A stretch of DNA of 54,794 bases from Candidatus Mcinerneyibacteriota bacterium. Its GTDB lineage: Bacteria > Macinerneyibacteriota > Macinerneyibacteria > Macinerneyibacteriales > DSCS01. The position numbers and the translations under genes are program-made. A model generated the notes under the pieces. It was not told the DNA's origin, ran no database searches, and worked only from the letters and a program-made list of their open reading frames with translations. The stretch covers positions 1-54,794 of the forward strand of contig JAFGWL010000051.1 of the NCBI GenBank assembly GCA_016937175.1. The letters are read 5' to 3'. This document shows, in pieces, positions 1-54,794 of the stretch. Every line of letters begins with the position of its first letter. The stretch's first letter is position 1.

Positions 1-2
1 TC

Positions 3-257
3 CGTCTCTCCCGTCGTGACGGGCTGGCTCTCATTTCCATGATCCTTCCTCCCGGAGGAGCTGTGGACTCCCACGCTGTAGAGGAGATCTTTTACCTCTA
101 TGTGGTCAGGGGGAGTGTCCATTTCCATTCAGGCGGGGAGCCACGGGACCTCAGGCCGGGTGACCTCGCTGTAGACGAACCCGGGTCTCTCCACGGGATA
201 GAGAACCGGGGAGAGGAGGAAGCGGTGCTTCTTTTGATGCGGCAATCTGTCACTTGA
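3..257 (+). CDS. Cupin-fold protein, 5' end outside window
   Basis: The reading frame is open from the first bases of the window, so this is the C-terminal 84 residues of a longer gene; the internal ATG at 39 is not needed as a start. The visible part is one cupin barrel. It has a first motif with a PPGG turn, a histidine, an EE pair and the glycine of VRGSV, then a second motif of the form PGD-x4-PG-x2-H-x3-N (PGDLAVDEPGSLHGIEN). Such small cupins bind a metal and serve as isomerases, dioxygenases or ligand sensors; nothing here decides which. It ends 46 bases before hcp and a promoter lies in that gap, so the two need not be co-transcribed. Confidence 0.75.
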   Translation, partial: RLSRRDGLALISMILPPGGAVDSHAVEEIFYLYVVRGSVHFHSGGEPRDLRPGDLAVDEPGSLHGIENRGEEEAVLLLMRQSVT

Positions 258-282
258 AGATCATAAGGTGTGTTCATATAGT
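254..282 (+). promoter_or_regulatory. Predicted sigma70-type promoter of hcp
   Basis: TTGAAG at 254-259 and TATAGT at 277-282 are separated by 17 bases. Transcription would start near 289, giving a leader of about 15 bases that still contains the AGGAGG ribosome site at 293-298. It is a pattern match only; no regulator site was recognised beside it. Confidence 0.5.
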
Positions 283-303
283 AAAAAGTAAAAGGAGGTT
301 TTT

Positions 304-1935
304 ATGTCGATGTTCTGCTATCAATGTCAGGAGACAGCGGGAAACAAAGGGTGCAAGGTACGTGGTGTCTGCGGCAAACCCGAAAAGACTGCCGTTCTCA
401 TGGATGCCCTGGTGGAAGCTATCAAAGGGTTGGCTGTGGCGTTGAAAGAGACCGGTGATGAAAGTGAAGCAAAACGTCAGGGGCCTTTTATCGCCCGGGC
501 GCTTTTTGCCACGATCACCAATGCCAATTTTGATGATGACCGTATCCTTGAACTGGCCCGGGAGGCTTTAAAGAGGAGAGACCGCGTCGCCGCAGGGCTT
601 GCCGGCAAGGAAAAATACGGGACGCTCCTCACCTGGAAAGCATCCACGGAAGAGGAGTTTCTGGAGAGGGGTTACGGACACGGAGTCCTTGCTACTGAAC
701 ATGAGGATATACGGTCCCTCCGGGAACTTACTGTCTACGGTTTGAAAGGGATTGCAGCCTATGTCGATCATGCCCATGTCCTGGGATATGACGATCCGAA
801 GATCTACGATTTCTTTGTCGAAGCTCTGAGTCAGGTCGCCCTGGAAGAGGATTCCGATAAGTTGACGGCTCTTGTCCTGAAGACAGGGGAGACCGCTGTA
901 GCAGGGATGGCTCTTCTGGATAAAGCAAATACCGGGACTTACGGGCATCCCGAGATCACTGAAGTCAATATCGGTGTCGGGAAAAACCCCGGAATCCTTA
1001 TTTCGGGCCATGACCTGAAAGACATGGAAGAACTCCTGAAACAGACAGAAGGGACAGGGGTCGATGTCTATACCCATGGAGAAATGCTTCCCGCCAACTA
1101 CTATCCGGCTTTTAAAAAGTACTCCCACTTTGTGGGGAACTACGGGAACGCCTGGTGGAAACAGAATGAAGAGTTCGAGGCGTTTAACGGCCCAATCCTC
1201 ATGACGACCAACTGTATCATTCCCGTTAAAGAGAGCTACAAAGACCGTATATTTACCACAGGGATGACAGGTTATCCCGGGGTGAAACATATCCCCGACA
1301 GGGAAGAGGGAAAAGAGAAGGATTTCAGCGCTCTTATCTCTCTGGCCAAAAGGTGTTCTCCTCCCCGTGAGATAGAAAAGGGGACGATCGTAGGAGGATT
1401 CGCTCATAACCAGGTGCTGGCCTTAGCCGACAAGGTCGTGGAGGCTGTAAAGTCCGGAGCGATCAAGCGCTTTGTGGTCATGGCGGGGTGCGACGGGCGT
1501 TTTAAATCACGTCAATACTATACCGATGTGGCAAAAGCCCTTCCCGAAGATGCCGTGATCCTGACGGCGGGATGCGCCAAATACCGTTATAATAAGCTTG
1601 ATCTGGGAGATATCGGCGGGATCCCCCGGGTACTGGATGCCGGGCAGTGCAACGATTCCTACTCTCTGGCGGTTATTGCATTGAAGCTTAAAGAGGTCTT
1701 CGGGCTTGACGATATCAATAAACTGCCGCTCTCCTTTGATATCGCCTGGTACGAGCAGAAAGCCGTGGCTGTTCTGCTGGCGCTTCTCTTTTTAGGCGTC
1801 AAGGGAATCCGCCTGGGGCCCACACTTCCTGCTTTTCTTTCTCCCAATGTAGCCAAGGTCCTTGTGGAGAAGTTTGACATCAAACCCATCGGAGAAGCCG
1901 AGTCTGATGTCGAAATGATCATGCAGGGAAAATAG
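304..1935 (+). CDS. hcp: Hydroxylamine reductase / hybrid-cluster protein, class I
   Basis: Cytoplasmic iron-sulfur protein of the hybrid cluster (prismane) family, reported to reduce hydroxylamine and to act as an NO reductase under nitrosative stress. The 543-residue length is normal. N-terminal cysteines C5, C8, C17 and C23 have the C-x2-C-x8-C-x5-C spacing of class I proteins from strict anaerobes. All seven hybrid-cluster ligands can be placed: H236, E260, C304, C396 (the persulfide cysteine, in MAGCDGR), C424, C449 and E484. Their spacing follows the Desulfovibrio protein closely. The start has a strong AGGAGG site 5 bases upstream. No Hcr-type reductase gene is next to it, as is usual for class I. 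It is followed by a hairpin at 1943-1967. Identity is very secure. Confidence 0.97.
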
Positions 1936-1942
1936 AACGTTC

Positions 1943-1967
1943 ACGGGAGGGGGCTCTCCCCTCCCGT
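1943..1967. terminator. Hairpin between convergent genes
   Basis: A perfect 10-bp stem (ACGGGAGGGG with CCCCTCCCGT) around a 5-base loop lies 7 bases after the hcp stop and directly next to the stop of the minus-strand gene. There is no T-tract on either side, so it is at best a weak or factor-assisted bidirectional terminator, or a 3'-end stabiliser. Confidence 0.5.
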
Positions 1968-1968
1968 A

Positions 1969-2190
1969 TCAGGTCAAGGTCTCACAATATTTATAGAGAT
2001 GCCTGACAAAGCCGGGGGGAACAGGGTGCTCTCTGAGGAGGGGTACCCAGCTGAGGGCGTCGTCACTGCCCCATAGGTCAAAAGCTGCCCCGTCGGTGTG
2101 GATATCCACACGGTATAGGGAAAATGATCCGAACTCCAGGATAAAGAACTCCATCATCTCCTCCTGGGTCAAAAAGATCCTGTTAAACAT
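1969..2190 (-). CDS. Small protein of unknown function
   Basis: I do not recognise this 73-residue protein. It is soluble-looking, mixed in charge, with aromatic residues throughout and no signal peptide or membrane segment. An in-frame TTG lies further upstream at 2208, but it overlaps the predicted -10 box. The ATG at 2190 has an AAGGA ribosome site 6 bases before it and is the better start. A good minus-strand promoter (TTGAAA, 17 bases, TATACT) stands directly in front, which is the main reason to believe the gene is real. It is convergent with hcp and divergent from hisS. The overlapping plus-strand frame lacks comparable signals. Confidence 0.6.
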   Translation of the reverse strand: MFNRIFLTQEEMMEFFILEFGSFSLYRVDIHTDGAAFDLWGSDDALSWVPLLREHPVPPGFVRHLYKYCETLT

Positions 2191-2207
2191 AAAGCATCCT
2201 TTTTTCA

Positions 2208-2236
2208 AGTATAGAGCCGGAAGAGAGTTGTTTCAA
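2208..2236 (-). promoter_or_regulatory. Predicted promoter of the small minus-strand gene
   Basis: Read on the minus strand, TTGAAA (2236-2231) and TATACT (2213-2208) are 17 bases apart, close to the sigma70 consensus. Transcription would begin near 2201, only about 11 bases before the ATG at 2190. Confidence 0.55.
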
Positions 2237-2239
2237 GGC

Positions 2240-2249
2240 TTCCCGGGAA
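2240..2249. promoter_or_regulatory. Palindrome between divergent promoters
   Basis: TTCCCGGGAA is a perfect 10-bp palindrome lying between the -35 box of the minus-strand gene (2231-2236) and the -35 box of hisS (2258-2263). Its position suits an operator for either promoter, but no cognate regulator is recognised and a short palindrome can occur by chance. Confidence 0.25.
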
Positions 2250-2257
2250 TTGAAATA

Positions 2258-2285
2258 TTGCAAATCCCGGAAAGTGTGGTATAGT
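2258..2285 (+). promoter_or_regulatory. Predicted promoter of hisS-aspS
   Basis: TTGCAA (2258-2263) and TATAGT (2280-2285) are spaced by 16 bases, placing the start of transcription near 2292 and leaving about 21 bases of leader with a GGGAGG ribosome site at 2301-2306. The leader is too short for a T-box. Confidence 0.5.
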
Positions 2286-2312
2286 AGCCCCTGATTACGG
2301 GGGAGGTTATTC

Positions 2313-3548
2313 ATGATTCAGTCGTTAAGAGGAATGCGGGACATCGCCGGTCGCGAAGCCCGGATCTTCCAGTGGATCGAAGAGAGGGCCCGCTATTTTT
2401 TTGAATTATACGGTTATCGAGAGATCAAGCTCCCCGTGATGGAACGGACAGAACTCTTTTCCAGGGGGATCGGAGACGAATCCGATATCGTCCAGAAAGA
2501 GATGTATACGTTTGAGGACCGAAAGGGGAGGAGCGTCACCCTTCGGCCGGAAGGGACCGCCGGTGTGGTACGCCATTATATTGAGAACGGTTTTGACAAA
2601 AGAGATCCTCTGAAAAAGTTTTACTATTCCGGAGCCATGTTCCGTTACGAGCGCCCTCAGAAGGGGAGATACCGTCAGTTTTACCAGTTCGGAGTCGAGG
2701 CCTTCGGCATGGAGTCACCTCTTATCGATGCGGATACCATCGCCATGCTTGTGGACTACTTCAGGGATATAGGGATAGAGTCCCCTCTTGTTAAGGTGAA
2801 TAATATCGGATGTCCGGGCTGCCGCCCGGATTACAACAGGGCCTTGCAGGGGTATCTCCGCAATCACGAAGAGCGCCTCTGTCCCGACTGCCGGAAACGT
2901 ATCGAGACCAATCCTCTGCGCGTTCTGGACTGCAAAAGAGAGTCCTGCCGGAAAGTGGTGGCGGATTCTCCTGATATAGCCGATTTTCTGTGTGACTCCT
3001 GCCGCAGCTATGATGAAGAGTTCCAGAAGCTTCTTTCAGCCAGGAAGATCCCTTTTGAGAGAGATCGGTTTCTCGTCAGAGGCCTGGATTATTATGTCAA
3101 AACCGTCTTTGAGATCCACGGCGGTGAAGGAGCTCAGAACGCTCTCATGGGCGGAGGGCGGTATGACGGCCTTGTCGAAGCCCTGGGGGGACAGCCCGTC
3201 CCCGGGTTCGGATTTGCCATCGGTGTGGACCGACTGGCCTCCCTTCTCATGGAGACATCCCTTTTTGAGGACGACCCGGGAAAACTCTTTATGGTCTGGA
3301 ACCTGGAAGAGCAGGCTCTTCTTTTGGAGAAGTGTGATATTCTTAGGAAATGCGGCGTTTCCGTCGATTTTTTGCCGGATAAAAGATCATTTTCCAATCA
3401 ATTGAAGTATGCTCACCGGCAGGGATACCGGCATGTGGTTATTTTGGGAGAAGAGGAAGCTCTGTCGGAACAGATCCACCTGAAAAACATGGAGACGGGA
3501 GACGAGACCTACGTATCACCTTATGATATCATAGAACATCTCATCTAA
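2313..3548 (+). CDS. hisS: Histidine-tRNA ligase
   Basis: Cytoplasmic class II aminoacyl-tRNA synthetase that charges tRNA-His. At 411 residues it is near the usual 420. Visible signatures are the motif 2 region MFRYERPQKGRYRQFYQFG, the histidine-specific stretch RGLDYYVKTVFE, and motif 3 ending GFGFAIGVDRL, followed by an anticodon-binding domain. The middle carries paired cysteines (CPGC, CPDC, CKRESC, CDSC) before the RGLDYY motif, an insertion seen in many bacterial HisRS proteins. The ATG has a ribosome site 6 bases upstream. aspS begins 9 bases after the stop, the common hisS-aspS pairing, so the two form one transcript. Confidence 0.98.
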   Translation: MIQSLRGMRDIAGREARIFQWIEERARYFFELYGYREIKLPVMERTELFSRGIGDESDIVQKEMYTFEDRKGRSVTLRPEGTAGVVRHYIENGFDKRDPLKKFYYSGAMFRYERPQKGRYRQFYQFGVEAFGMESPLIDADTIAMLVDYFRDIGIESPLVKVNNIGCPGCRPDYNRALQGYLRNHEERLCPDCRKRIETNPLRVLDCKRESCRKVVADSPDIADFLCDSCRSYDEEFQKLLSARKIPFERDRFLVRGLDYYVKTVFEIHGGEGAQNALMGGGRYDGLVEALGGQPVPGFGFAIGVDRLASLLMETSLFEDDPGKLFMVWNLEEQALLLEKCDILRKCGVSVDFLPDKRSFSNQLKYAHRQGYRHVVILGEEEALSEQIHLKNMETGDETYVSPYDIIEHLI

Positions 3549-3557
3549 GGGAGGCTG

Positions 3558-5309
3558 ATGGCTATGCTGTTCAAGAGAACTCATTTTTGCGGTCATCTGG
3601 ATCTGGCTTGTCAGGGCCGGGAAGTGATCGTCAACGGTTGGATCAGAAAGATCAGAGACTTCGGAAAGTTTGCCTTTGTGGATCTCTGGGACCATACAGG
3701 AATCGCCCAGATGGTATTTTCCCTGGAAGACGGGGAGCTGTCCGGGATCAGGCAATGCATCGTGGGCGACTCAATAGGGGTCAAAGGAAAAGTCGTGGAA
3801 CGTAAGGATAAGAACCCCAACCTTCCCACAGGCGATATCGAGGTCAATGTCCTGAGCTGGGAGCGGTACTCAATCTCTGAACCCTTTCCGGTCTCAGAGA
3901 ACCCTTCAGAAGAGACACGGCTGAAATACAGATATCTTGACCTGAGGACAGAAAAGATGCAGAGGAATCTGAGGTTTCGTCATGAGGTGATCAAAGAGAT
4001 CCGGGACCACTTGTCAGAAAAGGGCTTTATCGAAGTCGAGACACCCATCCTGTCCAAGAGCACCCCTGAAGGAGCCCGTGACTATCTTGTTCCATCACGT
4101 CTTCAACCCGGGCATTTTTATGCGTTGCCCCAGTCTCCTCAGATCTATAAACAGCTTCTGATGATCGGCGGAGTCGACAGATATTTTCAGATCTCACGAT
4201 GTTTCCGCGATGAGGACCTTCGGGCCAACCGTCAGCCTGAATTTACCCAGCTGGATGTGGAGATGGCTTATGCCGATGAAGAAGATATCTTCAGCATGAC
4301 GGAAGCCCTCTTCAAAGATGTTGTCAGGAAAGTCACAGGAAAGGAGATCCCCGCTTCTTTTCCCAGGATGACTTATCAGGAGGCTATGTCCAGGTACGGG
4401 TCCGACAAGCCGGATACACGCTTCGGGATGTTGATCAGCGATGTAACCGGGCAGTGCCGCCCTGAAGGATTCGGGGTCCTGGAAGAGGCTCTGGGACGCG
4501 GGGATAAGGTAAAAGGCCTTGTCATCCCTGAGAAAGAGCCCAGCCGGAAAGAGATCGACGCCATGACAGACCTGGCTAAAGAGAAAGGCGCCGGGGGGCT
4601 GATGTGGTTTAAGATGAAGGAGGGCGCGATCCAATCCCCGGTATCCAAATTTCTCAAAGACGGCGGAAAAAGCATCACCGAAGCGTTGGGGCTCCGGGAG
4701 GGAGACACGGCCTTTGTCGTGGCTTCCGCCGATTCCGTGGCCTCTAAAGCCCTGGGGGCTGTGCGTCTCTATCTGCGTGACCTTTACGGGCTTGTAGAAA
4801 AAGTCAAAGAGCTTCATTTTTTATGGGTCACCGACTTTCCCATGTTCTTCTATAATGAGGATGAAGGACGGTATGAGACCGAACACCATCCCTTTACCAT
4901 GCCCGATCCGGACGATATGGACCGCTATCTGGACAAAGACCCCGAAAAGATCCGTTCCCGGTCGTATGACCTGGTCCTCAACGGAGAAGAGATCGCCAGC
5001 GGAAGTGTGCGAAACCATATCCGTCCCCTCCAGGAGAAGGTGTTTCAAAAGATCGGCCTTACTTCCGAAGAACTTCAGAAGCGGTTCTCCTTTTTCCTCA
5101 AAGCCCTTCAGTACGGGACGCCTCCCCATGCGGGGATAGCGCCGGGATTGGACCGGTTTATCCAGATCCTTCTGGGAGAGGAGTCCATCAGGGATGTCAT
5201 CGCATTTCCCAAGACGACAAATGCTGCCTGCCTGATGACCGAGTCCCCGTCAGAAGTAGATCAAGTTCAGCTTGACGAATTAAGAATTATGGTGAATAAT
5301 AAAAATTGA
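3558..5309 (+). CDS. aspS: Aspartate-tRNA ligase, bacterial type
   Basis: Class II synthetase charging tRNA-Asp; 583 residues, the bacterial length that includes the GAD insertion domain. The N-terminal OB fold (from FCGHLD to about residue 105) binds the anticodon. Motif 2 is FRDEDLRANRQPEFTQLD, and motif 3 contains GIAPGLDRFIQILLG followed by IRDVIAFPKT. The GAD domain lies between, at roughly residues 285-410. The chosen ATG at 3558 has a GGGAGG site directly ahead; an ATG two codons later is possible. Whether the enzyme discriminates tRNA-Asp from tRNA-Asn cannot be told here, as no gatCAB or asnS is in the window. Confidence 0.98.
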   Translation: MAMLFKRTHFCGHLDLACQGREVIVNGWIRKIRDFGKFAFVDLWDHTGIAQMVFSLEDGELSGIRQCIVGDSIGVKGKVVERKDKNPNLPTGDIEVNVLSWERYSISEPFPVSENPSEETRLKYRYLDLRTEKMQRNLRFRHEVIKEIRDHLSEKGFIEVETPILSKSTPEGARDYLVPSRLQPGHFYALPQSPQIYKQLLMIGGVDRYFQISRCFRDEDLRANRQPEFTQLDVEMAYADEEDIFSMTEALFKDVVRKVTGKEIPASFPRMTYQEAMSRYGSDKPDTRFGMLISDVTGQCRPEGFGVLEEALGRGDKVKGLVIPEKEPSRKEIDAMTDLAKEKGAGGLMWFKMKEGAIQSPVSKFLKDGGKSITEALGLREGDTAFVVASADSVASKALGAVRLYLRDLYGLVEKVKELHFLWVTDFPMFFYNEDEGRYETEHHPFTMPDPDDMDRYLDKDPEKIRSRSYDLVLNGEEIASGSVRNHIRPLQEKVFQKIGLTSEELQKRFSFFLKALQYGTPPHAGIAPGLDRFIQILLGEESIRDVIAFPKTTNAACLMTESPSEVDQVQLDELRIMVNNKN

Positions 5310-5338
5310 TTGACACTATTAAACTTTTTTTTTATACT
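5310..5338 (+). promoter_or_regulatory. Near-consensus sigma70 promoter
   Basis: TTGACA (5310-5315), 17 bases, TATACT (5333-5338): a full -35 consensus and a five-of-six -10. It starts on the base after the aspS stop codon. This is the strongest promoter-like sequence noticed in the window and suggests high expression of the lipoprotein and LysM genes that follow. Confidence 0.75.
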
Positions 5339-5382
5339 TGTCGAAGGATGTTTATTTTGGATAACCTGAGGAGGTGAGTGAG

Positions 5383-5682
5383 TTGAAAAAAGGATTATTA
5401 CTATTCCTGGTCGTTGCTCTGTTGCTTGTGGCAGGTACCGGCTGTGTTAAGCGTGTAGAAACCATGGATCACGATAAGATGGTCGTGATTCCCGAAAAAG
5501 CTGTACCCGCTAAGGATGCCGCTGTAGCTGCCGAAGTGAAGGTCGAAGAGATGGAACAGACCATCGATGAAAACCAGCAGCAGCTGAACGAAACAGAGAA
5601 AGCGTTGGAAGAGGCGAAACAGAACGAAGCTGATCCCGAAGAATACAGCCTGATCAAAGAGTCTCAGGGCAAGCTTTGGTAA
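5383..5682 (+). CDS. Small coiled-coil lipoprotein
   Basis: Ninety-nine residues beginning at TTG 5383, which lies 8 bases after an AGGAGG site (5369-5374). A GTG at 5374 overlaps that site and is unlikely to be the start. A hydrophobic signal segment leads to a cysteine in VAGTGC. The lipobox is imperfect, because a leucine normally sits three residues before the cysteine, but the segment looks like a lipoprotein signal. The mature part is an alanine-, glutamate- and glutamine-rich coiled coil (residues about 45-90), reminiscent of Lpp-like or porin-linker helices. The LysM protein follows 15 bases later on the same transcript, so both may tie the outer membrane or periplasm to peptidoglycan (inference). 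Confidence 0.8.
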   Translation: MKKGLLLFLVVALLLVAGTGCVKRVETMDHDKMVVIPEKAVPAKDAAVAAEVKVEEMEQTIDENQQQLNETEKALEEAKQNEADPEEYSLIKESQGKLW

Positions 5683-5697
5683 ACCGGAGGGAAGTCT

Positions 5698-6321
5698 ATG
5701 AAAAAATTATTACTTATTCTCGTTGTTGTTGCTTTCATAGTTCCTGTCATGGCACAGGAAATCGCTGCTCCTCCCGAGAAAGCTTCTGCTGAAGAGTATA
5801 TTCAGTATTATCAGCAGAGAGAAGCCTTGGCCAATCAGCAGCTGACTGAACTGGAACAGCAGAACCAGGAGCTGGAAGCGCAATTAGCTGCTCTGCAGCA
5901 GCAGTTGAACTCTATTGACACATGGACCGAAGAAGAGAAAGCTCTCCTCGACGAGTTCAATGCGAAAGTCAAAGAGTATACCGTTAAAAAAGGGGACTGG
6001 CTCTCTAAATTGGCCGAATATCCCGAAGTCTACGGGAAGGGCAATTACTGGAAATGGCCTGTGATCTACAGGGCTAACAGAGATCAGATCAAGAATCCCG
6101 ACCTGATCTACCCCGGCCAGATCTTTACCATTCCCCGTGTCCTCGCTTCTGAGTGGACGGTCTATCAGGGAGAGACCCTGCGCAAGATCGCCAGCTACTA
6201 TGAAGTCTACTACAAAGACGGCGCCAAGAGATGGAAGGAAATCTACGAAGCCAATAAAGATGAGATTTCCAATCCGAATGTCATCGATGCCGGTGATGTT
6301 CTGACTATCCCCAGGCCCTGA
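5698..6321 (+). CDS. Periplasmic protein with coiled coil and two LysM-like domains
   Basis: Starts with a cleavable signal peptide (MKKLLLILVVVAFIVPVMAQ; cleavage after VMA). A glutamine-rich coiled coil follows (about residues 35-75). Then come two LysM-type modules, each with a YTVKKGDWL or WTVYQGETL opening and a PGQIFTIPR or AGDVLTIPR ending. Each module carries an extra aromatic loop (WKWPVIYRAN, RWKEIYEAN) of the kind seen in spirochaete-type LysM proteins. LysM modules bind peptidoglycan glycans, so a structural or anchoring role is likely; no catalytic domain is present. It shares a strong promoter with the preceding lipoprotein and is followed by a UUCG-loop terminator. Confidence 0.88.
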   Translation: MKKLLLILVVVAFIVPVMAQEIAAPPEKASAEEYIQYYQQREALANQQLTELEQQNQELEAQLAALQQQLNSIDTWTEEEKALLDEFNAKVKEYTVKKGDWLSKLAEYPEVYGKGNYWKWPVIYRANRDQIKNPDLIYPGQIFTIPRVLASEWTVYQGETLRKIASYYEVYYKDGAKRWKEIYEANKDEISNPNVIDAGDVLTIPRP

Positions 6322-6329
6322 CGTTATTC

Positions 6330-6358
6330 GAAGGGCCTTCGGGCCCTTCCTTCTTTCC
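6330..6358 (+). terminator. Intrinsic terminator with UUCG tetraloop
   Basis: GAAGGGCC (6330-6337), TTCG loop, GGCCCTTC (6342-6349), then a pyrimidine-rich tail (CTTCTTT). The 8-bp stem capped by a UUCG tetraloop is very stable. It lies 8 bases after the LysM gene stop and directly ahead of phoH. Confidence 0.75.
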
Positions 6359-6381
6359 CCATGACTGAGGTGATATCACAA

Positions 6382-7371
6382 GTGGAGAATAGTTTAGACA
6401 ACGAACATCGAATACCGGTTCCTGATGATATCGACCTCCGTCTTCTCTATGGGAGCAATAACAGGTTTGTCAATCAGATCAGGCGTTCTCTGGAAACGGA
6501 TCTCTGGGTCAGAGAGCGGGAGATCGGGTTTCAGGCCCCTCCCGGGAAAGCCCGTGCTCTGGAGACGGTATTCAAGGAACTCATTGCTCTGATCCGTAAA
6601 GGGATCTCCCCGGGCGAAGGAGAGCTTCGTTATATCATTTCTCTTGCCCGGCAGGGCGAAGAAGCTCATCTTTCGGCGCTCGTAGACAAAAAGATAGTAC
6701 TTTCAGCCAAAAACAAGACGATTACGCCCAAGACGCTTCATCAGAAAGAATACGTGGAAGCCATCGACAAGTTTGACGTGGTTTTCGGGGTCGGCCCGGC
6801 GGGGACGGGAAAGACATACCTGGCTGTGGCCAAAGCTGTGGATTTTTATCATAAAAACCTCATCGACAGGATCGTGCTTGTGCGGCCCGCCGTGGAAGCC
6901 GGAGAAAAATTAGGATTCCTTCCCGGTGACCTCCAACAAAAAGTAGACCCCTATCTGAGGCCTTTGTATGATGCCCTCTACGATATGATGGCTCCTGCCA
7001 AAGTGGAACTTCTGATCTCAAAAGGAGTCATCGAAGTGATCCCCCTGGCTTTCATGAGGGGAAGGACTCTGAACAATGCGTTCATCATCATGGATGAAGC
7101 TCAAAACTCGACTCCGGAACAGATGAAAATGTTTTTGACACGGACCGGTTTCGGATCCAAAGTGGTCGTGACCGGCGACATTACCCAGATTGACCTTCCT
7201 GAGCATAAAAAAAGCGGGCTTATCCATGCCGAAGGGGTCCTGGAAAATATAGGAGAGATCGCCTTCGTATATTTTTCACATGTGGATGTCGTCCGCCACA
7301 AACTGGTTCAGGAGATCATCAAGGCTTATCAGTATGAAAAAGAAAATTCAGAGCGACAAACGTCTTCATAG
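6382..7371 (+). CDS. phoH: PhoH-like ATPase (YbeZ)
   Basis: Cytoplasmic P-loop NTPase of the PhoH/YbeZ family, a partner of YbeY in RNA metabolism. Walker A is GPAGTGKT (about residues 138-145) and the Walker B region is FIIMDEAQNSTPEQMK, followed by VVTGDITQIDLP. The frame is open from an ATG at 6361, but that codon follows directly on the terminator tail without a ribosome site. The GTG at 6382 is preceded by GAGGTGAT, a strong anti-SD match, so I prefer it (329 residues). The order phoH-pgpH-ybeY is the conserved one. The next gene starts inside the last codons of phoH, so translation is likely coupled. Confidence 0.95.
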   Translation: MENSLDNEHRIPVPDDIDLRLLYGSNNRFVNQIRRSLETDLWVREREIGFQAPPGKARALETVFKELIALIRKGISPGEGELRYIISLARQGEEAHLSALVDKKIVLSAKNKTITPKTLHQKEYVEAIDKFDVVFGVGPAGTGKTYLAVAKAVDFYHKNLIDRIVLVRPAVEAGEKLGFLPGDLQQKVDPYLRPLYDALYDMMAPAKVELLISKGVIEVIPLAFMRGRTLNNAFIIMDEAQNSTPEQMKMFLTRTGFGSKVVVTGDITQIDLPEHKKSGLIHAEGVLENIGEIAFVYFSHVDVVRHKLVQEIIKAYQYEKENSERQTSS

Positions 7372-9505
7372 GCTGAAAAACAGCCTCATCCCGGAAGAAG
7401 AGTCGGCTCGCCGGTTAAGGCTCATCGTCGTCTTTTCTCTTCTGGCCATTTTCGCAAGTCTGGCTCTCTTCTATCAGGAGAACACTTATCCTGTGGAAGA
7501 TGTTGCATTGCGGGAGGTCATCAGAGAGGATATACCCGCACGGATCGATTTCCAGTGGGTGGACCGTGACCAGATGGAGGCGAGACTCCGGGAGCGGTTG
7601 GATAATGCCCCCAAGGTCTATCTTTTGGATGAGAATATCGGTGAAAGTGAGCAAAAAAGGCTCATGGCTGATATAGCCAAAGTGAAAAAGATTTTAACAT
7701 CCGGAACTTCAACTGACGAAAAAGAGACCGCCGTGAAAGATATCTGGGGGAAGGAGAGCCCTGATCTGCTAAAGAGGATGACCGCCGATCAGCTGAATAC
7801 TCTCTCCCTCATCTTCCTTAACATCCTGGACGCCATCTATCAGAAAGGGATCATCAACGACCGGTTTTTCCTGGAGAGCCCTACGATCCCTGTAGAGATA
7901 AGACGGAAAAATGACAATTTCCTTGTGGAGAAGGAGTCCCTGATCTTCAGAAACCAGGCCGAAGAGTTCCTGCACTCCCTGATCAGGCGTTACCTGGAAG
8001 GGGAGAGGATGTATTCCGAATTCACCTTCTATGTCTTGAAAAACTATCTCAGAGAGAATGTCTATTTCAGTGAAGAACTTACGGTCCGTCGGGCTGAATC
8101 CATCAAGCTCGATTATGTTCCGGAGACGGTGACCATCAGGAAGGGAGAGATCATAGCCCGGAAGGGCGAGATCGTCGATGAGACCGTAGCGGATAAAATC
8201 GAAAAGATGAAGGAAAAACTAAGTAAAGTGGTTTTTTTGCGTTTAGCCGGTTTTTTCCTGACTCTTATCTTCCTTATGGCTGTGGTTTTCCTCCTTCTGA
8301 GACAGGAGGGGTATTGGCATAATATCCAGAAGATCTTTTTCTGGTCCGTCATCAACTTCTTTTTTATGGTTTCCTTCACGATGTTCTACCTTTTTTCAGG
8401 CCTTCCCCTCTATGCTTTTCCCTTTCTGGCCTTTATTATCATGGCCTATTTTCTCATTGACCTGAAGGCCGCTCTCTTTTCTCTGGCCTTCTGGACCCTT
8501 CTTCTCTCTGTCTTTGTCCCTGATTTCAGGTTCAGCGCTCTTTGGTTTCTCTCCTCACTTCTTTTCCTGGCTGAACCCGGCCGTTTCAGGCTTCGTATTC
8601 CTACACTGAGCACACTGCTCAAGTACCTGGCTGTTATCATGGTATCTCTCTTCTTTATAGAGCTTTCCACAGCCCATTCAGGCAGAGAAGCCCTGTCCGC
8701 CCTGATCTGGGTCCCTCTCTATGTCCTTCTCTCCTTTGCGGGAGGATATCTTTTCGTCTATCTCTTTGAGCGGGCCCATAATATCACTACCGAAGTGAGC
8801 TTGAACAGCCTCCTGGATTGGGAGAACCCCCTTCTCCGGCAGCTGATGTCCGTGGCTCCCGGGACCTACAGGCATAGTCTCATCGTCTCGGAACTGGCGG
8901 GAGAAGCGGCAAAAGCCATCGGGGGAGATGTCCTCCTGGCCCAGGTCGGAGGCCTGTATCACGATATCGGAAAGGTCAAGCGTCCCGATTATTTTATTGA
9001 AAACCAGATGTACGGCCCTAACAGGCATGACAACCTTCTTCCCCTGATGTCCGTGAGGATATTGAAAAATCATGTGGAGGAGGGAGCTCTCATGGCCCGA
9101 AAGTACGGTTTGGGGAGAAGGCTCATCGCAATTATCCGTGAGCATCACGGGACAAGCCTTATTAAGTACTTCTACCTGAAAAACCTTAAAGATGAAAAAC
9201 ATAAGAATATCGACGAAAAGTATTTCCGTTATGACGGCCCTAAACCCTCGACAAAAGAGTCGGCTGTCATATTCCTGGCGGACAAGGTGGAGGCTGTCAC
9301 CCGTTTACTTTTTAATTCCCCCTTCCACCATGTCCAGGAGAGGATCAGTAAGATCTTTGAAGATGCCCTTTTCGACAGGCAGCTGGAGAACTGTGACCTG
9401 ACTCTAAGAGACCTCAATACAGTCAAAGAGGCTTTTGTGGAGTATGTCCGGGGAAGCAGGCATAAACGGATCGAATACCCCAAAGAGACTGGAGGAAAAG
9501 AGTAA
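7334..9505 (+). CDS. pgpH: 7TM-HD family cyclic-di-AMP phosphodiesterase-like protein (PgpH/YqfF)
   Basis: Inner-membrane protein of the PgpH/YqfF family, which degrades c-di-AMP in Firmicutes. After a short cytoplasmic start there is one membrane helix (about residues 30-50), an extracytoplasmic 7TMR-HDED domain to about residue 285, seven membrane helices (about 295-485), and a C-terminal HD domain. The HD motif is seen as H543-D544 in LYHDIGK, with YRHSL before and REHHG after it as further metal ligands. The start is ATG 7334, inside phoH; the frame extends upstream but without a ribosome site. No diadenylate cyclase is in the window, so the substrate is inferred from family. ybeY overlaps by one base. 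Confidence 0.93.
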   Translation: MKKKIQSDKRLHRLKNSLIPEEESARRLRLIVVFSLLAIFASLALFYQENTYPVEDVALREVIREDIPARIDFQWVDRDQMEARLRERLDNAPKVYLLDENIGESEQKRLMADIAKVKKILTSGTSTDEKETAVKDIWGKESPDLLKRMTADQLNTLSLIFLNILDAIYQKGIINDRFFLESPTIPVEIRRKNDNFLVEKESLIFRNQAEEFLHSLIRRYLEGERMYSEFTFYVLKNYLRENVYFSEELTVRRAESIKLDYVPETVTIRKGEIIARKGEIVDETVADKIEKMKEKLSKVVFLRLAGFFLTLIFLMAVVFLLLRQEGYWHNIQKIFFWSVINFFFMVSFTMFYLFSGLPLYAFPFLAFIIMAYFLIDLKAALFSLAFWTLLLSVFVPDFRFSALWFLSSLLFLAEPGRFRLRIPTLSTLLKYLAVIMVSLFFIELSTAHSGREALSALIWVPLYVLLSFAGGYLFVYLFERAHNITTEVSLNSLLDWENPLLRQLMSVAPGTYRHSLIVSELAGEAAKAIGGDVLLAQVGGLYHDIGKVKRPDYFIENQMYGPNRHDNLLPLMSVRILKNHVEEGALMARKYGLGRRLIAIIREHHGTSLIKYFYLKNLKDEKHKNIDEKYFRYDGPKPSTKESAVIFLADKVEAVTRLLFNSPFHHVQERISKIFEDALFDRQLENCDLTLRDLNTVKEAFVEYVRGSRHKRIEYPKETGGKE

Positions 9506-9921
9506 TGCTTCACGTGACAGTGAAAGAGTCTTTGGGAGAAATCCCCTTTGAGATGAGGCAACTGGAAGAGATGGAACAGCGTATGCTGGACTATTTCGGC
9601 CTTGCGGGAAGCGATGTAGACCTTTACTTCACCGATGATGAAGAGATCAGAAGCCTGAACAAAAGATACCGGGAACGGGACAAAGCCACCGACGTCCTCT
9701 CCTTTCCCCTGAAAGACAGGTGGGACGCTTCTCTTGGTGAAATCATTATCTCTCTTGAAACGGCAGACAGACAGAAGGAGGGACAGCTTCTGAGCGACGA
9801 AGTCCTGCAGCTCTTTGTCCATGGGCTTCTCCATCTTCTGGGTTACGACCATGAGACCAAAGAGGATTCCCGCAAGATGAGGCCCCTGGAAAGGATGTTC
9901 TTATACGATGATGAAGAATAG
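9505..9921 (+). CDS. ybeY: Endoribonuclease YbeY
   Basis: Zinc-dependent endoribonuclease of the UPF0054 family, involved in 16S rRNA 3'-end maturation and ribosome quality control. The metal motif HGLLHLLGYDH is complete (H106, H110, H116). The conserved region DKATDVLSFPL precedes it. Length 138 is slightly short of the usual 150. The start overlaps the pgpH stop (TAATG). The DgkA-PAP2 gene begins 14 bases before its end. It works with PhoH/YbeZ and Era in other bacteria; all three are in this one cluster. Confidence 0.95.
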   Translation: MLHVTVKESLGEIPFEMRQLEEMEQRMLDYFGLAGSDVDLYFTDDEEIRSLNKRYRERDKATDVLSFPLKDRWDASLGEIIISLETADRQKEGQLLSDEVLQLFVHGLLHLLGYDHETKEDSRKMRPLERMFLYDDEE

Positions 9922-10618
9922 AAGCGTCTGGGAGAGCCTGAACAATGCCCTCGGGGGAATCATCCTCTCTCTCCGGTATGAGAGGAATATCCGGTTCCAC
10001 TTTGTCATCGGCCTCGCAGTCTTCATCTATACCCTTTTTCTGAGCCTGACCATGGTGGAGAGAGCCCTCATCGTCTTTGCCATCTGCTTTGTTATCACAG
10101 CAGAGATGTTCAATACAGCCATTGAACATATTATCGACTTTTTCATAACCACGAATCCCAACCCGGTCATCAGGATGATCAAGGATATCAGCTCGGGAGC
10201 GGTCTTTCTGGCTGCCGTCAACGCGATCCTTGTGGGATTCTTTATCCTCTACAGGAATTCCTACTCCCACGTGGGGTGGCTTGTCCGCAGAGTAAGGTCC
10301 ATGGAGAATATGACGATCTTTTTTTCCATTGTCATAGTAATCAGCCTTGTGGTACTTATAAAAGCCCTGACCAAGACGGGTACTCCCTTTCACGGAGGAT
10401 TCCCCAGCGGGCATGCCGCTTTCGGGTTTTCTGTCTTTGCCCTTTCCGTCCTCTATGTGGAGCAGTATATTATCACAGTCCTTGTCTTTATCATGGCGTT
10501 TATCATGGCAAAAAGCCGCCTGGACAAAGGCGTCCATACTCCTGTCCAAGTAGTCAGCGGCGGCGTGCTCGGTTTTTTAATAACGGTTCTTGTCAATAAC
10601 ATACTGATCGGAGGTTGA
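9908..10618 (+). CDS. Fusion of prokaryotic diacylglycerol/undecaprenol kinase and PAP2 phosphatase domains
   Basis: Integral membrane protein of 236 residues with two domains. Residues about 1-115 are a DgkA-type lipid kinase: EMFNTAIEH matches the active-site helix, and KDISSGAVFLAA the second conserved helix. Residues about 130-236 are a PAP2 (acid phosphatase) domain with FPSGHAAF as motif 2 and SRLDKGVH as motif 3. The aspartate that normally follows the motif 3 histidine by four residues is replaced by glutamine. Kinase plus phosphatase suggests recycling of undecaprenyl lipid carrier or diacylglycerol. ATG 9908 is followed by a second ATG; either could start. It occupies the dgkA place of the phoH-ybeY-dgkA-era order. 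Confidence 0.88.
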   Translation: MMKNRSVWESLNNALGGIILSLRYERNIRFHFVIGLAVFIYTLFLSLTMVERALIVFAICFVITAEMFNTAIEHIIDFFITTNPNPVIRMIKDISSGAVFLAAVNAILVGFFILYRNSYSHVGWLVRRVRSMENMTIFFSIVIVISLVVLIKALTKTGTPFHGGFPSGHAAFGFSVFALSVLYVEQYIITVLVFIMAFIMAKSRLDKGVHTPVQVVSGGVLGFLITVLVNNILIGG

Positions 10619-10626
10619 TCAAGATT

Positions 10627-11880
10627 ATGGAGCCCCCTTTATACTATCTCAGTTACGTGCTTATCGCTTTGGCACTTTCTCTTGTCAAGTTTGTGGAAGT
10701 GACTTTTATCGGGGTCAAATACGGCAGTTTACGGGATATTTTCAAAGAAAATGAAAGGTTCAAGGCGATCTTTTTACGCTGGGTCAAGCATGGAAACCTT
10801 ATGCTGGCCTCTCTTCAGTTTCTCCGTTACATCCTGGAGATAACCCTCATTCTTCTTCTTTATGAGTTCACGATGAATATCGTCCTATCCCTGGCCGCCG
10901 CTTTTGCGGCCTTTCTGATCTTCAGTGAATATGTCCCCAGGACCATCGCTGTTCAACGGGGGATCGGAAAGGCTTATCTCCTCTTCCGGCCTTTCTACTA
11001 CATTGCCATAATCCTTTCTCCTTTTGTCCGGCTTCTCATGCTTCCCGCGGATGTCCTGATAAAGATCATGGGGGGAGAGATGGTCCTCAACGCTCCTTAT
11101 ATGACAAATCTGGAAGAGCAGATCATTAAAAATGTGCTTTCCGAAGACAATATTCAGGAAAGCGAGATGATCAGCAGCATTCTGGAGTTCAAAGAGACGA
11201 CGGTCCGGGAGATCATGGTCCCCCGTGTGGATATCGTCGCTGTCCCCGCCGATATCACCTATGAAGAACTGGTCAAAGTCATCGACGAAGAGGGGCACTC
11301 CAGGCTTCCGGTCTATGATGAGAGGCTGGATAATATCCTTGGAATCGTCTATGTCAAAGACCTGATCCGGGTGGGCCGTGACAATTTCAGTCTTTCAGCC
11401 ATGCTTCGTGACGTCTTCTTCATACCCGAAACAAAGAAGATAAACGCGCTGCTCAAGGATTTTCAGGCCAAACATATGCATATGGCTTTTGTCGTGGATG
11501 AGTATGGCGACCTCGTCGGGCTGGTTACCATCGAAGATGTCCTGGAAGAGATCGTCGGAGAGATCGAAGACGAGTATGACGAAGAGGAGTCACTCTACAG
11601 AAAGATCTCCGACCATGAGTATATGGTCTCTCCCAAGATGACTCTGGAGGAGTTCGAGGAGGAGTTTTCCATCGACCTGGCCGAGCATGAACTCACTGAA
11701 GAGGAAGATTTCGAGACCCTGGCCGGGTTTATCATCGCTCACCTCGGCAACCTCCCTAAGCGGGGGTTTGAATACGATTATGGTGATTTTATTCTCCGGG
11801 TCGTGGATGCAGACAACCGGCGTATACTGAAAGTCTATCTGAAGATCAAAGAGAAGCAGCAGAAAAAAGGAGAAAAATGA
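10627..11880 (+). CDS. CNNM/CorC (HlyC) family transporter with DUF21, CBS pair and CorC domain
   Basis: Membrane protein of the CNNM/CorC family, linked to Mg2+ (or Na+/Mg2+) efflux. An N-terminal DUF21 membrane domain with four helices spans about residues 1-165. A CBS pair follows, with MVPRVDIVAVPADITYEE, SRLPVYDERLDNILGIVY and HMAFVVDEYGDLVGLVT all typical. The C-terminal transporter-associated domain covers about residues 325-415. A TTG at 10615 touches the GGAGG site and overlaps the previous stop. ATG 10627, 12 bases after GGAGG, is preferred. Position directly after the ybeY region recalls ybeZ-ybeY-corC of proteobacteria. The next gene overlaps by four bases (ATGA). Confidence 0.93.
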   Translation: MEPPLYYLSYVLIALALSLVKFVEVTFIGVKYGSLRDIFKENERFKAIFLRWVKHGNLMLASLQFLRYILEITLILLLYEFTMNIVLSLAAAFAAFLIFSEYVPRTIAVQRGIGKAYLLFRPFYYIAIILSPFVRLLMLPADVLIKIMGGEMVLNAPYMTNLEEQIIKNVLSEDNIQESEMISSILEFKETTVREIMVPRVDIVAVPADITYEELVKVIDEEGHSRLPVYDERLDNILGIVYVKDLIRVGRDNFSLSAMLRDVFFIPETKKINALLKDFQAKHMHMAFVVDEYGDLVGLVTIEDVLEEIVGEIEDEYDEEESLYRKISDHEYMVSPKMTLEEFEEEFSIDLAEHELTEEEDFETLAGFIIAHLGNLPKRGFEYDYGDFILRVVDADNRRILKVYLKIKEKQQKKGEK

Positions 11881-12473
11881 AAAAGATTGCGGCTATCTTA
11901 AGGACTTATCTCATCGCCGGCATCGTGACACTGCTCCCGTTTCTCCTGACCGTCTACCTGGTCTATCTGATTTTTGCAAAATTCGATATCTGGATGAGAA
12001 AAAGCCTCTATATCGAGGTCCCGGGGATAGGGATCATCCTCAGCCTGGCCGTGATCCTCCTTGTGGGTTTTCTGGTCAAAAACTTTATCGGCCGGTGGCT
12101 TATCAGGATCCCGGAATATATCTTTTTAAAGATGCCCCTGGTCAACAGGATCTACAAATTGACCAAACAGATCACCTCGGCGGTTTTAGGCCGGGGGAAT
12201 TATGTCTTTACGGGCGTGGTCCTGCTGGAGTACCCCAGAAAGGGGCTCTATTCGCTTGGTTTCGTTACGGAGAAGATGAGTGTGTCATTGGGAGAACAGA
12301 AGGGGTTCAACACCGAGGGGTATATCGCAGTCTTTATTCCCACCACACCCAACCCTACTTCGGGGATGATGATCTTTGTACGTGAATCGGAAACGGTCAA
12401 ACTGAACATCAGTGTGGAAACGGGGATGAAAATGGTGATCAGCAGCGGGATCGTCAGCCTGGAGGAGAAGTGA
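11877..12473 (+). CDS. DUF502 family membrane protein
   Basis: Inner-membrane protein of 198 residues, DUF502 family, function unknown. Two N-terminal membrane helices are visible (TYLIAGIVTLLPFLLTVYLV and a second around residues 45-65). They are followed by a soluble part with the family features IPLV-type turns (MPLVNRIYKLTKQIT), VLLEYPRKGLYSLGFVT and the VFIPTTPNPTSGMM stretch near the end. It is tightly coupled to the CorC-like gene before it and shares its stop with the GTG start of era. Distant plant homologues (COV/LCV family) act in vesicle or membrane trafficking, which says little about this protein. Confidence 0.88.
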   Translation: MKKIAAILRTYLIAGIVTLLPFLLTVYLVYLIFAKFDIWMRKSLYIEVPGIGIILSLAVILLVGFLVKNFIGRWLIRIPEYIFLKMPLVNRIYKLTKQITSAVLGRGNYVFTGVVLLEYPRKGLYSLGFVTEKMSVSLGEQKGFNTEGYIAVFIPTTPNPTSGMMIFVRESETVKLNISVETGMKMVISSGIVSLEEK

Positions 12474-13345
12474 GATCGGGATTCGCTGCTGTGGTCGGTG
12501 TACCCAATGTGGGGAAATCCAGCCTTATCAATGCCCTTGTGGGGCATAAGATCAACATTGTCTCTCCCCGCCCCCAGACCACACGCGACAGGATAAGGGC
12601 TGTGGCCCACTGGAAAGACCTGGATGCCCAGGTAGTCTTTCTGGATACCCCGGGACTCTTCCAGCCTAAAATGGCTCTGGATCATTATATGGTAGCCAAT
12701 GCAGAGGGAGCCGTGGAGGGGACAGAACTCGTCCTTTTTCTTGTCGATGCCCGTGTGGGTTTCGGCCCCAAGGATAAGAAGGCCTGGGAAAAGATCAAAG
12801 GGGCCCGGGGAAAGATCATGATCATTATCAATAAAGCTGACCTGGCGGCAAACAAGAATGAACTTCTGGTCCTCATGGATACCCTCCGCAAGGAGACCGG
12901 TATTACCGACCTTATCCCTGTATCCGCCCTGAAAGGGGATAAGATCGACTATCTGCGCCGGGTCATGGTCGAGCATCTGCCTGAGGGGCCGCCCTACTTC
13001 CCCGAAGATATGTTGACGGACAAGGATAAACAATATATGATAGAGGAGATGGTGAGAGAGACCATTATCTATCATGTCTTTGAAGAATTGCCCTATTCCG
13101 TGGCTATTCTTGCGGAAGAGATGGACGAAAAATACATCCGCATCGCCATCATTTGTGAGAGAGAATCACAGAAGGGGATCCTCATCGGAAAACAGGGATC
13201 TATGATCCGGCTCATCGGTGAAGAATCCCGGAAAAAGATCGAGACGTTTTTAGGGCGTCGTGTTTTCCTTGATGTCGTAGTCAAGGTAATCAAAAACTGG
13301 CGGAAAGACAGCCGGGCCCTGAAGCGTTTGGGGTATTACGGATGA
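12470..13345 (+). CDS. era: GTPase Era
   Basis: Ribosome-assembly GTPase that binds 16S rRNA near its 3' end. 291 residues, normal. GTPase motifs: G1 GVPNVGKSS near the N-terminus, G3 DTPG, G4 NKAD, and the SALKG G5 region. The C-terminal KH domain includes GILIGKQGSMIRLIG, with GRRVFLDVVVKVIKNWR after it. Translation starts at GTG 12470, overlapping the DUF502 stop by four bases, with a GGAGG site upstream. It closes the phoH-pgpH-ybeY-dgkA block, and the TPR gene that follows is only 15 bases away. Confidence 0.97.
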   Translation: MRSGFAAVVGVPNVGKSSLINALVGHKINIVSPRPQTTRDRIRAVAHWKDLDAQVVFLDTPGLFQPKMALDHYMVANAEGAVEGTELVLFLVDARVGFGPKDKKAWEKIKGARGKIMIIINKADLAANKNELLVLMDTLRKETGITDLIPVSALKGDKIDYLRRVMVEHLPEGPPYFPEDMLTDKDKQYMIEEMVRETIIYHVFEELPYSVAILAEEMDEKYIRIAIICERESQKGILIGKQGSMIRLIGEESRKKIETFLGRRVFLDVVVKVIKNWRKDSRALKRLGYYG

Positions 13346-13360
13346 TGTCAAGGGGCGGAT

Positions 13361-16300
13361 ATGGGGAAAAACGACAAATTTCTCAAGAGAATCGATAAGA
13401 TCTGCCGGGCCGGGGACTATACCGATGCTATGTATAAGCTGCAGGACGCTCTTCTGGAGCAGCCCGATGACGGAGATCTTCTCTGGAAGCTTGTCGAAGT
13501 CTATTCATTTAAAAAGGAAGACGAAAACGCCGTCAAGACACTGAGCAAAATAGTCAAATATAAGATCAAACCCCCTGATTACGTCATCGGATATATCAAA
13601 CAGGATTTCCGCAGAGCCTTTCCCTATTCCAAAGCGGCTGATTTTTTCCTTTTCGAACTCTATATCCAGCGCAAGGATTACAAAAATGCAGCCCTGGTAC
13701 TGAAAATCACCAAAGGGGAGGATCTCCGGAAGCTGGAAGCGGAGCTCTCCGATAAGGCAGAAAAGCTGCTGAAGGTCTCAGGGGAAGAGGAGACGTTGAA
13801 AAAAAACTTCGACCTCTTCTGCTCCCTGGTTATCGTCCGTTTTCTGATGAAAAAAGAGGAGACTGCTTTCGAGTCTGTCGTAGGGGTCTTGCACCTGAAG
13901 ATGTCCGAATTTTATAAGGACATCAGAGACCTCTTTCTGGCGTTGGCCCCTCTGGACAGTGTCAATCCCTTTCCCTGGTACTTTGCTGGAAGGGCTGACA
14001 TGGCTTTGGGAGAGATAGAAGAAGCCTTGGGCCATTTTCTCTCTGCTGTAAAGATTCGTCATGCCCTGGCGGGCGAGGCTATGGAGCAGCTGGCTCCGGC
14101 CCTGGAGAAGATAGAGGAGTCTTCTGCCGGCCTTAAGGCTCTGGCTGATCTTGCTTATTTCGGTGAAGAGTATGAGAAGGCTGTCTCTTACATTTCCCGT
14201 CTTGTAGAGAAAGAGGAAAATCCGGAAAACCTTTCTTTCCTCGAAGAGTATCTCACGGATATCTATTTGAAAACAGGGCCCCTGACTCCGGTCCTTCTGG
14301 CCCAATGCCGTTTTCAGATCTCCGTGGGACAATTCGATGAAGCCTTCCGTAAACTCACCCAGATCAAAGACCTCTCTTCTCCGGAAGTCATGCCCTTATT
14401 GACAGAGCTTTTGGATAAGGTCTCGGACAAGAGCGCAGCTTTTAAACTTCTCGGAGACCTGGAATACGCTGCGGGTAAGACAGGGGAAGCGGTGGAGGCC
14501 TATGAGGAAGTCTTCCGTATGGACAAGGGGTATGCCGATTTCCTGGCTGAAAAGCTCAAGTCCATGGACCTGTCCGGGGATCTCAGGGGAATACGTCTGG
14601 CGGCGGATATCGCCCTTTACCGGGGAGACCTCAAACTGGCCTTCAAACATTATAAAGACCTTATGGACCGGTTCCCCGATGAGACAGAGAGGGCTATCGA
14701 AGGCATCGAAAAAGTCGTCGAGAACTCAAAAAGGTCTGTCAAGATACGCACTCTGCTTCTGAGTATCTATATCGAGAAAAAGATGGCAGAAAAGGGGCTT
14801 CGCCTTATAGGCGAGATCGTCAAAATGGATTTTCATGCCATCCAGGATATCTATAAGTCTATCATCTCCCTGGCAGAAAATATCGAAGGCGCTGCTCCCA
14901 AACTGGCCGGTCTTGTCTCCATAATCCTCTCCAAAGACCCTGCCAACCTTTATGCTATTTTTACATCTGCTCATCTACATGCTCTGATGAACGATACAGA
15001 AAAGACTACAGAGGCCATAAAAAAGATCATGATCTCCGGGAATCAGATGCTTATAGACGGGGTGTCGGGAATATGCGATGCCCTGCTGGAAAAAAATCCC
15101 CATGACCGCCAACTGCAGTGGTCCATCGTCAATATTCTTTTCGAGGCCAGGCGTTATGACCAGATCACCGAGCAGCTCTATACCCTATATCTGAACAACC
15201 CCGGCGAAGGGGGGAATATCCTCAATCTCCTGGGAGAGATCGTGCGTCGGGGATATGTGGACAATGCCCTGGTGGAGATCTACTACAGAATCGCTCAGGA
15301 ACAGGGACTTTTCAACGAGATGGAACGTTTTATCAAAGATGCCCTGACCGTGGACGCAGAGATCCCCTGGATCTATATTGCCCTGGCCAGGCTGAGTTTC
15401 AACCGGGAAGATATGACCACAGTCGTCAAAAGTTTTCAGCGCCTGCTCAAATACGGGTCCATGGAACACTTCTATATGGTGAGGGATATCACCGATGATA
15501 TACGTAAGATCGTGAAACCAAACCCGGGCCTCTATTATATCCTGGGGCTTATCTACAGACGTATCGGCGAATATGACATAATGAGGGATCTTTTTGAGAA
15601 AGTAGCCGGAAAGGACGAGCAGACAGACAATCTTATCCGCAAAGAGATCGAGTGTGTGATCGAGGAAAAACCACAGGAGTATCTCTTCCGTATTCTGGGA
15701 GGGAAGATGGAGTATCTTCTGGGACATCACAAGGAAGCGGTGGCTTTCTTCAACCAGGCTACCAAGATCAACAGGGAATCCGCCCGCGACCTGATCACCT
15801 ACTATGAAGAGATGTCGAGGGATCATATTGATGACCAGTTTTATTTGCTGGAACTGATAAAGAATTATCTGGAATGTGGCATGGTCGATGAAGCCGTGAT
15901 GTTTTTAAAGGAGATCGATGTCCGGGAGGAGTATCTCCTTAAATATATGCAGGTGCTTCGGCTGATGACGGAATATTACCCGGAGGATGCTTTTGCTTTT
16001 CAGAAGCTGGGAGACTATTTCTGGGAAACGAAAAAATATGAAGAATCAGTGGCTCACTACAGCCAGGTTATGGCTCTCGGAGACCGTGAGAGAGAAGAAG
16101 CTATCATCGATAAGATCAGAAAAGATATCGATCATATCTCTCTGGGAGCGGTATGGCATCTCTTCATCGACCTCGCCCTGGAGCTGGGGCGCATGGACGA
16201 AGCCATCTCTTCCCTGGAAGAGGCCATGGACAAGCTCGACCCCGAGGACCTCGGGGAGCTCAAGGATCGTATAGCCCGCCTCGACTCCGATGCCAACGAT

Positions 16301-17149
16301 ATCAAGACCACACGGATCGTCGCCCTTCTTCTGATCCGGATCGGGGAATCCGGGGAAGCATTCTCTTATATGAAAGGCCGGCTCAAACTTTTGCTCTACC
16401 ATCCGCCGGTGGCCATGGAGCTTTTTGACCAGCTTCTCGAGGGATCGGGTTATGAGAATGCTATCTTTACCTACTACCTCTCTTATCTTTATCAACGGGA
16501 TCTGGTTGACAAGATCGAAGAGGTCCTCTCCCACCTGGACAAGACTGATGCTGATGAACGGCAGAAAGCCAAATACGCCGTTATGTGCGGTGATATCAAA
16601 AAACGCAAGGGAAAAGAGGATGAGGCTCTCTCTTTTTACAAGCGGGCGCGGCGATATGTTCCTTCTCTTAAAGATCAGATCGCACTGTTCGAGGAAGTGA
16701 AAAAGATCAATGATGATGCCTGGATCTCATACCTGAAGCGGAGTTCCGAGCCATCCGACCGGCTGGCCCTCATGGATCTTCTGATCAGCAGAGGTGAGCT
16801 GGAAGAGGCTTATGCCCTCCTTCGGGAGCCTGTCCGGCCGGAAGATGAAAGGATGCGTCTTTATCTTCTTTTGAACTATTATGAGAAAAAAAAGGACTAC
16901 ATGAGTTATATCACAACAGCGGGGAAGATCTCTTTTGACTCACTCTCTTTGGGAGATCCCGAGGTGAAGATCATCCGGCAACTGATCAAGGCTTTCCGCG
17001 AACTTCACCTCTATCAGAAAGCCCTCTTTTATCTCCACTATTTGAAAGGCTATATCGACGATGAGGAGTATGCTGTCATACGCGGGAACATTGAACGGGA
17101 AAGACAGCACTTTGAAGAGGCCGGAGCCGGACACTATCTGACAAAGTAA
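13361..17149 (+). CDS. Giant cytoplasmic TPR repeat protein
   Basis: A 1262-residue all-helical protein built of tetratricopeptide-like repeats from end to end. Examples are AGDYTDAMYKLQDALLEQPDD near the start, GKTGEAVEAYEEVFRMD, GRMDEAISSLEEAMDKLDPED and RKGKEDEALSFYKRARRYV. There is no signal peptide, membrane helix or catalytic motif, so it should be a cytoplasmic scaffold or interaction platform. Many repeats are diverged, and charged residues (K, E, D) dominate. It lies 15 bases after era and 16 bases before the Cys-motif TPR protein, so it is part of the operon leading to the Clp-like protein and mltG. I cannot assign a named family; its partner is probably encoded nearby. Confidence 0.85.
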   Translation: MGKNDKFLKRIDKICRAGDYTDAMYKLQDALLEQPDDGDLLWKLVEVYSFKKEDENAVKTLSKIVKYKIKPPDYVIGYIKQDFRRAFPYSKAADFFLFELYIQRKDYKNAALVLKITKGEDLRKLEAELSDKAEKLLKVSGEEETLKKNFDLFCSLVIVRFLMKKEETAFESVVGVLHLKMSEFYKDIRDLFLALAPLDSVNPFPWYFAGRADMALGEIEEALGHFLSAVKIRHALAGEAMEQLAPALEKIEESSAGLKALADLAYFGEEYEKAVSYISRLVEKEENPENLSFLEEYLTDIYLKTGPLTPVLLAQCRFQISVGQFDEAFRKLTQIKDLSSPEVMPLLTELLDKVSDKSAAFKLLGDLEYAAGKTGEAVEAYEEVFRMDKGYADFLAEKLKSMDLSGDLRGIRLAADIALYRGDLKLAFKHYKDLMDRFPDETERAIEGIEKVVENSKRSVKIRTLLLSIYIEKKMAEKGLRLIGEIVKMDFHAIQDIYKSIISLAENIEGAAPKLAGLVSIILSKDPANLYAIFTSAHLHALMNDTEKTTEAIKKIMISGNQMLIDGVSGICDALLEKNPHDRQLQWSIVNILFEARRYDQITEQLYTLYLNNPGEGGNILNLLGEIVRRGYVDNALVEIYYRIAQEQGLFNEMERFIKDALTVDAEIPWIYIALARLSFNREDMTTVVKSFQRLLKYGSMEHFYMVRDITDDIRKIVKPNPGLYYILGLIYRRIGEYDIMRDLFEKVAGKDEQTDNLIRKEIECVIEEKPQEYLFRILGGKMEYLLGHHKEAVAFFNQATKINRESARDLITYYEEMSRDHIDDQFYLLELIKNYLECGMVDEAVMFLKEIDVREEYLLKYMQVLRLMTEYYPEDAFAFQKLGDYFWETKKYEESVAHYSQVMALGDREREEAIIDKIRKDIDHISLGAVWHLFIDLALELGRMDEAISSLEEAMDKLDPEDLGELKDRIARLDSDANDIKTTRIVALLLIRIGESGEAFSYMKGRLKLLLYHPPVAMELFDQLLEGSGYENAIFTYYLSYLYQRDLVDKIEEVLSHLDKTDADERQKAKYAVMCGDIKKRKGKEDEALSFYKRARRYVPSLKDQIALFEEVKKINDDAWISYLKRSSEPSDRLALMDLLISRGELEEAYALLREPVRPEDERMRLYLLLNYYEKKKDYMSYITTAGKISFDSLSLGDPEVKIIRQLIKAFRELHLYQKALFYLHYLKGYIDDEEYAVIRGNIERERQHFEEAGAGHYLTK

Positions 17150-17165
17150 GAACGAAGGAGGAGAA

Positions 17166-18770
17166 ATGGACCAGAACTTATGCCCCTTCCTGAACGATAA
17201 CGAAGGAAAACCCATTTCCTGTATGAAAAAAGAGTGTTTCCTCTATGATGCTCCGTCCCAGGCCTGCATCTTTCAGGCTATTGACTTGCATAATAAAGAG
17301 AATGTGACCAAACTGGGGAAACTTATTAAAAAGAGCAGCAATGATAATGGTATTTTGATTAAAAAAATAGGGACACTTCTCAATAACGGCATGAAACCCA
17401 TGATGGAGTTTTTCAAAGTCATGGATAATGGGAAAAAGATCGAAGAACTCATCGGACTGCTGAGCCGTGAAAAGGGGGGGCAGCTTTCAGAAGAAACTGC
17501 CGAAAAGGAGCCGTTCGCCCTGGGCGGGTTGGAAAACGCCCTGGGCCGGAACACAGAAATCCTGCTCCGCCTTCAGGAACTTCTGGGGGAGGAAGGTCCT
17601 CTGGCTGAAAAGATGGGAGAAGCGGCCCGGGCCGCTCTTGATATGAAAACCTCTCTGGAGGAGATGAAGGCGGGCCTGAAGACGTTGCCCGAAAGCAGCG
17701 GAGAAGAGAAACCGGGAAAAGGGAAAGAAGATTACCTGGAATCCATGAAGCTTCTTTTGGATACCTTAAAGAAACCCCTGGCTGCGACATTGAAGATCCA
17801 GAAAGAGTCCTATGACCGATTGGGGTTCTTTTCTGAAACGGCAGGTGAAGCCATGACTGCTTTGCATGAGCAGTCAGCAGAAAACAAGACAGCCTTTCAG
17901 GATCTGGCCCGTAACGTCCGTGAGAATACAGAGACATTACAGAACCTCCATCAGGAAGGGCCTCTGTATCAGGAGGCCAGGCAGCTGAATGAAAAGGCAA
18001 CCCTCTATATGGAACAGGCCAGGGAAACGGCAGCCTCACAGCAGGAGACATCTCTTAAGATGCTTGAGAGTCTGGAAGCTATCCGACTGAGCATGGAAGG
18101 ATTGGGACAAAAACTGGAACAGCTTGAAAAACGGATGGATCACCTGGACGTCATCCGCGAAGGGATGGATATCTGTGTCGAATCCCAACAAGCCCTCTCC
18201 CGGAGTTTTGTCAGCGGAATGGAAAAGATGGAAGCCTTTGCCGTACTTCAGAAAGAGTATCTGCAAAATGAGGAATCTGCTATCAGGATGAAGAAGGCGG
18301 ACGACCTGAACAACACAGGGCTCACTTTTCTGATGAACGGAGAACTTTCAGCAGCTATAGACTGTTTTAAAGAGGCCATCACCCTCAACAACCGTCTCTG
18401 GGGAGCCTACAGCAACCTGGGGCTGGCTTTCAGCGAAAAGGGGGAGAAGGAGAAGGCCAAGGATGTCTTCAAAAAACTTATCAAACTTAATCCTGAGTTC
18501 AGTGAGAGCTATTATAACCTGGGCATGATCCTTGTGGAAGAAGACTTTGTGGAAAAAGCCGTCCCCCTCTTTAGAAAATCCATTGAAAAGAGGCCCGATT
18601 TTGCCAAGGCCTATGTTGCCATGGGGAATGCTCTGTACGAGCTCGACCGCATCGAGTTCGCTGTCAAAGCTTGGGAAAAAGCCGTGGCCCTGGATCCGAC
18701 CCTTGACGAGACGAAAGAACAGTTGATGAAATTGAAAGAACTGGGAGAGTTAGGAGAAGAGGAAGAATGA
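17166..18770 (+). CDS. Protein with N-terminal four-cysteine motif, long coiled coil and C-terminal TPRs
   Basis: 534 residues in three parts. The first 36 carry four cysteines (C6, C19, C24, C34) in CPFL-x9-SCMKKECFLYD-x5-CIF, a layout that could hold zinc or an iron-sulfur cluster. Residues about 40-375 are long amphipathic helices rich in E, K, Q and L, resembling coiled-coil signalling or scaffold rods. Residues about 380-525 contain four good TPRs (for example GELSAAIDCFKEAITLNN, GEKEKAKDVFKKLIKLNP). There is no signal peptide or membrane helix. The GGAGG site precedes ATG 17166 by 5 bases. Its stop overlaps the start of the Clp-like gene, so the two are translationally coupled. I do not recognise the whole architecture. 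Confidence 0.85.
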   Translation: MDQNLCPFLNDNEGKPISCMKKECFLYDAPSQACIFQAIDLHNKENVTKLGKLIKKSSNDNGILIKKIGTLLNNGMKPMMEFFKVMDNGKKIEELIGLLSREKGGQLSEETAEKEPFALGGLENALGRNTEILLRLQELLGEEGPLAEKMGEAARAALDMKTSLEEMKAGLKTLPESSGEEKPGKGKEDYLESMKLLLDTLKKPLAATLKIQKESYDRLGFFSETAGEAMTALHEQSAENKTAFQDLARNVRENTETLQNLHQEGPLYQEARQLNEKATLYMEQARETAASQQETSLKMLESLEAIRLSMEGLGQKLEQLEKRMDHLDVIREGMDICVESQQALSRSFVSGMEKMEAFAVLQKEYLQNEESAIRMKKADDLNNTGLTFLMNGELSAAIDCFKEAITLNNRLWGAYSNLGLAFSEKGEKEKAKDVFKKLIKLNPEFSESYYNLGMILVEEDFVEKAVPLFRKSIEKRPDFAKAYVAMGNALYELDRIEFAVKAWEKAVALDPTLDETKEQLMKLKELGELGEEEE

Positions 18771-20947
18771 AAAGATATAATTTTTCGGCCCAACTGCAGC
18801 AGGTGATCCAGGAAGCGGAAAACCGCGCTGTGGCAGAGAAGCACGGGGTGATCGTCCCCCTTCATCTCATGGCAAGCCTGCTGGGTCTCAATGACCCCAA
18901 GGTGGAGTATTGGCTCAAAATACACAATATCGACCCCCAGAAGCTTCTGGCCCTTCTGGACGAAGCTTTGCTGAAAAAGGAGAAGGCCCCGGACAAAGGA
19001 GAGGTGAAGATCAGCGACCATACACGCGAAGCCCTGAGGCTCAGCGGGATCATTGCCATGGAATCCCAGGAGGCTGAGGTAAAACCGCTTCATCTCCTTC
19101 TGGCCCTTCTGCATGAAGCGGACGGAGAGTTGTCGGCCCTCTTTACGGACCTGGGAGTGGAACTCTCTTCTCTGGATGACCTGATCTATATCGACGAGTT
19201 GAAACGCTCATTTACAGAAGACAAAAGCCTGATAGGGCAGTTCAGCGTTGATATCAGCCAGCTTGTCCGTCAGCGGAAAAGAAAACCTCTGGCTACCGAC
19301 TGGAAGACGACGGGATCCCTTCTGGAGGTCTTGTCACGGATCTATAAGAACGTTCCTCTTCTCGTGGGACGCCCCGGCATCGACAAAAGTATCATGATAG
19401 AGGGACTTGCCTGGCGGATGGCCCGGGGGGAGGGGCGTTTCGATTCCTGCAGGGTCCTCCACGTCCTGACTGATGCTATGATGGGACATGTCAAAGAGGC
19501 CAACGCCTTCGTGGAACTGCTTCATCAGTTTCTCAACGAAGCTGCGGAGCATTCCGGGACCATACTCTATTTTGACGAGATCTATCCCGATTTTTACGGA
19601 TCAGGCCCTCTGGACCTTCCGGGCCTTCTGAAATCAGCTCTTCGACAGGGTATCGTTCGGATAATCGGAGCGACAAAAAGGGAGAACATCAGCCTGATCC
19701 TTGACCAGGACCTCTTTCTTAAAGAAAAGATACAGATCATCAAACTTAAACATCTCTCTGCAGATAAAGTCCTGAACATCATCTATGCATCGAAAAGTGA
19801 GATCGAAGAATATCATAATGTCATTATCTCAGCTCCCCTGGCGACCCAGGCTTTTTACCTTTCTGCCCAGTTTTTTGCCAACGATGAGATAGAAGGGACT
19901 CTTCAGCTTTTGGATATGGCAGCTACCCGGGTACGGCTTAAAGCCAGGACCCAGACACAGCGGCGGTTGAAGTCGGAAGACCTCTACCAGGCCGTCTCTG
20001 ACTCTTTGGGAGTCCCGCTCTGGCGCATCAGCGGAGAACGGGAGTATTATGATGCGATTCCGGAGATGCTCAAAGAACGGATTATTGGCCAGGATGATGC
20101 TGTGGAGCGGGTCGCACGGGTGATCACGACCCGGGAGACTCCCTTTAATGTCAATCCCCGTATGCCCAACGGGATCATGCTCTTTGTGGGGCCCAGAGGG
20201 GTGGGGAAAAAAGAACTCATCCATGGACTGGCGGAGGTCCTGTTCGGTGATCCCGAAAGGATCTCCGTCTTTGACATGGCTCGTTACGAAGAGCCCGAAT
20301 CACTGTGGGAGCTGACCGGCTACAGCGACAAGGCCAAGGGAGAGATCTATCCCTCTATCCTGACCCGTGTACTCCAGAAATATCCTTTGAGTATCCTTTT
20401 TCTGGAAGAGATCGATAAAGCCTGCCCCGATGTCCAGCGGTTTTTTGCTGAAGTCTTTAAAACAGGTGCCTTTGAGGACAGCCTGGGACAGCAGGTCTCT
20501 CTTTCAGGGGTGACCGTTGTCATGACAGTGAAAGCCTATGAAGAGAAGAAAAAACAGCTTGGATTTACTCCCGACAGTGAAGTCGATTACGATGTGAAAG
20601 CTGTCCACGAAGGGCTGGCTTCCCTTCTGGACCCGGAGCTCATGGGTATTATGGACCAGGTTGTGATCTTCAAAGAGTTAAGGGATAACGAGCTTAAAAA
20701 GATCATCAGCCGGAACCTCACAGACACACTCCGGGATAAGTGGGACATTGAATGGGCCATCAGCGAAAGGCTTCTCGGGTTCCTCGTAGACGAGGTTAAA
20801 AAAGAGAAAGATAAACTAAGGTCTATGGAGCGTCTTTTTCAGGCCCATGTCTTTTCACCTTTGGCGTTGGCTCTGGGACGCATGGACCTTTCTGAGAGGG
20901 AAAGGGTGGCTTTGGGTTATAACGGAAAGGAATTAACCATCGAATGA
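18767..20947 (+). CDS. ClpA/ClpC-like double AAA+ protein with degenerate ATPase motifs
   Basis: 726 residues with the Clp layout: a Clp N domain with two repeats (about 1-140), AAA-1 (about 165-430) and AAA-2 plus C-terminal small domain (about 440-726). There is no ClpB middle domain. Key residues differ from active Clp proteins. Walker A-1 is GRPGIDKS (201-208; Asp where Gly precedes Lys). Walker A-2 is GPRGVGKK (475-482; Lys where Thr/Ser binds Mg). Walker B-2 is ILFLEE (543-548; Glu for Asp). The usual D1 pore loop (KYRG) is absent, the D2 pore loop reads GYSD rather than GYVG, and the NRID-type arginine-finger region reads GIMDQ. Walker B-1 (YFDE) is kept. An LGF tripeptide at 598-600 sits where ClpC has its ClpP-binding loop. 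Likely a pseudo-unfoldase or adaptor (inference). Confidence 0.9.
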   Translation: MKRYNFSAQLQQVIQEAENRAVAEKHGVIVPLHLMASLLGLNDPKVEYWLKIHNIDPQKLLALLDEALLKKEKAPDKGEVKISDHTREALRLSGIIAMESQEAEVKPLHLLLALLHEADGELSALFTDLGVELSSLDDLIYIDELKRSFTEDKSLIGQFSVDISQLVRQRKRKPLATDWKTTGSLLEVLSRIYKNVPLLVGRPGIDKSIMIEGLAWRMARGEGRFDSCRVLHVLTDAMMGHVKEANAFVELLHQFLNEAAEHSGTILYFDEIYPDFYGSGPLDLPGLLKSALRQGIVRIIGATKRENISLILDQDLFLKEKIQIIKLKHLSADKVLNIIYASKSEIEEYHNVIISAPLATQAFYLSAQFFANDEIEGTLQLLDMAATRVRLKARTQTQRRLKSEDLYQAVSDSLGVPLWRISGEREYYDAIPEMLKERIIGQDDAVERVARVITTRETPFNVNPRMPNGIMLFVGPRGVGKKELIHGLAEVLFGDPERISVFDMARYEEPESLWELTGYSDKAKGEIYPSILTRVLQKYPLSILFLEEIDKACPDVQRFFAEVFKTGAFEDSLGQQVSLSGVTVVMTVKAYEEKKKQLGFTPDSEVDYDVKAVHEGLASLLDPELMGIMDQVVIFKELRDNELKKIISRNLTDTLRDKWDIEWAISERLLGFLVDEVKKEKDKLRSMERLFQAHVFSPLALALGRMDLSERERVALGYNGKELTIE

Positions 20948-21939
20948 AGATCTTTGAAAAAACACGCCAGCTGGCCCTGAAAAAGTATTGGATCCCCGCT
21001 CTCCTTTTTATCCTTCTGTTCGCCTTTTTCTTTGAATGGTTCCGGCCGTTTAAGGTGGAAGGGACTGTCTACCTGGAGATCAAAAGGGGGGATACTCTTC
21101 AGACTGTGGTCAAAGCTCTCTATGAGCGCGGAATCACCCCAAGTCCTACTTCTTTCAAACTCTTTTATAAGATCTTCGGATGGAAGATAAATGCCGGCGA
21201 TTATTATCTCAAGGGTTATGTCAATATCGTAGAGCTGGCGGATATGTTCAGAAAAGGTTTTAAAAAGGGGATCCGGGTCACAATCCCAGAAGGATTCCAA
21301 TACCGGCAGATCGCCGGGCTTCTGGCGGATAAGGGAGTCATCGGCAGCCCGGAAGAGATGTTGGGCCTCTACAGAGACCAGGCACTTCTGGAGGAGCTCA
21401 AGATCTCCGGCCCCACTCTCGAGGGATACTGTTATCCCGATACATACTATTTCACACCCGGTGAGGATCCCCGTGATATCATCCGTTTCCTGAACAGACA
21501 GCTTCATGAAAAAATAGGCCGCGAAGAACTGGAAAAGGCTCTTCGTGATTCTCCCTGGACCCTTCATGAAGTCCTGACGCTGGCTTCTATCGTAGAAGGG
21601 GAAGCCCGTCTCCCCAAAGAGCGCCCGGTGATCGCCCAGGTCTTTGCGAAGAGGATCAGGATAGAGATGCCCCTGGAAAGCTGTGCCACTGTCCTTTTTG
21701 CTCTGGGGAAGCATCGGGAAAAACTCTATTTTGAGGATCTTGAGATCGATTCTCCCTACAATACCTACAAGATATACGGCCTTCCGCCGGGCCCCATCAA
21801 CAGCCCGGGGATCGATTCCATCAGAGCTGTCCTCTATCCCGCTGAAACCGATTACCTCTATTTTGTATCCAAAAATGACGGATCCCATCACTTTTCCAGA
21901 ACATATGAAGAGCATCTCGAGGCAAAGAGGATATATTGA
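20944..21939 (+). CDS. mltG: Endolytic murein transglycosylase MltG (YceG-like)
   Basis: Inner-membrane lytic transglycosylase that cuts nascent glycan strands and limits peptidoglycan chain length. One N-terminal membrane helix (about residues 16-34) is followed by a LysM-like region and the YceG domain. The catalytic glutamate falls at E218 in ASIVEGEA, the same number as in E. coli MltG. Other family marks are LEGYCYPDTYYF, SPYNTYKIYGLPPGPINSPG and the closing SKNDGSHHFSRTYEEH. The 331-residue length is normal. The gene overlaps the Clp-like gene by four bases (ATGA), an unusual neighbour; mltG is more often beside yqgF or tmk. The U32 gene starts on the stop codon. Confidence 0.96.
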   Translation: MKIFEKTRQLALKKYWIPALLFILLFAFFFEWFRPFKVEGTVYLEIKRGDTLQTVVKALYERGITPSPTSFKLFYKIFGWKINAGDYYLKGYVNIVELADMFRKGFKKGIRVTIPEGFQYRQIAGLLADKGVIGSPEEMLGLYRDQALLEELKISGPTLEGYCYPDTYYFTPGEDPRDIIRFLNRQLHEKIGREELEKALRDSPWTLHEVLTLASIVEGEARLPKERPVIAQVFAKRIRIEMPLESCATVLFALGKHREKLYFEDLEIDSPYNTYKIYGLPPGPINSPGIDSIRAVLYPAETDYLYFVSKNDGSHHFSRTYEEHLEAKRIY

Positions 21940-23150
21940 TGCGCCCTGTGGAACTTCTGGCCCCTGCGGGGAATGTTGAAAAGGGAGAGATCGCTGCAGC
22001 CTTCGGAGCCGATGCCCTCTACTTCGGGATCGACCAGTTTAACCTGCGCGCCCGAAGCGGCAATTTCACCCTTGAGGAGGCGCAAATATTTATCCGTCGT
22101 CTTCATGAGCTGGGAAAAAAGGCTTATCTGACCCTCAATATCTACCCCAAAGAGGATGACCTCAGGCCTCTTGAAGAGCTCATCGACAGGGTGGCCGGCC
22201 TGGCTCTTGACGGGGTGATCGTATCGGTTCCCGGAGTCCTGGATATGGTTAAAAAAAGAGCCCCCGGACTGTCTGTCCATGTAAGCACACAGGCCAATGT
22301 CACCGACAGCAGGAGTGCACGTGCCTGGAAAGAATGGGGAGCAGAGCGTGTCATCCTGGCCCGGGAGCTCAGTCTTGACGAGATACGGGCAGTCACCCGA
22401 AAGGCGGATGTCGAGACGGAAGTCTTCATCCACGGGGCCATGTGTATGGCCTATTCGGGGCGATGCCTTATGAGTAAATATATGACTGGAAGAGATGCCA
22501 ATGCCGGAGATTGTGCCCATCCCTGCCGCTGGTCCTGGTACGTCCGGGAGGAGAAGAGGAAAAATGAGCTTTTTGAAGTAGCTGAAGATGAGCGGGGGCT
22601 TTATATTTTCAACTCAAAAGACCTTATGCTCTATGACCATGTGGGAGAGATCATTGATGCCGGAGTCTCGAGCCTGAAGATCGAAGGGCGTATCAAAGGG
22701 ATCCTCTATGTGGCCACAGTGGTCAGAGCCTACCGGCTTCTTCTTGACGCACTGGCAGAGGGTATCACCCCGGACCCCCTCTGGAGAGAGACTCTTTTCG
22801 AAGCTAATAACAGGGGATATCATACAGGTTTTCTCATTCCCGGGGGATATGAGTCAAAGCTGGAGTCTTCAAGGACCTTTGCTCCCTACGACCTTTTAGG
22901 GTATATGGATGCCCGGGGGGAATTCGTAGCGAAAGCCCCGCTGGTTAAAGGGGGGACGTATGAAGCCCTTCAGCCTCTGAATCCGGCTATAGAAACGGTA
23001 CGTATCCTTGATTTACAGTCTGCCACAGGCGTTTCAACAGAAAAGGGGCAGCCCGGCCAGCGGTACCGGATAGAAACATCCCTTCCTTTGAAACCCTGGA
23101 GTGTCCTGCGCTACCGGAGGCCGGGGGAGGACCAGCCCGGGGAGACATAA
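21939..23150 (+). CDS. U32 family peptidase-like protein (TrhP/YegQ type)
   Basis: 403 residues. The U32 signature is present as EVFIHGAMCMAYSGRCLMS, followed by the other conserved cysteines in GDCAHPCRW. These hold an iron-sulfur cluster in characterised members. SSLKIEGRIKG and NRGYHTGF are also typical. Relatives of this length (TrhP, RlhA group) are needed for hydroxylation of tRNA or rRNA rather than proteolysis, so an RNA-modification role is more likely than peptidase; the substrate cannot be decided. ATG 21939 lies 8 bases after AAGAGG and overlaps the mltG stop; a TTG one codon earlier is less likely. Directly after mltG this gene often occurs in bacteria. Confidence 0.9.
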   Translation: MRPVELLAPAGNVEKGEIAAAFGADALYFGIDQFNLRARSGNFTLEEAQIFIRRLHELGKKAYLTLNIYPKEDDLRPLEELIDRVAGLALDGVIVSVPGVLDMVKKRAPGLSVHVSTQANVTDSRSARAWKEWGAERVILARELSLDEIRAVTRKADVETEVFIHGAMCMAYSGRCLMSKYMTGRDANAGDCAHPCRWSWYVREEKRKNELFEVAEDERGLYIFNSKDLMLYDHVGEIIDAGVSSLKIEGRIKGILYVATVVRAYRLLLDALAEGITPDPLWRETLFEANNRGYHTGFLIPGGYESKLESSRTFAPYDLLGYMDARGEFVAKAPLVKGGTYEALQPLNPAIETVRILDLQSATGVSTEKGQPGQRYRIETSLPLKPWSVLRYRRPGEDQPGET

Positions 23151-26100
23151 GTGGAGAATAAGAGCTTCTATTTCCTCGCTCCCACTCTTCTGGTCATCAG
23201 TTATCTCAATCTTGTCCTGGACTCACCTGTATGGATCATCTTTTTTCTTCTCCTTGCGGCAGGGGCAGCCCTTTTTTCAAAAAAGAGACTCCCTTTTCTG
23301 GCTGCCATGGCCCTGGGGCTTCTTTATCTCCTCTCAGTGAATGATATTCAGCACAATGACTACTTCCGTGAGAAGAGGCTTTTCGGGATCCGTGATGCTG
23401 TGGAAAGAGAGTATTCGGCCCTCAAGGCAGACTTCTATGAAAAGCGAAAAGAGATCGTTAAAAAAGAGTACTCGCAGGAGAGCGATATCGGCTATACAGC
23501 GAGGGATACCGAGTATACCCTGATGCAATGGACGGGGAGAGAACCCTTTGACGATCTCCGGAAGAGGGCCTTTTTCCCAAGGCTGGAGATCATGGGGAAT
23601 GAGGCCAGTCTTGTGTTTCATTTTTATGATGAGAACAGGATCTATTCCCTTCGCCACTATATCACGGCCCTCTACGGGACGGAAAAGACAAAATCGCAGT
23701 GGCTCAGACACATTCAGGGGCGATTTGATACTCGGATAACTCTATATTTCACTCCGGGACAGTTCTATATTTATGATGAGCCCATCCTCTACAGCGATAT
23801 CCGAAAAGGAGAGTCCGTATACCTTGCTTCCGCCCATGCCCTCTATTCCAAAATGGAGGATGATATCATCCTGAAGATCGAAGCTCATCCCCTTTCCTGG
23901 TATTTGACAGAGGCAAAAAGGAGGTTTTTACTTCTCAACGCTTTTATCTATCTCTTTTTTGCGCTGTTTCTTTTTCCACGGGACCGGCGGTTCGATGCAG
24001 CGGCCATCGCTCTTCTACTCCTCTCACTCGCCTTTTTCCCTGCTGCGGCCCTCATTATCCTTCTCTCTTGCCTGGCCTGGAAATCTCGGAGGATCATCAC
24101 GCTTCTGAGAGACCGGGCCCTCGGACAGGAAGAGTTCCTTGACCTGGCCCTTGGATATCAGGCTTTCCTTCTGGCCTGGCACTATTTCTATTCTCATACC
24201 ACGGCCTATGTGAAGATGGCCTTCTGGATGGGGGTTCTTCTGAAAGAGAGAAGCCTGACCATTGCTTCGTTTGTCCTTGTCTTTTTCATAGCAGTCTTTG
24301 TGGTCCGTCGGATCAAAGTGACACATAAATGGGCCCTTACCGGAGCTCTCTTTCTTCTCCTGTTGAGCCTGGATCCCTCCCTGCTCCTTCTGGGTATAGC
24401 AGGCCTGATGCCTCTGGGGCTCTTCACTTTGAAGAAAAAGAGAGCGTTGGGGGCTTTTTATTTCTATCTCCTCTTTATCCCCATGGTCCCTGTCGCAGCT
24501 CAGTTGATCACGGGGATCGACGATAAGCTGGTGAGAAGCCAGATGGAGATCATCGAGTCGGAGCCGGCCCGGGTCATGTTCGAAACGGTGGATAAGCTCC
24601 GAAAGGACCAGGCCTTTCTGTGGTCTCTGAAAGAGAATGTCCATTATGATGATACCAATTTCGCTTTTTTCAAATGGCTCCGTTCCCCTTTGTCTGAAAT
24701 GCCTTATATGAATTTTATCTATTTTGAAAACAGAAACGGGGATATTTACAGTCAATATGGATGGGGCTGTTCCATCCAACCCTTCAGAGGGTCTCCGGGC
24801 TCCATCTCCTTCAGGAGCGGGTTTCATCTTTATAAAGCCCCTCTGACATATGAAGGGGAGTTTGTGGGAATGGTCGTCGTCGGACTCAAAGATGATTTTT
24901 TCATGCATATCCCCGGCATGCCGGAGCTTTTTTTCAGCCATGTCAAAAGGGGGAAGGAGGTCTTCTCCACCCTGGTGTATGACCATGAAGTAATACGCGA
25001 TATGTTCCCGCAGCGTTTGGGGGGGGGCGGGGATTATTACCGTTTTTATATAAAACCGCCCTGGAAGATCGCCGTCAAGTATCTCTTTTTTATTCTGGTT
25101 TCGGAGCTTATCGTCCTTTTTATCATCGGCCTCTTTTCACAAAAATGGAGGTCTATGGCCAATGATTTTGTGAAGAGGAACATGATCATCATCCTTCTGC
25201 TCCTCATGATCCCCACATCTGCAAATATTCTTCTCCTCTCTTCGGAGATCGTGCTGGATATCCGTCAATCCCTTCGGGAAAGGGTCCTGAGGAGTAAGGA
25301 AGAGCTGACCTCACAGCTGGAAGCAGTGAGCACGGGAGACCTTTTAGACCCCGTCAGATCCCGGAACATCGCAGATTCCCTGAATGAGGATACGGTAGGC
25401 TGGACTCTCTATAAAGGGCCTGAGCGCCTTCTTTCATACGATGAAGACAGTTATCGTGTGAACATGAAGAGTGCCTATCTCTCCCGTCCTGACCTTCTGG
25501 ATATCTATATACATAAGGAGCAATGGGAACTGGATTACACGATTCCCCGTCTTCGGCACAGGTTTCTCTGGGACCGGCATCCCGGTATTATCTTTGAACT
25601 GTCGGAAGTCCTTCCGCGGCCGGCTCTCTGGCGCCTGACAGAAAGTTTCGCCTTTTCGCTTATGGTTCAGTTCCTTTTCATAGGATTGACAGTGCTTCTT
25701 CTTTATAAAAACGCAGGACATCTTCTCAGGCCCCTGTCCAAGATCATCGTGGCTACAAAGGAGGTGAGCCTGGGGAATTTCAACCACCGCGTGGAAGCAC
25801 AGACACCTATCTCTGAGATGAAAGTGCTCTTTACCAATTTCAACAGCATGGTAAAACGGCTGGCTATCCTGAAAAACAGCTTCATGGAAAATCAGAATTT
25901 CTTGAAAACCATCATCGATTCTCTTCCCGTGGGAGCGGTGACCTATGACGAAAAAGGCCATGTGGCTATCTGCAACGAAGCACTGAAGAGGTTTTTCCCG
26001 GGGCTTTCCTATAAAGACTCTGTTCCGGAGACCCTTCCCTTTCCCCTCGACTTTTTCCGCGAAGGGCAGGGAGAACTCAGAGAGAAGGGGACAGTGTTCC

Positions 26101-26894
26101 GCTACAGCATCAAAAAATTCAAATATGGGTATATCTTCCTCCTTTCCGACATCACAGGCCTGATTCTCAGTGAGAAGTTCGATCTGTGGTTTCAGCTTAC
26201 CCAGGAACTGGCCCATGAACTGAAAAACCCTCTCATGCCCATAAGGTTTTCCCTTCGCCGTCTTGAGAAGATGACTGAGCAATATGTCCCTGACGAAGGC
26301 GGCAAAGAAGCCATGAAAGACCTCTACGGGATCATCAACGAAGAGCTGGAAAGTATCCAAAAGCTCATCAACCGTTTTAGAGAGCAGACGCTGGAGGGGG
26401 AGAAGGAGATCCGCCAACTCAATGTCGGGGAAAGCCTGAAAAGGATCGCAAGCTCCTTTACTTCTTGTAATATCGACCTGCATATCTCCAAGAGCCTTCC
26501 TCAGGTCCCTTTTTCACAGGAAAAGTTCGACCTGATCATGAAGAATATCCTGGAGAACAGCCTTGAGGCCGCAGGGGAAGGGGCGGTGATCCGAATCGCC
26601 GCTTATTATGACCTCTTTAAAGGGTGTTTCGATGCCGGAAGCTGTCAATCGGGCCAAAAATATGTTATTATTCATGTGAGAGACTATTCCGGAGGGATCG
26701 GTAAGGATGTCCTCGACCGTATTTTCGAGCCCTATTTTACCAACAAAAAGGGGGGAAGCGGACTGGGGCTTTACCTTGTCCGGAAATATATGGAGGAGTT
26801 CGAAGGAGCTGTGGGAGTCAATGTCAGGGAGAAAGAAGGAACAGATATTTATCTGCTCTTCCAGACGGAAAAGAAATCAGCCGGAGGGCCATGA
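23151..26894 (+). CDS. Large NtrY-like membrane sensor histidine kinase
   Basis: 1247 residues, about twice a usual kinase. Starting at GTG 23151 there are N-terminal helices (about 5-65), a soluble segment, a cluster of about eight membrane helices (about 255-450), a second extracytoplasmic part, further helices near 640 and 680, another sensor part and a helix near 840. A HAMP domain (LLRPLSKIIVATKEVSLGNF) and a PAS domain (SLPVGAVTYDEKGHVAICNE) follow. The kinase core has the phosphorylated H1022 in LAHELKNPLMP, the N box NILENSLEAA, DYSGGIG, and GGSGLGLYLV. The partner regulator overlaps its end by four bases. The stimulus is unknown; part of the N-terminal half lies outside the cell membrane and could bind a ligand. 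Confidence 0.92.
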   Translation: MENKSFYFLAPTLLVISYLNLVLDSPVWIIFFLLLAAGAALFSKKRLPFLAAMALGLLYLLSVNDIQHNDYFREKRLFGIRDAVEREYSALKADFYEKRKEIVKKEYSQESDIGYTARDTEYTLMQWTGREPFDDLRKRAFFPRLEIMGNEASLVFHFYDENRIYSLRHYITALYGTEKTKSQWLRHIQGRFDTRITLYFTPGQFYIYDEPILYSDIRKGESVYLASAHALYSKMEDDIILKIEAHPLSWYLTEAKRRFLLLNAFIYLFFALFLFPRDRRFDAAAIALLLLSLAFFPAAALIILLSCLAWKSRRIITLLRDRALGQEEFLDLALGYQAFLLAWHYFYSHTTAYVKMAFWMGVLLKERSLTIASFVLVFFIAVFVVRRIKVTHKWALTGALFLLLLSLDPSLLLLGIAGLMPLGLFTLKKKRALGAFYFYLLFIPMVPVAAQLITGIDDKLVRSQMEIIESEPARVMFETVDKLRKDQAFLWSLKENVHYDDTNFAFFKWLRSPLSEMPYMNFIYFENRNGDIYSQYGWGCSIQPFRGSPGSISFRSGFHLYKAPLTYEGEFVGMVVVGLKDDFFMHIPGMPELFFSHVKRGKEVFSTLVYDHEVIRDMFPQRLGGGGDYYRFYIKPPWKIAVKYLFFILVSELIVLFIIGLFSQKWRSMANDFVKRNMIIILLLLMIPTSANILLLSSEIVLDIRQSLRERVLRSKEELTSQLEAVSTGDLLDPVRSRNIADSLNEDTVGWTLYKGPERLLSYDEDSYRVNMKSAYLSRPDLLDIYIHKEQWELDYTIPRLRHRFLWDRHPGIIFELSEVLPRPALWRLTESFAFSLMVQFLFIGLTVLLLYKNAGHLLRPLSKIIVATKEVSLGNFNHRVEAQTPISEMKVLFTNFNSMVKRLAILKNSFMENQNFLKTIIDSLPVGAVTYDEKGHVAICNEALKRFFPGLSYKDSVPETLPFPLDFFREGQGELREKGTVFRYSIKKFKYGYIFLLSDITGLILSEKFDLWFQLTQELAHELKNPLMPIRFSLRRLEKMTEQYVPDEGGKEAMKDLYGIINEELESIQKLINRFREQTLEGEKEIRQLNVGESLKRIASSFTSCNIDLHISKSLPQVPFSQEKFDLIMKNILENSLEAAGEGAVIRIAAYYDLFKGCFDAGSCQSGQKYVIIHVRDYSGGIGKDVLDRIFEPYFTNKKGGSGLGLYLVRKYMEEFEGAVGVNVREKEGTDIYLLFQTEKKSAGGP

Positions 26895-28171
26895 ATATTC
26901 TTGTCGTTGATGATGAGAAAAATATCAGACGCGTGATGGAGATCATCATCACTGAGATGGGATTTACGTTTACAGGGGCCGAAGACCCCGAGAAGGCGAT
27001 GGAGGTCCTGGAGAAATCTCCGGTGGATATTCTTGTTTTGGATATCAAAATGCCGAAAATGGACGGGATCTCCTTTTTAAAGATCGTCCAGTCTCAATAT
27101 CCTGAAATACCCGTTATCATGCTTTCAGGGCATGGGACTGTCTCGGGAGCTGTAGAATCCATGAAGATCGGGGCAGCTGACTTTATTGAAAAGAACGGGG
27201 ATGAAGAACAGATCAGGTCCGTTTTGAGGAAAACAGCTGAAATGATCCGATGGAGAAAATCTGCCGATGAAGGGGACTTTCTCTTCAGAGACTCCAAAAT
27301 GATCAGACTTGTAAAAAAAGCAGACAGCCTGTCCGGCAAGAAGATCAATCTTCTCCTGACCGGGGAGAACGGCGTGGGCAAGGAGGTCATCGCCCACTAC
27401 ATCCACCGTAAAACCATGGGAAAGGGCGCTCCTTTTATCCCTGTCAACTGTGGGGCTCTCCCTGAAGGTCTATTTGAGTCGGAGATGTTCGGTTTCGAAA
27501 AGGGAGCATTCACCGGGGCAGATACCAAAAAAAAGGGTAAGATCAGGGCCGCTGAAGGAGGGACTCTTTTTCTGGACGAGATCGGAGACCTTTCTCCGAA
27601 AAGCCAGATAAGCCTTCTCCGGGTCCTGCAGGAGAATCAGGTGACCCCCTTGGGAAGTGTAACACCTCTTTCTGTGGACTTTAACCTCATCACAGCGACC
27701 AATAAGGATCTGACCATGATGGTGATGAACAGAAAATTCAGAGAGGACCTCTATTTCAGGGTCGCTGTCATGGAGCTCGATATTCCTCCTCTGCGGGAAC
27801 GCCGAGAAGATATTATGCCCCTGGCCGTACATTTTTTGCATCAGGTCTGCACGAAATACGGGTTGGGGAAAAAAGGGATACACCCCGATCTCGAAAAATT
27901 TATGCTTCACTATACGTGGCCCGGCAATGTCCGGGAATTAAAAAACTTTGTCGAACGCCTGGCGGTCCTCTCTGAAGGAGAGACCCTCTATTATAAAGAA
28001 ACGGACCTCAAAAACGCGAGAATGGACCTGAATTCCCTTTTGGACAAAAACGAAAAGGAGATCCTTTCCAGAGTCATCAGAATGACCGGAGGGGACAGGG
28101 AAAAGATGTCAAGACTTCTGAATATTCCGGTCAAAGAGGTCAAAGAAAGGCTTCAGCGGCATGAACTCTGA
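26891..28171 (+). CDS. NtrC-family sigma54-dependent response regulator (NtrX-like)
   Basis: 426 residues in three parts. The receiver domain has D51 (VLDIKMP) as phosphorylation site. The AAA+ domain has Walker A GENGVGKE, the sigma54-contacting loop GAFTGA and Walker [10 protein letters not shown]. The C-terminal Fis-type helix-turn-helix is in residues about 390-426 ([22 protein letters not shown]). The C-terminal domain is short and the HTH less canonical than usual. It should activate sigma54 promoters when phosphorylated by the kinase encoded just upstream. I found no clear -24/-12 element in the window. The following gene begins 11 bases before its end. Confidence 0.95.
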
Positions 28172-30776
28172 AAGACTATCAGCGCTTATGATAACAGTTT
28201 TTTTTATGGCAGGGATCGTTGCCGCCCTTCAGGCACCTCTCTCCCTTAACGGGCAGGAGCCGGCTGTGTCGCCTCCCCGTGCGGGATCCTGCTCTCTTCT
28301 GGTCATCCGGGTGGAGTTCGAGCCGGATACGGATCCGGCCACCACAGGAGACGGGCTTTTTGAGATAAGGACTCCGGCTGATTCCCAGGCCGAACCCTTT
28401 CTTTATGATTATTTTGTGCTGTTCGGATTGGAGCAAAAAGAGAGCCCCTTCAGAACCCCCGGGGGCGCTGTCGCCTTTCCCTACTACACATTGAATGAGT
28501 ATTTCCGGGAGATCTCAGGCGACTTGTTCCGCCTGGAAACCATCACTGTAACACCGGATATCTATGTGACCCAGGGGAAAGAGATGGCCTATTACGGCGC
28601 CAATGTGAATCAGGAGGCGCGTCTCTGCGAATTGGCGGATACAGCCCTTCTGCTGGCTCAAAACGATTATGATTTCTCCCAATACGACTATATCGCGATT
28701 CTTCATGCAGGAGCCGGAGAAGAGTTTGATATGAACCGCGACTCCCCCGATGATATCCTGACCACGGCACTGACCCCGGCCGCCTATGAGGAGATCACAG
28801 GCACTCCTTTGCGAAATGATGTGGCCAACGGGGTCATGATCATCCCCGAAACGGAAGATCAGGACTCAGGTCCTGATGATATGCCTCTCAGCACCCTGGG
28901 GCCGGCGGCCTTCTCCCTAGGGACCCTCATGGGAATGCCCACCACATATGACCTTTCGGGACGTTCGTCCGGAGTGGGGATGTGGGACCTTATGGGATAC
29001 GGCTTCTCCCATTATCTCGGATTCCTCCCCATGCCTCCTTGCGGGTATATCAAAGTCTCTATGGGCTGGGCTGATCCCGTCCTCCTGGACAGCAAAGGGG
29101 ACCTCTCCCTGGATCCCTTCAGCTGTGACGTGAAAGAGGATCTTTGGAACGGGAATCATCTCTATAAGATCATCATCGGAGAAGGTGAGTACTTTCTCCT
29201 GGAATACAGAAACGGCCAGGGGATCGGAGGGGCTTTTCAGGCCTTTACCTATCTGGGGCGCCAGGGAGATCATTATGTCATGGAGCCTTCAGAAAAGGCC
29301 CTGCCGGGGATCACCATCTGGCACGTAAACGAGGAGATCATCTCCCTGGATCCCGATAACCTTAACGGGTCTTTCGGAAAAGGGCTGGACCTGGAAGAGG
29401 CCGATGGCCTCAACGACCTGGACAGAGCCATCGGGGAGGCCGGGAGCCTGGGAGACAGGCTGGACTGTTTCAATTCGGGGACATGGGATATTTTTACAGA
29501 TGAGACCTCTCCCTCTGCCCGGGACAGCCGGGGAGCACGGAGCGGGATCAGGCTGACCGACCTTACAGCGGAAACAGCTGCAGGAAACGTCACCGTGGGA
29601 TCACAGCGTCCTGACTATTTTCCTTTGGCCTTTCCGGGGCTTCTTCAGGCCACACAGGATTTCTTTGTGACCTCATCACAGGTGTATGCTTCGGACGGGC
29701 TTTCCCTTTTCTCCTTCGAGGGCGAGATTCCGCTTCTTCTTGACAAGACGGTTCTTTTTACAGATGAGCACCTCTACTCTCTCCCCGGAGGAGAGATCCT
29801 CCAGACGTGGAGCACTTTTTTCGGAGAAGCGCTGCTGGAGGCCAGGCGCGAAAACGGGTATTATTTCCTGCGTACCGTCCAGAGGGCACTCCTCTGGGAT
29901 GAGGCCTTTACTCTCGTTGCTTCGGAAGAGCGTCCGGAAACTGCATTTTTGGGGGTAGCAGGGGTTCATAAAGTCTCTCTTTCAGCCGGGATCCTCTACG
30001 TAGACGAAGTTCCTATTCTGGAGGGAGTCGAAGATATCCGCCTTTACGACGGAGAGATTTTTACCGCCGCTGAGGGCCTCTTTTACAGTATCGACCCCGA
30101 AGATCCGGCTCCTTCCCTTTTTGGGGCCTCTCCGGACGGGGTGTCGGATTTTTTCCCTCTTGATTATGACAGGGATGGTGTGACTGAGCTTTTTGCCCTG
30201 ACACCGGAGCGCCTTGTGATCCTCAATGAGACCGGCCCCGAAAAAAGCTACTTTCTTCCCGGTTCAGCTGAGATGGCCCCTTTTGAAAAAGACGGGAAGG
30301 TCTGCCTTCTTTTGACAGGGGAAAAAACGATTCTTCTGGACACGGCTACAGGTAAACAAACGCTTTATACGGGACAAAATATCCGGCTGGCCGGAGGGGA
30401 TGGGGGGAATCTTTTTTACGGAAATGAAGATATCATATACGGGCTGACTCTTTACGACCGGCTTCTCAGACAGGGGTCTGTCCTGGTTCCGCCGGGAGAA
30501 GGGGTTTTGCCTCCTATTGAAGAGAAGGCCGTTTATGCCTATCCGAATCCTGTAGAAGGAGAGACTCTTTTTATCCGTTTTTCAGCAAGGTCCGGAGAGA
30601 AAGTCCATCTGAGTCTTTACAACGCAGCTATGCAGGAGCTGAAGAAGAAAACAGCGGTAACGGTCTCCGGCGAGAACAATGTCTCTCTATCCCTCCGGGG
30701 AGTCGCATCGGGAACCTATCTTATCAGGCTGAAAACCGGAGACAAAACACATTTTTTGAAGGTCATAAGGTTATGA
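28161..30776 (+). CDS. Exported M6 metalloprotease-like protein lacking the zinc motif
   Basis: 871 residues with a signal peptide (first about 32). Residues about 45-330 resemble M6 (immune inhibitor A type) peptidases: YYTLNEYFREISGDLF, then the block ending LGTLMGMPTTYDLSGRSSGVGMWDLMGYG, and the later GWADPV. Where M6 enzymes have HExxH this protein has F251-S-L-G-T255, so both zinc histidines and the catalytic glutamate are missing. The middle is beta-rich and repetitive. The last about 85 residues (AYPNPVEGETLFIRF ... GTYLIRLKTG) match the FlgD-Ig/type IX-like C-terminal domains often found on secreted proteins of FCB-related phyla. It lies between two kinase/regulator pairs and overlaps both neighbours. 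Probably a surface or periplasmic binding protein. Confidence 0.85.
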   Translation: MNSERLSALMITVFFMAGIVAALQAPLSLNGQEPAVSPPRAGSCSLLVIRVEFEPDTDPATTGDGLFEIRTPADSQAEPFLYDYFVLFGLEQKESPFRTPGGAVAFPYYTLNEYFREISGDLFRLETITVTPDIYVTQGKEMAYYGANVNQEARLCELADTALLLAQNDYDFSQYDYIAILHAGAGEEFDMNRDSPDDILTTALTPAAYEEITGTPLRNDVANGVMIIPETEDQDSGPDDMPLSTLGPAAFSLGTLMGMPTTYDLSGRSSGVGMWDLMGYGFSHYLGFLPMPPCGYIKVSMGWADPVLLDSKGDLSLDPFSCDVKEDLWNGNHLYKIIIGEGEYFLLEYRNGQGIGGAFQAFTYLGRQGDHYVMEPSEKALPGITIWHVNEEIISLDPDNLNGSFGKGLDLEEADGLNDLDRAIGEAGSLGDRLDCFNSGTWDIFTDETSPSARDSRGARSGIRLTDLTAETAAGNVTVGSQRPDYFPLAFPGLLQATQDFFVTSSQVYASDGLSLFSFEGEIPLLLDKTVLFTDEHLYSLPGGEILQTWSTFFGEALLEARRENGYYFLRTVQRALLWDEAFTLVASEERPETAFLGVAGVHKVSLSAGILYVDEVPILEGVEDIRLYDGEIFTAAEGLFYSIDPEDPAPSLFGASPDGVSDFFPLDYDRDGVTELFALTPERLVILNETGPEKSYFLPGSAEMAPFEKDGKVCLLLTGEKTILLDTATGKQTLYTGQNIRLAGGDGGNLFYGNEDIIYGLTLYDRLLRQGSVLVPPGEGVLPPIEEKAVYAYPNPVEGETLFIRFSARSGEKVHLSLYNAAMQELKKKTAVTVSGENNVSLSLRGVASGTYLIRLKTGDKTHFLKVIRL

Positions 30777-32362
30777 AAAGAAAGATCATACTTTCCTTCG
30801 CTCTGGTCAACCTCTTTCTCCTTGTGATATTTCATCTGGTCTACAGAGCCGCTCTGGATGTCTATCGTTCACCGCTGCAGCATAATCTTTACGCTTTGAT
30901 CCGGCTGGCTGAACGCCTTCCTGTGGAAGAGCGACCGGGGGAGTTCATCGATATGGCCGGGACAAGGCTTCTTGAGACAGTCTATCTTCTCGATAACGAA
31001 GAGTTCTACGGACGCATCGATTTGACGGTGAAGGCCGAACTTGCTGATATCACCACTCGAAAAGAATATTTCAACGGACGGAAACTCTACAAATATTATC
31101 CGTCAAGAGAAGGGCGGGACCTTGTTCTCGTCATGGCTGTCCCGGAGAATATCTGGAAAACGGGAATCTTGAAGGTAACGGGGCTTCTTGTGCTTTTCGT
31201 CGTGGCGACTAACATCATCTTTTTTCTGATCACCCGCCTTTTTCTCATCAGGCCCATGGAATATATCAGCCTTATCACAGACAGGATCCGGCAGGGGGAT
31301 TACGATGCCCGTGTGGAGATCGAGGGAAGCCGGGAAGTGGTCAACCTGGCCGACAACATCAACAATATGGCCGAGACGATCAAGAATGATATTGCACTTC
31401 TCAATCTGGTCATCGAAAATATGAAACTCGGCTTTCTTGTCTATAATGATGAAGGAGAGGTCGTCCTCATCAACCGGGAGGCAAAGAAAACCCTGAAAAT
31501 TTCTGAAGGGGATCCTGTGACACCCCATTTCCCTTTTCTTCCCGCAGACCCGTCTGAAAGCCGACAGGGTTTTTTCGCCGGGGCGAAGATCTATGACCGG
31601 GCCGGGGCGCCTCTTTTTGCCGATGTGGCTCTTTCCTCTTTTCAGCAGGGAGAAGGCTTTTCCCATGCCCTTGCTCTTCAGGAGATAGAAGATATATCTC
31701 ATCACAACAACAGCCACCTGATCTCTTTTATGCGCAGTCTTACCCTTATGCTGGCCCATGAGATCAAAAACCCCCTCAACGTCATGGGGATGATCACCCA
31801 GATGGCAGAAAAAAAATTCGGCCCTGACCCCATGTGGGAGGATATCCGCGATGAAGAACGCAATATCACCACAGTGATCGACACCTTTTCCTCCTTTTTC
31901 ACCATAAACCCCCGCCCCTTTGAAATCGGCGATTTCATCGTGGCCTGGGTAGAGAAGTGGAAAAAGATCTATGCTGAAAAGGGGCTTCTCCTTGAAACCC
32001 GCCTTGATAAGGCAGGGATGGTCGATTTTGACAGTCAGAGGTTAGAGATGATCCTCAACAACCTTGTCAAAAATACGTTGGAAAACGGAAAACCCGGCTG
32101 CAGGGCTCTCCTTGACCTTTCGGGCAGGGATGATAAGATATATCTTGTCCTGACAGATGATACAGGAGGGATAAAGAAGGAGACACTCTTCAAGTTTCTC
32201 GACGGAGGCCATTCCACTAAGGATGCATCACGGGGCTGGGGATTGGCCCTTGTCCGGCTTCTTCTCAATCTGGGGGGAGCGGATCTTGAGATCAAAGGAG
32301 GAACGGGCAAAGAAACGGAAGTGAGGTTGGTCTTTGAAAAATATGAAAGTCCTCATCGTTGA
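30773..32362 (+). CDS. Membrane sensor histidine kinase (NtrY/AtoS type)
   Basis: 529 residues. An N-terminal helix (about 5-25), a short periplasmic sensor part and a second helix (about 133-158) lead into HAMP (LIRPMEYISLITDRIRQGDY). A PAS-like segment follows (MKLGFLVYNDEGEVVLINRE). The kinase core has H329 in LAHEIKNPLNV, an N-box (NNLVKNTLENG), DDTGGI and GWGLALVRLLLNLGG. The ATP-binding domain is compact but complete. It overlaps the pseudo-protease gene by four bases and the next regulator by about 30, so the pair is translationally coupled. Its place just upstream of the regulator and the pilus genes suggests it may sense an envelope state (inference). Confidence 0.93.
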   Translation: MKRKIILSFALVNLFLLVIFHLVYRAALDVYRSPLQHNLYALIRLAERLPVEERPGEFIDMAGTRLLETVYLLDNEEFYGRIDLTVKAELADITTRKEYFNGRKLYKYYPSREGRDLVLVMAVPENIWKTGILKVTGLLVLFVVATNIIFFLITRLFLIRPMEYISLITDRIRQGDYDARVEIEGSREVVNLADNINNMAETIKNDIALLNLVIENMKLGFLVYNDEGEVVLINREAKKTLKISEGDPVTPHFPFLPADPSESRQGFFAGAKIYDRAGAPLFADVALSSFQQGEGFSHALALQEIEDISHHNNSHLISFMRSLTLMLAHEIKNPLNVMGMITQMAEKKFGPDPMWEDIRDEERNITTVIDTFSSFFTINPRPFEIGDFIVAWVEKWKKIYAEKGLLLETRLDKAGMVDFDSQRLEMILNNLVKNTLENGKPGCRALLDLSGRDDKIYLVLTDDTGGIKKETLFKFLDGGHSTKDASRGWGLALVRLLLNLGGADLEIKGGTGKETEVRLVFEKYESPHR

Positions 32363-33683
32363 AGACGAAGCTACACAGCTGAAATATATGTCCCGGTTTG
32401 TCTCTTCCCTGGGGTATGATATCCTGGAGGCTGATGACGGCAAAAGCGCCCTGGCGAGCCTGGATAAAGAGAAAGATATCGATGTGGTCATCACAGACTA
32501 CAAACTCAAAGAGATGAACGGGCTTCTCCTTCTACAGCAGATCAAAAAGCGCCTTCTTCCGTGTGACGTCATCATCGTAACGGCTTACGGGAATACAGAA
32601 GATGCTGTCCTGGCCATGAAGCTGGGCGCTTTCGATTATCTCAATAAACCCCTGAACTTTGACGAACTGGAGCTGATCCTGAAGAGGGCGGAGCATACCA
32701 GGGACCTGCAGGCAAAAGTGGAAGGGTATGAACAGAGTTCACGTCCCGCCAAAAAGATCATCTACCAGTCCTCACTTTTTGAGAAAGCCCTGGAAAGGGC
32801 GAGAAAAGCGGCAGAGACCGATGTTACGGTTCTGCTGACAGGGGAGAGCGGGACGGGCAAAGAGCTTGTCGCCGATTATATCCACCATCACAGTTCGCGC
32901 AAGAAGGCTCCTTTTGTCAAGGTCTTCTGTACAGCTATCCCGGAAAGCCTGATCGAATCTGAACTCTTCGGCTATAAGAAAGGATCGTTTACCGGGGCAG
33001 ACAGCGACAGAAAGGGGAAGTTCGAGTACGCTAACCGGAGCTCCATCCTTCTGGACGAGATCTCCGAGATCCCCCTTCATATCCAGTCCAAACTTCTGAG
33101 GGTCCTTCAGGAAAAAGAGATCCAGCGTGTGGGGGAAGCCGTCCCCAGAGTTATGGATATCAAGATCATCGCTACGACAAACAAAGACTTGCAGGAAAGT
33201 GTCCGGCAGGGCCTTTTCCGGGAGGATCTCTTTTACAGGCTCAAAGTCTTTCCCATCCATCTGCCGCCCCTGCGAGAGAGAAAAGAGGATATCCGCCCCC
33301 TGGTCAGCTATTTTCTCGATTTTTACAACAGGAAATACGGCAGAGGCCTCTCTTTGAGTGAAGAGGAACTGGCCCGCCTGGAGGAATATCATTGGCCTGG
33401 GAATGTCAGAGAGCTGGAAAACCTTCTGATCAACTTCATCGTGAGCGGAGAGCGTTATCTATTGAAAAATACTCAAAGTTGGAATATAATCAATAATAAG
33501 GAAAAGATAAAGACTTTGCAGGAAGTGGAATGTGAACATATCAAGAGTGTTTTGAATGTTTGCAGAGGAAATATGACAAAAACCGCGGCTTTATTAGGAA
33601 TTCACCGGAATACTTTGACGAAAAAGGCCAAAGAACTGGACATTGACCTTGACTTTTACAGGCGAAACGATAAACTATTATAG
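32334..33683 (+). CDS. NtrC-family response regulator with GSFTGA loop
   Basis: 449 residues: receiver domain with D55 (VITDYKL), AAA+ domain with Walker A GESGTGKE, Walker B SILLDEIS, and a C-terminal Fis-type HTH (GNMTKTAALLGIHRNTLTKK). The sigma54-contact loop reads GSFTGA, not the usual GAFTGA. TTG 32334 has a GAGGT site 6 bases upstream; ATG 32343 is also possible and gives the classic MKVLIVEDE start. The N-terminus lies inside the kinase gene. pilM follows after 15 bases, so the regulator could control the pilus genes and itself, as PilR-like proteins do; that link is inferred from position only. Confidence 0.94.
   Translation: MKNMKVLIVEDEATQLKYMSRFVSSLGYDILEADDGKSALASLDKEKDIDVVITDYKLKEMNGLLLLQQIKKRLLPCDVIIVTAYGNTEDAVLAMKLGAFDYLNKPLNFDELELILKRAEHTRDLQAKVEGYEQSSRPAKKIIYQSSLFEKALERARKAAETDVTVLLTGESGTGKELVADYIHHHSSRKKAPFVKVFCTAIPESLIESELFGYKKGSFTGADSDRKGKFEYANRSSILLDEISEIPLHIQSKLLRVLQEKEIQRVGEAVPRVMDIKIIATTNKDLQESVRQGLFREDLFYRLKVFPIHLPPLRERKEDIRPLVSYFLDFYNRKYGRGLSLSEEELARLEEYHWPGNVRELENLLINFIVSGERYLLKNTQSWNIINNKEKIKTLQEVECEHIKSVLNVCRGNMTKTAALLGIHRNTLTKKAKELDIDLDFYRRNDKLL
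33649..33676 (+). promoter_or_regulatory. Possible promoter of the pil genes
   Basis: TTGACT (33649-33654), 16 bases, TAAACT (33671-33676) lies at the end of the regulator gene, about 20 bases before the pilM start. The -10 matches only four of six positions, and a duplicated TTGAC just before it makes the -35 uncertain. Confidence 0.3.
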
Positions 33684-33698
33684 AAACTAGGAGGAAAC

Positions 33699-34709
33699 AT
33701 GAAAAAATTGATTGGATTGGATATCGGCTCATACAGCGTGAAAGCCGTGGACATCAAGGTTTCATCCAAAGATATTGAAATAAAGAATTTCGGCCACGAC
33801 CTCCTCTCGCGGGAAAGCATCGTGGAAGGGGAGATCATGGATACGAACCTCATCGAAGAGGTCATCCGGACGGTCTTTACACGACGAAAGATCAAAAACA
33901 AAAATCTCTCTATCTCCATATCGGGCCGAAACCTGATCCTCAAATCTGTGCAGATAGACGCCGTAGGCGAGGAAAAGGTCCGTAATACCCTGGAATATGA
34001 GTTTCCCAACCATATCCCCTATGAGCGCGATGATATCTATTACGATTTTTCTATCGTCTCTGAAGAAGGGGGGCGCTCAGATGTCCTCATCGCCGCCGCG
34101 AAAAAAGAGGTGGTCAACAGCCGTGTGAACCTTCTGAAAAGCCTGGGGCTGGTCCCCTTGGCGGTAGATACAGCAGCCATGGCCATCCAGAACGCCTATG
34201 AAGCGATACAGGGCCCCATAACCGGGACGGTCTTTATCGCTGACATAGGAGCTGAAAAGACCAGTTTCAGTATCATCGTCAACGGAGTCCCGAAGTTTGT
34301 CAGGGAGATCCCCGTGGGCGGAAACCATTACACCGATGTCATCGCCAAGGAGTTGGGAGTCAATTACGAGGTGGCTGAGCGGATCAAACTGGGTGAAGAG
34401 AAGAGTGACTCAAGCCTTGAGGAGCTTTTCGATGCCACTAACCAGAACCTCAGCAATCAGATGAAACGTTCCCTGGAATATATCAAGGGAAATGCCCCTC
34501 TTATGATCAACAAAGGCGTCCTGACAGGGGGAGGGGCGCTGACTCCCGGATTACTGGATTTTCTCAGAGGAGAGATGGAAGCTGCAGAGATCGAGCTTTT
34601 CAATCCGGTGGAATTTGTCAAAGCACCGGCGGACCTGCTGCCTGAACTGCAGAAAGTCGGCCCGGCCCTTTCGGTTTGTATCGGCCTGGCGATGAGGAAG
34701 GTGAAATAG
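33699..34709 (+). CDS. pilM: Type IV pilus assembly protein PilM
   Basis: Cytoplasmic actin-like ATPase (ASKHA fold) that joins the PilN N-terminus to form the inner-membrane platform of type IV pili. 336 residues. The N-terminal phosphate loop is GLDIGSYSVKAVDIK, the second nucleotide motif VFIADIGAEKTSFSI, and the adenosine region LTGGGALTPGL. A strong AGGAGG site precedes ATG 33699. It opens the conserved pilMNOPQ order; no pilin, PilB, PilC or PilT gene is in this window, so those must lie elsewhere. Confidence 0.96.
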   Translation: MKKLIGLDIGSYSVKAVDIKVSSKDIEIKNFGHDLLSRESIVEGEIMDTNLIEEVIRTVFTRRKIKNKNLSISISGRNLILKSVQIDAVGEEKVRNTLEYEFPNHIPYERDDIYYDFSIVSEEGGRSDVLIAAAKKEVVNSRVNLLKSLGLVPLAVDTAAMAIQNAYEAIQGPITGTVFIADIGAEKTSFSIIVNGVPKFVREIPVGGNHYTDVIAKELGVNYEVAERIKLGEEKSDSSLEELFDATNQNLSNQMKRSLEYIKGNAPLMINKGVLTGGGALTPGLLDFLRGEMEAAEIELFNPVEFVKAPADLLPELQKVGPALSVCIGLAMRKVK

Positions 34710-34710
34710 T

Positions 34711-35271
34711 ATGCTGGAAATCAATCTAATTCCCAAAGAGGAACGGAAAGGGCGGCATAATATCCCTATCGGCCCCTTTTCCATTATCCTTGTCTTTGCC
34801 GGGCTTATTGTCGTCATGATCCTTCTCTATCTGAACAACATGAGGGTGATCAATAAACTGACCGGGGATCTGGCCAAGGTGACAGAGGATAAAAAACGCT
34901 ATGTGAGATTCGATCAGGAATATCAGGCGTTGAACAACCAGCTGAAAGAGATCGATAAAAAGTTTCAGATCCTGAGTAAATTGGACAAGGGCAGGACTTT
35001 CGCTCCGAAACTCATGGAGGATGTCCTGATCAGGCTGCCGCTGAACACCTGGCTTCTCTCCTTTGACCTCAACCGGAACAATCTGAGGATCCAGGGGTCA
35101 GGGATGAATAATTATCTGATCTCGGATTTTGCCGAAAGCCTGGAACGTTCGGAGTTTTTCCAGGCCATCGAGATCGGGGAAGTCAAGGAGAAAAAAGAGA
35201 AGATCGGGGAACAGGACACCTTAACCTCATCCTTTGAGTTAAGTTGTACCATCAAACCCGATTTCAGGTAG
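34711..35271 (+). CDS. pilN: Type IV pilus assembly protein PilN
   Basis: Bitopic inner-membrane protein of 186 residues. The cytoplasmic N-terminus MLEINLIPKEER carries the INLIP motif that docks into PilM. One membrane helix (about residues 25-46) is followed by a coiled coil and a small periplasmic ferredoxin-like domain (LNTWLLSFDLNRNNLRIQGSG region). It starts one base after the pilM stop and ends 9 bases before pilO, with which it forms a heterodimer in characterised systems. Confidence 0.93.
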   Translation: MLEINLIPKEERKGRHNIPIGPFSIILVFAGLIVVMILLYLNNMRVINKLTGDLAKVTEDKKRYVRFDQEYQALNNQLKEIDKKFQILSKLDKGRTFAPKLMEDVLIRLPLNTWLLSFDLNRNNLRIQGSGMNNYLISDFAESLERSEFFQAIEIGEVKEKKEKIGEQDTLTSSFELSCTIKPDFR

Positions 35272-35280
35272 GGAGGGGAC

Positions 35281-35868
35281 ATGGCCGAAGGTTTTAATTT
35301 AAACGATCCAAAATATCAGAAAATAGTGGGGGGAATCCTCGCCGGTGTCGTCATTATCGTCGTCTTTTATCTCTACATACTGAGTCCTCAGCGCCAGCAG
35401 ATCAGTGATTTGAAACAGAAGATCGAAAAAGAGAAGATGGAAGTCAAGCGTCTGGTGGCCCTGAGTAAAAAGATCCCTGAGCTCCAGTCGGAGCTGGACA
35501 GCAAGAAGGAAGAGATCGCCAGGATATCGAAGTCACTTCCCACACGGCAGGAGATCCCTACTCTGCTCCGTCAGATCACAGACGCTTCCCAGCAGGCGGG
35601 TATTACCCTGACCTACTTCAACCCCGGCAGGCTGGAGGCCAAGGGAGATTATCTGGAGTTTAAAGTCGATATCCAGCTGGAAGGGACTTACCACAAAGTG
35701 GGCCATTTCCTCTCTCAGCTGAGCCATCTGTCGAGGATCATCAATGTCGGCAACCTGAATATGACCCGTCTGCCCACAGTGGATAAGAATACCATTAACG
35801 TCAAACTCGATCTTGTCGCCTATGTCTACAATCAGGCACAGGACGAAAAATCCGGAAAAGGAAAATAA
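35281..35868 (+). CDS. pilO: Type IV pilus assembly protein PilO
   Basis: 195-residue inner-membrane protein: short cytoplasmic start, one membrane helix (about residues 18-38), a coiled coil (ISDLKQKIEKEKMEVKRL onward), and a periplasmic domain with IPTLLRQITDASQQAGITL, typical of PilO. It pairs with PilN and binds the PilP lipoprotein. GGGAGG precedes the ATG by about 5 bases; the pilP gene follows after 9 bases. Confidence 0.93.
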   Translation: MAEGFNLNDPKYQKIVGGILAGVVIIVVFYLYILSPQRQQISDLKQKIEKEKMEVKRLVALSKKIPELQSELDSKKEEIARISKSLPTRQEIPTLLRQITDASQQAGITLTYFNPGRLEAKGDYLEFKVDIQLEGTYHKVGHFLSQLSHLSRIINVGNLNMTRLPTVDKNTINVKLDLVAYVYNQAQDEKSGKGK

Positions 35869-35877
35869 GGAGTGCCT

Positions 35878-36639
35878 ATGAAAAGATTACTGTTATATAT
35901 CCTTGTTCTCGGACTGCTTTCGGCCTGCGGAAACGGCGGCATCGGCGGGTTTTTCAGCGGCCTCTTTTCTTCCGGGGAGGATTCTCCGGAAAGGGCTCCG
36001 GCCAGGATCGTAAAACCTGCAGAAGAGGTGACAGAACAGGAAAAACCTGCAACAACGCTGGACGGGTCAGCTCAAAAAAGCCCAACGGAAGAAAAACCTG
36101 AGTCAGCGGCGAAAACTACTGGACAGAAGGCTTCTCCGGATAAGGCCTCTCCGCCTCCCGAAAAACCTGCAGCTACACAGACACCTCCAAAAGAGAGTGA
36201 AAAGAAGGCTTCAGAGATCAAAGCACCGGCTGAATCTCCTGTTCCTGAAAAGAAAGAAGCCGAACCTGAAAAGGAGGCTCCGGTTGTCTACAGGTATCAG
36301 GACCATTCCAAGACAGACCCGTTCCTCTCCCCCGGGGACCTCTCCCGTGAAAAGGGGGGGAAGTTGAACGTTACTCTATCCGGTTCCCGTGAGGGGGAGA
36401 TTGATTTTTCAAAATTCTCATTCAAAGCCACGATCCAGTATGGGGCCGAGCATGTGGCTGTACTGGAAGATTCTGCCGGTAAGGGGATCATTCTCAGAGT
36501 AGGGGAAGTCTTCGGCGGAGCAAAAGTGATATCAATCGACAGCGAAAGACTCGTTTTGAGAAGATTAACGGTAAAAAATGAAGACCAGTCCAGGGAGATT
36601 GTTCTTCAGCGGGTGAAGCCCGAAGGAGGGAACCAATGA
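35878..36639 (+). CDS. pilP: Type IV pilus assembly lipoprotein PilP
   Basis: 253 residues. A lipoprotein signal ends in LLSAC (Cys about residue 17). Residues about 35-135 are a long low-complexity linker of P, E, K, A, S and T with repeated EKP units. The C-terminal domain (about 145-253) has the PilP mark KTDPFLSP and a beta core ending in VLRRLTVKNEDQSREIVLQR. It links the PilNO platform to the PilQ secretin across the periplasm; the unusually long linker may reflect the distance to be spanned. ATG 35878 is 5 bases after AAGGAG; a GTG at 35872 overlaps that site. pilQ overlaps the stop by four bases. Confidence 0.92.
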   Translation: MKRLLLYILVLGLLSACGNGGIGGFFSGLFSSGEDSPERAPARIVKPAEEVTEQEKPATTLDGSAQKSPTEEKPESAAKTTGQKASPDKASPPPEKPAATQTPPKESEKKASEIKAPAESPVPEKKEAEPEKEAPVVYRYQDHSKTDPFLSPGDLSREKGGKLNVTLSGSREGEIDFSKFSFKATIQYGAEHVAVLEDSAGKGIILRVGEVFGGAKVISIDSERLVLRRLTVKNEDQSREIVLQRVKPEGGNQ

Positions 36640-38912
36640 AACGGTGGATGATTATCTTTATACTCCTGTGTGCGGGAAGTGTTCTCTACGGATCTACACT
36701 GAAAAACGTATCTTATGAAAAGATCAACGGTGGCCTGGATGTCAAACTTGAGTTTGAAGGCCAGATCAAATATGAGATCTTCAAACTGGACAAGCCTCTC
36801 CGGCTGGTCATCAACCTTCCCTCTACCATGAGCAAAAAACAAGTGGGACACATCCCTGTGGATGTTGCCGGAGTGGATGAGGTTCGCTATTCGCAGTTCA
36901 GCAAGGATATGAGCCGTGTGGTGGTTCAGCTCAAGGAGTGGTATCCCTATTTTCCCGAAAGAAAAGACAATATGCTTATCCTCCATTTTACCATCGCTGA
37001 CTTGACTCTTCCGGAGAAAGCCCTCAACGCAGAGGGGGCTCCTGTCCCGGAAAAAGACACGGCATTGAAGAATATCGATATGATGAAGGCTGATGAGGGC
37101 CTCTCTGTCATCTTCTCCCTGGATGAAGGCTATAATTATACAGTCAAAGAGACACCTAAAGAGATCTCCATCGATTTCTACGGTACGATAAACAAGCTTG
37201 AAAAGGAAAGCCTGGAGGGCGATGGCTCCATCGTGGACACGATCCACCTGACCCCTGTCAATGAGAAGGACCTGAATGTCACCGTCACCCTTAAAGAGGA
37301 ATTCCCCTATGACCTGGACAAACAGCGTGACAGGCTCGTTCTGAAGCTTAAAAAGGTCAACGAGATCAAGCGCCAGGAGATCGCTGACATCGAAAGCCAG
37401 ACAAAAAATGACAAAGTCTATATCCGCTTTAAAAACCAGGGTTGGATCAGGTATTCCGAAGAGCAGCTTCCCAGGGATGAGAAGATCAGGCTGATCTTTG
37501 AAAACGCCTATGCAGCTGATAAGCTGGCCACTGTCCCAATCCGGAAAGGCGCTGTGGTAGAAGTCTCAAGCAAGACAGTGGGTAACAACGTCATCTCGGA
37601 TGTGCTTCTCAATGACAATATATCCTACCGCATCTACAGAGACGGGAACGATGTGGTCATGGAGGTAGAATCCCTGGCCAAGGAACCGGCCCTGGCAGAA
37701 TCCAATAATCTGAAACGCAACGAAGGGGTCATCAAGGAGATCTCTGTCCACAAAGGAGATATCACACTGCTTCTCACAGCCCTGGCCCAGGAGACAGGGT
37801 ACAATATCGTCATGTCCAAAAGCGTGCAGGGGGAAGTGACCATAGACCTTCATAATGTCCCCTGGGAGGAGGCTTTGAGCACCATCCTGCAGAGCAACGG
37901 TTATACTTATCGGATCAAAGGGAATATTATCCGCGTCGCGACGCCTAACGAGTTCAAACAGGAGATCGACGCTGAAAAGAAGAAAAACGAACTTCAGGAC
38001 ATGGGGCCCGTGGAGACGAGGATCATACCTGTCTCCTACTCCTCAGCTGATGATATTGTCAAGATCATCAAAGGGGTTCTGACATCCGCCGGGACTACCA
38101 TGGTGGACACACGGACGAATACCCTGATCATAACCGACGTGAAGCCGCGGCTGGATGAGGCCCTAGAGCTGATCAGGCATCTGGACAAACCTACAGCCCA
38201 GGTCATGATCGAATCGAAATTTATCAGGGTCAGCAGTGAAGTCATGGATGAACTGGGGATCAACTGGCAGCTGGCCAATAACAGCACATTCTACTCCAGT
38301 GACTCACAGTTCTCAGGAGCGGTTACCACAGGCGGAGGCACCAGCATCACCGTGCAAAAGGGAGGGAATACAGGACAGATCGTCACCTCTCTTCTGGATA
38401 CCTTCGACCTGAACATGAAACTGAATATGATGGTCTCTGAAAACAAGGCTGAAGTCCTGGCAAGCCCCAAGATCACAGTCCTCAATAACGAGACCGCCAG
38501 CTTTATCTCCGGGAAAAAAGTCCCTATCAATATGACCGATGAAAGCGGGAACACCGTGAGCCAGCTACAGGAGATCGGGATCAAATTGGATGTCAAGCCG
38601 ACAATCAATGCGGCCAATGAAGTCCTTATCGAAGTCAAGCCCGAAGTAAGTGACCTTGTCCCGCCGGCTGATGGAGCCGACCTGATCATCTCGACAAACT
38701 CCGCCCAGACAAAGCTCCTCGTGGGAGACGGAAAGACCGCTGTCATCGGCGGACTCGTCCGCCGGGATACGTCCGATGCCACCACAGGGGTTCCTATTCT
38801 GAAAGACATCCCCATTCTGGGGCTGCTTTTTAAAAACCGCGTGAAAAGGAATTCCTCCGAAGAGATCCTCATCTTTGTAACACCTCATATCATTCTTCCT
38901 TCGGAATTCTGA
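36636..38912 (+). CDS. pilQ: Type IV pilus secretin PilQ
   Basis: Outer-membrane pore through which the pilus leaves the cell. 758 residues with a signal peptide (first about 20). Three AMIN-like domains (about 22-110, 145-245, 250-350) could bind peptidoglycan. A secretin N0/STN domain follows (about 372-440, HKGDITLLLTALAQETGYNI) and one N1 domain (about 460-530, TLIITDVKP). The secretin barrel carries VLASPKITVLNNETASFISG and VGDGKTAVIGGLVRRD, then GVPILKDIPILGLLF. Three AMIN-like units are more than many PilQ proteins have. It overlaps pilP by four bases and is followed by a strong terminator that closes the operon. Confidence 0.97.
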   Translation: MKRWMIIFILLCAGSVLYGSTLKNVSYEKINGGLDVKLEFEGQIKYEIFKLDKPLRLVINLPSTMSKKQVGHIPVDVAGVDEVRYSQFSKDMSRVVVQLKEWYPYFPERKDNMLILHFTIADLTLPEKALNAEGAPVPEKDTALKNIDMMKADEGLSVIFSLDEGYNYTVKETPKEISIDFYGTINKLEKESLEGDGSIVDTIHLTPVNEKDLNVTVTLKEEFPYDLDKQRDRLVLKLKKVNEIKRQEIADIESQTKNDKVYIRFKNQGWIRYSEEQLPRDEKIRLIFENAYAADKLATVPIRKGAVVEVSSKTVGNNVISDVLLNDNISYRIYRDGNDVVMEVESLAKEPALAESNNLKRNEGVIKEISVHKGDITLLLTALAQETGYNIVMSKSVQGEVTIDLHNVPWEEALSTILQSNGYTYRIKGNIIRVATPNEFKQEIDAEKKKNELQDMGPVETRIIPVSYSSADDIVKIIKGVLTSAGTTMVDTRTNTLIITDVKPRLDEALELIRHLDKPTAQVMIESKFIRVSSEVMDELGINWQLANNSTFYSSDSQFSGAVTTGGGTSITVQKGGNTGQIVTSLLDTFDLNMKLNMMVSENKAEVLASPKITVLNNETASFISGKKVPINMTDESGNTVSQLQEIGIKLDVKPTINAANEVLIEVKPEVSDLVPPADGADLIISTNSAQTKLLVGDGKTAVIGGLVRRDTSDATTGVPILKDIPILGLLFKNRVKRNSSEEILIFVTPHIILPSEF

Positions 38913-38930
38913 TCGTGGACTTCAAAGGAG

Positions 38931-38961
38931 AAGGGGCGCAGAATCATGCGCCCCTTTTTTT
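38931..38961 (+). terminator. Intrinsic terminator after pilQ
   Basis: AAGGGGCGCA (38931-38940), loop GAATCA, TGCGCCCCTT, the last two T bases opening a run of seven T (38955-38961). It is the best intrinsic terminator in the window. It ends only 6 bases before the next start codon. Confidence 0.92.
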
Positions 38962-38967
38962 ACTAAG

Positions 38968-40323
38968 ATGAACGAATTATCACGGATCATTAAATTACTC
39001 TATCTCTCACTTCTTATGGGGATCCCCTTTGTGACGGGGTCCCTCTTTGTTGAACCGGTAATGGCTTATCCGGCTCTTGTGATTCTGGGGTTCGGATTGG
39101 TTTTGCGATTTCTGAAAAGAGAGCCTTTCCCTCCATTAGCGGGAGGCATACTTTTTGTCTTCTGGAGTGCAGCCCTCTTTTCTCCGGAAAAAGCGCTCTC
39201 CTTCGAGACCCTCTCTGCTCTCTTCTTTTCCATGGGGGCTCTCTTCCTCTTTGAAAAAGAAGATGAAAATATCCTCATACCGTTTCTTGCAGGGTACTCT
39301 TTCCTCATGGCTCTCTACGTGGGGTTTCAATACCTTTTTATCTACCCGCAGCTTATGGCAGAAGTGAGTGACCCCGCCCAGCTGGCGATTTTAAAGGGGG
39401 AGCGGTTTTTCGGGACCTTCGCCTTGCCCAATATCTACTCTCTGTTTCTTCTTGTGGTGGTCATCCTTTCTCTTCAGCGCGTCCTGGCGAAGGGCGGGAA
39501 GCTCTATCTTCTCTCTGTTTTCCTCAACGGGGCCATGCTTCTTCTGACCCGTTCTTTTATAGCTGCCGTTATCCTTTATGCAGCTGTCGTTGTGATTTTT
39601 TTTCAAAAGAAGGGGAAATACGGGTGGATAGCCCTCGGATCTGCTCTTCCCGCCGGGGCCCTTTTTGTCCTGCTCAGGGGGTGGGAGAGCCTTGGTCACT
39701 CTCTTTTTTTCCGTCTTTCAAATTACATTTCGGCCTTTAACATCTACAGGGATCATCCTTTGGCCGGAGTGGGGCTGAATCATTTTGATCTTTTCTACCC
39801 CGTCTACAGGATTCCGGGAGCTAATTATGTCCACAATGCTCACAGCCTTCCTCTACAGCTCATGGCGGACCTTGGAGGGATTGGGATACTGCTTTTTATT
39901 TTGATGGCCGTTTTCTTATGGAAAACCAGAAAGTCATCCCTCTTTCTGCTTCTGGCAGCAGTCATGCTCCATTTTTCCTTTGACCTGACCTTTTATATCC
40001 CGTCAGTAGCTGTCCTATTCTGGGCTTTTGCCGGAATCGCCCTGAACAGGAGAGTAGCGGAGGTGAAAAAAGATTCCGTGCTCAGGATAGCAGGCCATGT
40101 GATGATTCTGACTACAGTACTGATGACAGTCTTATGTTCTCTGATCCGCCCGCCGCTTCATCCCTTTGAGCGGATCACACGTGAACTTCAAGCCGATATT
40201 CAGCAGAAAAGACTCTATTCACACTTTATTCATATGAGCAGATTGAACCTTTGGGCTGATCCCGAAGAAAATCCACGAGTGAGGGCACAATATGAAGCTT
40301 ATAAAGAGATTTGGCAGAAGTGA
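38968..40323 (+). CDS. O-antigen ligase / Wzy-like membrane protein 1
   Basis: 451 residues with about eleven membrane helices and the O-antigen ligase (Wzy_C) pattern: a conserved periplasmic loop with NIYRDHPLAGVGLNHF and VHNAHSLPLQLMADLGG. Such enzymes join or polymerise lipid-linked glycans, or glycosylate pilins (PglL/TfpO). Its location directly behind pilQ makes pilin glycosylation one option; surface-polysaccharide ligation is the other. The ATG at 38968 has no ribosome site directly ahead, because the terminator fills that space; the AAAGGAG at 38924-38930 lies on the far side of the hairpin. The next gene starts inside its last 32 bases. Confidence 0.85.
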   Translation: MNELSRIIKLLYLSLLMGIPFVTGSLFVEPVMAYPALVILGFGLVLRFLKREPFPPLAGGILFVFWSAALFSPEKALSFETLSALFFSMGALFLFEKEDENILIPFLAGYSFLMALYVGFQYLFIYPQLMAEVSDPAQLAILKGERFFGTFALPNIYSLFLLVVVILSLQRVLAKGGKLYLLSVFLNGAMLLLTRSFIAAVILYAAVVVIFFQKKGKYGWIALGSALPAGALFVLLRGWESLGHSLFFRLSNYISAFNIYRDHPLAGVGLNHFDLFYPVYRIPGANYVHNAHSLPLQLMADLGGIGILLFILMAVFLWKTRKSSLFLLLAAVMLHFSFDLTFYIPSVAVLFWAFAGIALNRRVAEVKKDSVLRIAGHVMILTTVLMTVLCSLIRPPLHPFERITRELQADIQQKRLYSHFIHMSRLNLWADPEENPRVRAQYEAYKEIWQK

Positions 40324-42040
40324 CATTCTTTTTCCGGCTCTGATCGGAGCCTCCTCTTTTCTCAATGGAGGAGAGCATTTTGCAGTTAAGTATATGCTTC
40401 CCGTTATTGCGGCCCTGTTCTGTCTCTTTGGAAAAGAGAGAAGGGCGGACACTTCCCGGATAGTGATCATGGGAAGTGCTTTGGCTCTATTTTTCATCAC
40501 ACTAGCGAAAGGCATTTGGAATACAGACAGTATCAATTTTCTTATTTTTACCGCTCTTCTTCTCTATGTCACGACCCTGACTCCCGATAAACCGGTCATT
40601 ATCAATGTTGTCATACTGACGGCCTCTCTCCATGCGGGCCTGATCCTCTTCTCTTTTATCCTGACAGGTGAGTTAAGACAGGCGTCTACCTTCGTCAATG
40701 CCAACTGGGCAGCTGTCTGGCTTGCCGCGGGGCTCTATTTTCTTCTTTTTCAAGACGGCAGGAAACCTCTCTGGGTCCGAGGCGGAGGGATTCTGCTTCT
40801 TACCCTGGGAATCGTGGTCACTCTCTCCCGAACGGGATTTATGCTTCTCTTTATTCTCCTGTTTCTTCTGGCCAAAAAAGCAGGGCGGAAAATGCACTTG
40901 ACAGCGGTGGTTCTGCTGCTCATGCTTCTTGCCTTTCTGTCGGTAAGGGTCACGCGTGACCTGAAAGACCCTCTGGCTTTTTCCCGGGGGAGGATCTATG
41001 CAGCTGCCGGCGAGATGTTTTCCCAGAAGCCGTTTCTCGGCTATGGGATCGCTGTGACAGATGAGCGCCTGCCTGGGTTTTCTCTGGGGGAAGAGAGGCC
41101 CTATTCCAACTATTCCATAGCTCCGCGAATGGCCCACTCGGTCTATCTGGAAAGCCTTCTATCTTTCGGGATCGTCGGGACGCTTCTTCTCGGAGCAGGC
41201 ATCTTTCGGCTGTTCCAGAAAGCCGCCTTTAAGACTCCCTTTCTTCTCTTCCTTCTGGCAGGGCTCTTCAACAACATTGAAAAATCATTTTCTCTTCTCC
41301 TCCTGGCAGCCCTTTTCCTGACAGTCCGGGAGCAGGCAGGAGCGGATAGGAAGAAGGGATTTCCCTTTACGGGGAAAAGGGCCCTGGTCCCGGCTTTTGC
41401 TCTTGTCTATGTGATGATACTTTCTCTGATATCCCACTTTTTCTTTCTCAGCGGAGACAGGGCTATGGAGGAGGACCGCCCCTTTGATTCTTTCCGCTTC
41501 TTTTACAGAGCCTACCGGACTCTCCCCCTCGATCCTTACTATGCCGAATGGTCTGTCCGTTCCCTATTGGCTACAGATAAAGTCCAATGGGATGTGAAAC
41601 TGGCGCTTTGTGAGGAGATCCTCTCAAGGGCTACGGCTCGGAACAGCTCTTCTCCCGGCCTCTACTATTTGAAAGGGGTCTATTACAATGCTCTTCTGCG
41701 GGCTTCCGGCTTTAACGCGTTCAAACCTGAAGTCCTTCAAAGAGGGCTGGAAGCCATTGAAAAGGCCGTCGCGTTGAATCCCGTCAAAGCCGATTATCAC
41801 TATCTCAAGATGGTCTTATGGTCCTATACGGATAATGAGAAGACGCTTACAGAGACGTTCAGAAAGCTCACTGCCCTGGAGCCTTATTATTTGAATGCCT
41901 ACTTGCTTATGATGGAGAAGACAACGGACGAAACCCTCAAAGAAGAGTGTGCCCGGAAGGCCCGTGTGATCCGCAGCCTCCAGCCTGTTGAGCCGTTGAA
42001 CTCCTACGAAAAACACCTTATGGGAAGGGATGCTCTTTAA
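40292..42040 (+). CDS. O-antigen ligase-like membrane protein 2 with C-terminal TPR-like region
   Basis: 582 residues. About ten to twelve membrane helices fill residues 10-400. The Wzy_C loop shows RGRIYAAAGEMFSQKPFLGYGI and, after a spacer, MAHSVYLESLLSFGIVGTLL. From about residue 400 there is a soluble helical part with TPR-like units (SSPGLYYLKGVYYNALL, GLEAIEKAVALNPVKADYHYL). This matches a bacterial group of polysaccharide ligases or oligosaccharyltransferases that carry C-terminal TPRs. It overlaps the first ligase-like gene by 32 bases. Its stop shares TTAA with the stop of the minus-strand yigZ gene, and no terminator lies between. Confidence 0.85.
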   Translation: MKLIKRFGRSDILFPALIGASSFLNGGEHFAVKYMLPVIAALFCLFGKERRADTSRIVIMGSALALFFITLAKGIWNTDSINFLIFTALLLYVTTLTPDKPVIINVVILTASLHAGLILFSFILTGELRQASTFVNANWAAVWLAAGLYFLLFQDGRKPLWVRGGGILLLTLGIVVTLSRTGFMLLFILLFLLAKKAGRKMHLTAVVLLLMLLAFLSVRVTRDLKDPLAFSRGRIYAAAGEMFSQKPFLGYGIAVTDERLPGFSLGEERPYSNYSIAPRMAHSVYLESLLSFGIVGTLLLGAGIFRLFQKAAFKTPFLLFLLAGLFNNIEKSFSLLLLAALFLTVREQAGADRKKGFPFTGKRALVPAFALVYVMILSLISHFFFLSGDRAMEEDRPFDSFRFFYRAYRTLPLDPYYAEWSVRSLLATDKVQWDVKLALCEEILSRATARNSSSPGLYYLKGVYYNALLRASGFNAFKPEVLQRGLEAIEKAVALNPVKADYHYLKMVLWSYTDNEKTLTETFRKLTALEPYYLNAYLLMMEKTTDETLKEECARKARVIRSLQPVEPLNSYEKHLMGRDAL

Positions 42041-42663
42041 CGGTACTTCTCTTTCAGGATCTCACAAAGGAAATCGCCTCGGCTTAAATCGGCCATGGAA
42101 CTCTCCAACTCTTTTTGAGCTGACCTGGGAACCCAGAGAAAAAAGGTAACGGAATCTTCAAAAAGCCGCTGATCCACATCCAAGCCTTTCTCAGCAAGTA
42201 GACGTTCCAGAGGATCCAGAACAGGATAAGGGAAGTTCAGACGGCAATAAGACATGGCTGTGAGAAGATGGACTCCCCCCTCGTCAAGGGCCCGGGCTGC
42301 CGCATCAGTGTAGGCCCGGACGAGGCCGCCGGCTCCCAACTTAACTCCCCCGAAGTAGCGGGTGACGACGACGAATGTGTTGGTCAGGTTTTTCTTCCGG
42401 ATAACATCAAGAATGGGGAGCCCTGCTGTCCCCCGGGGTTCACCGTCATCATGATAGCGGGCCTGTTCCCCTGAAAGTCCCAGGACATATCCCCAACAGT
42501 GGTGAGTTGCTCCCATTTCCCTTTTTTTGACCCCTTCAAGGAGAGAAAAAGCCTCCTCTTCCGATGTGCAGGGGAAAGCTTCTCCGATAAAACGAGACTT
42601 TTTTACAACGATCTCAATAAGGGATGTCCGGGAAAGGGTCTGTATCTCCATGGAGTTTATCAT
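42037..42663 (-). CDS. yigZ: YigZ/IMPACT family protein
   Basis: Cytoplasmic protein of the YigZ/UPF0029 family, related to the eukaryotic translation regulator IMPACT; bacterial function unknown. 208 residues. The N-terminal domain includes KKSRFIGEAFPCTSEEEA, ATHHCWGYVLG and DDGEPRGTAGLPIL, then VVVTRYFGGVKLGAGGLVRAY, all signatures. The C-terminal domain is the DUF1949-type ferredoxin fold. On the minus strand ATG 42663 lies 10 bases after AGAGG; a GTG at 42669 is another option. The AGAGG is within the right arm of the hairpin at 42671-42696, so the leader structure might limit translation. Confidence 0.93.
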   Translation of the reverse strand: MINSMEIQTLSRTSLIEIVVKKSRFIGEAFPCTSEEEAFSLLEGVKKREMGATHHCWGYVLGLSGEQARYHDDGEPRGTAGLPILDVIRKKNLTNTFVVVTRYFGGVKLGAGGLVRAYTDAAARALDEGGVHLLTAMSYCRLNFPYPVLDPLERLLAEKGLDVDQRLFEDSVTFFLWVPRSAQKELESSMADLSRGDFLCEILKEKYR

Positions 42664-42670
42664 AGGCACA

Positions 42671-42696
42671 GGGCCTCTTTTGTCAAGAGGCCTTTT
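42671..42696 (+). terminator. Hairpin with T4 tail upstream of epimerase gene
   Basis: GGCCTCTT (42672-42679), loop TTGTC, AAGAGGCC (42685-42692), TTTT. On the + strand it can stop transcripts running antisense through yigZ from the ligase genes. On the minus strand the same stem holds the AGAGG ribosome site of yigZ. Which role matters cannot be told from sequence. Confidence 0.55.
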
Positions 42697-42701
42697 CCCT
42701 G

Positions 42702-42729
42702 TTGAGATTGAGGGGGGTTATGGTATGAT
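42702..42729 (+). promoter_or_regulatory. Predicted promoter of the epimerase-gmhA genes
   Basis: TTGAGA (42702-42707), 16 bases, TATGAT (42724-42729). Transcription would start near 42736, which rules out the ATGs at 42725 and 42728 and fits the GTG start at 42749 with its AAGGAGG at 42737-42743. Confidence 0.45.
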
Positions 42730-42748
42730 GGGAGAAAAGGAGGCATGT

Positions 42749-43672
42749 GTGTATCTTGTCACCGGAGGATGCGGATTCATCGGATCTCATATTGCAGAAG
42801 CTCTGGCCCTGAGGGGAGAGCGGGTGCGGATCCTGGACGATCTCTCGACAGGCCATGAAGAGAATATCGCCTCGTTTCGAAACAAGACGGAGCTTGTCAT
42901 CGGGGATATCCGTGATGAAGCTCTTTTAGACAGGGTGATGGAGGGAATCACCGGGGTCTTTCATGAAGCGGCCTTGGTCTCGGTGGTGCGCTCGGTGGAA
43001 TCCCCGCGCCTGAACCACGATATCAATGTCCGGGGAACATTCAATATCCTTGAAGCGGCCCGCAGAAATGGGGTCAGGCGGGTAGTCTGTGCTTCATCAG
43101 CCGCTGTCTACGGCGATGACCCGCGGCTCCCCAAGAAAGAGGAGTTTGAACCTGCCCCCTCTTCTCCCTACGGAGCATCAAAGGCTATGAATGAGATCTA
43201 CGGCTCTCTTTATACGGGACTATACGGAGTGGAGACGGTTTCTTTAAGGTATTTCAATGTGTATGGAGAGCGGCAGGACCCGGCTTCCCCTTATTCAGGA
43301 GTCCTTTCCCTTTTTAAAAAGGCTTTTGAAGAAGAGGTTCCCTCTCTGACCATATTCGGCGACGGGCTTCAGACAAGGGATTTTATCTATGTCAAGGACG
43401 TCGCTGTTGCCAATCTACTGGCCATGGAGTCAAAGTCATGCCCGGGAGGGGTTTTTAATGTGGGAACGGGGGAAAGCGTTACCCTGCGACGGGTTATCGG
43501 TATCATGGAGAAGTTGACCGGGAAAAAGAGCAGGATTGATTATCAGGACAGACGGCCGGGGGATATCAGGTTTTCCGAAGCTGATATTTCCGCCCTGGTA
43601 AAATTCGGATTCCGGCCTCGTTATGACATAGAGGAGGGTTTACGGCGCTACCTTCAAGGAGGAGTCACATGA
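42749..43672 (+). CDS. NAD-dependent NDP-sugar epimerase/dehydratase (GalE-like)
   Basis: Extended short-chain dehydrogenase of about 307 residues. The NAD-binding motif TGGCGFIGSH stands at the N-terminus. The catalytic serine region is CASSAAVYGDD, and the YxxxK pair is in SPYGASKAMNE. RYFNVYGERQDP and FGDGLQTRDFIYVKDVA are typical of UDP-hexose 4-epimerases (GalE/WbpP) and related enzymes. The frame is open further upstream, but GTG 42749 stands 5 bases after AAGGAGG and begins the protein where this family normally begins. It overlaps gmhA by four bases, so a role in surface sugar synthesis is likely; the exact substrate is open. Confidence 0.9.
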   Translation: MYLVTGGCGFIGSHIAEALALRGERVRILDDLSTGHEENIASFRNKTELVIGDIRDEALLDRVMEGITGVFHEAALVSVVRSVESPRLNHDINVRGTFNILEAARRNGVRRVVCASSAAVYGDDPRLPKKEEFEPAPSSPYGASKAMNEIYGSLYTGLYGVETVSLRYFNVYGERQDPASPYSGVLSLFKKAFEEEVPSLTIFGDGLQTRDFIYVKDVAVANLLAMESKSCPGGVFNVGTGESVTLRRVIGIMEKLTGKKSRIDYQDRRPGDIRFSEADISALVKFGFRPRYDIEEGLRRYLQGGVT

Positions 43673-44253
43673 ATGAAATGATCAGACAGAGGATCAAAGA
43701 GTCCATGGAAGTCAAAGAGAAGATGATGAGCCCTGCATTTGTCTCTGTAGTCGAAGAGGCAGCCCGGGCTATCCTCAGGACTTACCGTAACGGGAAAAAG
43801 CTTTTCCTGGCCGGGAACGGAGGAAGTGCTGCAGACGCCCAGCATCTTGCTGCAGAACTTGTATCCAGGTTCTATAAAGAGCGTAAAGGTCTGCCGGCGG
43901 AAGCGCTCACCGTCAATACATCGGTGATGACTGCTATCGGGAATGATTATGATTTTAACAGGATCTTTGCCCGTCAAATCGAAGCTTCGGGGACATCAGG
44001 GGATCTTTTCATCGCCATCTCTACAAGCGGGAACTCTCCCAATATCATAGAAGCTATCCGGGCAGCCCGAGAGGGCGGCCTTACTGTCCTGGGAATGGCC
44101 GGGCGTGACGGCGGCAAGATGAAGGAGCTATGTGATATTCTCATGGTCATTCCGTCAGACATCACTCCCCGGATCCAGGAAGGACATATTCTCTGCGGCC
44201 ATATCCTGTGTGAGATCGTAGAAGCCCGGTTGACAGAAGAGGGGCTTATTTAG
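43669..44253 (+). CDS. gmhA: Phosphoheptose isomerase GmhA
   Basis: Cytoplasmic SIS-domain enzyme that converts sedoheptulose 7-phosphate to D-glycero-D-manno-heptose 7-phosphate, the first step to ADP-heptose for LPS core or glycan. 194 residues, normal. FLAGNGGSAADAQHLAAEL contains the sugar-binding loop and catalytic E63. STSGNSPNIIEAI is the second loop. H178 (in CGHILCEIVE) is the other catalytic residue; E. coli has Glu65 and His180. The later heptose genes (hldE, gmhB, hldD) are not in the window. It starts on the last bases of the epimerase gene. Confidence 0.96.
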   Translation: MNEMIRQRIKESMEVKEKMMSPAFVSVVEEAARAILRTYRNGKKLFLAGNGGSAADAQHLAAELVSRFYKERKGLPAEALTVNTSVMTAIGNDYDFNRIFARQIEASGTSGDLFIAISTSGNSPNIIEAIRAAREGGLTVLGMAGRDGGKMKELCDILMVIPSDITPRIQEGHILCGHILCEIVEARLTEEGLI

Positions 44254-44318
44254 TTTTGCGTATTTCTACTCCGTCGAAGGATATTGCGAGCCTTTCTGTC
44301 TCATGTTAGGATGAAGGT

Positions 44319-45269
44319 ATGAAGAAAAGCGCTTTGGAACTGGTCGTCCTCTCCGGCCCCACAGGAGTGGGAAAGACACGCCTATGTGAGATACTGGCTG
44401 AAAAATGGGGTGCAGAGATCATATCGGCTGATTCCCAGGCTGTCTACAAAGGGATGGATATCGGGACGGCTAAACCGTCCGGGAGTGCTGTGCCGTATCA
44501 TTGCCTTGACCTGGTCTCTCCTCTGGAACAGTTTGATGTGGGCTCTTTCATCAGGTGTGCCGATGAGGCTGTCGAAGAGATCAGAAGCCGGGGCAGAAAT
44601 GTGATCGTATCCGGGGGTACTCCCATGTATATCCACCGTTTTCTCTACGGACTCAGCCCGCTCCCGGGACGCAGCCGGGAGATCAGGAAAAGGTTGTATG
44701 CTCTTTTGGAAAAGGAGGGATCCGAAGCTCTCTACAGGCGCCTGGACAAGGAAGATCCCCCTTCGGCAGAGCGGATCCATCCCCATGACCATACCCGCAT
44801 CGTCAGAGCCCTGGAAGTTTTGGAACTTTCCGGGAAGCCCCTCTCTTCCTGGCGGGAGACAAAGAAGCAACCACGTTACCGGGCTCTTTATGTGATCCTC
44901 AACAGGACGCGCCAGGACCTTTATGAACGGATCGACCGAAGAGTCGATGAGATGATAGAGAAGGGATGGGCCGATGAGGCTGCTCGTTTGCGAAAAGAGG
45001 GGGTTCCTGATGATGCCCCCGGTTTCCGTGCGGTGGGATACAGAGAGATACTGGCTTATCTTGACGGGGAGATGCCCTTAGATATAGCAGCAAGGGAGAT
45101 CAAAAAGAAGAGCAGACATTATGCCCGGAGGCAGCTGATCTGGTTCAGAAAAGAGGAGAATACTTTTTGGATAGAATGGAAGGATGAGAACGAAGAGGCC
45201 GTTGCTGATTCTATTCTCAAACAGATAGAAAAGGAGGAATCCAATGATTGTGAAAGAGAGCCGTCTTGA
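44319..45269 (+). CDS. miaA: tRNA dimethylallyltransferase MiaA
   Basis: Transfers a dimethylallyl group from DMAPP to A37 of tRNAs reading UNN codons. 316 residues, normal. P-loop GPTGVGKT (residues 13-20), then ISADSQAVYKGMDIGTAKP, the substrate motif SGGTPMY, and ARRQLIWFR near the end. ATG 44319 has AAGG just upstream. Its last 26 bases overlap the purC start, and the purC ribosome site lies inside it, so the two are probably coupled. The pairing with purC is not a standard functional pair. Confidence 0.96.
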   Translation: MKKSALELVVLSGPTGVGKTRLCEILAEKWGAEIISADSQAVYKGMDIGTAKPSGSAVPYHCLDLVSPLEQFDVGSFIRCADEAVEEIRSRGRNVIVSGGTPMYIHRFLYGLSPLPGRSREIRKRLYALLEKEGSEALYRRLDKEDPPSAERIHPHDHTRIVRALEVLELSGKPLSSWRETKKQPRYRALYVILNRTRQDLYERIDRRVDEMIEKGWADEAARLRKEGVPDDAPGFRAVGYREILAYLDGEMPLDIAAREIKKKSRHYARRQLIWFRKEENTFWIEWKDENEEAVADSILKQIEKEESNDCEREPS

Positions 45270-46146
45270 AAAGCTTAAGATGATCTCCAAGGGGAAGGTC
45301 CGGGATATCTACGATCTGGATGAGAAGTTGCTGATTGTGACCACAGACAGGATGTCCGCTTTTGACCGGATCCTCCACGAACCTATTCCCTATAAAGGCA
45401 TGGTCTTAAACAACCTTTCCCTCTTCTGGTTCGACCTGATGAAAGACATCATCCCTAATCATGTGGCAGAGACTGATATCGAGGCCTTTCCCGAAGAAGC
45501 CCGCAGTCAGAAAGAGGCTCTGTACGGAAGAAGCGTCATCGTCCATAAGGCTGAACCGCTGAAAGTGGAGTGTATTGTCCGTGGGTATATCACAGGTTCA
45601 GGCTGGAACAGCTATCGGAAAAAGGGGGAGATCTGCGGCCTTCGTCTGCCGCCGGGATTGAAAGAAAGCGAGATGCTTGAGGAGCCACTGTTTACTCCTA
45701 CCACTAAAGCTGATGAGGGGCATGATGAAAATATAACTTTTGATGAGATGAAGAAGATGATCGGGGAGTCTCTGGCAGAGGAGCTGAAGGAAAAATCGCT
45801 GACTATCTATCTCCGTGCCCGGGATTATGCTGCTCAACGGGGGATCATCATCGCCGACACCAAAATGGAGTTCGGGATCTACAAAGGGAGTGTCATCATC
45901 ATAGATGAACTTCTGACTCCGGATTCTTCCCGTTTCTGGCCGGCCCGGTTCTATGAAGCCGGACGGTCCCAGGAGAGCTTTGACAAACAGTACCTGAGAG
46001 ACTGGCTGACAGGGACCGGATGGGACAAGGACTCCGACCCGCCGCATCTTCCTGAGGAAGTGGTCAGAAAAACTCAGGATAAATATCTGGAAGCCTACCG
46101 GCTCCTCACGGGGAAAGACCTCCTTCAAGAGCTCGGGATCGGATAA
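45244..46146 (+). CDS. purC: Phosphoribosylaminoimidazole-succinocarboxamide synthase
   Basis: SAICAR synthetase of purine biosynthesis: joins CAIR and aspartate with ATP. 300 residues, the longer form of the family. Signatures are KGKVRDIYDL at the N-terminus (phosphate-binding), TDRMSAFDRIL, VECIVRGYITGSGWNSY, and the later DTKMEFG followed by DELLTPDSSRFW. AAAAGGAGG sits 6 bases before ATG 45244, inside miaA. No purine riboswitch precedes it and no other pur gene is near. A GC-rich terminator follows. Confidence 0.97.
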   Translation: MIVKESRLEKLKMISKGKVRDIYDLDEKLLIVTTDRMSAFDRILHEPIPYKGMVLNNLSLFWFDLMKDIIPNHVAETDIEAFPEEARSQKEALYGRSVIVHKAEPLKVECIVRGYITGSGWNSYRKKGEICGLRLPPGLKESEMLEEPLFTPTTKADEGHDENITFDEMKKMIGESLAEELKEKSLTIYLRARDYAAQRGIIIADTKMEFGIYKGSVIIIDELLTPDSSRFWPARFYEAGRSQESFDKQYLRDWLTGTGWDKDSDPPHLPEEVVRKTQDKYLEAYRLLTGKDLLQELGIG

Positions 46147-46148
46147 GA

Positions 46149-46171
46149 GGGGGGCTTTGCCCCCCGATTTT
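46149..46171 (+). terminator. Intrinsic terminator after purC
   Basis: GGGGGGC, TTT loop, GCCCCCC, then GATTTT. A short but very GC-rich stem two bases after the purC stop. Confidence 0.8.
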
Positions 46172-46173
46172 AC

Positions 46174-46202
46174 TTGTCTTTTCTTTACACTCCTGTTATA
46201 CT
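46174..46202 (+). promoter_or_regulatory. Predicted extended -10 promoter
   Basis: TTGTCT (46174-46179), 17 bases, TATACT (46197-46202), with TGT directly before the -10 (extended -10). Expected start of transcription is 46208-46210, immediately before the ATG at 46211, so the mRNA would be leaderless or nearly so. It begins the envelope-protein block. Confidence 0.6.
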
Positions 46203-46210
46203 ATTAAACC

Positions 46211-46522
46211 ATGAAAGAGATTCTCACCCTTCTGATCGTCTTCTTGTTTATCATCGGATGCGCTTCGATTCCCGGAATAGAAGATTATAATGAATATGCT
46301 TTTGACCTGGTGACAAACGGACTCTATGATGAAGCCCTCTTTTACCTCTTGAAAGCGGATACACTCACTTCTGACTACAGGATCAAGAACAATATCGCCC
46401 TCTGTTACGAAGCTCTGGGAGAACGGCAGCTTGCGCAAAAGTACTATCAGGAGGCTCTGAAACTGAGAGAGACGAAAGCTTTGAAGGATAACTATGCAGA
46501 TTTTAAAAAAGATCAGCTTTAA
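46211..46522 (+). CDS. Small TPR-like lipoprotein
   Basis: 103 residues. A lipoprotein signal ends in LFIIGC (Cys about residue 17). The rest is two TPR-like helical hairpins, including GLYDEALFYLLKADTL and GERQLAQKYYQEALKL. No ribosome site precedes the ATG; the promoter lies so close that the message appears leaderless. It overlaps the next lipoprotein gene by 29 bases. Small TPR lipoproteins of this type often serve as adaptors for outer-membrane machines; the partner here is unknown but may be one of the next gene products. Confidence 0.82.
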   Translation: MKEILTLLIVFLFIIGCASIPGIEDYNEYAFDLVTNGLYDEALFYLLKADTLTSDYRIKNNIALCYEALGERQLAQKYYQEALKLRETKALKDNYADFKKDQL

Positions 46523-47219
46523 CATCCTCCTTCTCTTCACCCTTGCGGCGTGTCTTTTCACAAGAGACGAGAATATCCGTCTCAGGGCAAAAAGAGACCC
46601 CCTGGCTGACCTCAACGGTAAGACGCTTCTTGTCCTCCCTTCTGTGGTCCACAGTTCCGATTTTCAGCTGAACCGGGACTTGACCCAATACCTGAATGCC
46701 CTTCTCAGCGAAAATGAGTACAAGGCCACAGTTATCACACCTGCCGGACTCACCGAGTCTCGCGGCAGGGAGATCGCCCGGATCTTTCTTGACGGCGGAG
46801 CCCCTGAAGGGGAAGCTTTTCACAATACACTGGCAGATCTTGTCCTTTCTGTCCAGCTGGACCTTCTCTATGAGTTCTACTCAAGCTATTCCGGGGATGA
46901 CGGGCTCAACCCGGCCTATTCAGTGGAGCGGGGCGGAGCACCCGGACTCTATGAGTCGCCGACAGAATGGAAAAGCCGCTCTTTTGAGGATCTTAGTTTT
47001 CAATTGAAAGCCCGTTTCGTTTTGGTTGATATCAGCACAGAGAAACGTCTCATCGACAGGGAGGAGAGTTACGAGATCATTGTGGAGGATTACAGGATGA
47101 AAGATGTCTCATCAGAAGGAGAACGTGCGTTCCTTGCTATGATCCAGCAGGCTTCTTCGGATTTTCTCTCCTGGTGCCGCGAAAGGGACGTGGAACTGGA
47201 AAGGGTCTATCTCAAATGA
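46494..47219 (+). CDS. Lipoprotein of unknown function
   Basis: 241 residues with a lipoprotein signal ending in LAAC (Cys about residue 20). The mature part begins with a beta-alpha pattern (NGKTLLVLPSVVHSSDFQLN) that resembles the start of periplasmic CsgG/TolB-N-like or DUF799-like domains, and continues with ADLVLSVQLDLLYEFYSSYS and ARFVLVDISTEKRLIDREESYEI. That pattern (detecting subunit, strand, strand) is common in outer-membrane lipoproteins, but I cannot name a family. The N-terminus overlaps the TPR lipoprotein and the C-terminus overlaps the barrel protein by four bases, so the three are translationally coupled. Confidence 0.8.
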   Translation: MQILKKISFNILLLFTLAACLFTRDENIRLRAKRDPLADLNGKTLLVLPSVVHSSDFQLNRDLTQYLNALLSENEYKATVITPAGLTESRGREIARIFLDGGAPEGEAFHNTLADLVLSVQLDLLYEFYSSYSGDDGLNPAYSVERGGAPGLYESPTEWKSRSFEDLSFQLKARFVLVDISTEKRLIDREESYEIIVEDYRMKDVSSEGERAFLAMIQQASSDFLSWCRERDVELERVYLK

Positions 47220-50029
47220 AAAAAATCCTCTTGCCTTCTCTTTTTCTCTTCCTGCTCCTGTCCCAGGCTTCAGGGCAGTTTGGACGTAACAAGATACGGG
47301 ATAAGGACTTTAACTGGATGACATGGGAGACTCCTCACTTCGTTATCCATTATTATGAGGATACGGCAAAATTAGTGAAAGAAGTGGAACGGATCCTGGA
47401 AGCGACCCATGATGATTACCGCAACCGTATGGGGATCAGCCTCAAAAAGAAGGTGCCGGTAGTCATCTATTATAACTCCAAAGATTTTTCTCAGACTAAT
47501 ATCACCGATTCTGAACTCAGCGAAGGGGTCGGGGGATTTACAGAGTTATCCAAACGGCGGCTTGTCCTTCCGTATAACGGAGACATTTACGATTTTAAAA
47601 GGATACTGCAGCATGAACTGGTCCATGTCTTTCAATATGAGTACATCGTCCCTTCTGATATGCCGCTTTCAGCTCTCTACAACTCGCTGACCTTTCCTCC
47701 TCTGTGGGTGATGGAAGGGATGGCGGAGTATTTCAGCGAAGACTGGCAGCCCATGGGGCAGATGATGCTTAGGGAGAATATCCTTTCGGGAGAGATCCCG
47801 GATATCCCCCTTTTAGGGGATGAGGTCTTTAATTATTACGGTTATTATGCTTATAAGCTGGCTCAGTCGTTTACCGAATTTCTCTGCCATCAGTATGGAG
47901 AGAAGAAATTCATCCGCTATTTTAAAGGCCTTTCCAAAAAAATTACAGTGCGGCCGGAAGAGGAGTTTAAAGCAGTCTACGGGATCACAATGAAAAGAGC
48001 TGTAGAATTATGGCATCACGACTTGAAACAGTTTTACTGGCAGGATGGTCTGGAAAAAATTGATCCCTACAGTGTCTTTCATATGACCGAATTCAAAAAG
48101 CCCTTGTCGGGGGATATGGATAATGTTTTACTTTATGCCCCGAAACTCTCCCCGGCCGGGGATGTCGTTGCCGTCTATTCTAATCTCAGGGATGAAGGAG
48201 ACATCATCCTCATAGGAGCCGAAAACGGCCGTTTTATCAAAAACCTCACAGCAGGCTTTGCCGACCATCTCTATGATTATCTCCAGATCAGTCCCGATAA
48301 CCTTATCTGGTCGGGAGAGGGAGATGTGATCTATTTTGTTGCCAGAAAAGTCAATGCCGATGTCGTCGTCTGCAAAAACATCATCACAGGTAAATCCCTG
48401 CTGATATCTGTTCCCGAGATATCGGTGATCAGAGGACTGGCCCAATGTCCTGACACAGGAGCTCTTCTCCTCCTGGGTCAGAAGGAGAATGATAATATCC
48501 TTCTCTCCTATCAGCCTCAGACAAAAGAGATTTCTCTCCTGGCCACATCCTTTTATTACTGGGAAAGCCCTGCCGCCCTCGGTGGTGGGAAAGTAGCGCT
48601 GGTCCAGAGAGATACCTACGGTGATGCTATCATCGTTCTGGATATCAAGACAGGGGCAAAAGAGACTGTATACCAGACACAGAATATCAATACCCTGACC
48701 TATCACGACGGGGCCCTCTATTTTGACAGGAATTTTGCTCACGCTCTCTATATCTGCAGGATGGACCTGAAGTCGGGGAAGGCTTATCAGCTTATGGAGA
48801 CCATAAACTCCACGATCCATCCCGATATCTCCGGAAAAAAGATCGTCTTTAATATCTACAGGGACAACCGTTATCTGCTGGCGGCAGCTTCCCTGGAAGA
48901 ACTCAAAGAGACTCTCCTCGTGGAAGAATCTATCCCGTCCCGATTCGAGCCGGTCCGGATCACCCGGGAGGATATCCGGGAAGTCCAAGAGGGGTCTAAA
49001 CCCTACCGGGTCAAGCTGAGAGCCGATTACCTGGCCGGCCAGATGGAGTACAACAGCAGCGGGTATTTCCGCTCTTATGCTACGATCATGGGGATGGACA
49101 TCATGGGAGACTATCGTTTTCAGATCAACTTAGACATGACATCGGTCAACAGCTTTGACGATATCAACGGGCAGCTGGCTTTCAATTATATGAAGAAACG
49201 CTATACTCTGGGCGCTTTTGTCTACACCTGGAAAGACTACTACTTCAGCGATGTCTCATCTTTTTATGATTACAGTGAACAATATACCGGGGGAGCCGTC
49301 AGCTTGACCTACCCTCTTTCGGAAAAGGATCGTCTGGAAGGGGCTGCCCATATCTATCAGAAAAAGGTCGAATTCCTGCATCTTCCCGTAAGCGATGAAG
49401 CCATGGCGTATACGACCCAATTGGCCTTTGTCCGGGATTCCTCCCGTTGGTGGGGGTATTATCATCCCGTGTCCGGGTACCGCTTTCGTCTCTCCTATGA
49501 ACAGAGTTATCCTGTAGGGGCAAGTATGGAGTATGGGCTGGGAATGGTTGATCTCAGAGCTTATCTGAAGATATCGCGGCGGATGTCCCTGGCCCAGAGG
49601 CTTGTCTATGGGGAGTCCTGGGGTGAGGATGCACTTCCCTTTAAACTGGGGGGGATAAGTACGGTGCGGGGTTTTGATTACCAGGATCTCCAGGGAGAGA
49701 AGATCCTCCTGTATAATGCGGAGTTTCGCTTTCCTCTGGTGGATTATCTTCTGCTTGCCGTTCCCGGGTTCGGTTTCCCCAATATCAGGGGAGTCCTCTT
49801 TTACGATATGGCTTATGTGGGGAGCCAGGATGCGGAGATCCGGCTTTTTGACAATGACAAAGAAAGGCTGTCTTTTGCGCCCGATGTCCATGGAAGCTAT
49901 GGATTGGGATTGCGCTATTATCTCCCGGGGCTCTTTAACCTGAAGTTCGACTGGGCCTGGAAAACGGACCTGGCCCATACCCTGAGTGACAAGGCTGTCT
50001 TTCATTTCGGGATATCATCGGATTTTTAG
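47216..50029 (+). CDS. Outer-membrane protein: gluzincin protease, beta-propeller and Omp85-like barrel
   Basis: 937 residues. Signal peptide with cleavage near SQASG (about residue 21). Residues about 30-290 are a peptidase-MA type metalloprotease with H133-E-L-V-H137 and the third ligand region E167-G-M-A-E171, so the active site looks complete. Residues about 300-600 are WD40/TolB-like repeats (for example YAPKLSPAGDVVAVYSN). The C-terminal 330 residues form a beta-barrel of the bacterial surface antigen (Omp85) type: GGISTVRGFDYQDLQG, NAEFRFPL, and an end in SDF with terminal phenylalanine as BAM signal. No POTRA domain is visible. The frame is open upstream, but ATG 47216 begins the signal peptide and has AAAGGG ahead. 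Confidence 0.88.
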   Translation: MKKILLPSLFLFLLLSQASGQFGRNKIRDKDFNWMTWETPHFVIHYYEDTAKLVKEVERILEATHDDYRNRMGISLKKKVPVVIYYNSKDFSQTNITDSELSEGVGGFTELSKRRLVLPYNGDIYDFKRILQHELVHVFQYEYIVPSDMPLSALYNSLTFPPLWVMEGMAEYFSEDWQPMGQMMLRENILSGEIPDIPLLGDEVFNYYGYYAYKLAQSFTEFLCHQYGEKKFIRYFKGLSKKITVRPEEEFKAVYGITMKRAVELWHHDLKQFYWQDGLEKIDPYSVFHMTEFKKPLSGDMDNVLLYAPKLSPAGDVVAVYSNLRDEGDIILIGAENGRFIKNLTAGFADHLYDYLQISPDNLIWSGEGDVIYFVARKVNADVVVCKNIITGKSLLISVPEISVIRGLAQCPDTGALLLLGQKENDNILLSYQPQTKEISLLATSFYYWESPAALGGGKVALVQRDTYGDAIIVLDIKTGAKETVYQTQNINTLTYHDGALYFDRNFAHALYICRMDLKSGKAYQLMETINSTIHPDISGKKIVFNIYRDNRYLLAAASLEELKETLLVEESIPSRFEPVRITREDIREVQEGSKPYRVKLRADYLAGQMEYNSSGYFRSYATIMGMDIMGDYRFQINLDMTSVNSFDDINGQLAFNYMKKRYTLGAFVYTWKDYYFSDVSSFYDYSEQYTGGAVSLTYPLSEKDRLEGAAHIYQKKVEFLHLPVSDEAMAYTTQLAFVRDSSRWWGYYHPVSGYRFRLSYEQSYPVGASMEYGLGMVDLRAYLKISRRMSLAQRLVYGESWGEDALPFKLGGISTVRGFDYQDLQGEKILLYNAEFRFPLVDYLLLAVPGFGFPNIRGVLFYDMAYVGSQDAEIRLFDNDKERLSFAPDVHGSYGLGLRYYLPGLFNLKFDWAWKTDLAHTLSDKAVFHFGISSDF

Positions 50030-50047
50030 ATCAAAGAAAGAGGAATT

Positions 50048-51730
50048 ATGCGTCTGTGGTATAAAATCTTTGTTTTGGCTCTTTTCATCAATTTTACAGC
50101 CTGTGTTTCAGGGGCCGGCGTCCGCCGGGAGATCACCGGTGAAGATGCCCGGTCCTATATCGCATTTATTGAGGAAAAGGAGACCAGCCATGATTTGAAC
50201 CGGATGGAGGAGATGATCCGGACCCTTTTGAAGAAATACCCTCAAAGCACCCAGCTGGTCAATGACCTTCTTGCCATACAGATTGAAAAGGAAGAGTATG
50301 AAGCGGCCCTGAAGACCACTTCCTTCCTTTTAAAGATCACCCCCGATGATGTGCAGACACTCTACATCAAGGCATCTCTTCTGGAATTGTTGGGGCGCTC
50401 TCCGCTGAAAGTCTATGAAAAGCTTCATGAGTTGGATCCCGGCAATGAATATTTTTTATTGAAGATGGAAGAGCTCTACAGCCTAAAAGGTGAAACCGAC
50501 AAAATCCTGGAGGTCACGAAAAAACTTATAGCTGATTTTCCCAGAAAAGAAGCCTATCTTTCCAAAGCCCTTTTTCTCCTCTACAAGGCGGAAGCCTGGG
50601 AGGAGATGCTATCCCTGGAAGGACTTTATCCGGGAGAAAAGGAGTCTTTTCACGACCGGATCATCGAGATATTCGCCATAGGAAAAGATGTAAAAAATCT
50701 CGGTCGGTTTATCCGGGCCGTCTCCCCCCGGATGGACAAGACAGAAAAAGCACGTTTTTATTTTGCCTTGTTCTATCTATCTTCGGAAGATGAACGATTC
50801 GAAACAGATTCAGAACCTTTTTTCCAACAAGAGGAGTTCTCTTTTTATCTGGGGGCCTACCTTATGGAAAACAGCGATACCGGAGATGATACGAAGGCAA
50901 TCCCTCTTTTCCAACGGATACCTCCCCGGAGCCCCTACTATGAAGAGAGCCTGGTCTACCTTATGAAGGGGGCCTTGCAGGAAGAAGATATTACGGCGCT
51001 CAAAAGATATTACGGCCTGCTCAGACAGAAGGAGGGCTCAGGATCCATAGAACTTTCTCTTCTTTATTATTCCCTTACAGAAAAGAGCAGCCTCACGGAA
51101 GACCTTTACAGCCTTCTCGATTTTTCCCGGATCGAACCCCGTGCCCTGGCCGGGTTTATCGATCTCCTTGTCCAGAAAGGGCTGATAGAAGAGGCGAGGC
51201 AATACGGGGAAGAGGTGGAAAAGTTTTTTACGACAAAAGAGGGATTGTTCCAATACAATTTTGCCATGATGAGACTGTTCGCCAGAACAGAGGAGGCCTC
51301 CAGGATGAGGGATCATTTCCAGAGGGCTTCTTGCGAAGAGGAGAAGAATCCCGACCTATTGAATTATTACGCTTTTTCCCTCCTGGTCATTGACCCCTCT
51401 TTCCATGAAGAGGCTTTGCCCCTGCTGGAAGAAGCCCATGCGCTGGATCCTGAAAGCCCGGCTATTATGGACTCTCTGGGATGGGCCCTGGTCTTATCAG
51501 GAGACCTGGACAAGGGGGAGAAGATGATCGACAGAGCCCTGGAAGCTTTGCCGCAGGATAGTGAGATCCTTTTTCATAAAGCCATGATTCTGAAAAAAAA
51601 GGGGAGATATCAAGAGGCCCTTGATATTTTGATGGATGTGAAATCAAACAACGGCGGTGACGTGATCTATTATGAAGACCTTGACAGCGAGATGGATCTT
51701 TTACGGTCTCTTATTAAGCCTGAGCGTTAA
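50048..51730 (+). CDS. TPR lipoprotein
   Basis: 560 residues. A lipoprotein signal ends in NFTAC (Cys about residue 19). The remainder is helical repeat, with clear TPRs at both ends: KYPQSTQLVNDLLAIQIEKEEYEAAL near the N-terminus (shown as a region) and LGWALVLSGDLDKGEKMIDRAL, then KKGRYQEALDILMDV near the C-terminus. No enzyme motif. A ribosome site AAAGAGGAA lies ahead of ATG 50048. It is followed by the overlapping LolB-like gene. Probably an outer-membrane-attached scaffold acting with the barrel protein or the lipoproteins beside it. Confidence 0.85.
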   Translation: MRLWYKIFVLALFINFTACVSGAGVRREITGEDARSYIAFIEEKETSHDLNRMEEMIRTLLKKYPQSTQLVNDLLAIQIEKEEYEAALKTTSFLLKITPDDVQTLYIKASLLELLGRSPLKVYEKLHELDPGNEYFLLKMEELYSLKGETDKILEVTKKLIADFPRKEAYLSKALFLLYKAEAWEEMLSLEGLYPGEKESFHDRIIEIFAIGKDVKNLGRFIRAVSPRMDKTEKARFYFALFYLSSEDERFETDSEPFFQQEEFSFYLGAYLMENSDTGDDTKAIPLFQRIPPRSPYYEESLVYLMKGALQEEDITALKRYYGLLRQKEGSGSIELSLLYYSLTEKSSLTEDLYSLLDFSRIEPRALAGFIDLLVQKGLIEEARQYGEEVEKFFTTKEGLFQYNFAMMRLFARTEEASRMRDHFQRASCEEEKNPDLLNYYAFSLLVIDPSFHEEALPLLEEAHALDPESPAIMDSLGWALVLSGDLDKGEKMIDRALEALPQDSEILFHKAMILKKKGRYQEALDILMDVKSNNGGDVIYYEDLDSEMDLLRSLIKPER

Positions 51731-52142
51731 TCTCTTCGGCTGCTCTTTTGTACAACGCAGAAGCGCACCGATGACTGTCAGGAGCGGGCGGCTTTACATC
51801 GACGACGGCGAACAGAAACATCGGTTCAATTTCCGTATGGAATATGACCCCCGGGTTCTTGAGATGATCCTCTCATCTCCCTGGGGAGAGGCGGTCGCAT
51901 ACATCTCCTACGAAGAAGAGGAACTTCTGGTCAAAGACGGAGACGGCCGGCGCTGGGACAGCGCTGTCTATCTGCCCCTTTTCAAAGAGATGTTCCACCT
52001 GCTGAACACTTCTCTTCCGGCTGAAGAGACCCTTGTCCGGGGTGATATTAAGATGGAGTTTTCAAAAAGAGATGAAGAGGGGTTCCCCCGTCAGTGGGTG
52101 ATTCGTGAAGGACGGTTTCAGATCAAAGTGGTGTTTTTATGA
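51672..52142 (+). CDS. lolB: LolB-like outer-membrane lipoprotein
   Basis: 156 residues, lipoprotein signal ending in LFGC (Cys about residue 24). The mature part begins with VRSGRLYIDDGEQKHRFNFR, followed by MILSSPWGEAVAYISYEEEELLVKD. This matches the LolB pattern of a strand rich in lysine/arginine and the 'L-SPWG-A' segment. It is shorter than E. coli LolB (about 200). The gene lies directly before ispE, which is the classic lolB-ispE neighbourhood, and this supports the call. LolB receives lipoproteins from LolA and inserts them in the outer membrane. Its first 59 bases overlap the TPR lipoprotein gene. The protein is diverged, so a related lipoprotein fold cannot be excluded. Confidence 0.65.
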   Translation: MKTLTARWIFYGLLLSLSVNLFGCSFVQRRSAPMTVRSGRLYIDDGEQKHRFNFRMEYDPRVLEMILSSPWGEAVAYISYEEEELLVKDGDGRRWDSAVYLPLFKEMFHLLNTSLPAEETLVRGDIKMEFSKRDEEGFPRQWVIREGRFQIKVVFL

Positions 52143-52990
52143 AGATACAGTCCCGGGCTTGCGCAAAGGTGAATCTTTTTTTAGAAGTCATCAAAAAAAG
52201 GGAAGACGGATATCACGATATCTGTGGGGTCTTCCAGACGATTCCCATCGCCGACGAGGTCGAGGTGACAGCTCATTCCAGAAAAGGGGACTTGAAGGTC
52301 ACCATGAAGGGGATGGACCTTCCACAGGAAGCGAATACTGCCGGAAAGGCAGCCCGCCTCTTCCTTGATACCTACGGAATCAAACAGGAGATCGAGATCC
52401 ATATCGTTAAGCATATCCCCCTGGCGGGAGGTCTGGGGGGGAGCAGCGCCGACGCCGCTGCTGTCGTGAACAACCTGGGGCTTCTGTTCAAGATTCCCCT
52501 GGAAAAGGAGTTTATCGAAAAATTGGCGTTTGTTGGTGCCGATATTCCCTTTATGCTTACGGGGGGGACCGCTCTGGTCGAAGGGATGGGTGAAAGAGTC
52601 ACACCGCTCTTTTCACACCTTGATCTGCCTTTGGTCATCGGTTATCCCGGGGTCAAAGTGGATAGCGGCTGGGCGTATGGAGCGGCAAGTTTTCTGTTGA
52701 CAGAAAACCCTAAAACCTGTACGATACTGCTGCGTTGCCTGAAGGATAAGAGTTGGGATGCTTTGAATGACGCTCTTTTTAACCGGTTCGAGCACGTTGT
52801 TTTTGGGGCTTACCCTCAAATCTCACGCTTGAAGTCGGACTTCCTCGAAAATGGCGCCAGAGCAGCATTGATGAGTGGCAGCGGATCCTGTGTGTTTGGT
52901 ATTTTCGACACAGAGGATGAGGCCCGGGCAGCAGTACAGACCATGCAGGAAAAATGGGACTGGATCAAACTTGTTGCAGCGAGCAAGTGA
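52139..52990 (+). CDS. ispE: 4-diphosphocytidyl-2-C-methyl-D-erythritol kinase
   Basis: GHMP-family kinase of the non-mevalonate (MEP) isoprenoid route. 283 residues, normal. The N-terminal ARAKVNLFLEV-type start is here SRACAKVNLFLEVIKKREDGYH. The GHMP ATP loop is PLAGGLGGSSADAAA, and the C-terminal glycine loop is LMSGSGSCVFGIF. It overlaps the LolB-like gene by four bases. IspE makes the precursor for DMAPP, the substrate of MiaA in this window. spoVG follows after 13 bases. Confidence 0.96.
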   Translation: MKIQSRACAKVNLFLEVIKKREDGYHDICGVFQTIPIADEVEVTAHSRKGDLKVTMKGMDLPQEANTAGKAARLFLDTYGIKQEIEIHIVKHIPLAGGLGGSSADAAAVVNNLGLLFKIPLEKEFIEKLAFVGADIPFMLTGGTALVEGMGERVTPLFSHLDLPLVIGYPGVKVDSGWAYGAASFLLTENPKTCTILLRCLKDKSWDALNDALFNRFEHVVFGAYPQISRLKSDFLENGARAALMSGSGSCVFGIFDTEDEARAAVQTMQEKWDWIKLVAASK

Positions 52991-53003
52991 AAGGGTGGTG
53001 AAG

Positions 53004-53309
53004 ATGCAAGTTACTGACGTGAAGATCTATCTGAGGGAAAACGACAAGCTCAAGGCATTTGCGACCATTACTCTTGATGATTGTTTTGTCATCCGGGGTC
53101 TCAAGATCATTGAAGGAAACAAGGGACGATTTGTTGCCATGCCCAGCATGAGGAAAAAGGACGGAACATTCCAGGACATTGCCCATCCTATTAATAATGA
53201 AACACGCATGATGATCGAAGAGATGGTGTTCAATGCCTACGAGGAGGCCCTGGCCTCCGGAGAGCAGACAACGGACGAAACGGACGAAGCCCACGAAGAG
53301 ATGGAATAG
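53004..53309 (+). CDS. spoVG: SpoVG family RNA/DNA-binding protein
   Basis: 101 residues. The family core is complete: MQVTDVKIYL at the start, then LKAFATITLDDCFVIRGLKI, IEGNKGRFVAMPSMRKKDG, and DIAHPINNETRMMIEE. An acidic tail follows. SpoVG proteins bind nucleic acid and regulate gene expression post-transcriptionally; the name comes from a sporulation phenotype, but homologues occur in spirochaetes and other non-spore-formers. The frame runs upstream into ispE, but AAGGGTGGTG just before ATG 53004 fixes the start. Order ispE-spoVG-glmU resembles Bacillus. Confidence 0.97.
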   Translation: MQVTDVKIYLRENDKLKAFATITLDDCFVIRGLKIIEGNKGRFVAMPSMRKKDGTFQDIAHPINNETRMMIEEMVFNAYEEALASGEQTTDETDEAHEEME

Positions 53310-53325
53310 GCCGTTTTCCATAAAT

Positions 53326-53397
53326 TGGGCTGTAGCCAAGCGGTAAGGCACGGGACTTTGACTCCCGCATGCGGTGGTTCGAATCCACCCAGCCCAG
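53326..53397 (+). tRNA. trnQ: tRNA-Gln (anticodon TTG)
   Basis: A full 72-base cloverleaf: acceptor TGGGCTG (53326-53332) pairs with CAGCCCA (53390-53396), discriminator G53397, D arm GCC/GGC, anticodon stem CGGGA/TCCCG with loop CTTTGAC (anticodon TTG, reading CAA), T loop TTCGAAT with stem GGTGG/CCACC. CCA is not encoded. It lies 16 bases after spoVG and no promoter fits in that gap, so it is probably cut from the spoVG transcript. Confidence 0.96.
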
Positions 53398-53400
53398 TTT

Positions 53401-53425
53401 TGCCTGCAGAGCAGGCATTTTTTTT
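53401..53425 (+). terminator. Intrinsic terminator after tRNA-Gln
   Basis: TGCCTGC (53401-53407), AGA loop, GCAGGCA (53411-53417), eight T (53418-53425). It follows the tRNA by three bases and ends 14 bases before the glmU start. Confidence 0.92.
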
Positions 53426-53439
53426 ATGGAGATGATGAG

Positions 53440-54405
53440 ATGCTGAGTATTATTCTGGCAGCGGGAAAAGGGACGCGTATGAAGTCGGAGCACCCGAAAG
53501 TGGTGTTTCCTGTCTGCGGCAGGCCCATGATCCGTCGCTGCGTAGAAAATCTTGAAAAAATGAATATCAAACACCTTGCCGTAGTGGTGGGACATGGGGA
53601 ACGTGAGGTCAAAGAAGCTTTGGGAGGTTATACAGACGTGGCCTATTTTGTTCAGAAGGAACAGAAGGGGACAGGACATGCTGTTCAACAGGTGGATCTT
53701 ACACGGTTCTCTGATGATTATGTCTTAATCCTTCCGGGCGATGTCCCTCTCCTGGATCCGGGAAAACTGGAACCTCTTCTCACGGAAGCCCGTGAAGCTC
53801 GCCTGGATGCGCTGATCATCACTACGCAGCTTCACAACCCCAGCGGGTATGGAAGGATTCTGACCAGAGGAGAGCATTTCCACAGAATCGTCGAAGAAAG
53901 AGACGCTTCTCCGGAACAGAAAGCCGTGAATCGTATTAACACAGGCGTCTACCTCATCAGGAAGAAGCTTCTGCAGGATTATCTCCCCGGGCTTTCAACT
54001 GATAATAATCAGAAAGAGTACTATCTGACCGATATATTCCACAACCTGGCAGGGGATGGATATCGGGTCGAGATCCGGGACTATTTCCCCTCTGAAGAGT
54101 GTATGGGAGTCAATTCGCGTATCCACCTTCAGGAGGCCAACAGGATATTTAAAAAAAGAGCCCTTGAGAGGCTTATGGCAGAGGGGGTCACAATAAACCA
54201 TCCTGAAAGTGTCATCCTGGAGGGAGACCTTGAATGTGATAATGACTGCACAATTGTGGGCCCTGTGGTGTTCAGGGGGCAAGTCGCCATGAAAAAGGGT
54301 GCTTCAGCCGGACCATTCAGCTATTTTGAAGATTGTATTCTCGGCCCGGGAGAGGCAGGGGCCTTTATGAAAAAGATTAAAAACAGCGTAAATCCAATTT
54401 CTTGA
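53440..54405 (+). CDS. glmU: N-acetylglucosamine-1-phosphate uridylyltransferase, short GlmU-like protein
   Basis: 321 residues; standard GlmU has about 450. The N-terminal pyrophosphorylase (about 1-225) is complete: LAAGKGTRMKSEHPK, EQKGTGHAV, LPGDVPLL, GYGRILTR, IVEERDAS and NRINTGVYL. After it, only a short piece of left-handed beta-helix can be seen (HPESVILEGDLECDNDCTIVGPVVF), so the acetyltransferase half is largely absent. It should make UDP-GlcNAc from GlcNAc-1-P but not acetylate glucosamine-1-P. I see no frameshift: rplY starts 16 bases after the stop. The ATG has GGAG 8 bases upstream. It sits in the Bacillus-like order but without prs. A sugar-nucleotide enzyme of another specificity is a less likely alternative. 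Confidence 0.9.
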   Translation: MLSIILAAGKGTRMKSEHPKVVFPVCGRPMIRRCVENLEKMNIKHLAVVVGHGEREVKEALGGYTDVAYFVQKEQKGTGHAVQQVDLTRFSDDYVLILPGDVPLLDPGKLEPLLTEAREARLDALIITTQLHNPSGYGRILTRGEHFHRIVEERDASPEQKAVNRINTGVYLIRKKLLQDYLPGLSTDNNQKEYYLTDIFHNLAGDGYRVEIRDYFPSEECMGVNSRIHLQEANRIFKKRALERLMAEGVTINHPESVILEGDLECDNDCTIVGPVVFRGQVAMKKGASAGPFSYFEDCILGPGEAGAFMKKIKNSVNPIS

Positions 54406-54421
54406 CAAGGAGGAAAAGGGC

Positions 54422-54794
54422 ATGAAAAGATTAGAATTAAAAGTCAATGCAAGAACAGAGAAGGGAAAAGGGCCTAACCGCAGGCTTCGCTCCCAGGGAG
54501 AGATCCCGGCAGTCCTCTACGGGGGCAAGGAAGAGAAGATGTTTACGGTTAACTTCAGGGATTTTATTAAGCTCCTGAATAATCCCGACGGGACCAATAT
54601 TATTATCGACTTGAAAGACAAATCGTTCAAGGGGATGGCTGTCATCAAAGAGATCCAAAGGGATCCCGTGAAAAGTGAACCTCTCCATGTGGATTTTTAT
54701 GAGATCGCCATGGACAAGCCGTTGCGTATCCCTGTTGCTGTCCATTTGACAGGGACAGCCCATGGAGTCCGTGAAGGGGGGATTCTTGAGCAGA
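54422..54794 (+). CDS. rplY: Ribosomal protein bL25 (Ctc/TL5 type), 3' end outside window
   Basis: First 124 residues of a protein that continues past the window. MKRLELKVNARTEKGKGPNRRLRSQ is the typical start (given here only as a region), followed by IPAVLYGG and SEPLHVDFYEI, both bL25 marks, and by the start of the Ctc C-terminal domain (LTGTAHGVREGGILEQ). So it is the long TL5/Ctc form that binds 5S rRNA. AAGGAGG precedes the ATG by 8 bases. glmU-rplY neighbourhood matches gcaD-(prs)-ctc of Bacillus. Confidence 0.95.
   Translation, partial: MKRLELKVNARTEKGKGPNRRLRSQGEIPAVLYGGKEEKMFTVNFRDFIKLLNNPDGTNIIIDLKDKSFKGMAVIKEIQRDPVKSEPLHVDFYEIAMDKPLRIPVAVHLTGTAHGVREGGILEQ

Follow-up and report, generated by a model that had tools for sequence, protein, structure and literature searches.

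The window analysed here, a stretch of 54,794 nucleotides from a genome of Candidatus Mcinerneyibacteriota, carries on its forward strand an open reading frame (18767-20947) for a double AAA+ protein of 726 amino acids, here called pseudo-Clp, which has orthologues in all three genomes of the phylum that were examined. Its neighbours on the same strand are a TPR protein of 1262 residues (13361-17149), found in the same position in the three genomes; a Cys4-coiled-coil-TPR protein of 534 residues (17166-18770), which overlaps the start of the pseudo-Clp gene by 4 bp and has an N-terminal part that searches indicate to be confined to this phylum; and mltG (YceG; 20944-21939), the sole copy in the genome, which shares a 4-bp ATGA overlap with pseudo-Clp in every genome of the set. 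The original prediction had grouped pseudo-Clp with TPR proteins and a cell-wall enzyme, and this grouping extends to the other genomes, where both the gene order and the mltG overlap are kept. Translational coupling of pseudo-Clp to mltG is the best reading of the arrangement. The link with mltG is nevertheless weaker than it appears, since co-linearity in the three genomes extends over an entire block, which runs from CorC/DUF502/era to a histidine kinase and response regulator, and such linkage need not mean a common function.

Membership of the Clp/Hsp100 double-ring proteins

That pseudo-Clp belongs to the double-ring (class 1) AAA+ proteins of the Clp/Hsp100 type is beyond doubt, since the homology covers its full length and includes an N domain and two AAA+ modules. 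In profile comparisons it is matched by the ClpB model at E=8.5e-76 and, over residues 7-699, by the ClpA model at E=3e-72, and PDB chains of ClpB, ClpC and ClpA match it with a best E of 1.2e-57; against NCBIfam TIGR02639, the ClpA equivalog, it scores 244 bits, below the curated cut-off of 993 bits. No gene for the partner ClpS is present in the three genomes of the phylum, and alignment with Clp proteins reveals no M-domain or M region, a trait that pseudo-Clp has in common with ClpA. The N-terminal double Clp_N-like domain (18767-19201, residues 1-145) is recognized from a PF02861 match at residues 97-138, from its helices and from alignment. Retention of the N domain, as predicted, is thus borne out for the domain itself; what had been missed is that the two glutamates binding phosphoarginine in ClpC, E32 and E106 (PMC12583610), are replaced, the aligned positions being Leu32 and Leu108 in pseudo-Clp and carrying Leu, Ile or Phe within its family, a difference from ClpC.

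An AF2 model of pseudo-Clp reaches a pLDDT of 84.8 and matches the structures of ClpC and ClpA complexes, in line with the ClpA/ClpC-like layout originally proposed; ordinary Clps make up 29 of the 32 rows of the alignment behind it, which favours a fold of this kind, and the model obtained from the three phylum sequences alone is poor (pLDDT 60.4). Pseudo-Clp resembles ClpA and ClpC in its N-D1-D2 order, full-length homology, predicted fold and an LGF motif at the docking loop, and it differs from them in having lost catalytic, arginine-finger and pore-loop residues in both rings.

Residues lost and kept in the two ATPase domains

The comparison of 29 intact canonical Clp proteins with the three orthologues of pseudo-Clp brings out eight sites that hold a single residue in all canonical proteins and have lost it in all orthologues, namely the P-loop Gly of D1, T304, R320, R321, T482, Y523, N589 and R628. 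Among 156 near-invariant positions of Clp proteins, 60 are kept and 66 are lost in the three orthologues together; K207, K481, E271, E548 and R685 are kept throughout. In D1, the Walker A motif GRPGIDKS (19367-19390, residues 201-208) has lost the P-loop Gly206 in every orthologue and kept Lys207, and the Walker B motif ILYFDEI (19562-19582) is intact in the three. T304 of sensor 1 has become K, K and E across the orthologues; the arginine-finger site reads KEK for ERR (19721-19729), with R320 and R321, present in 29 of 29 canonical proteins, replaced by EK, EK and NK; and the pore aromatic, which is Y or F in 28 of the 29, is changed to E, D and D.

The second domain follows a similar pattern. 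Its Walker A motif GPRGVGKK (20189-20212, residues 475-482) is invariant among the orthologues, with Lys481 kept, Thr482 changed to Lys and Thr477 to Arg. In the pore-loop region (20318-20356) the canonical GYVGYEEGG is replaced and Tyr523 and Val524 are lost, the tyrosine having given way to A, S and S. The sensor-1 Asn shows the change N589K in all three proteins, the arginine-finger site reads ELMGIMD for EFxNRID (20636-20656; GIMD at 627-630), with Arg628 lost throughout, and the sensor-2 segment is KLRSMER for GARPLKR (20813-20833), Arg685 being kept. The altered Walker A motifs, arginine-finger region and pore loops of the original prediction recur in the other two genomes. Its further claim of an altered second Walker B motif is less telling: LEE is indeed present at residues 546-548 (LFLEE, 20396-20410), and it is weak evidence of damage because the catalytic Glu548 is kept in all orthologues and that of genome G002 has a normal LDE (LFLDE). 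An acidic pair is found in both rings, as DE in D1 and as EE, EE and DE in D2. The intact Walker B motif of D1, the retained P-loop lysines and the sensor-2 Arg had been overlooked at that stage, as had the losses of the D1 arginine fingers, D1 sensor 1 and D2 sensor-1 Asn.

Features expected of an active unfoldase are missing from all three orthologues, which have no Walker A motif of the form GxxGxGK[ST] in D1 or D2, no canonical sensor 1, no arginine fingers in either ring and no aromatic pore loops. Judging from sequence, pseudo-Clp is very probably hydrolysis-dead. The contrary reading, that of a slow or divergent yet active ATPase with relocated catalytic residues, could appeal to both P-loop lysines, both Walker B glutamates and the sensor-2 Arg, with K482 and K589 perhaps assuming charge roles; we consider it highly improbable, given the combined loss of the P-loop Thr, the sensor-1 Asn, every arginine finger and the aromatics of both pore loops. 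Whatever the rate of hydrolysis, the pore-loop losses argue against threading.

Distribution and origin of pseudo-Clp

The two orthologues from other genomes are 72% and 36% identical to pseudo-Clp and have open frames; the three genomes represent only two independent genera, since one of the two other genomes (G001) is congeneric with that of the window. No orthologue outside the phylum emerged among 386 genomes searched by profile, nor were there intermediate scores: the values drop from 1298 bits for the orthologues to 284 bits for the next best, and the five best matches outside the phylum have both P-loops intact. A scan of genome contigs returned ten loci, two of which are phylum members and eight Clps with intact motifs. 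A viral origin was rejected, viral contigs having yielded no relative. The phylogenetic tree recovers the family as monophyletic (100/100), with a stem of length 5.3, so long that the tree leaves the parent ambiguous between the ClpA and the ClpC side.

Homologues with the same substitutions and neighbours, a search for which had been proposed with the original prediction, were found in two other assemblies, their motifs at the same locus reading GGPGIEKS and GSLGINKD, GPRGVGKK in both, EIID and HLID, and LGF in both. At nonsynonymous sites the two congeners have diverged by 0.183 per site, and their synonymous divergence of 0.76 is saturated and renders the dN/dS ratio unusable; purifying constraint on the substitutions is supported by the sequence comparisons. 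Sequencing error, chance frameshift and decaying pseudogene were all rejected in view of the three assemblies, the frames open at such identities and the constraint. With the same losses in three genomes and its fold residues kept, pseudo-Clp is by these comparisons an ancient, phylum-wide conserved pseudo-unfoldase, as had been suspected, and not an error.

A literature keyword search, covering journals other than subscription ones, retrieved no matching description of inactive bacterial Clp homologues. For a Clp degenerate in both ATPase domains, the closest precedent is found in the plant SMXL proteins (SMXL/D53/SMAX1), which have a double Clp-N and both D1 and D2 degenerate (PMC12184505). 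SMXL proteins are plant nuclear regulators related to ClpB/HSP101 and carry EAR motifs and an M region, whereas pseudo-Clp is bacterial, without M region, and retains the LGF loop. A separate origin is likely, and pseudo-Clp would then represent a second, bacterial origin of the double-dead layout known from these regulators. ClpI of Actinomycetota, likewise a distinct double-ring Clp class found by bioinformatics (PMC10149685), differs in having intact ATPase modules and an M-domain; pseudo-Clp has neither.

The LGF loop and the proposed role

The segment MTVKAYEEKKKQLGF (20522-20566, residues 586-600), in which the sensor-1 Asn589 is changed to Lys and which ends in an LGF of ClpP-docking type, is conserved more strongly than any other 15-mer in the family, with 15 of 15 positions invariant. 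Its LGF (598-600), pointed out earlier as a possible ClpP contact, aligns with the IGF/VGF loop of ClpA/ClpC and is invariant in the three orthologues, at a distance from sensor 1 equal to that in the ClpA-like proteins L012, L017 and L021; the hydrophobic-Gly-Phe loop after sensor 1, as expected of ClpP partners, is therefore present. Motifs of this type dock in the H-sites of ClpP, and mutating the motif abolishes the contact of ClpC with ClpP (PMC12521514). Each of the three genomes encodes one ClpP and has an intact ClpC. ClpP docking normally proceeds via six loops of one ring, and AAA+ ring formation broadly requires ATP binding, so that a dead subunit on its own could be poor at docking. 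We put the chance that pseudo-Clp contacts ClpP at somewhat below even.

Pseudo-Clp could instead be a scaffold independent of ClpP, a dead platform for protein contacts only, with LGF conserved for other reasons. SMXL proteins, with their double Clp-N and two degenerate ATPase domains, function as corepressor scaffolds (PMC12184505), and the invariant stretch reaches well upstream of LGF, which alone does not explain the constraint. Such a role appears unlikely: in the three orthologues LGF occupies precisely the place of the ClpP loop and is spaced as in ClpA, and ClpP is present. Equally unlikely, in our estimate, is that pseudo-Clp enters the rings of a ClpC paralogue, with poisoning or retuning of these rings as the outcome, or, in a variant, pairs with a second ClpC-like protein (of the G000_C38 type). 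The latter has ATPase motifs without a ClpP-docking motif and pseudo-Clp the reverse, a complementarity seen in all three genomes, and pseudo-Clp keeps fold-core residues; however, it is only about 25% identical to either ClpC paralogue, is without M-domain, and the paralogue genes lie elsewhere in the genome. The Torsin cofactors LAP1 and LULL1 also have a degenerate AAA+ domain (PMC5425593), but they supply an arginine finger, whereas pseudo-Clp has lost its arginine fingers in both rings; activation of this type was rejected.

The best explanation, for which the odds seem to us about balanced, is that pseudo-Clp is an ancient pseudo-unfoldase, derived from a Clp ATPase of the ClpP-partner type, which may dock on ClpP as an ATP-independent scaffold or adaptor; from its residues, its role is probably that of a scaffold or regulator and not of a motor. 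It would fold like ClpA/ClpC, and its D2 may retain nucleotide as a structural ligand, the P-loop Lys, Walker B Glu and sensor-2 Arg being kept and the surroundings of the site having gained R477, K482 and K589, all three basic and invariant; neither ATP hydrolysis nor threading of substrate is expected of the protein. A client would be held by the altered N-domain together with the adjacent TPR proteins, the assembly would attach to ClpP through its LGF loop, and once docked it would control the turnover or assembly of envelope proteins, for example those working with MltG. A partnership with the TPR proteins may be given an even chance; one with MltG appears doubtful.

Pseudoenzymes often retain the non-catalytic half of the job of the parent machine, and the half kept by pseudo-Clp includes a strictly conserved loop of ClpP-docking type. 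ATP-free gating of ClpP is usually probed with drugs such as ADEPs; if pseudo-Clp binds ClpP, it would provide a direct test of ATP-free gating or recruitment. Less likely still than the alternatives involving scaffolds or mixed rings is that the dead double ring forms an ATP-independent cap or adaptor of ClpP, fed by the dedicated Cys4-coiled-coil-TPR protein and possibly complementing the LGF-less ClpC-like ATPase, in which case motor and protease docking would be split between two subunits.

Lost and retained residues of the pseudo-Clp

The ORF at 18767-20947 on the forward strand encodes a protein of 726 aa, here called pseudo-Clp, with the Pfam domains AAA_2 (8.7e-24), AAA and Clp_N. Among NCBIfam models it matches ClpB (8.5e-76) and ClpA (3e-72, across residues 7-699), far under the equivalog cut-offs of both; its nearest solved structures by sequence search are ClpB, ClpC and ClpA, and the layout that fits best is N domain, D1 and D2 with the M-domain absent, like ClpA. 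AF2 modelling from the pseudo-Clps of three genomes of Candidatus Mcinerneyibacteriota, our sample of the phylum, was poor (pLDDT 60); adding 29 canonical Clps raised pLDDT to 84.8, and the model matched ClpC and ClpA complexes, a match partly built in by the alignment containing those Clps.

When the three pseudo-Clps were aligned with 29 intact Clp proteins, eight sites had a single residue in all 29 and differed in all three (window genome/congener/third genome, window numbering): in D1, P-loop Gly206 (D/E/N), sensor-1 T304 (K/K/E) and arginine fingers R320 (E/E/N) and R321 (K/K/K); in D2, P-loop T482 (K/K/K), pore Y523 (A/S/S), sensor-1 N589 (K/K/K) and arginine finger R628 (I/I/L). At the D1 pore, where 28/29 intact Clps carry an aromatic (Y or F), the three have E/D/D. 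The catalytic-site losses are real and common to all three genomes, which upholds the original prediction for Walker A-1, Walker A-2 and the D2 arginine-finger site; the Walker B-2 change (LEE) is present and minor, the third genome having LDE. All three retain both P-loop lysines, the D1 Walker-B DE, the D2 catalytic Glu and the sensor-2 Arg; among 156 near-invariant Clp positions, 60 are retained and 66 missing in every pseudo-Clp.

Hydrolysis by AAA+ proteins depends on sensor 1, arginine fingers and the P-loop Thr, and threading on pore aromatics. Joint loss of the former should stop hydrolysis, and loss of the latter threading (compare PMC9035409). Retention of the P-loop lysines, the acidic Walker-B residues and the sensor-2 Arg, together with the new residues R477, K482 and K589 (invariant in 3/3), may leave room for static binding of nucleotide or phosphate by D2. 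A LAP1/LULL1-type activator role is excluded because LAP1/LULL1 supply an arginine finger (PMC5425593), and those of pseudo-Clp are lost.

Distribution and constraint

The window makes up one contig of a 1.88 Mb genome (98.7% complete). Pseudo-Clp is single-copy in all three phylum genomes, with orthologues in DSCS01000062 (72% identity) and in VSIX01000035 of Candidatus Mcinerneyibacterium aminivorans (36%), the three representing two independent lineages (genera), not three. DSCS01000062.1 (L039) is titled 'Bacillota bacterium SpSt-1200' yet groups with the window's genus, so it is probably mislabelled. A profile search of 386 genomes gave 1298 bits within the phylum, falling to 284 bits outside, where the five top matches have both P-loops intact. 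Scanning genome contigs found no degenerate Clp at eight non-phylum loci, all with intact catalytic motifs, and the viral contigs searched held no relative. In the tree the three cluster (100/100) on a very long stem, which would allow more than one parent subfamily. Between the two congeners, nonsynonymous divergence is 0.183 per site against a synonymous value of 0.76, whose saturation makes dN/dS not computable; nonsynonymous divergence of ClpC is 0.041 and that of mltG 0.145. The gene is therefore under constraint and evolves faster than ClpC.

Proposed ClpP docking, N domain and precedents

The sole 15-residue stretch fully invariant among the three proteins, MTVKAYEEKKKQLGF (residues 586-600), is unchanged despite 36% overall identity to the third genome. 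It connects the altered sensor 1 with an LGF aligned to the motif through which ClpA and ClpC dock on ClpP, at the spacing of the ClpA-like proteins L012, L017 and L021. S. aureus ClpC uses the matching motif to dock in the ClpP H-site and, when this motif is mutated, loses the interaction (PMC12521514). We favour a scaffold or adaptor that would dock on ClpP via LGF. Each genome has one ClpP and an intact ClpC that carries an LGF/VGF loop, the partner in one main rival, in which pseudo-Clp would be a mixed-ring regulator of ClpC. All three also carry a second ClpC-like ATPase (G000:C38, L065 1499-3949; L067; L069), with intact catalytic motifs and an M-domain of ClpC size; alignment found no LGF/VGF docking motif in it. 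ClpS was not found in the three genomes.

ClpC binds phosphoarginine by two glutamates, E32 and E106 (PMC12583610). Both ClpC-like paralogues of these genomes retain such glutamates; the aligned positions are Leu32/Leu108 in the window pseudo-Clp and Ile/Phe in the third genome, and the pseudo-Clp N domain has therefore probably changed ligand.

The closest precedent for a Clp degenerate in both rings is the plant SMXL proteins (PMC12184505), which share with pseudo-Clp a double Clp-N domain and two degenerate ATPase domains but are set apart by kingdom, M region and role. The other main rival reading is a scaffold of SMXL type that acts independently of ClpP. ClpI (PMC10149685) shows that novel classes of Clp continue to be reported, but unlike pseudo-Clp its ATPase modules are intact. 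A keyword literature search returned no bacterial Clp dead in both rings.

Gene neighbourhood

A co-linear block in all three genomes comprises genes for a CorC-type protein, DUF502, era, a TPR protein (1262 aa), a Cys4-coiled-coil-TPR protein (534 aa), pseudo-Clp, mltG, a U32 peptidase, a histidine kinase and a response regulator. The single-copy mltG, masked in the window by a longer antisense ORF and with orthologues present in the other genomes, has a start overlapping the pseudo-Clp stop by 4 bp in 3/3. Under the favoured ClpP-docking scaffold, the TPR proteins would hold clients along with the altered N domain.

The 534-aa protein (17166-18770; L049 11932-13527 and L051 11266-12849 in comparison loci) carries in its N-terminal part an invariant four-cysteine motif, CPFL..C....CFLY......CI, a possible metal or Fe-S site, ahead of a long coiled coil; among 60 genomes its N-terminal 200 aa match in this phylum only. 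Histidine kinase/response-regulator pairs, mutually similar, lie in tandem at 23151-28171 (the pair co-linear with pseudo-Clp in 3/3) and 30773-33683. Adjoining the histidine kinase operon, 28161-30776 encodes an 871-aa protein with a C-terminal Por_Secre_tail (type IX secretion sorting domain), and 33699-40323 contains a cluster resembling type IV pilus genes, with PilM and an AMIN-domain secretin, then an O-antigen ligase-type protein.
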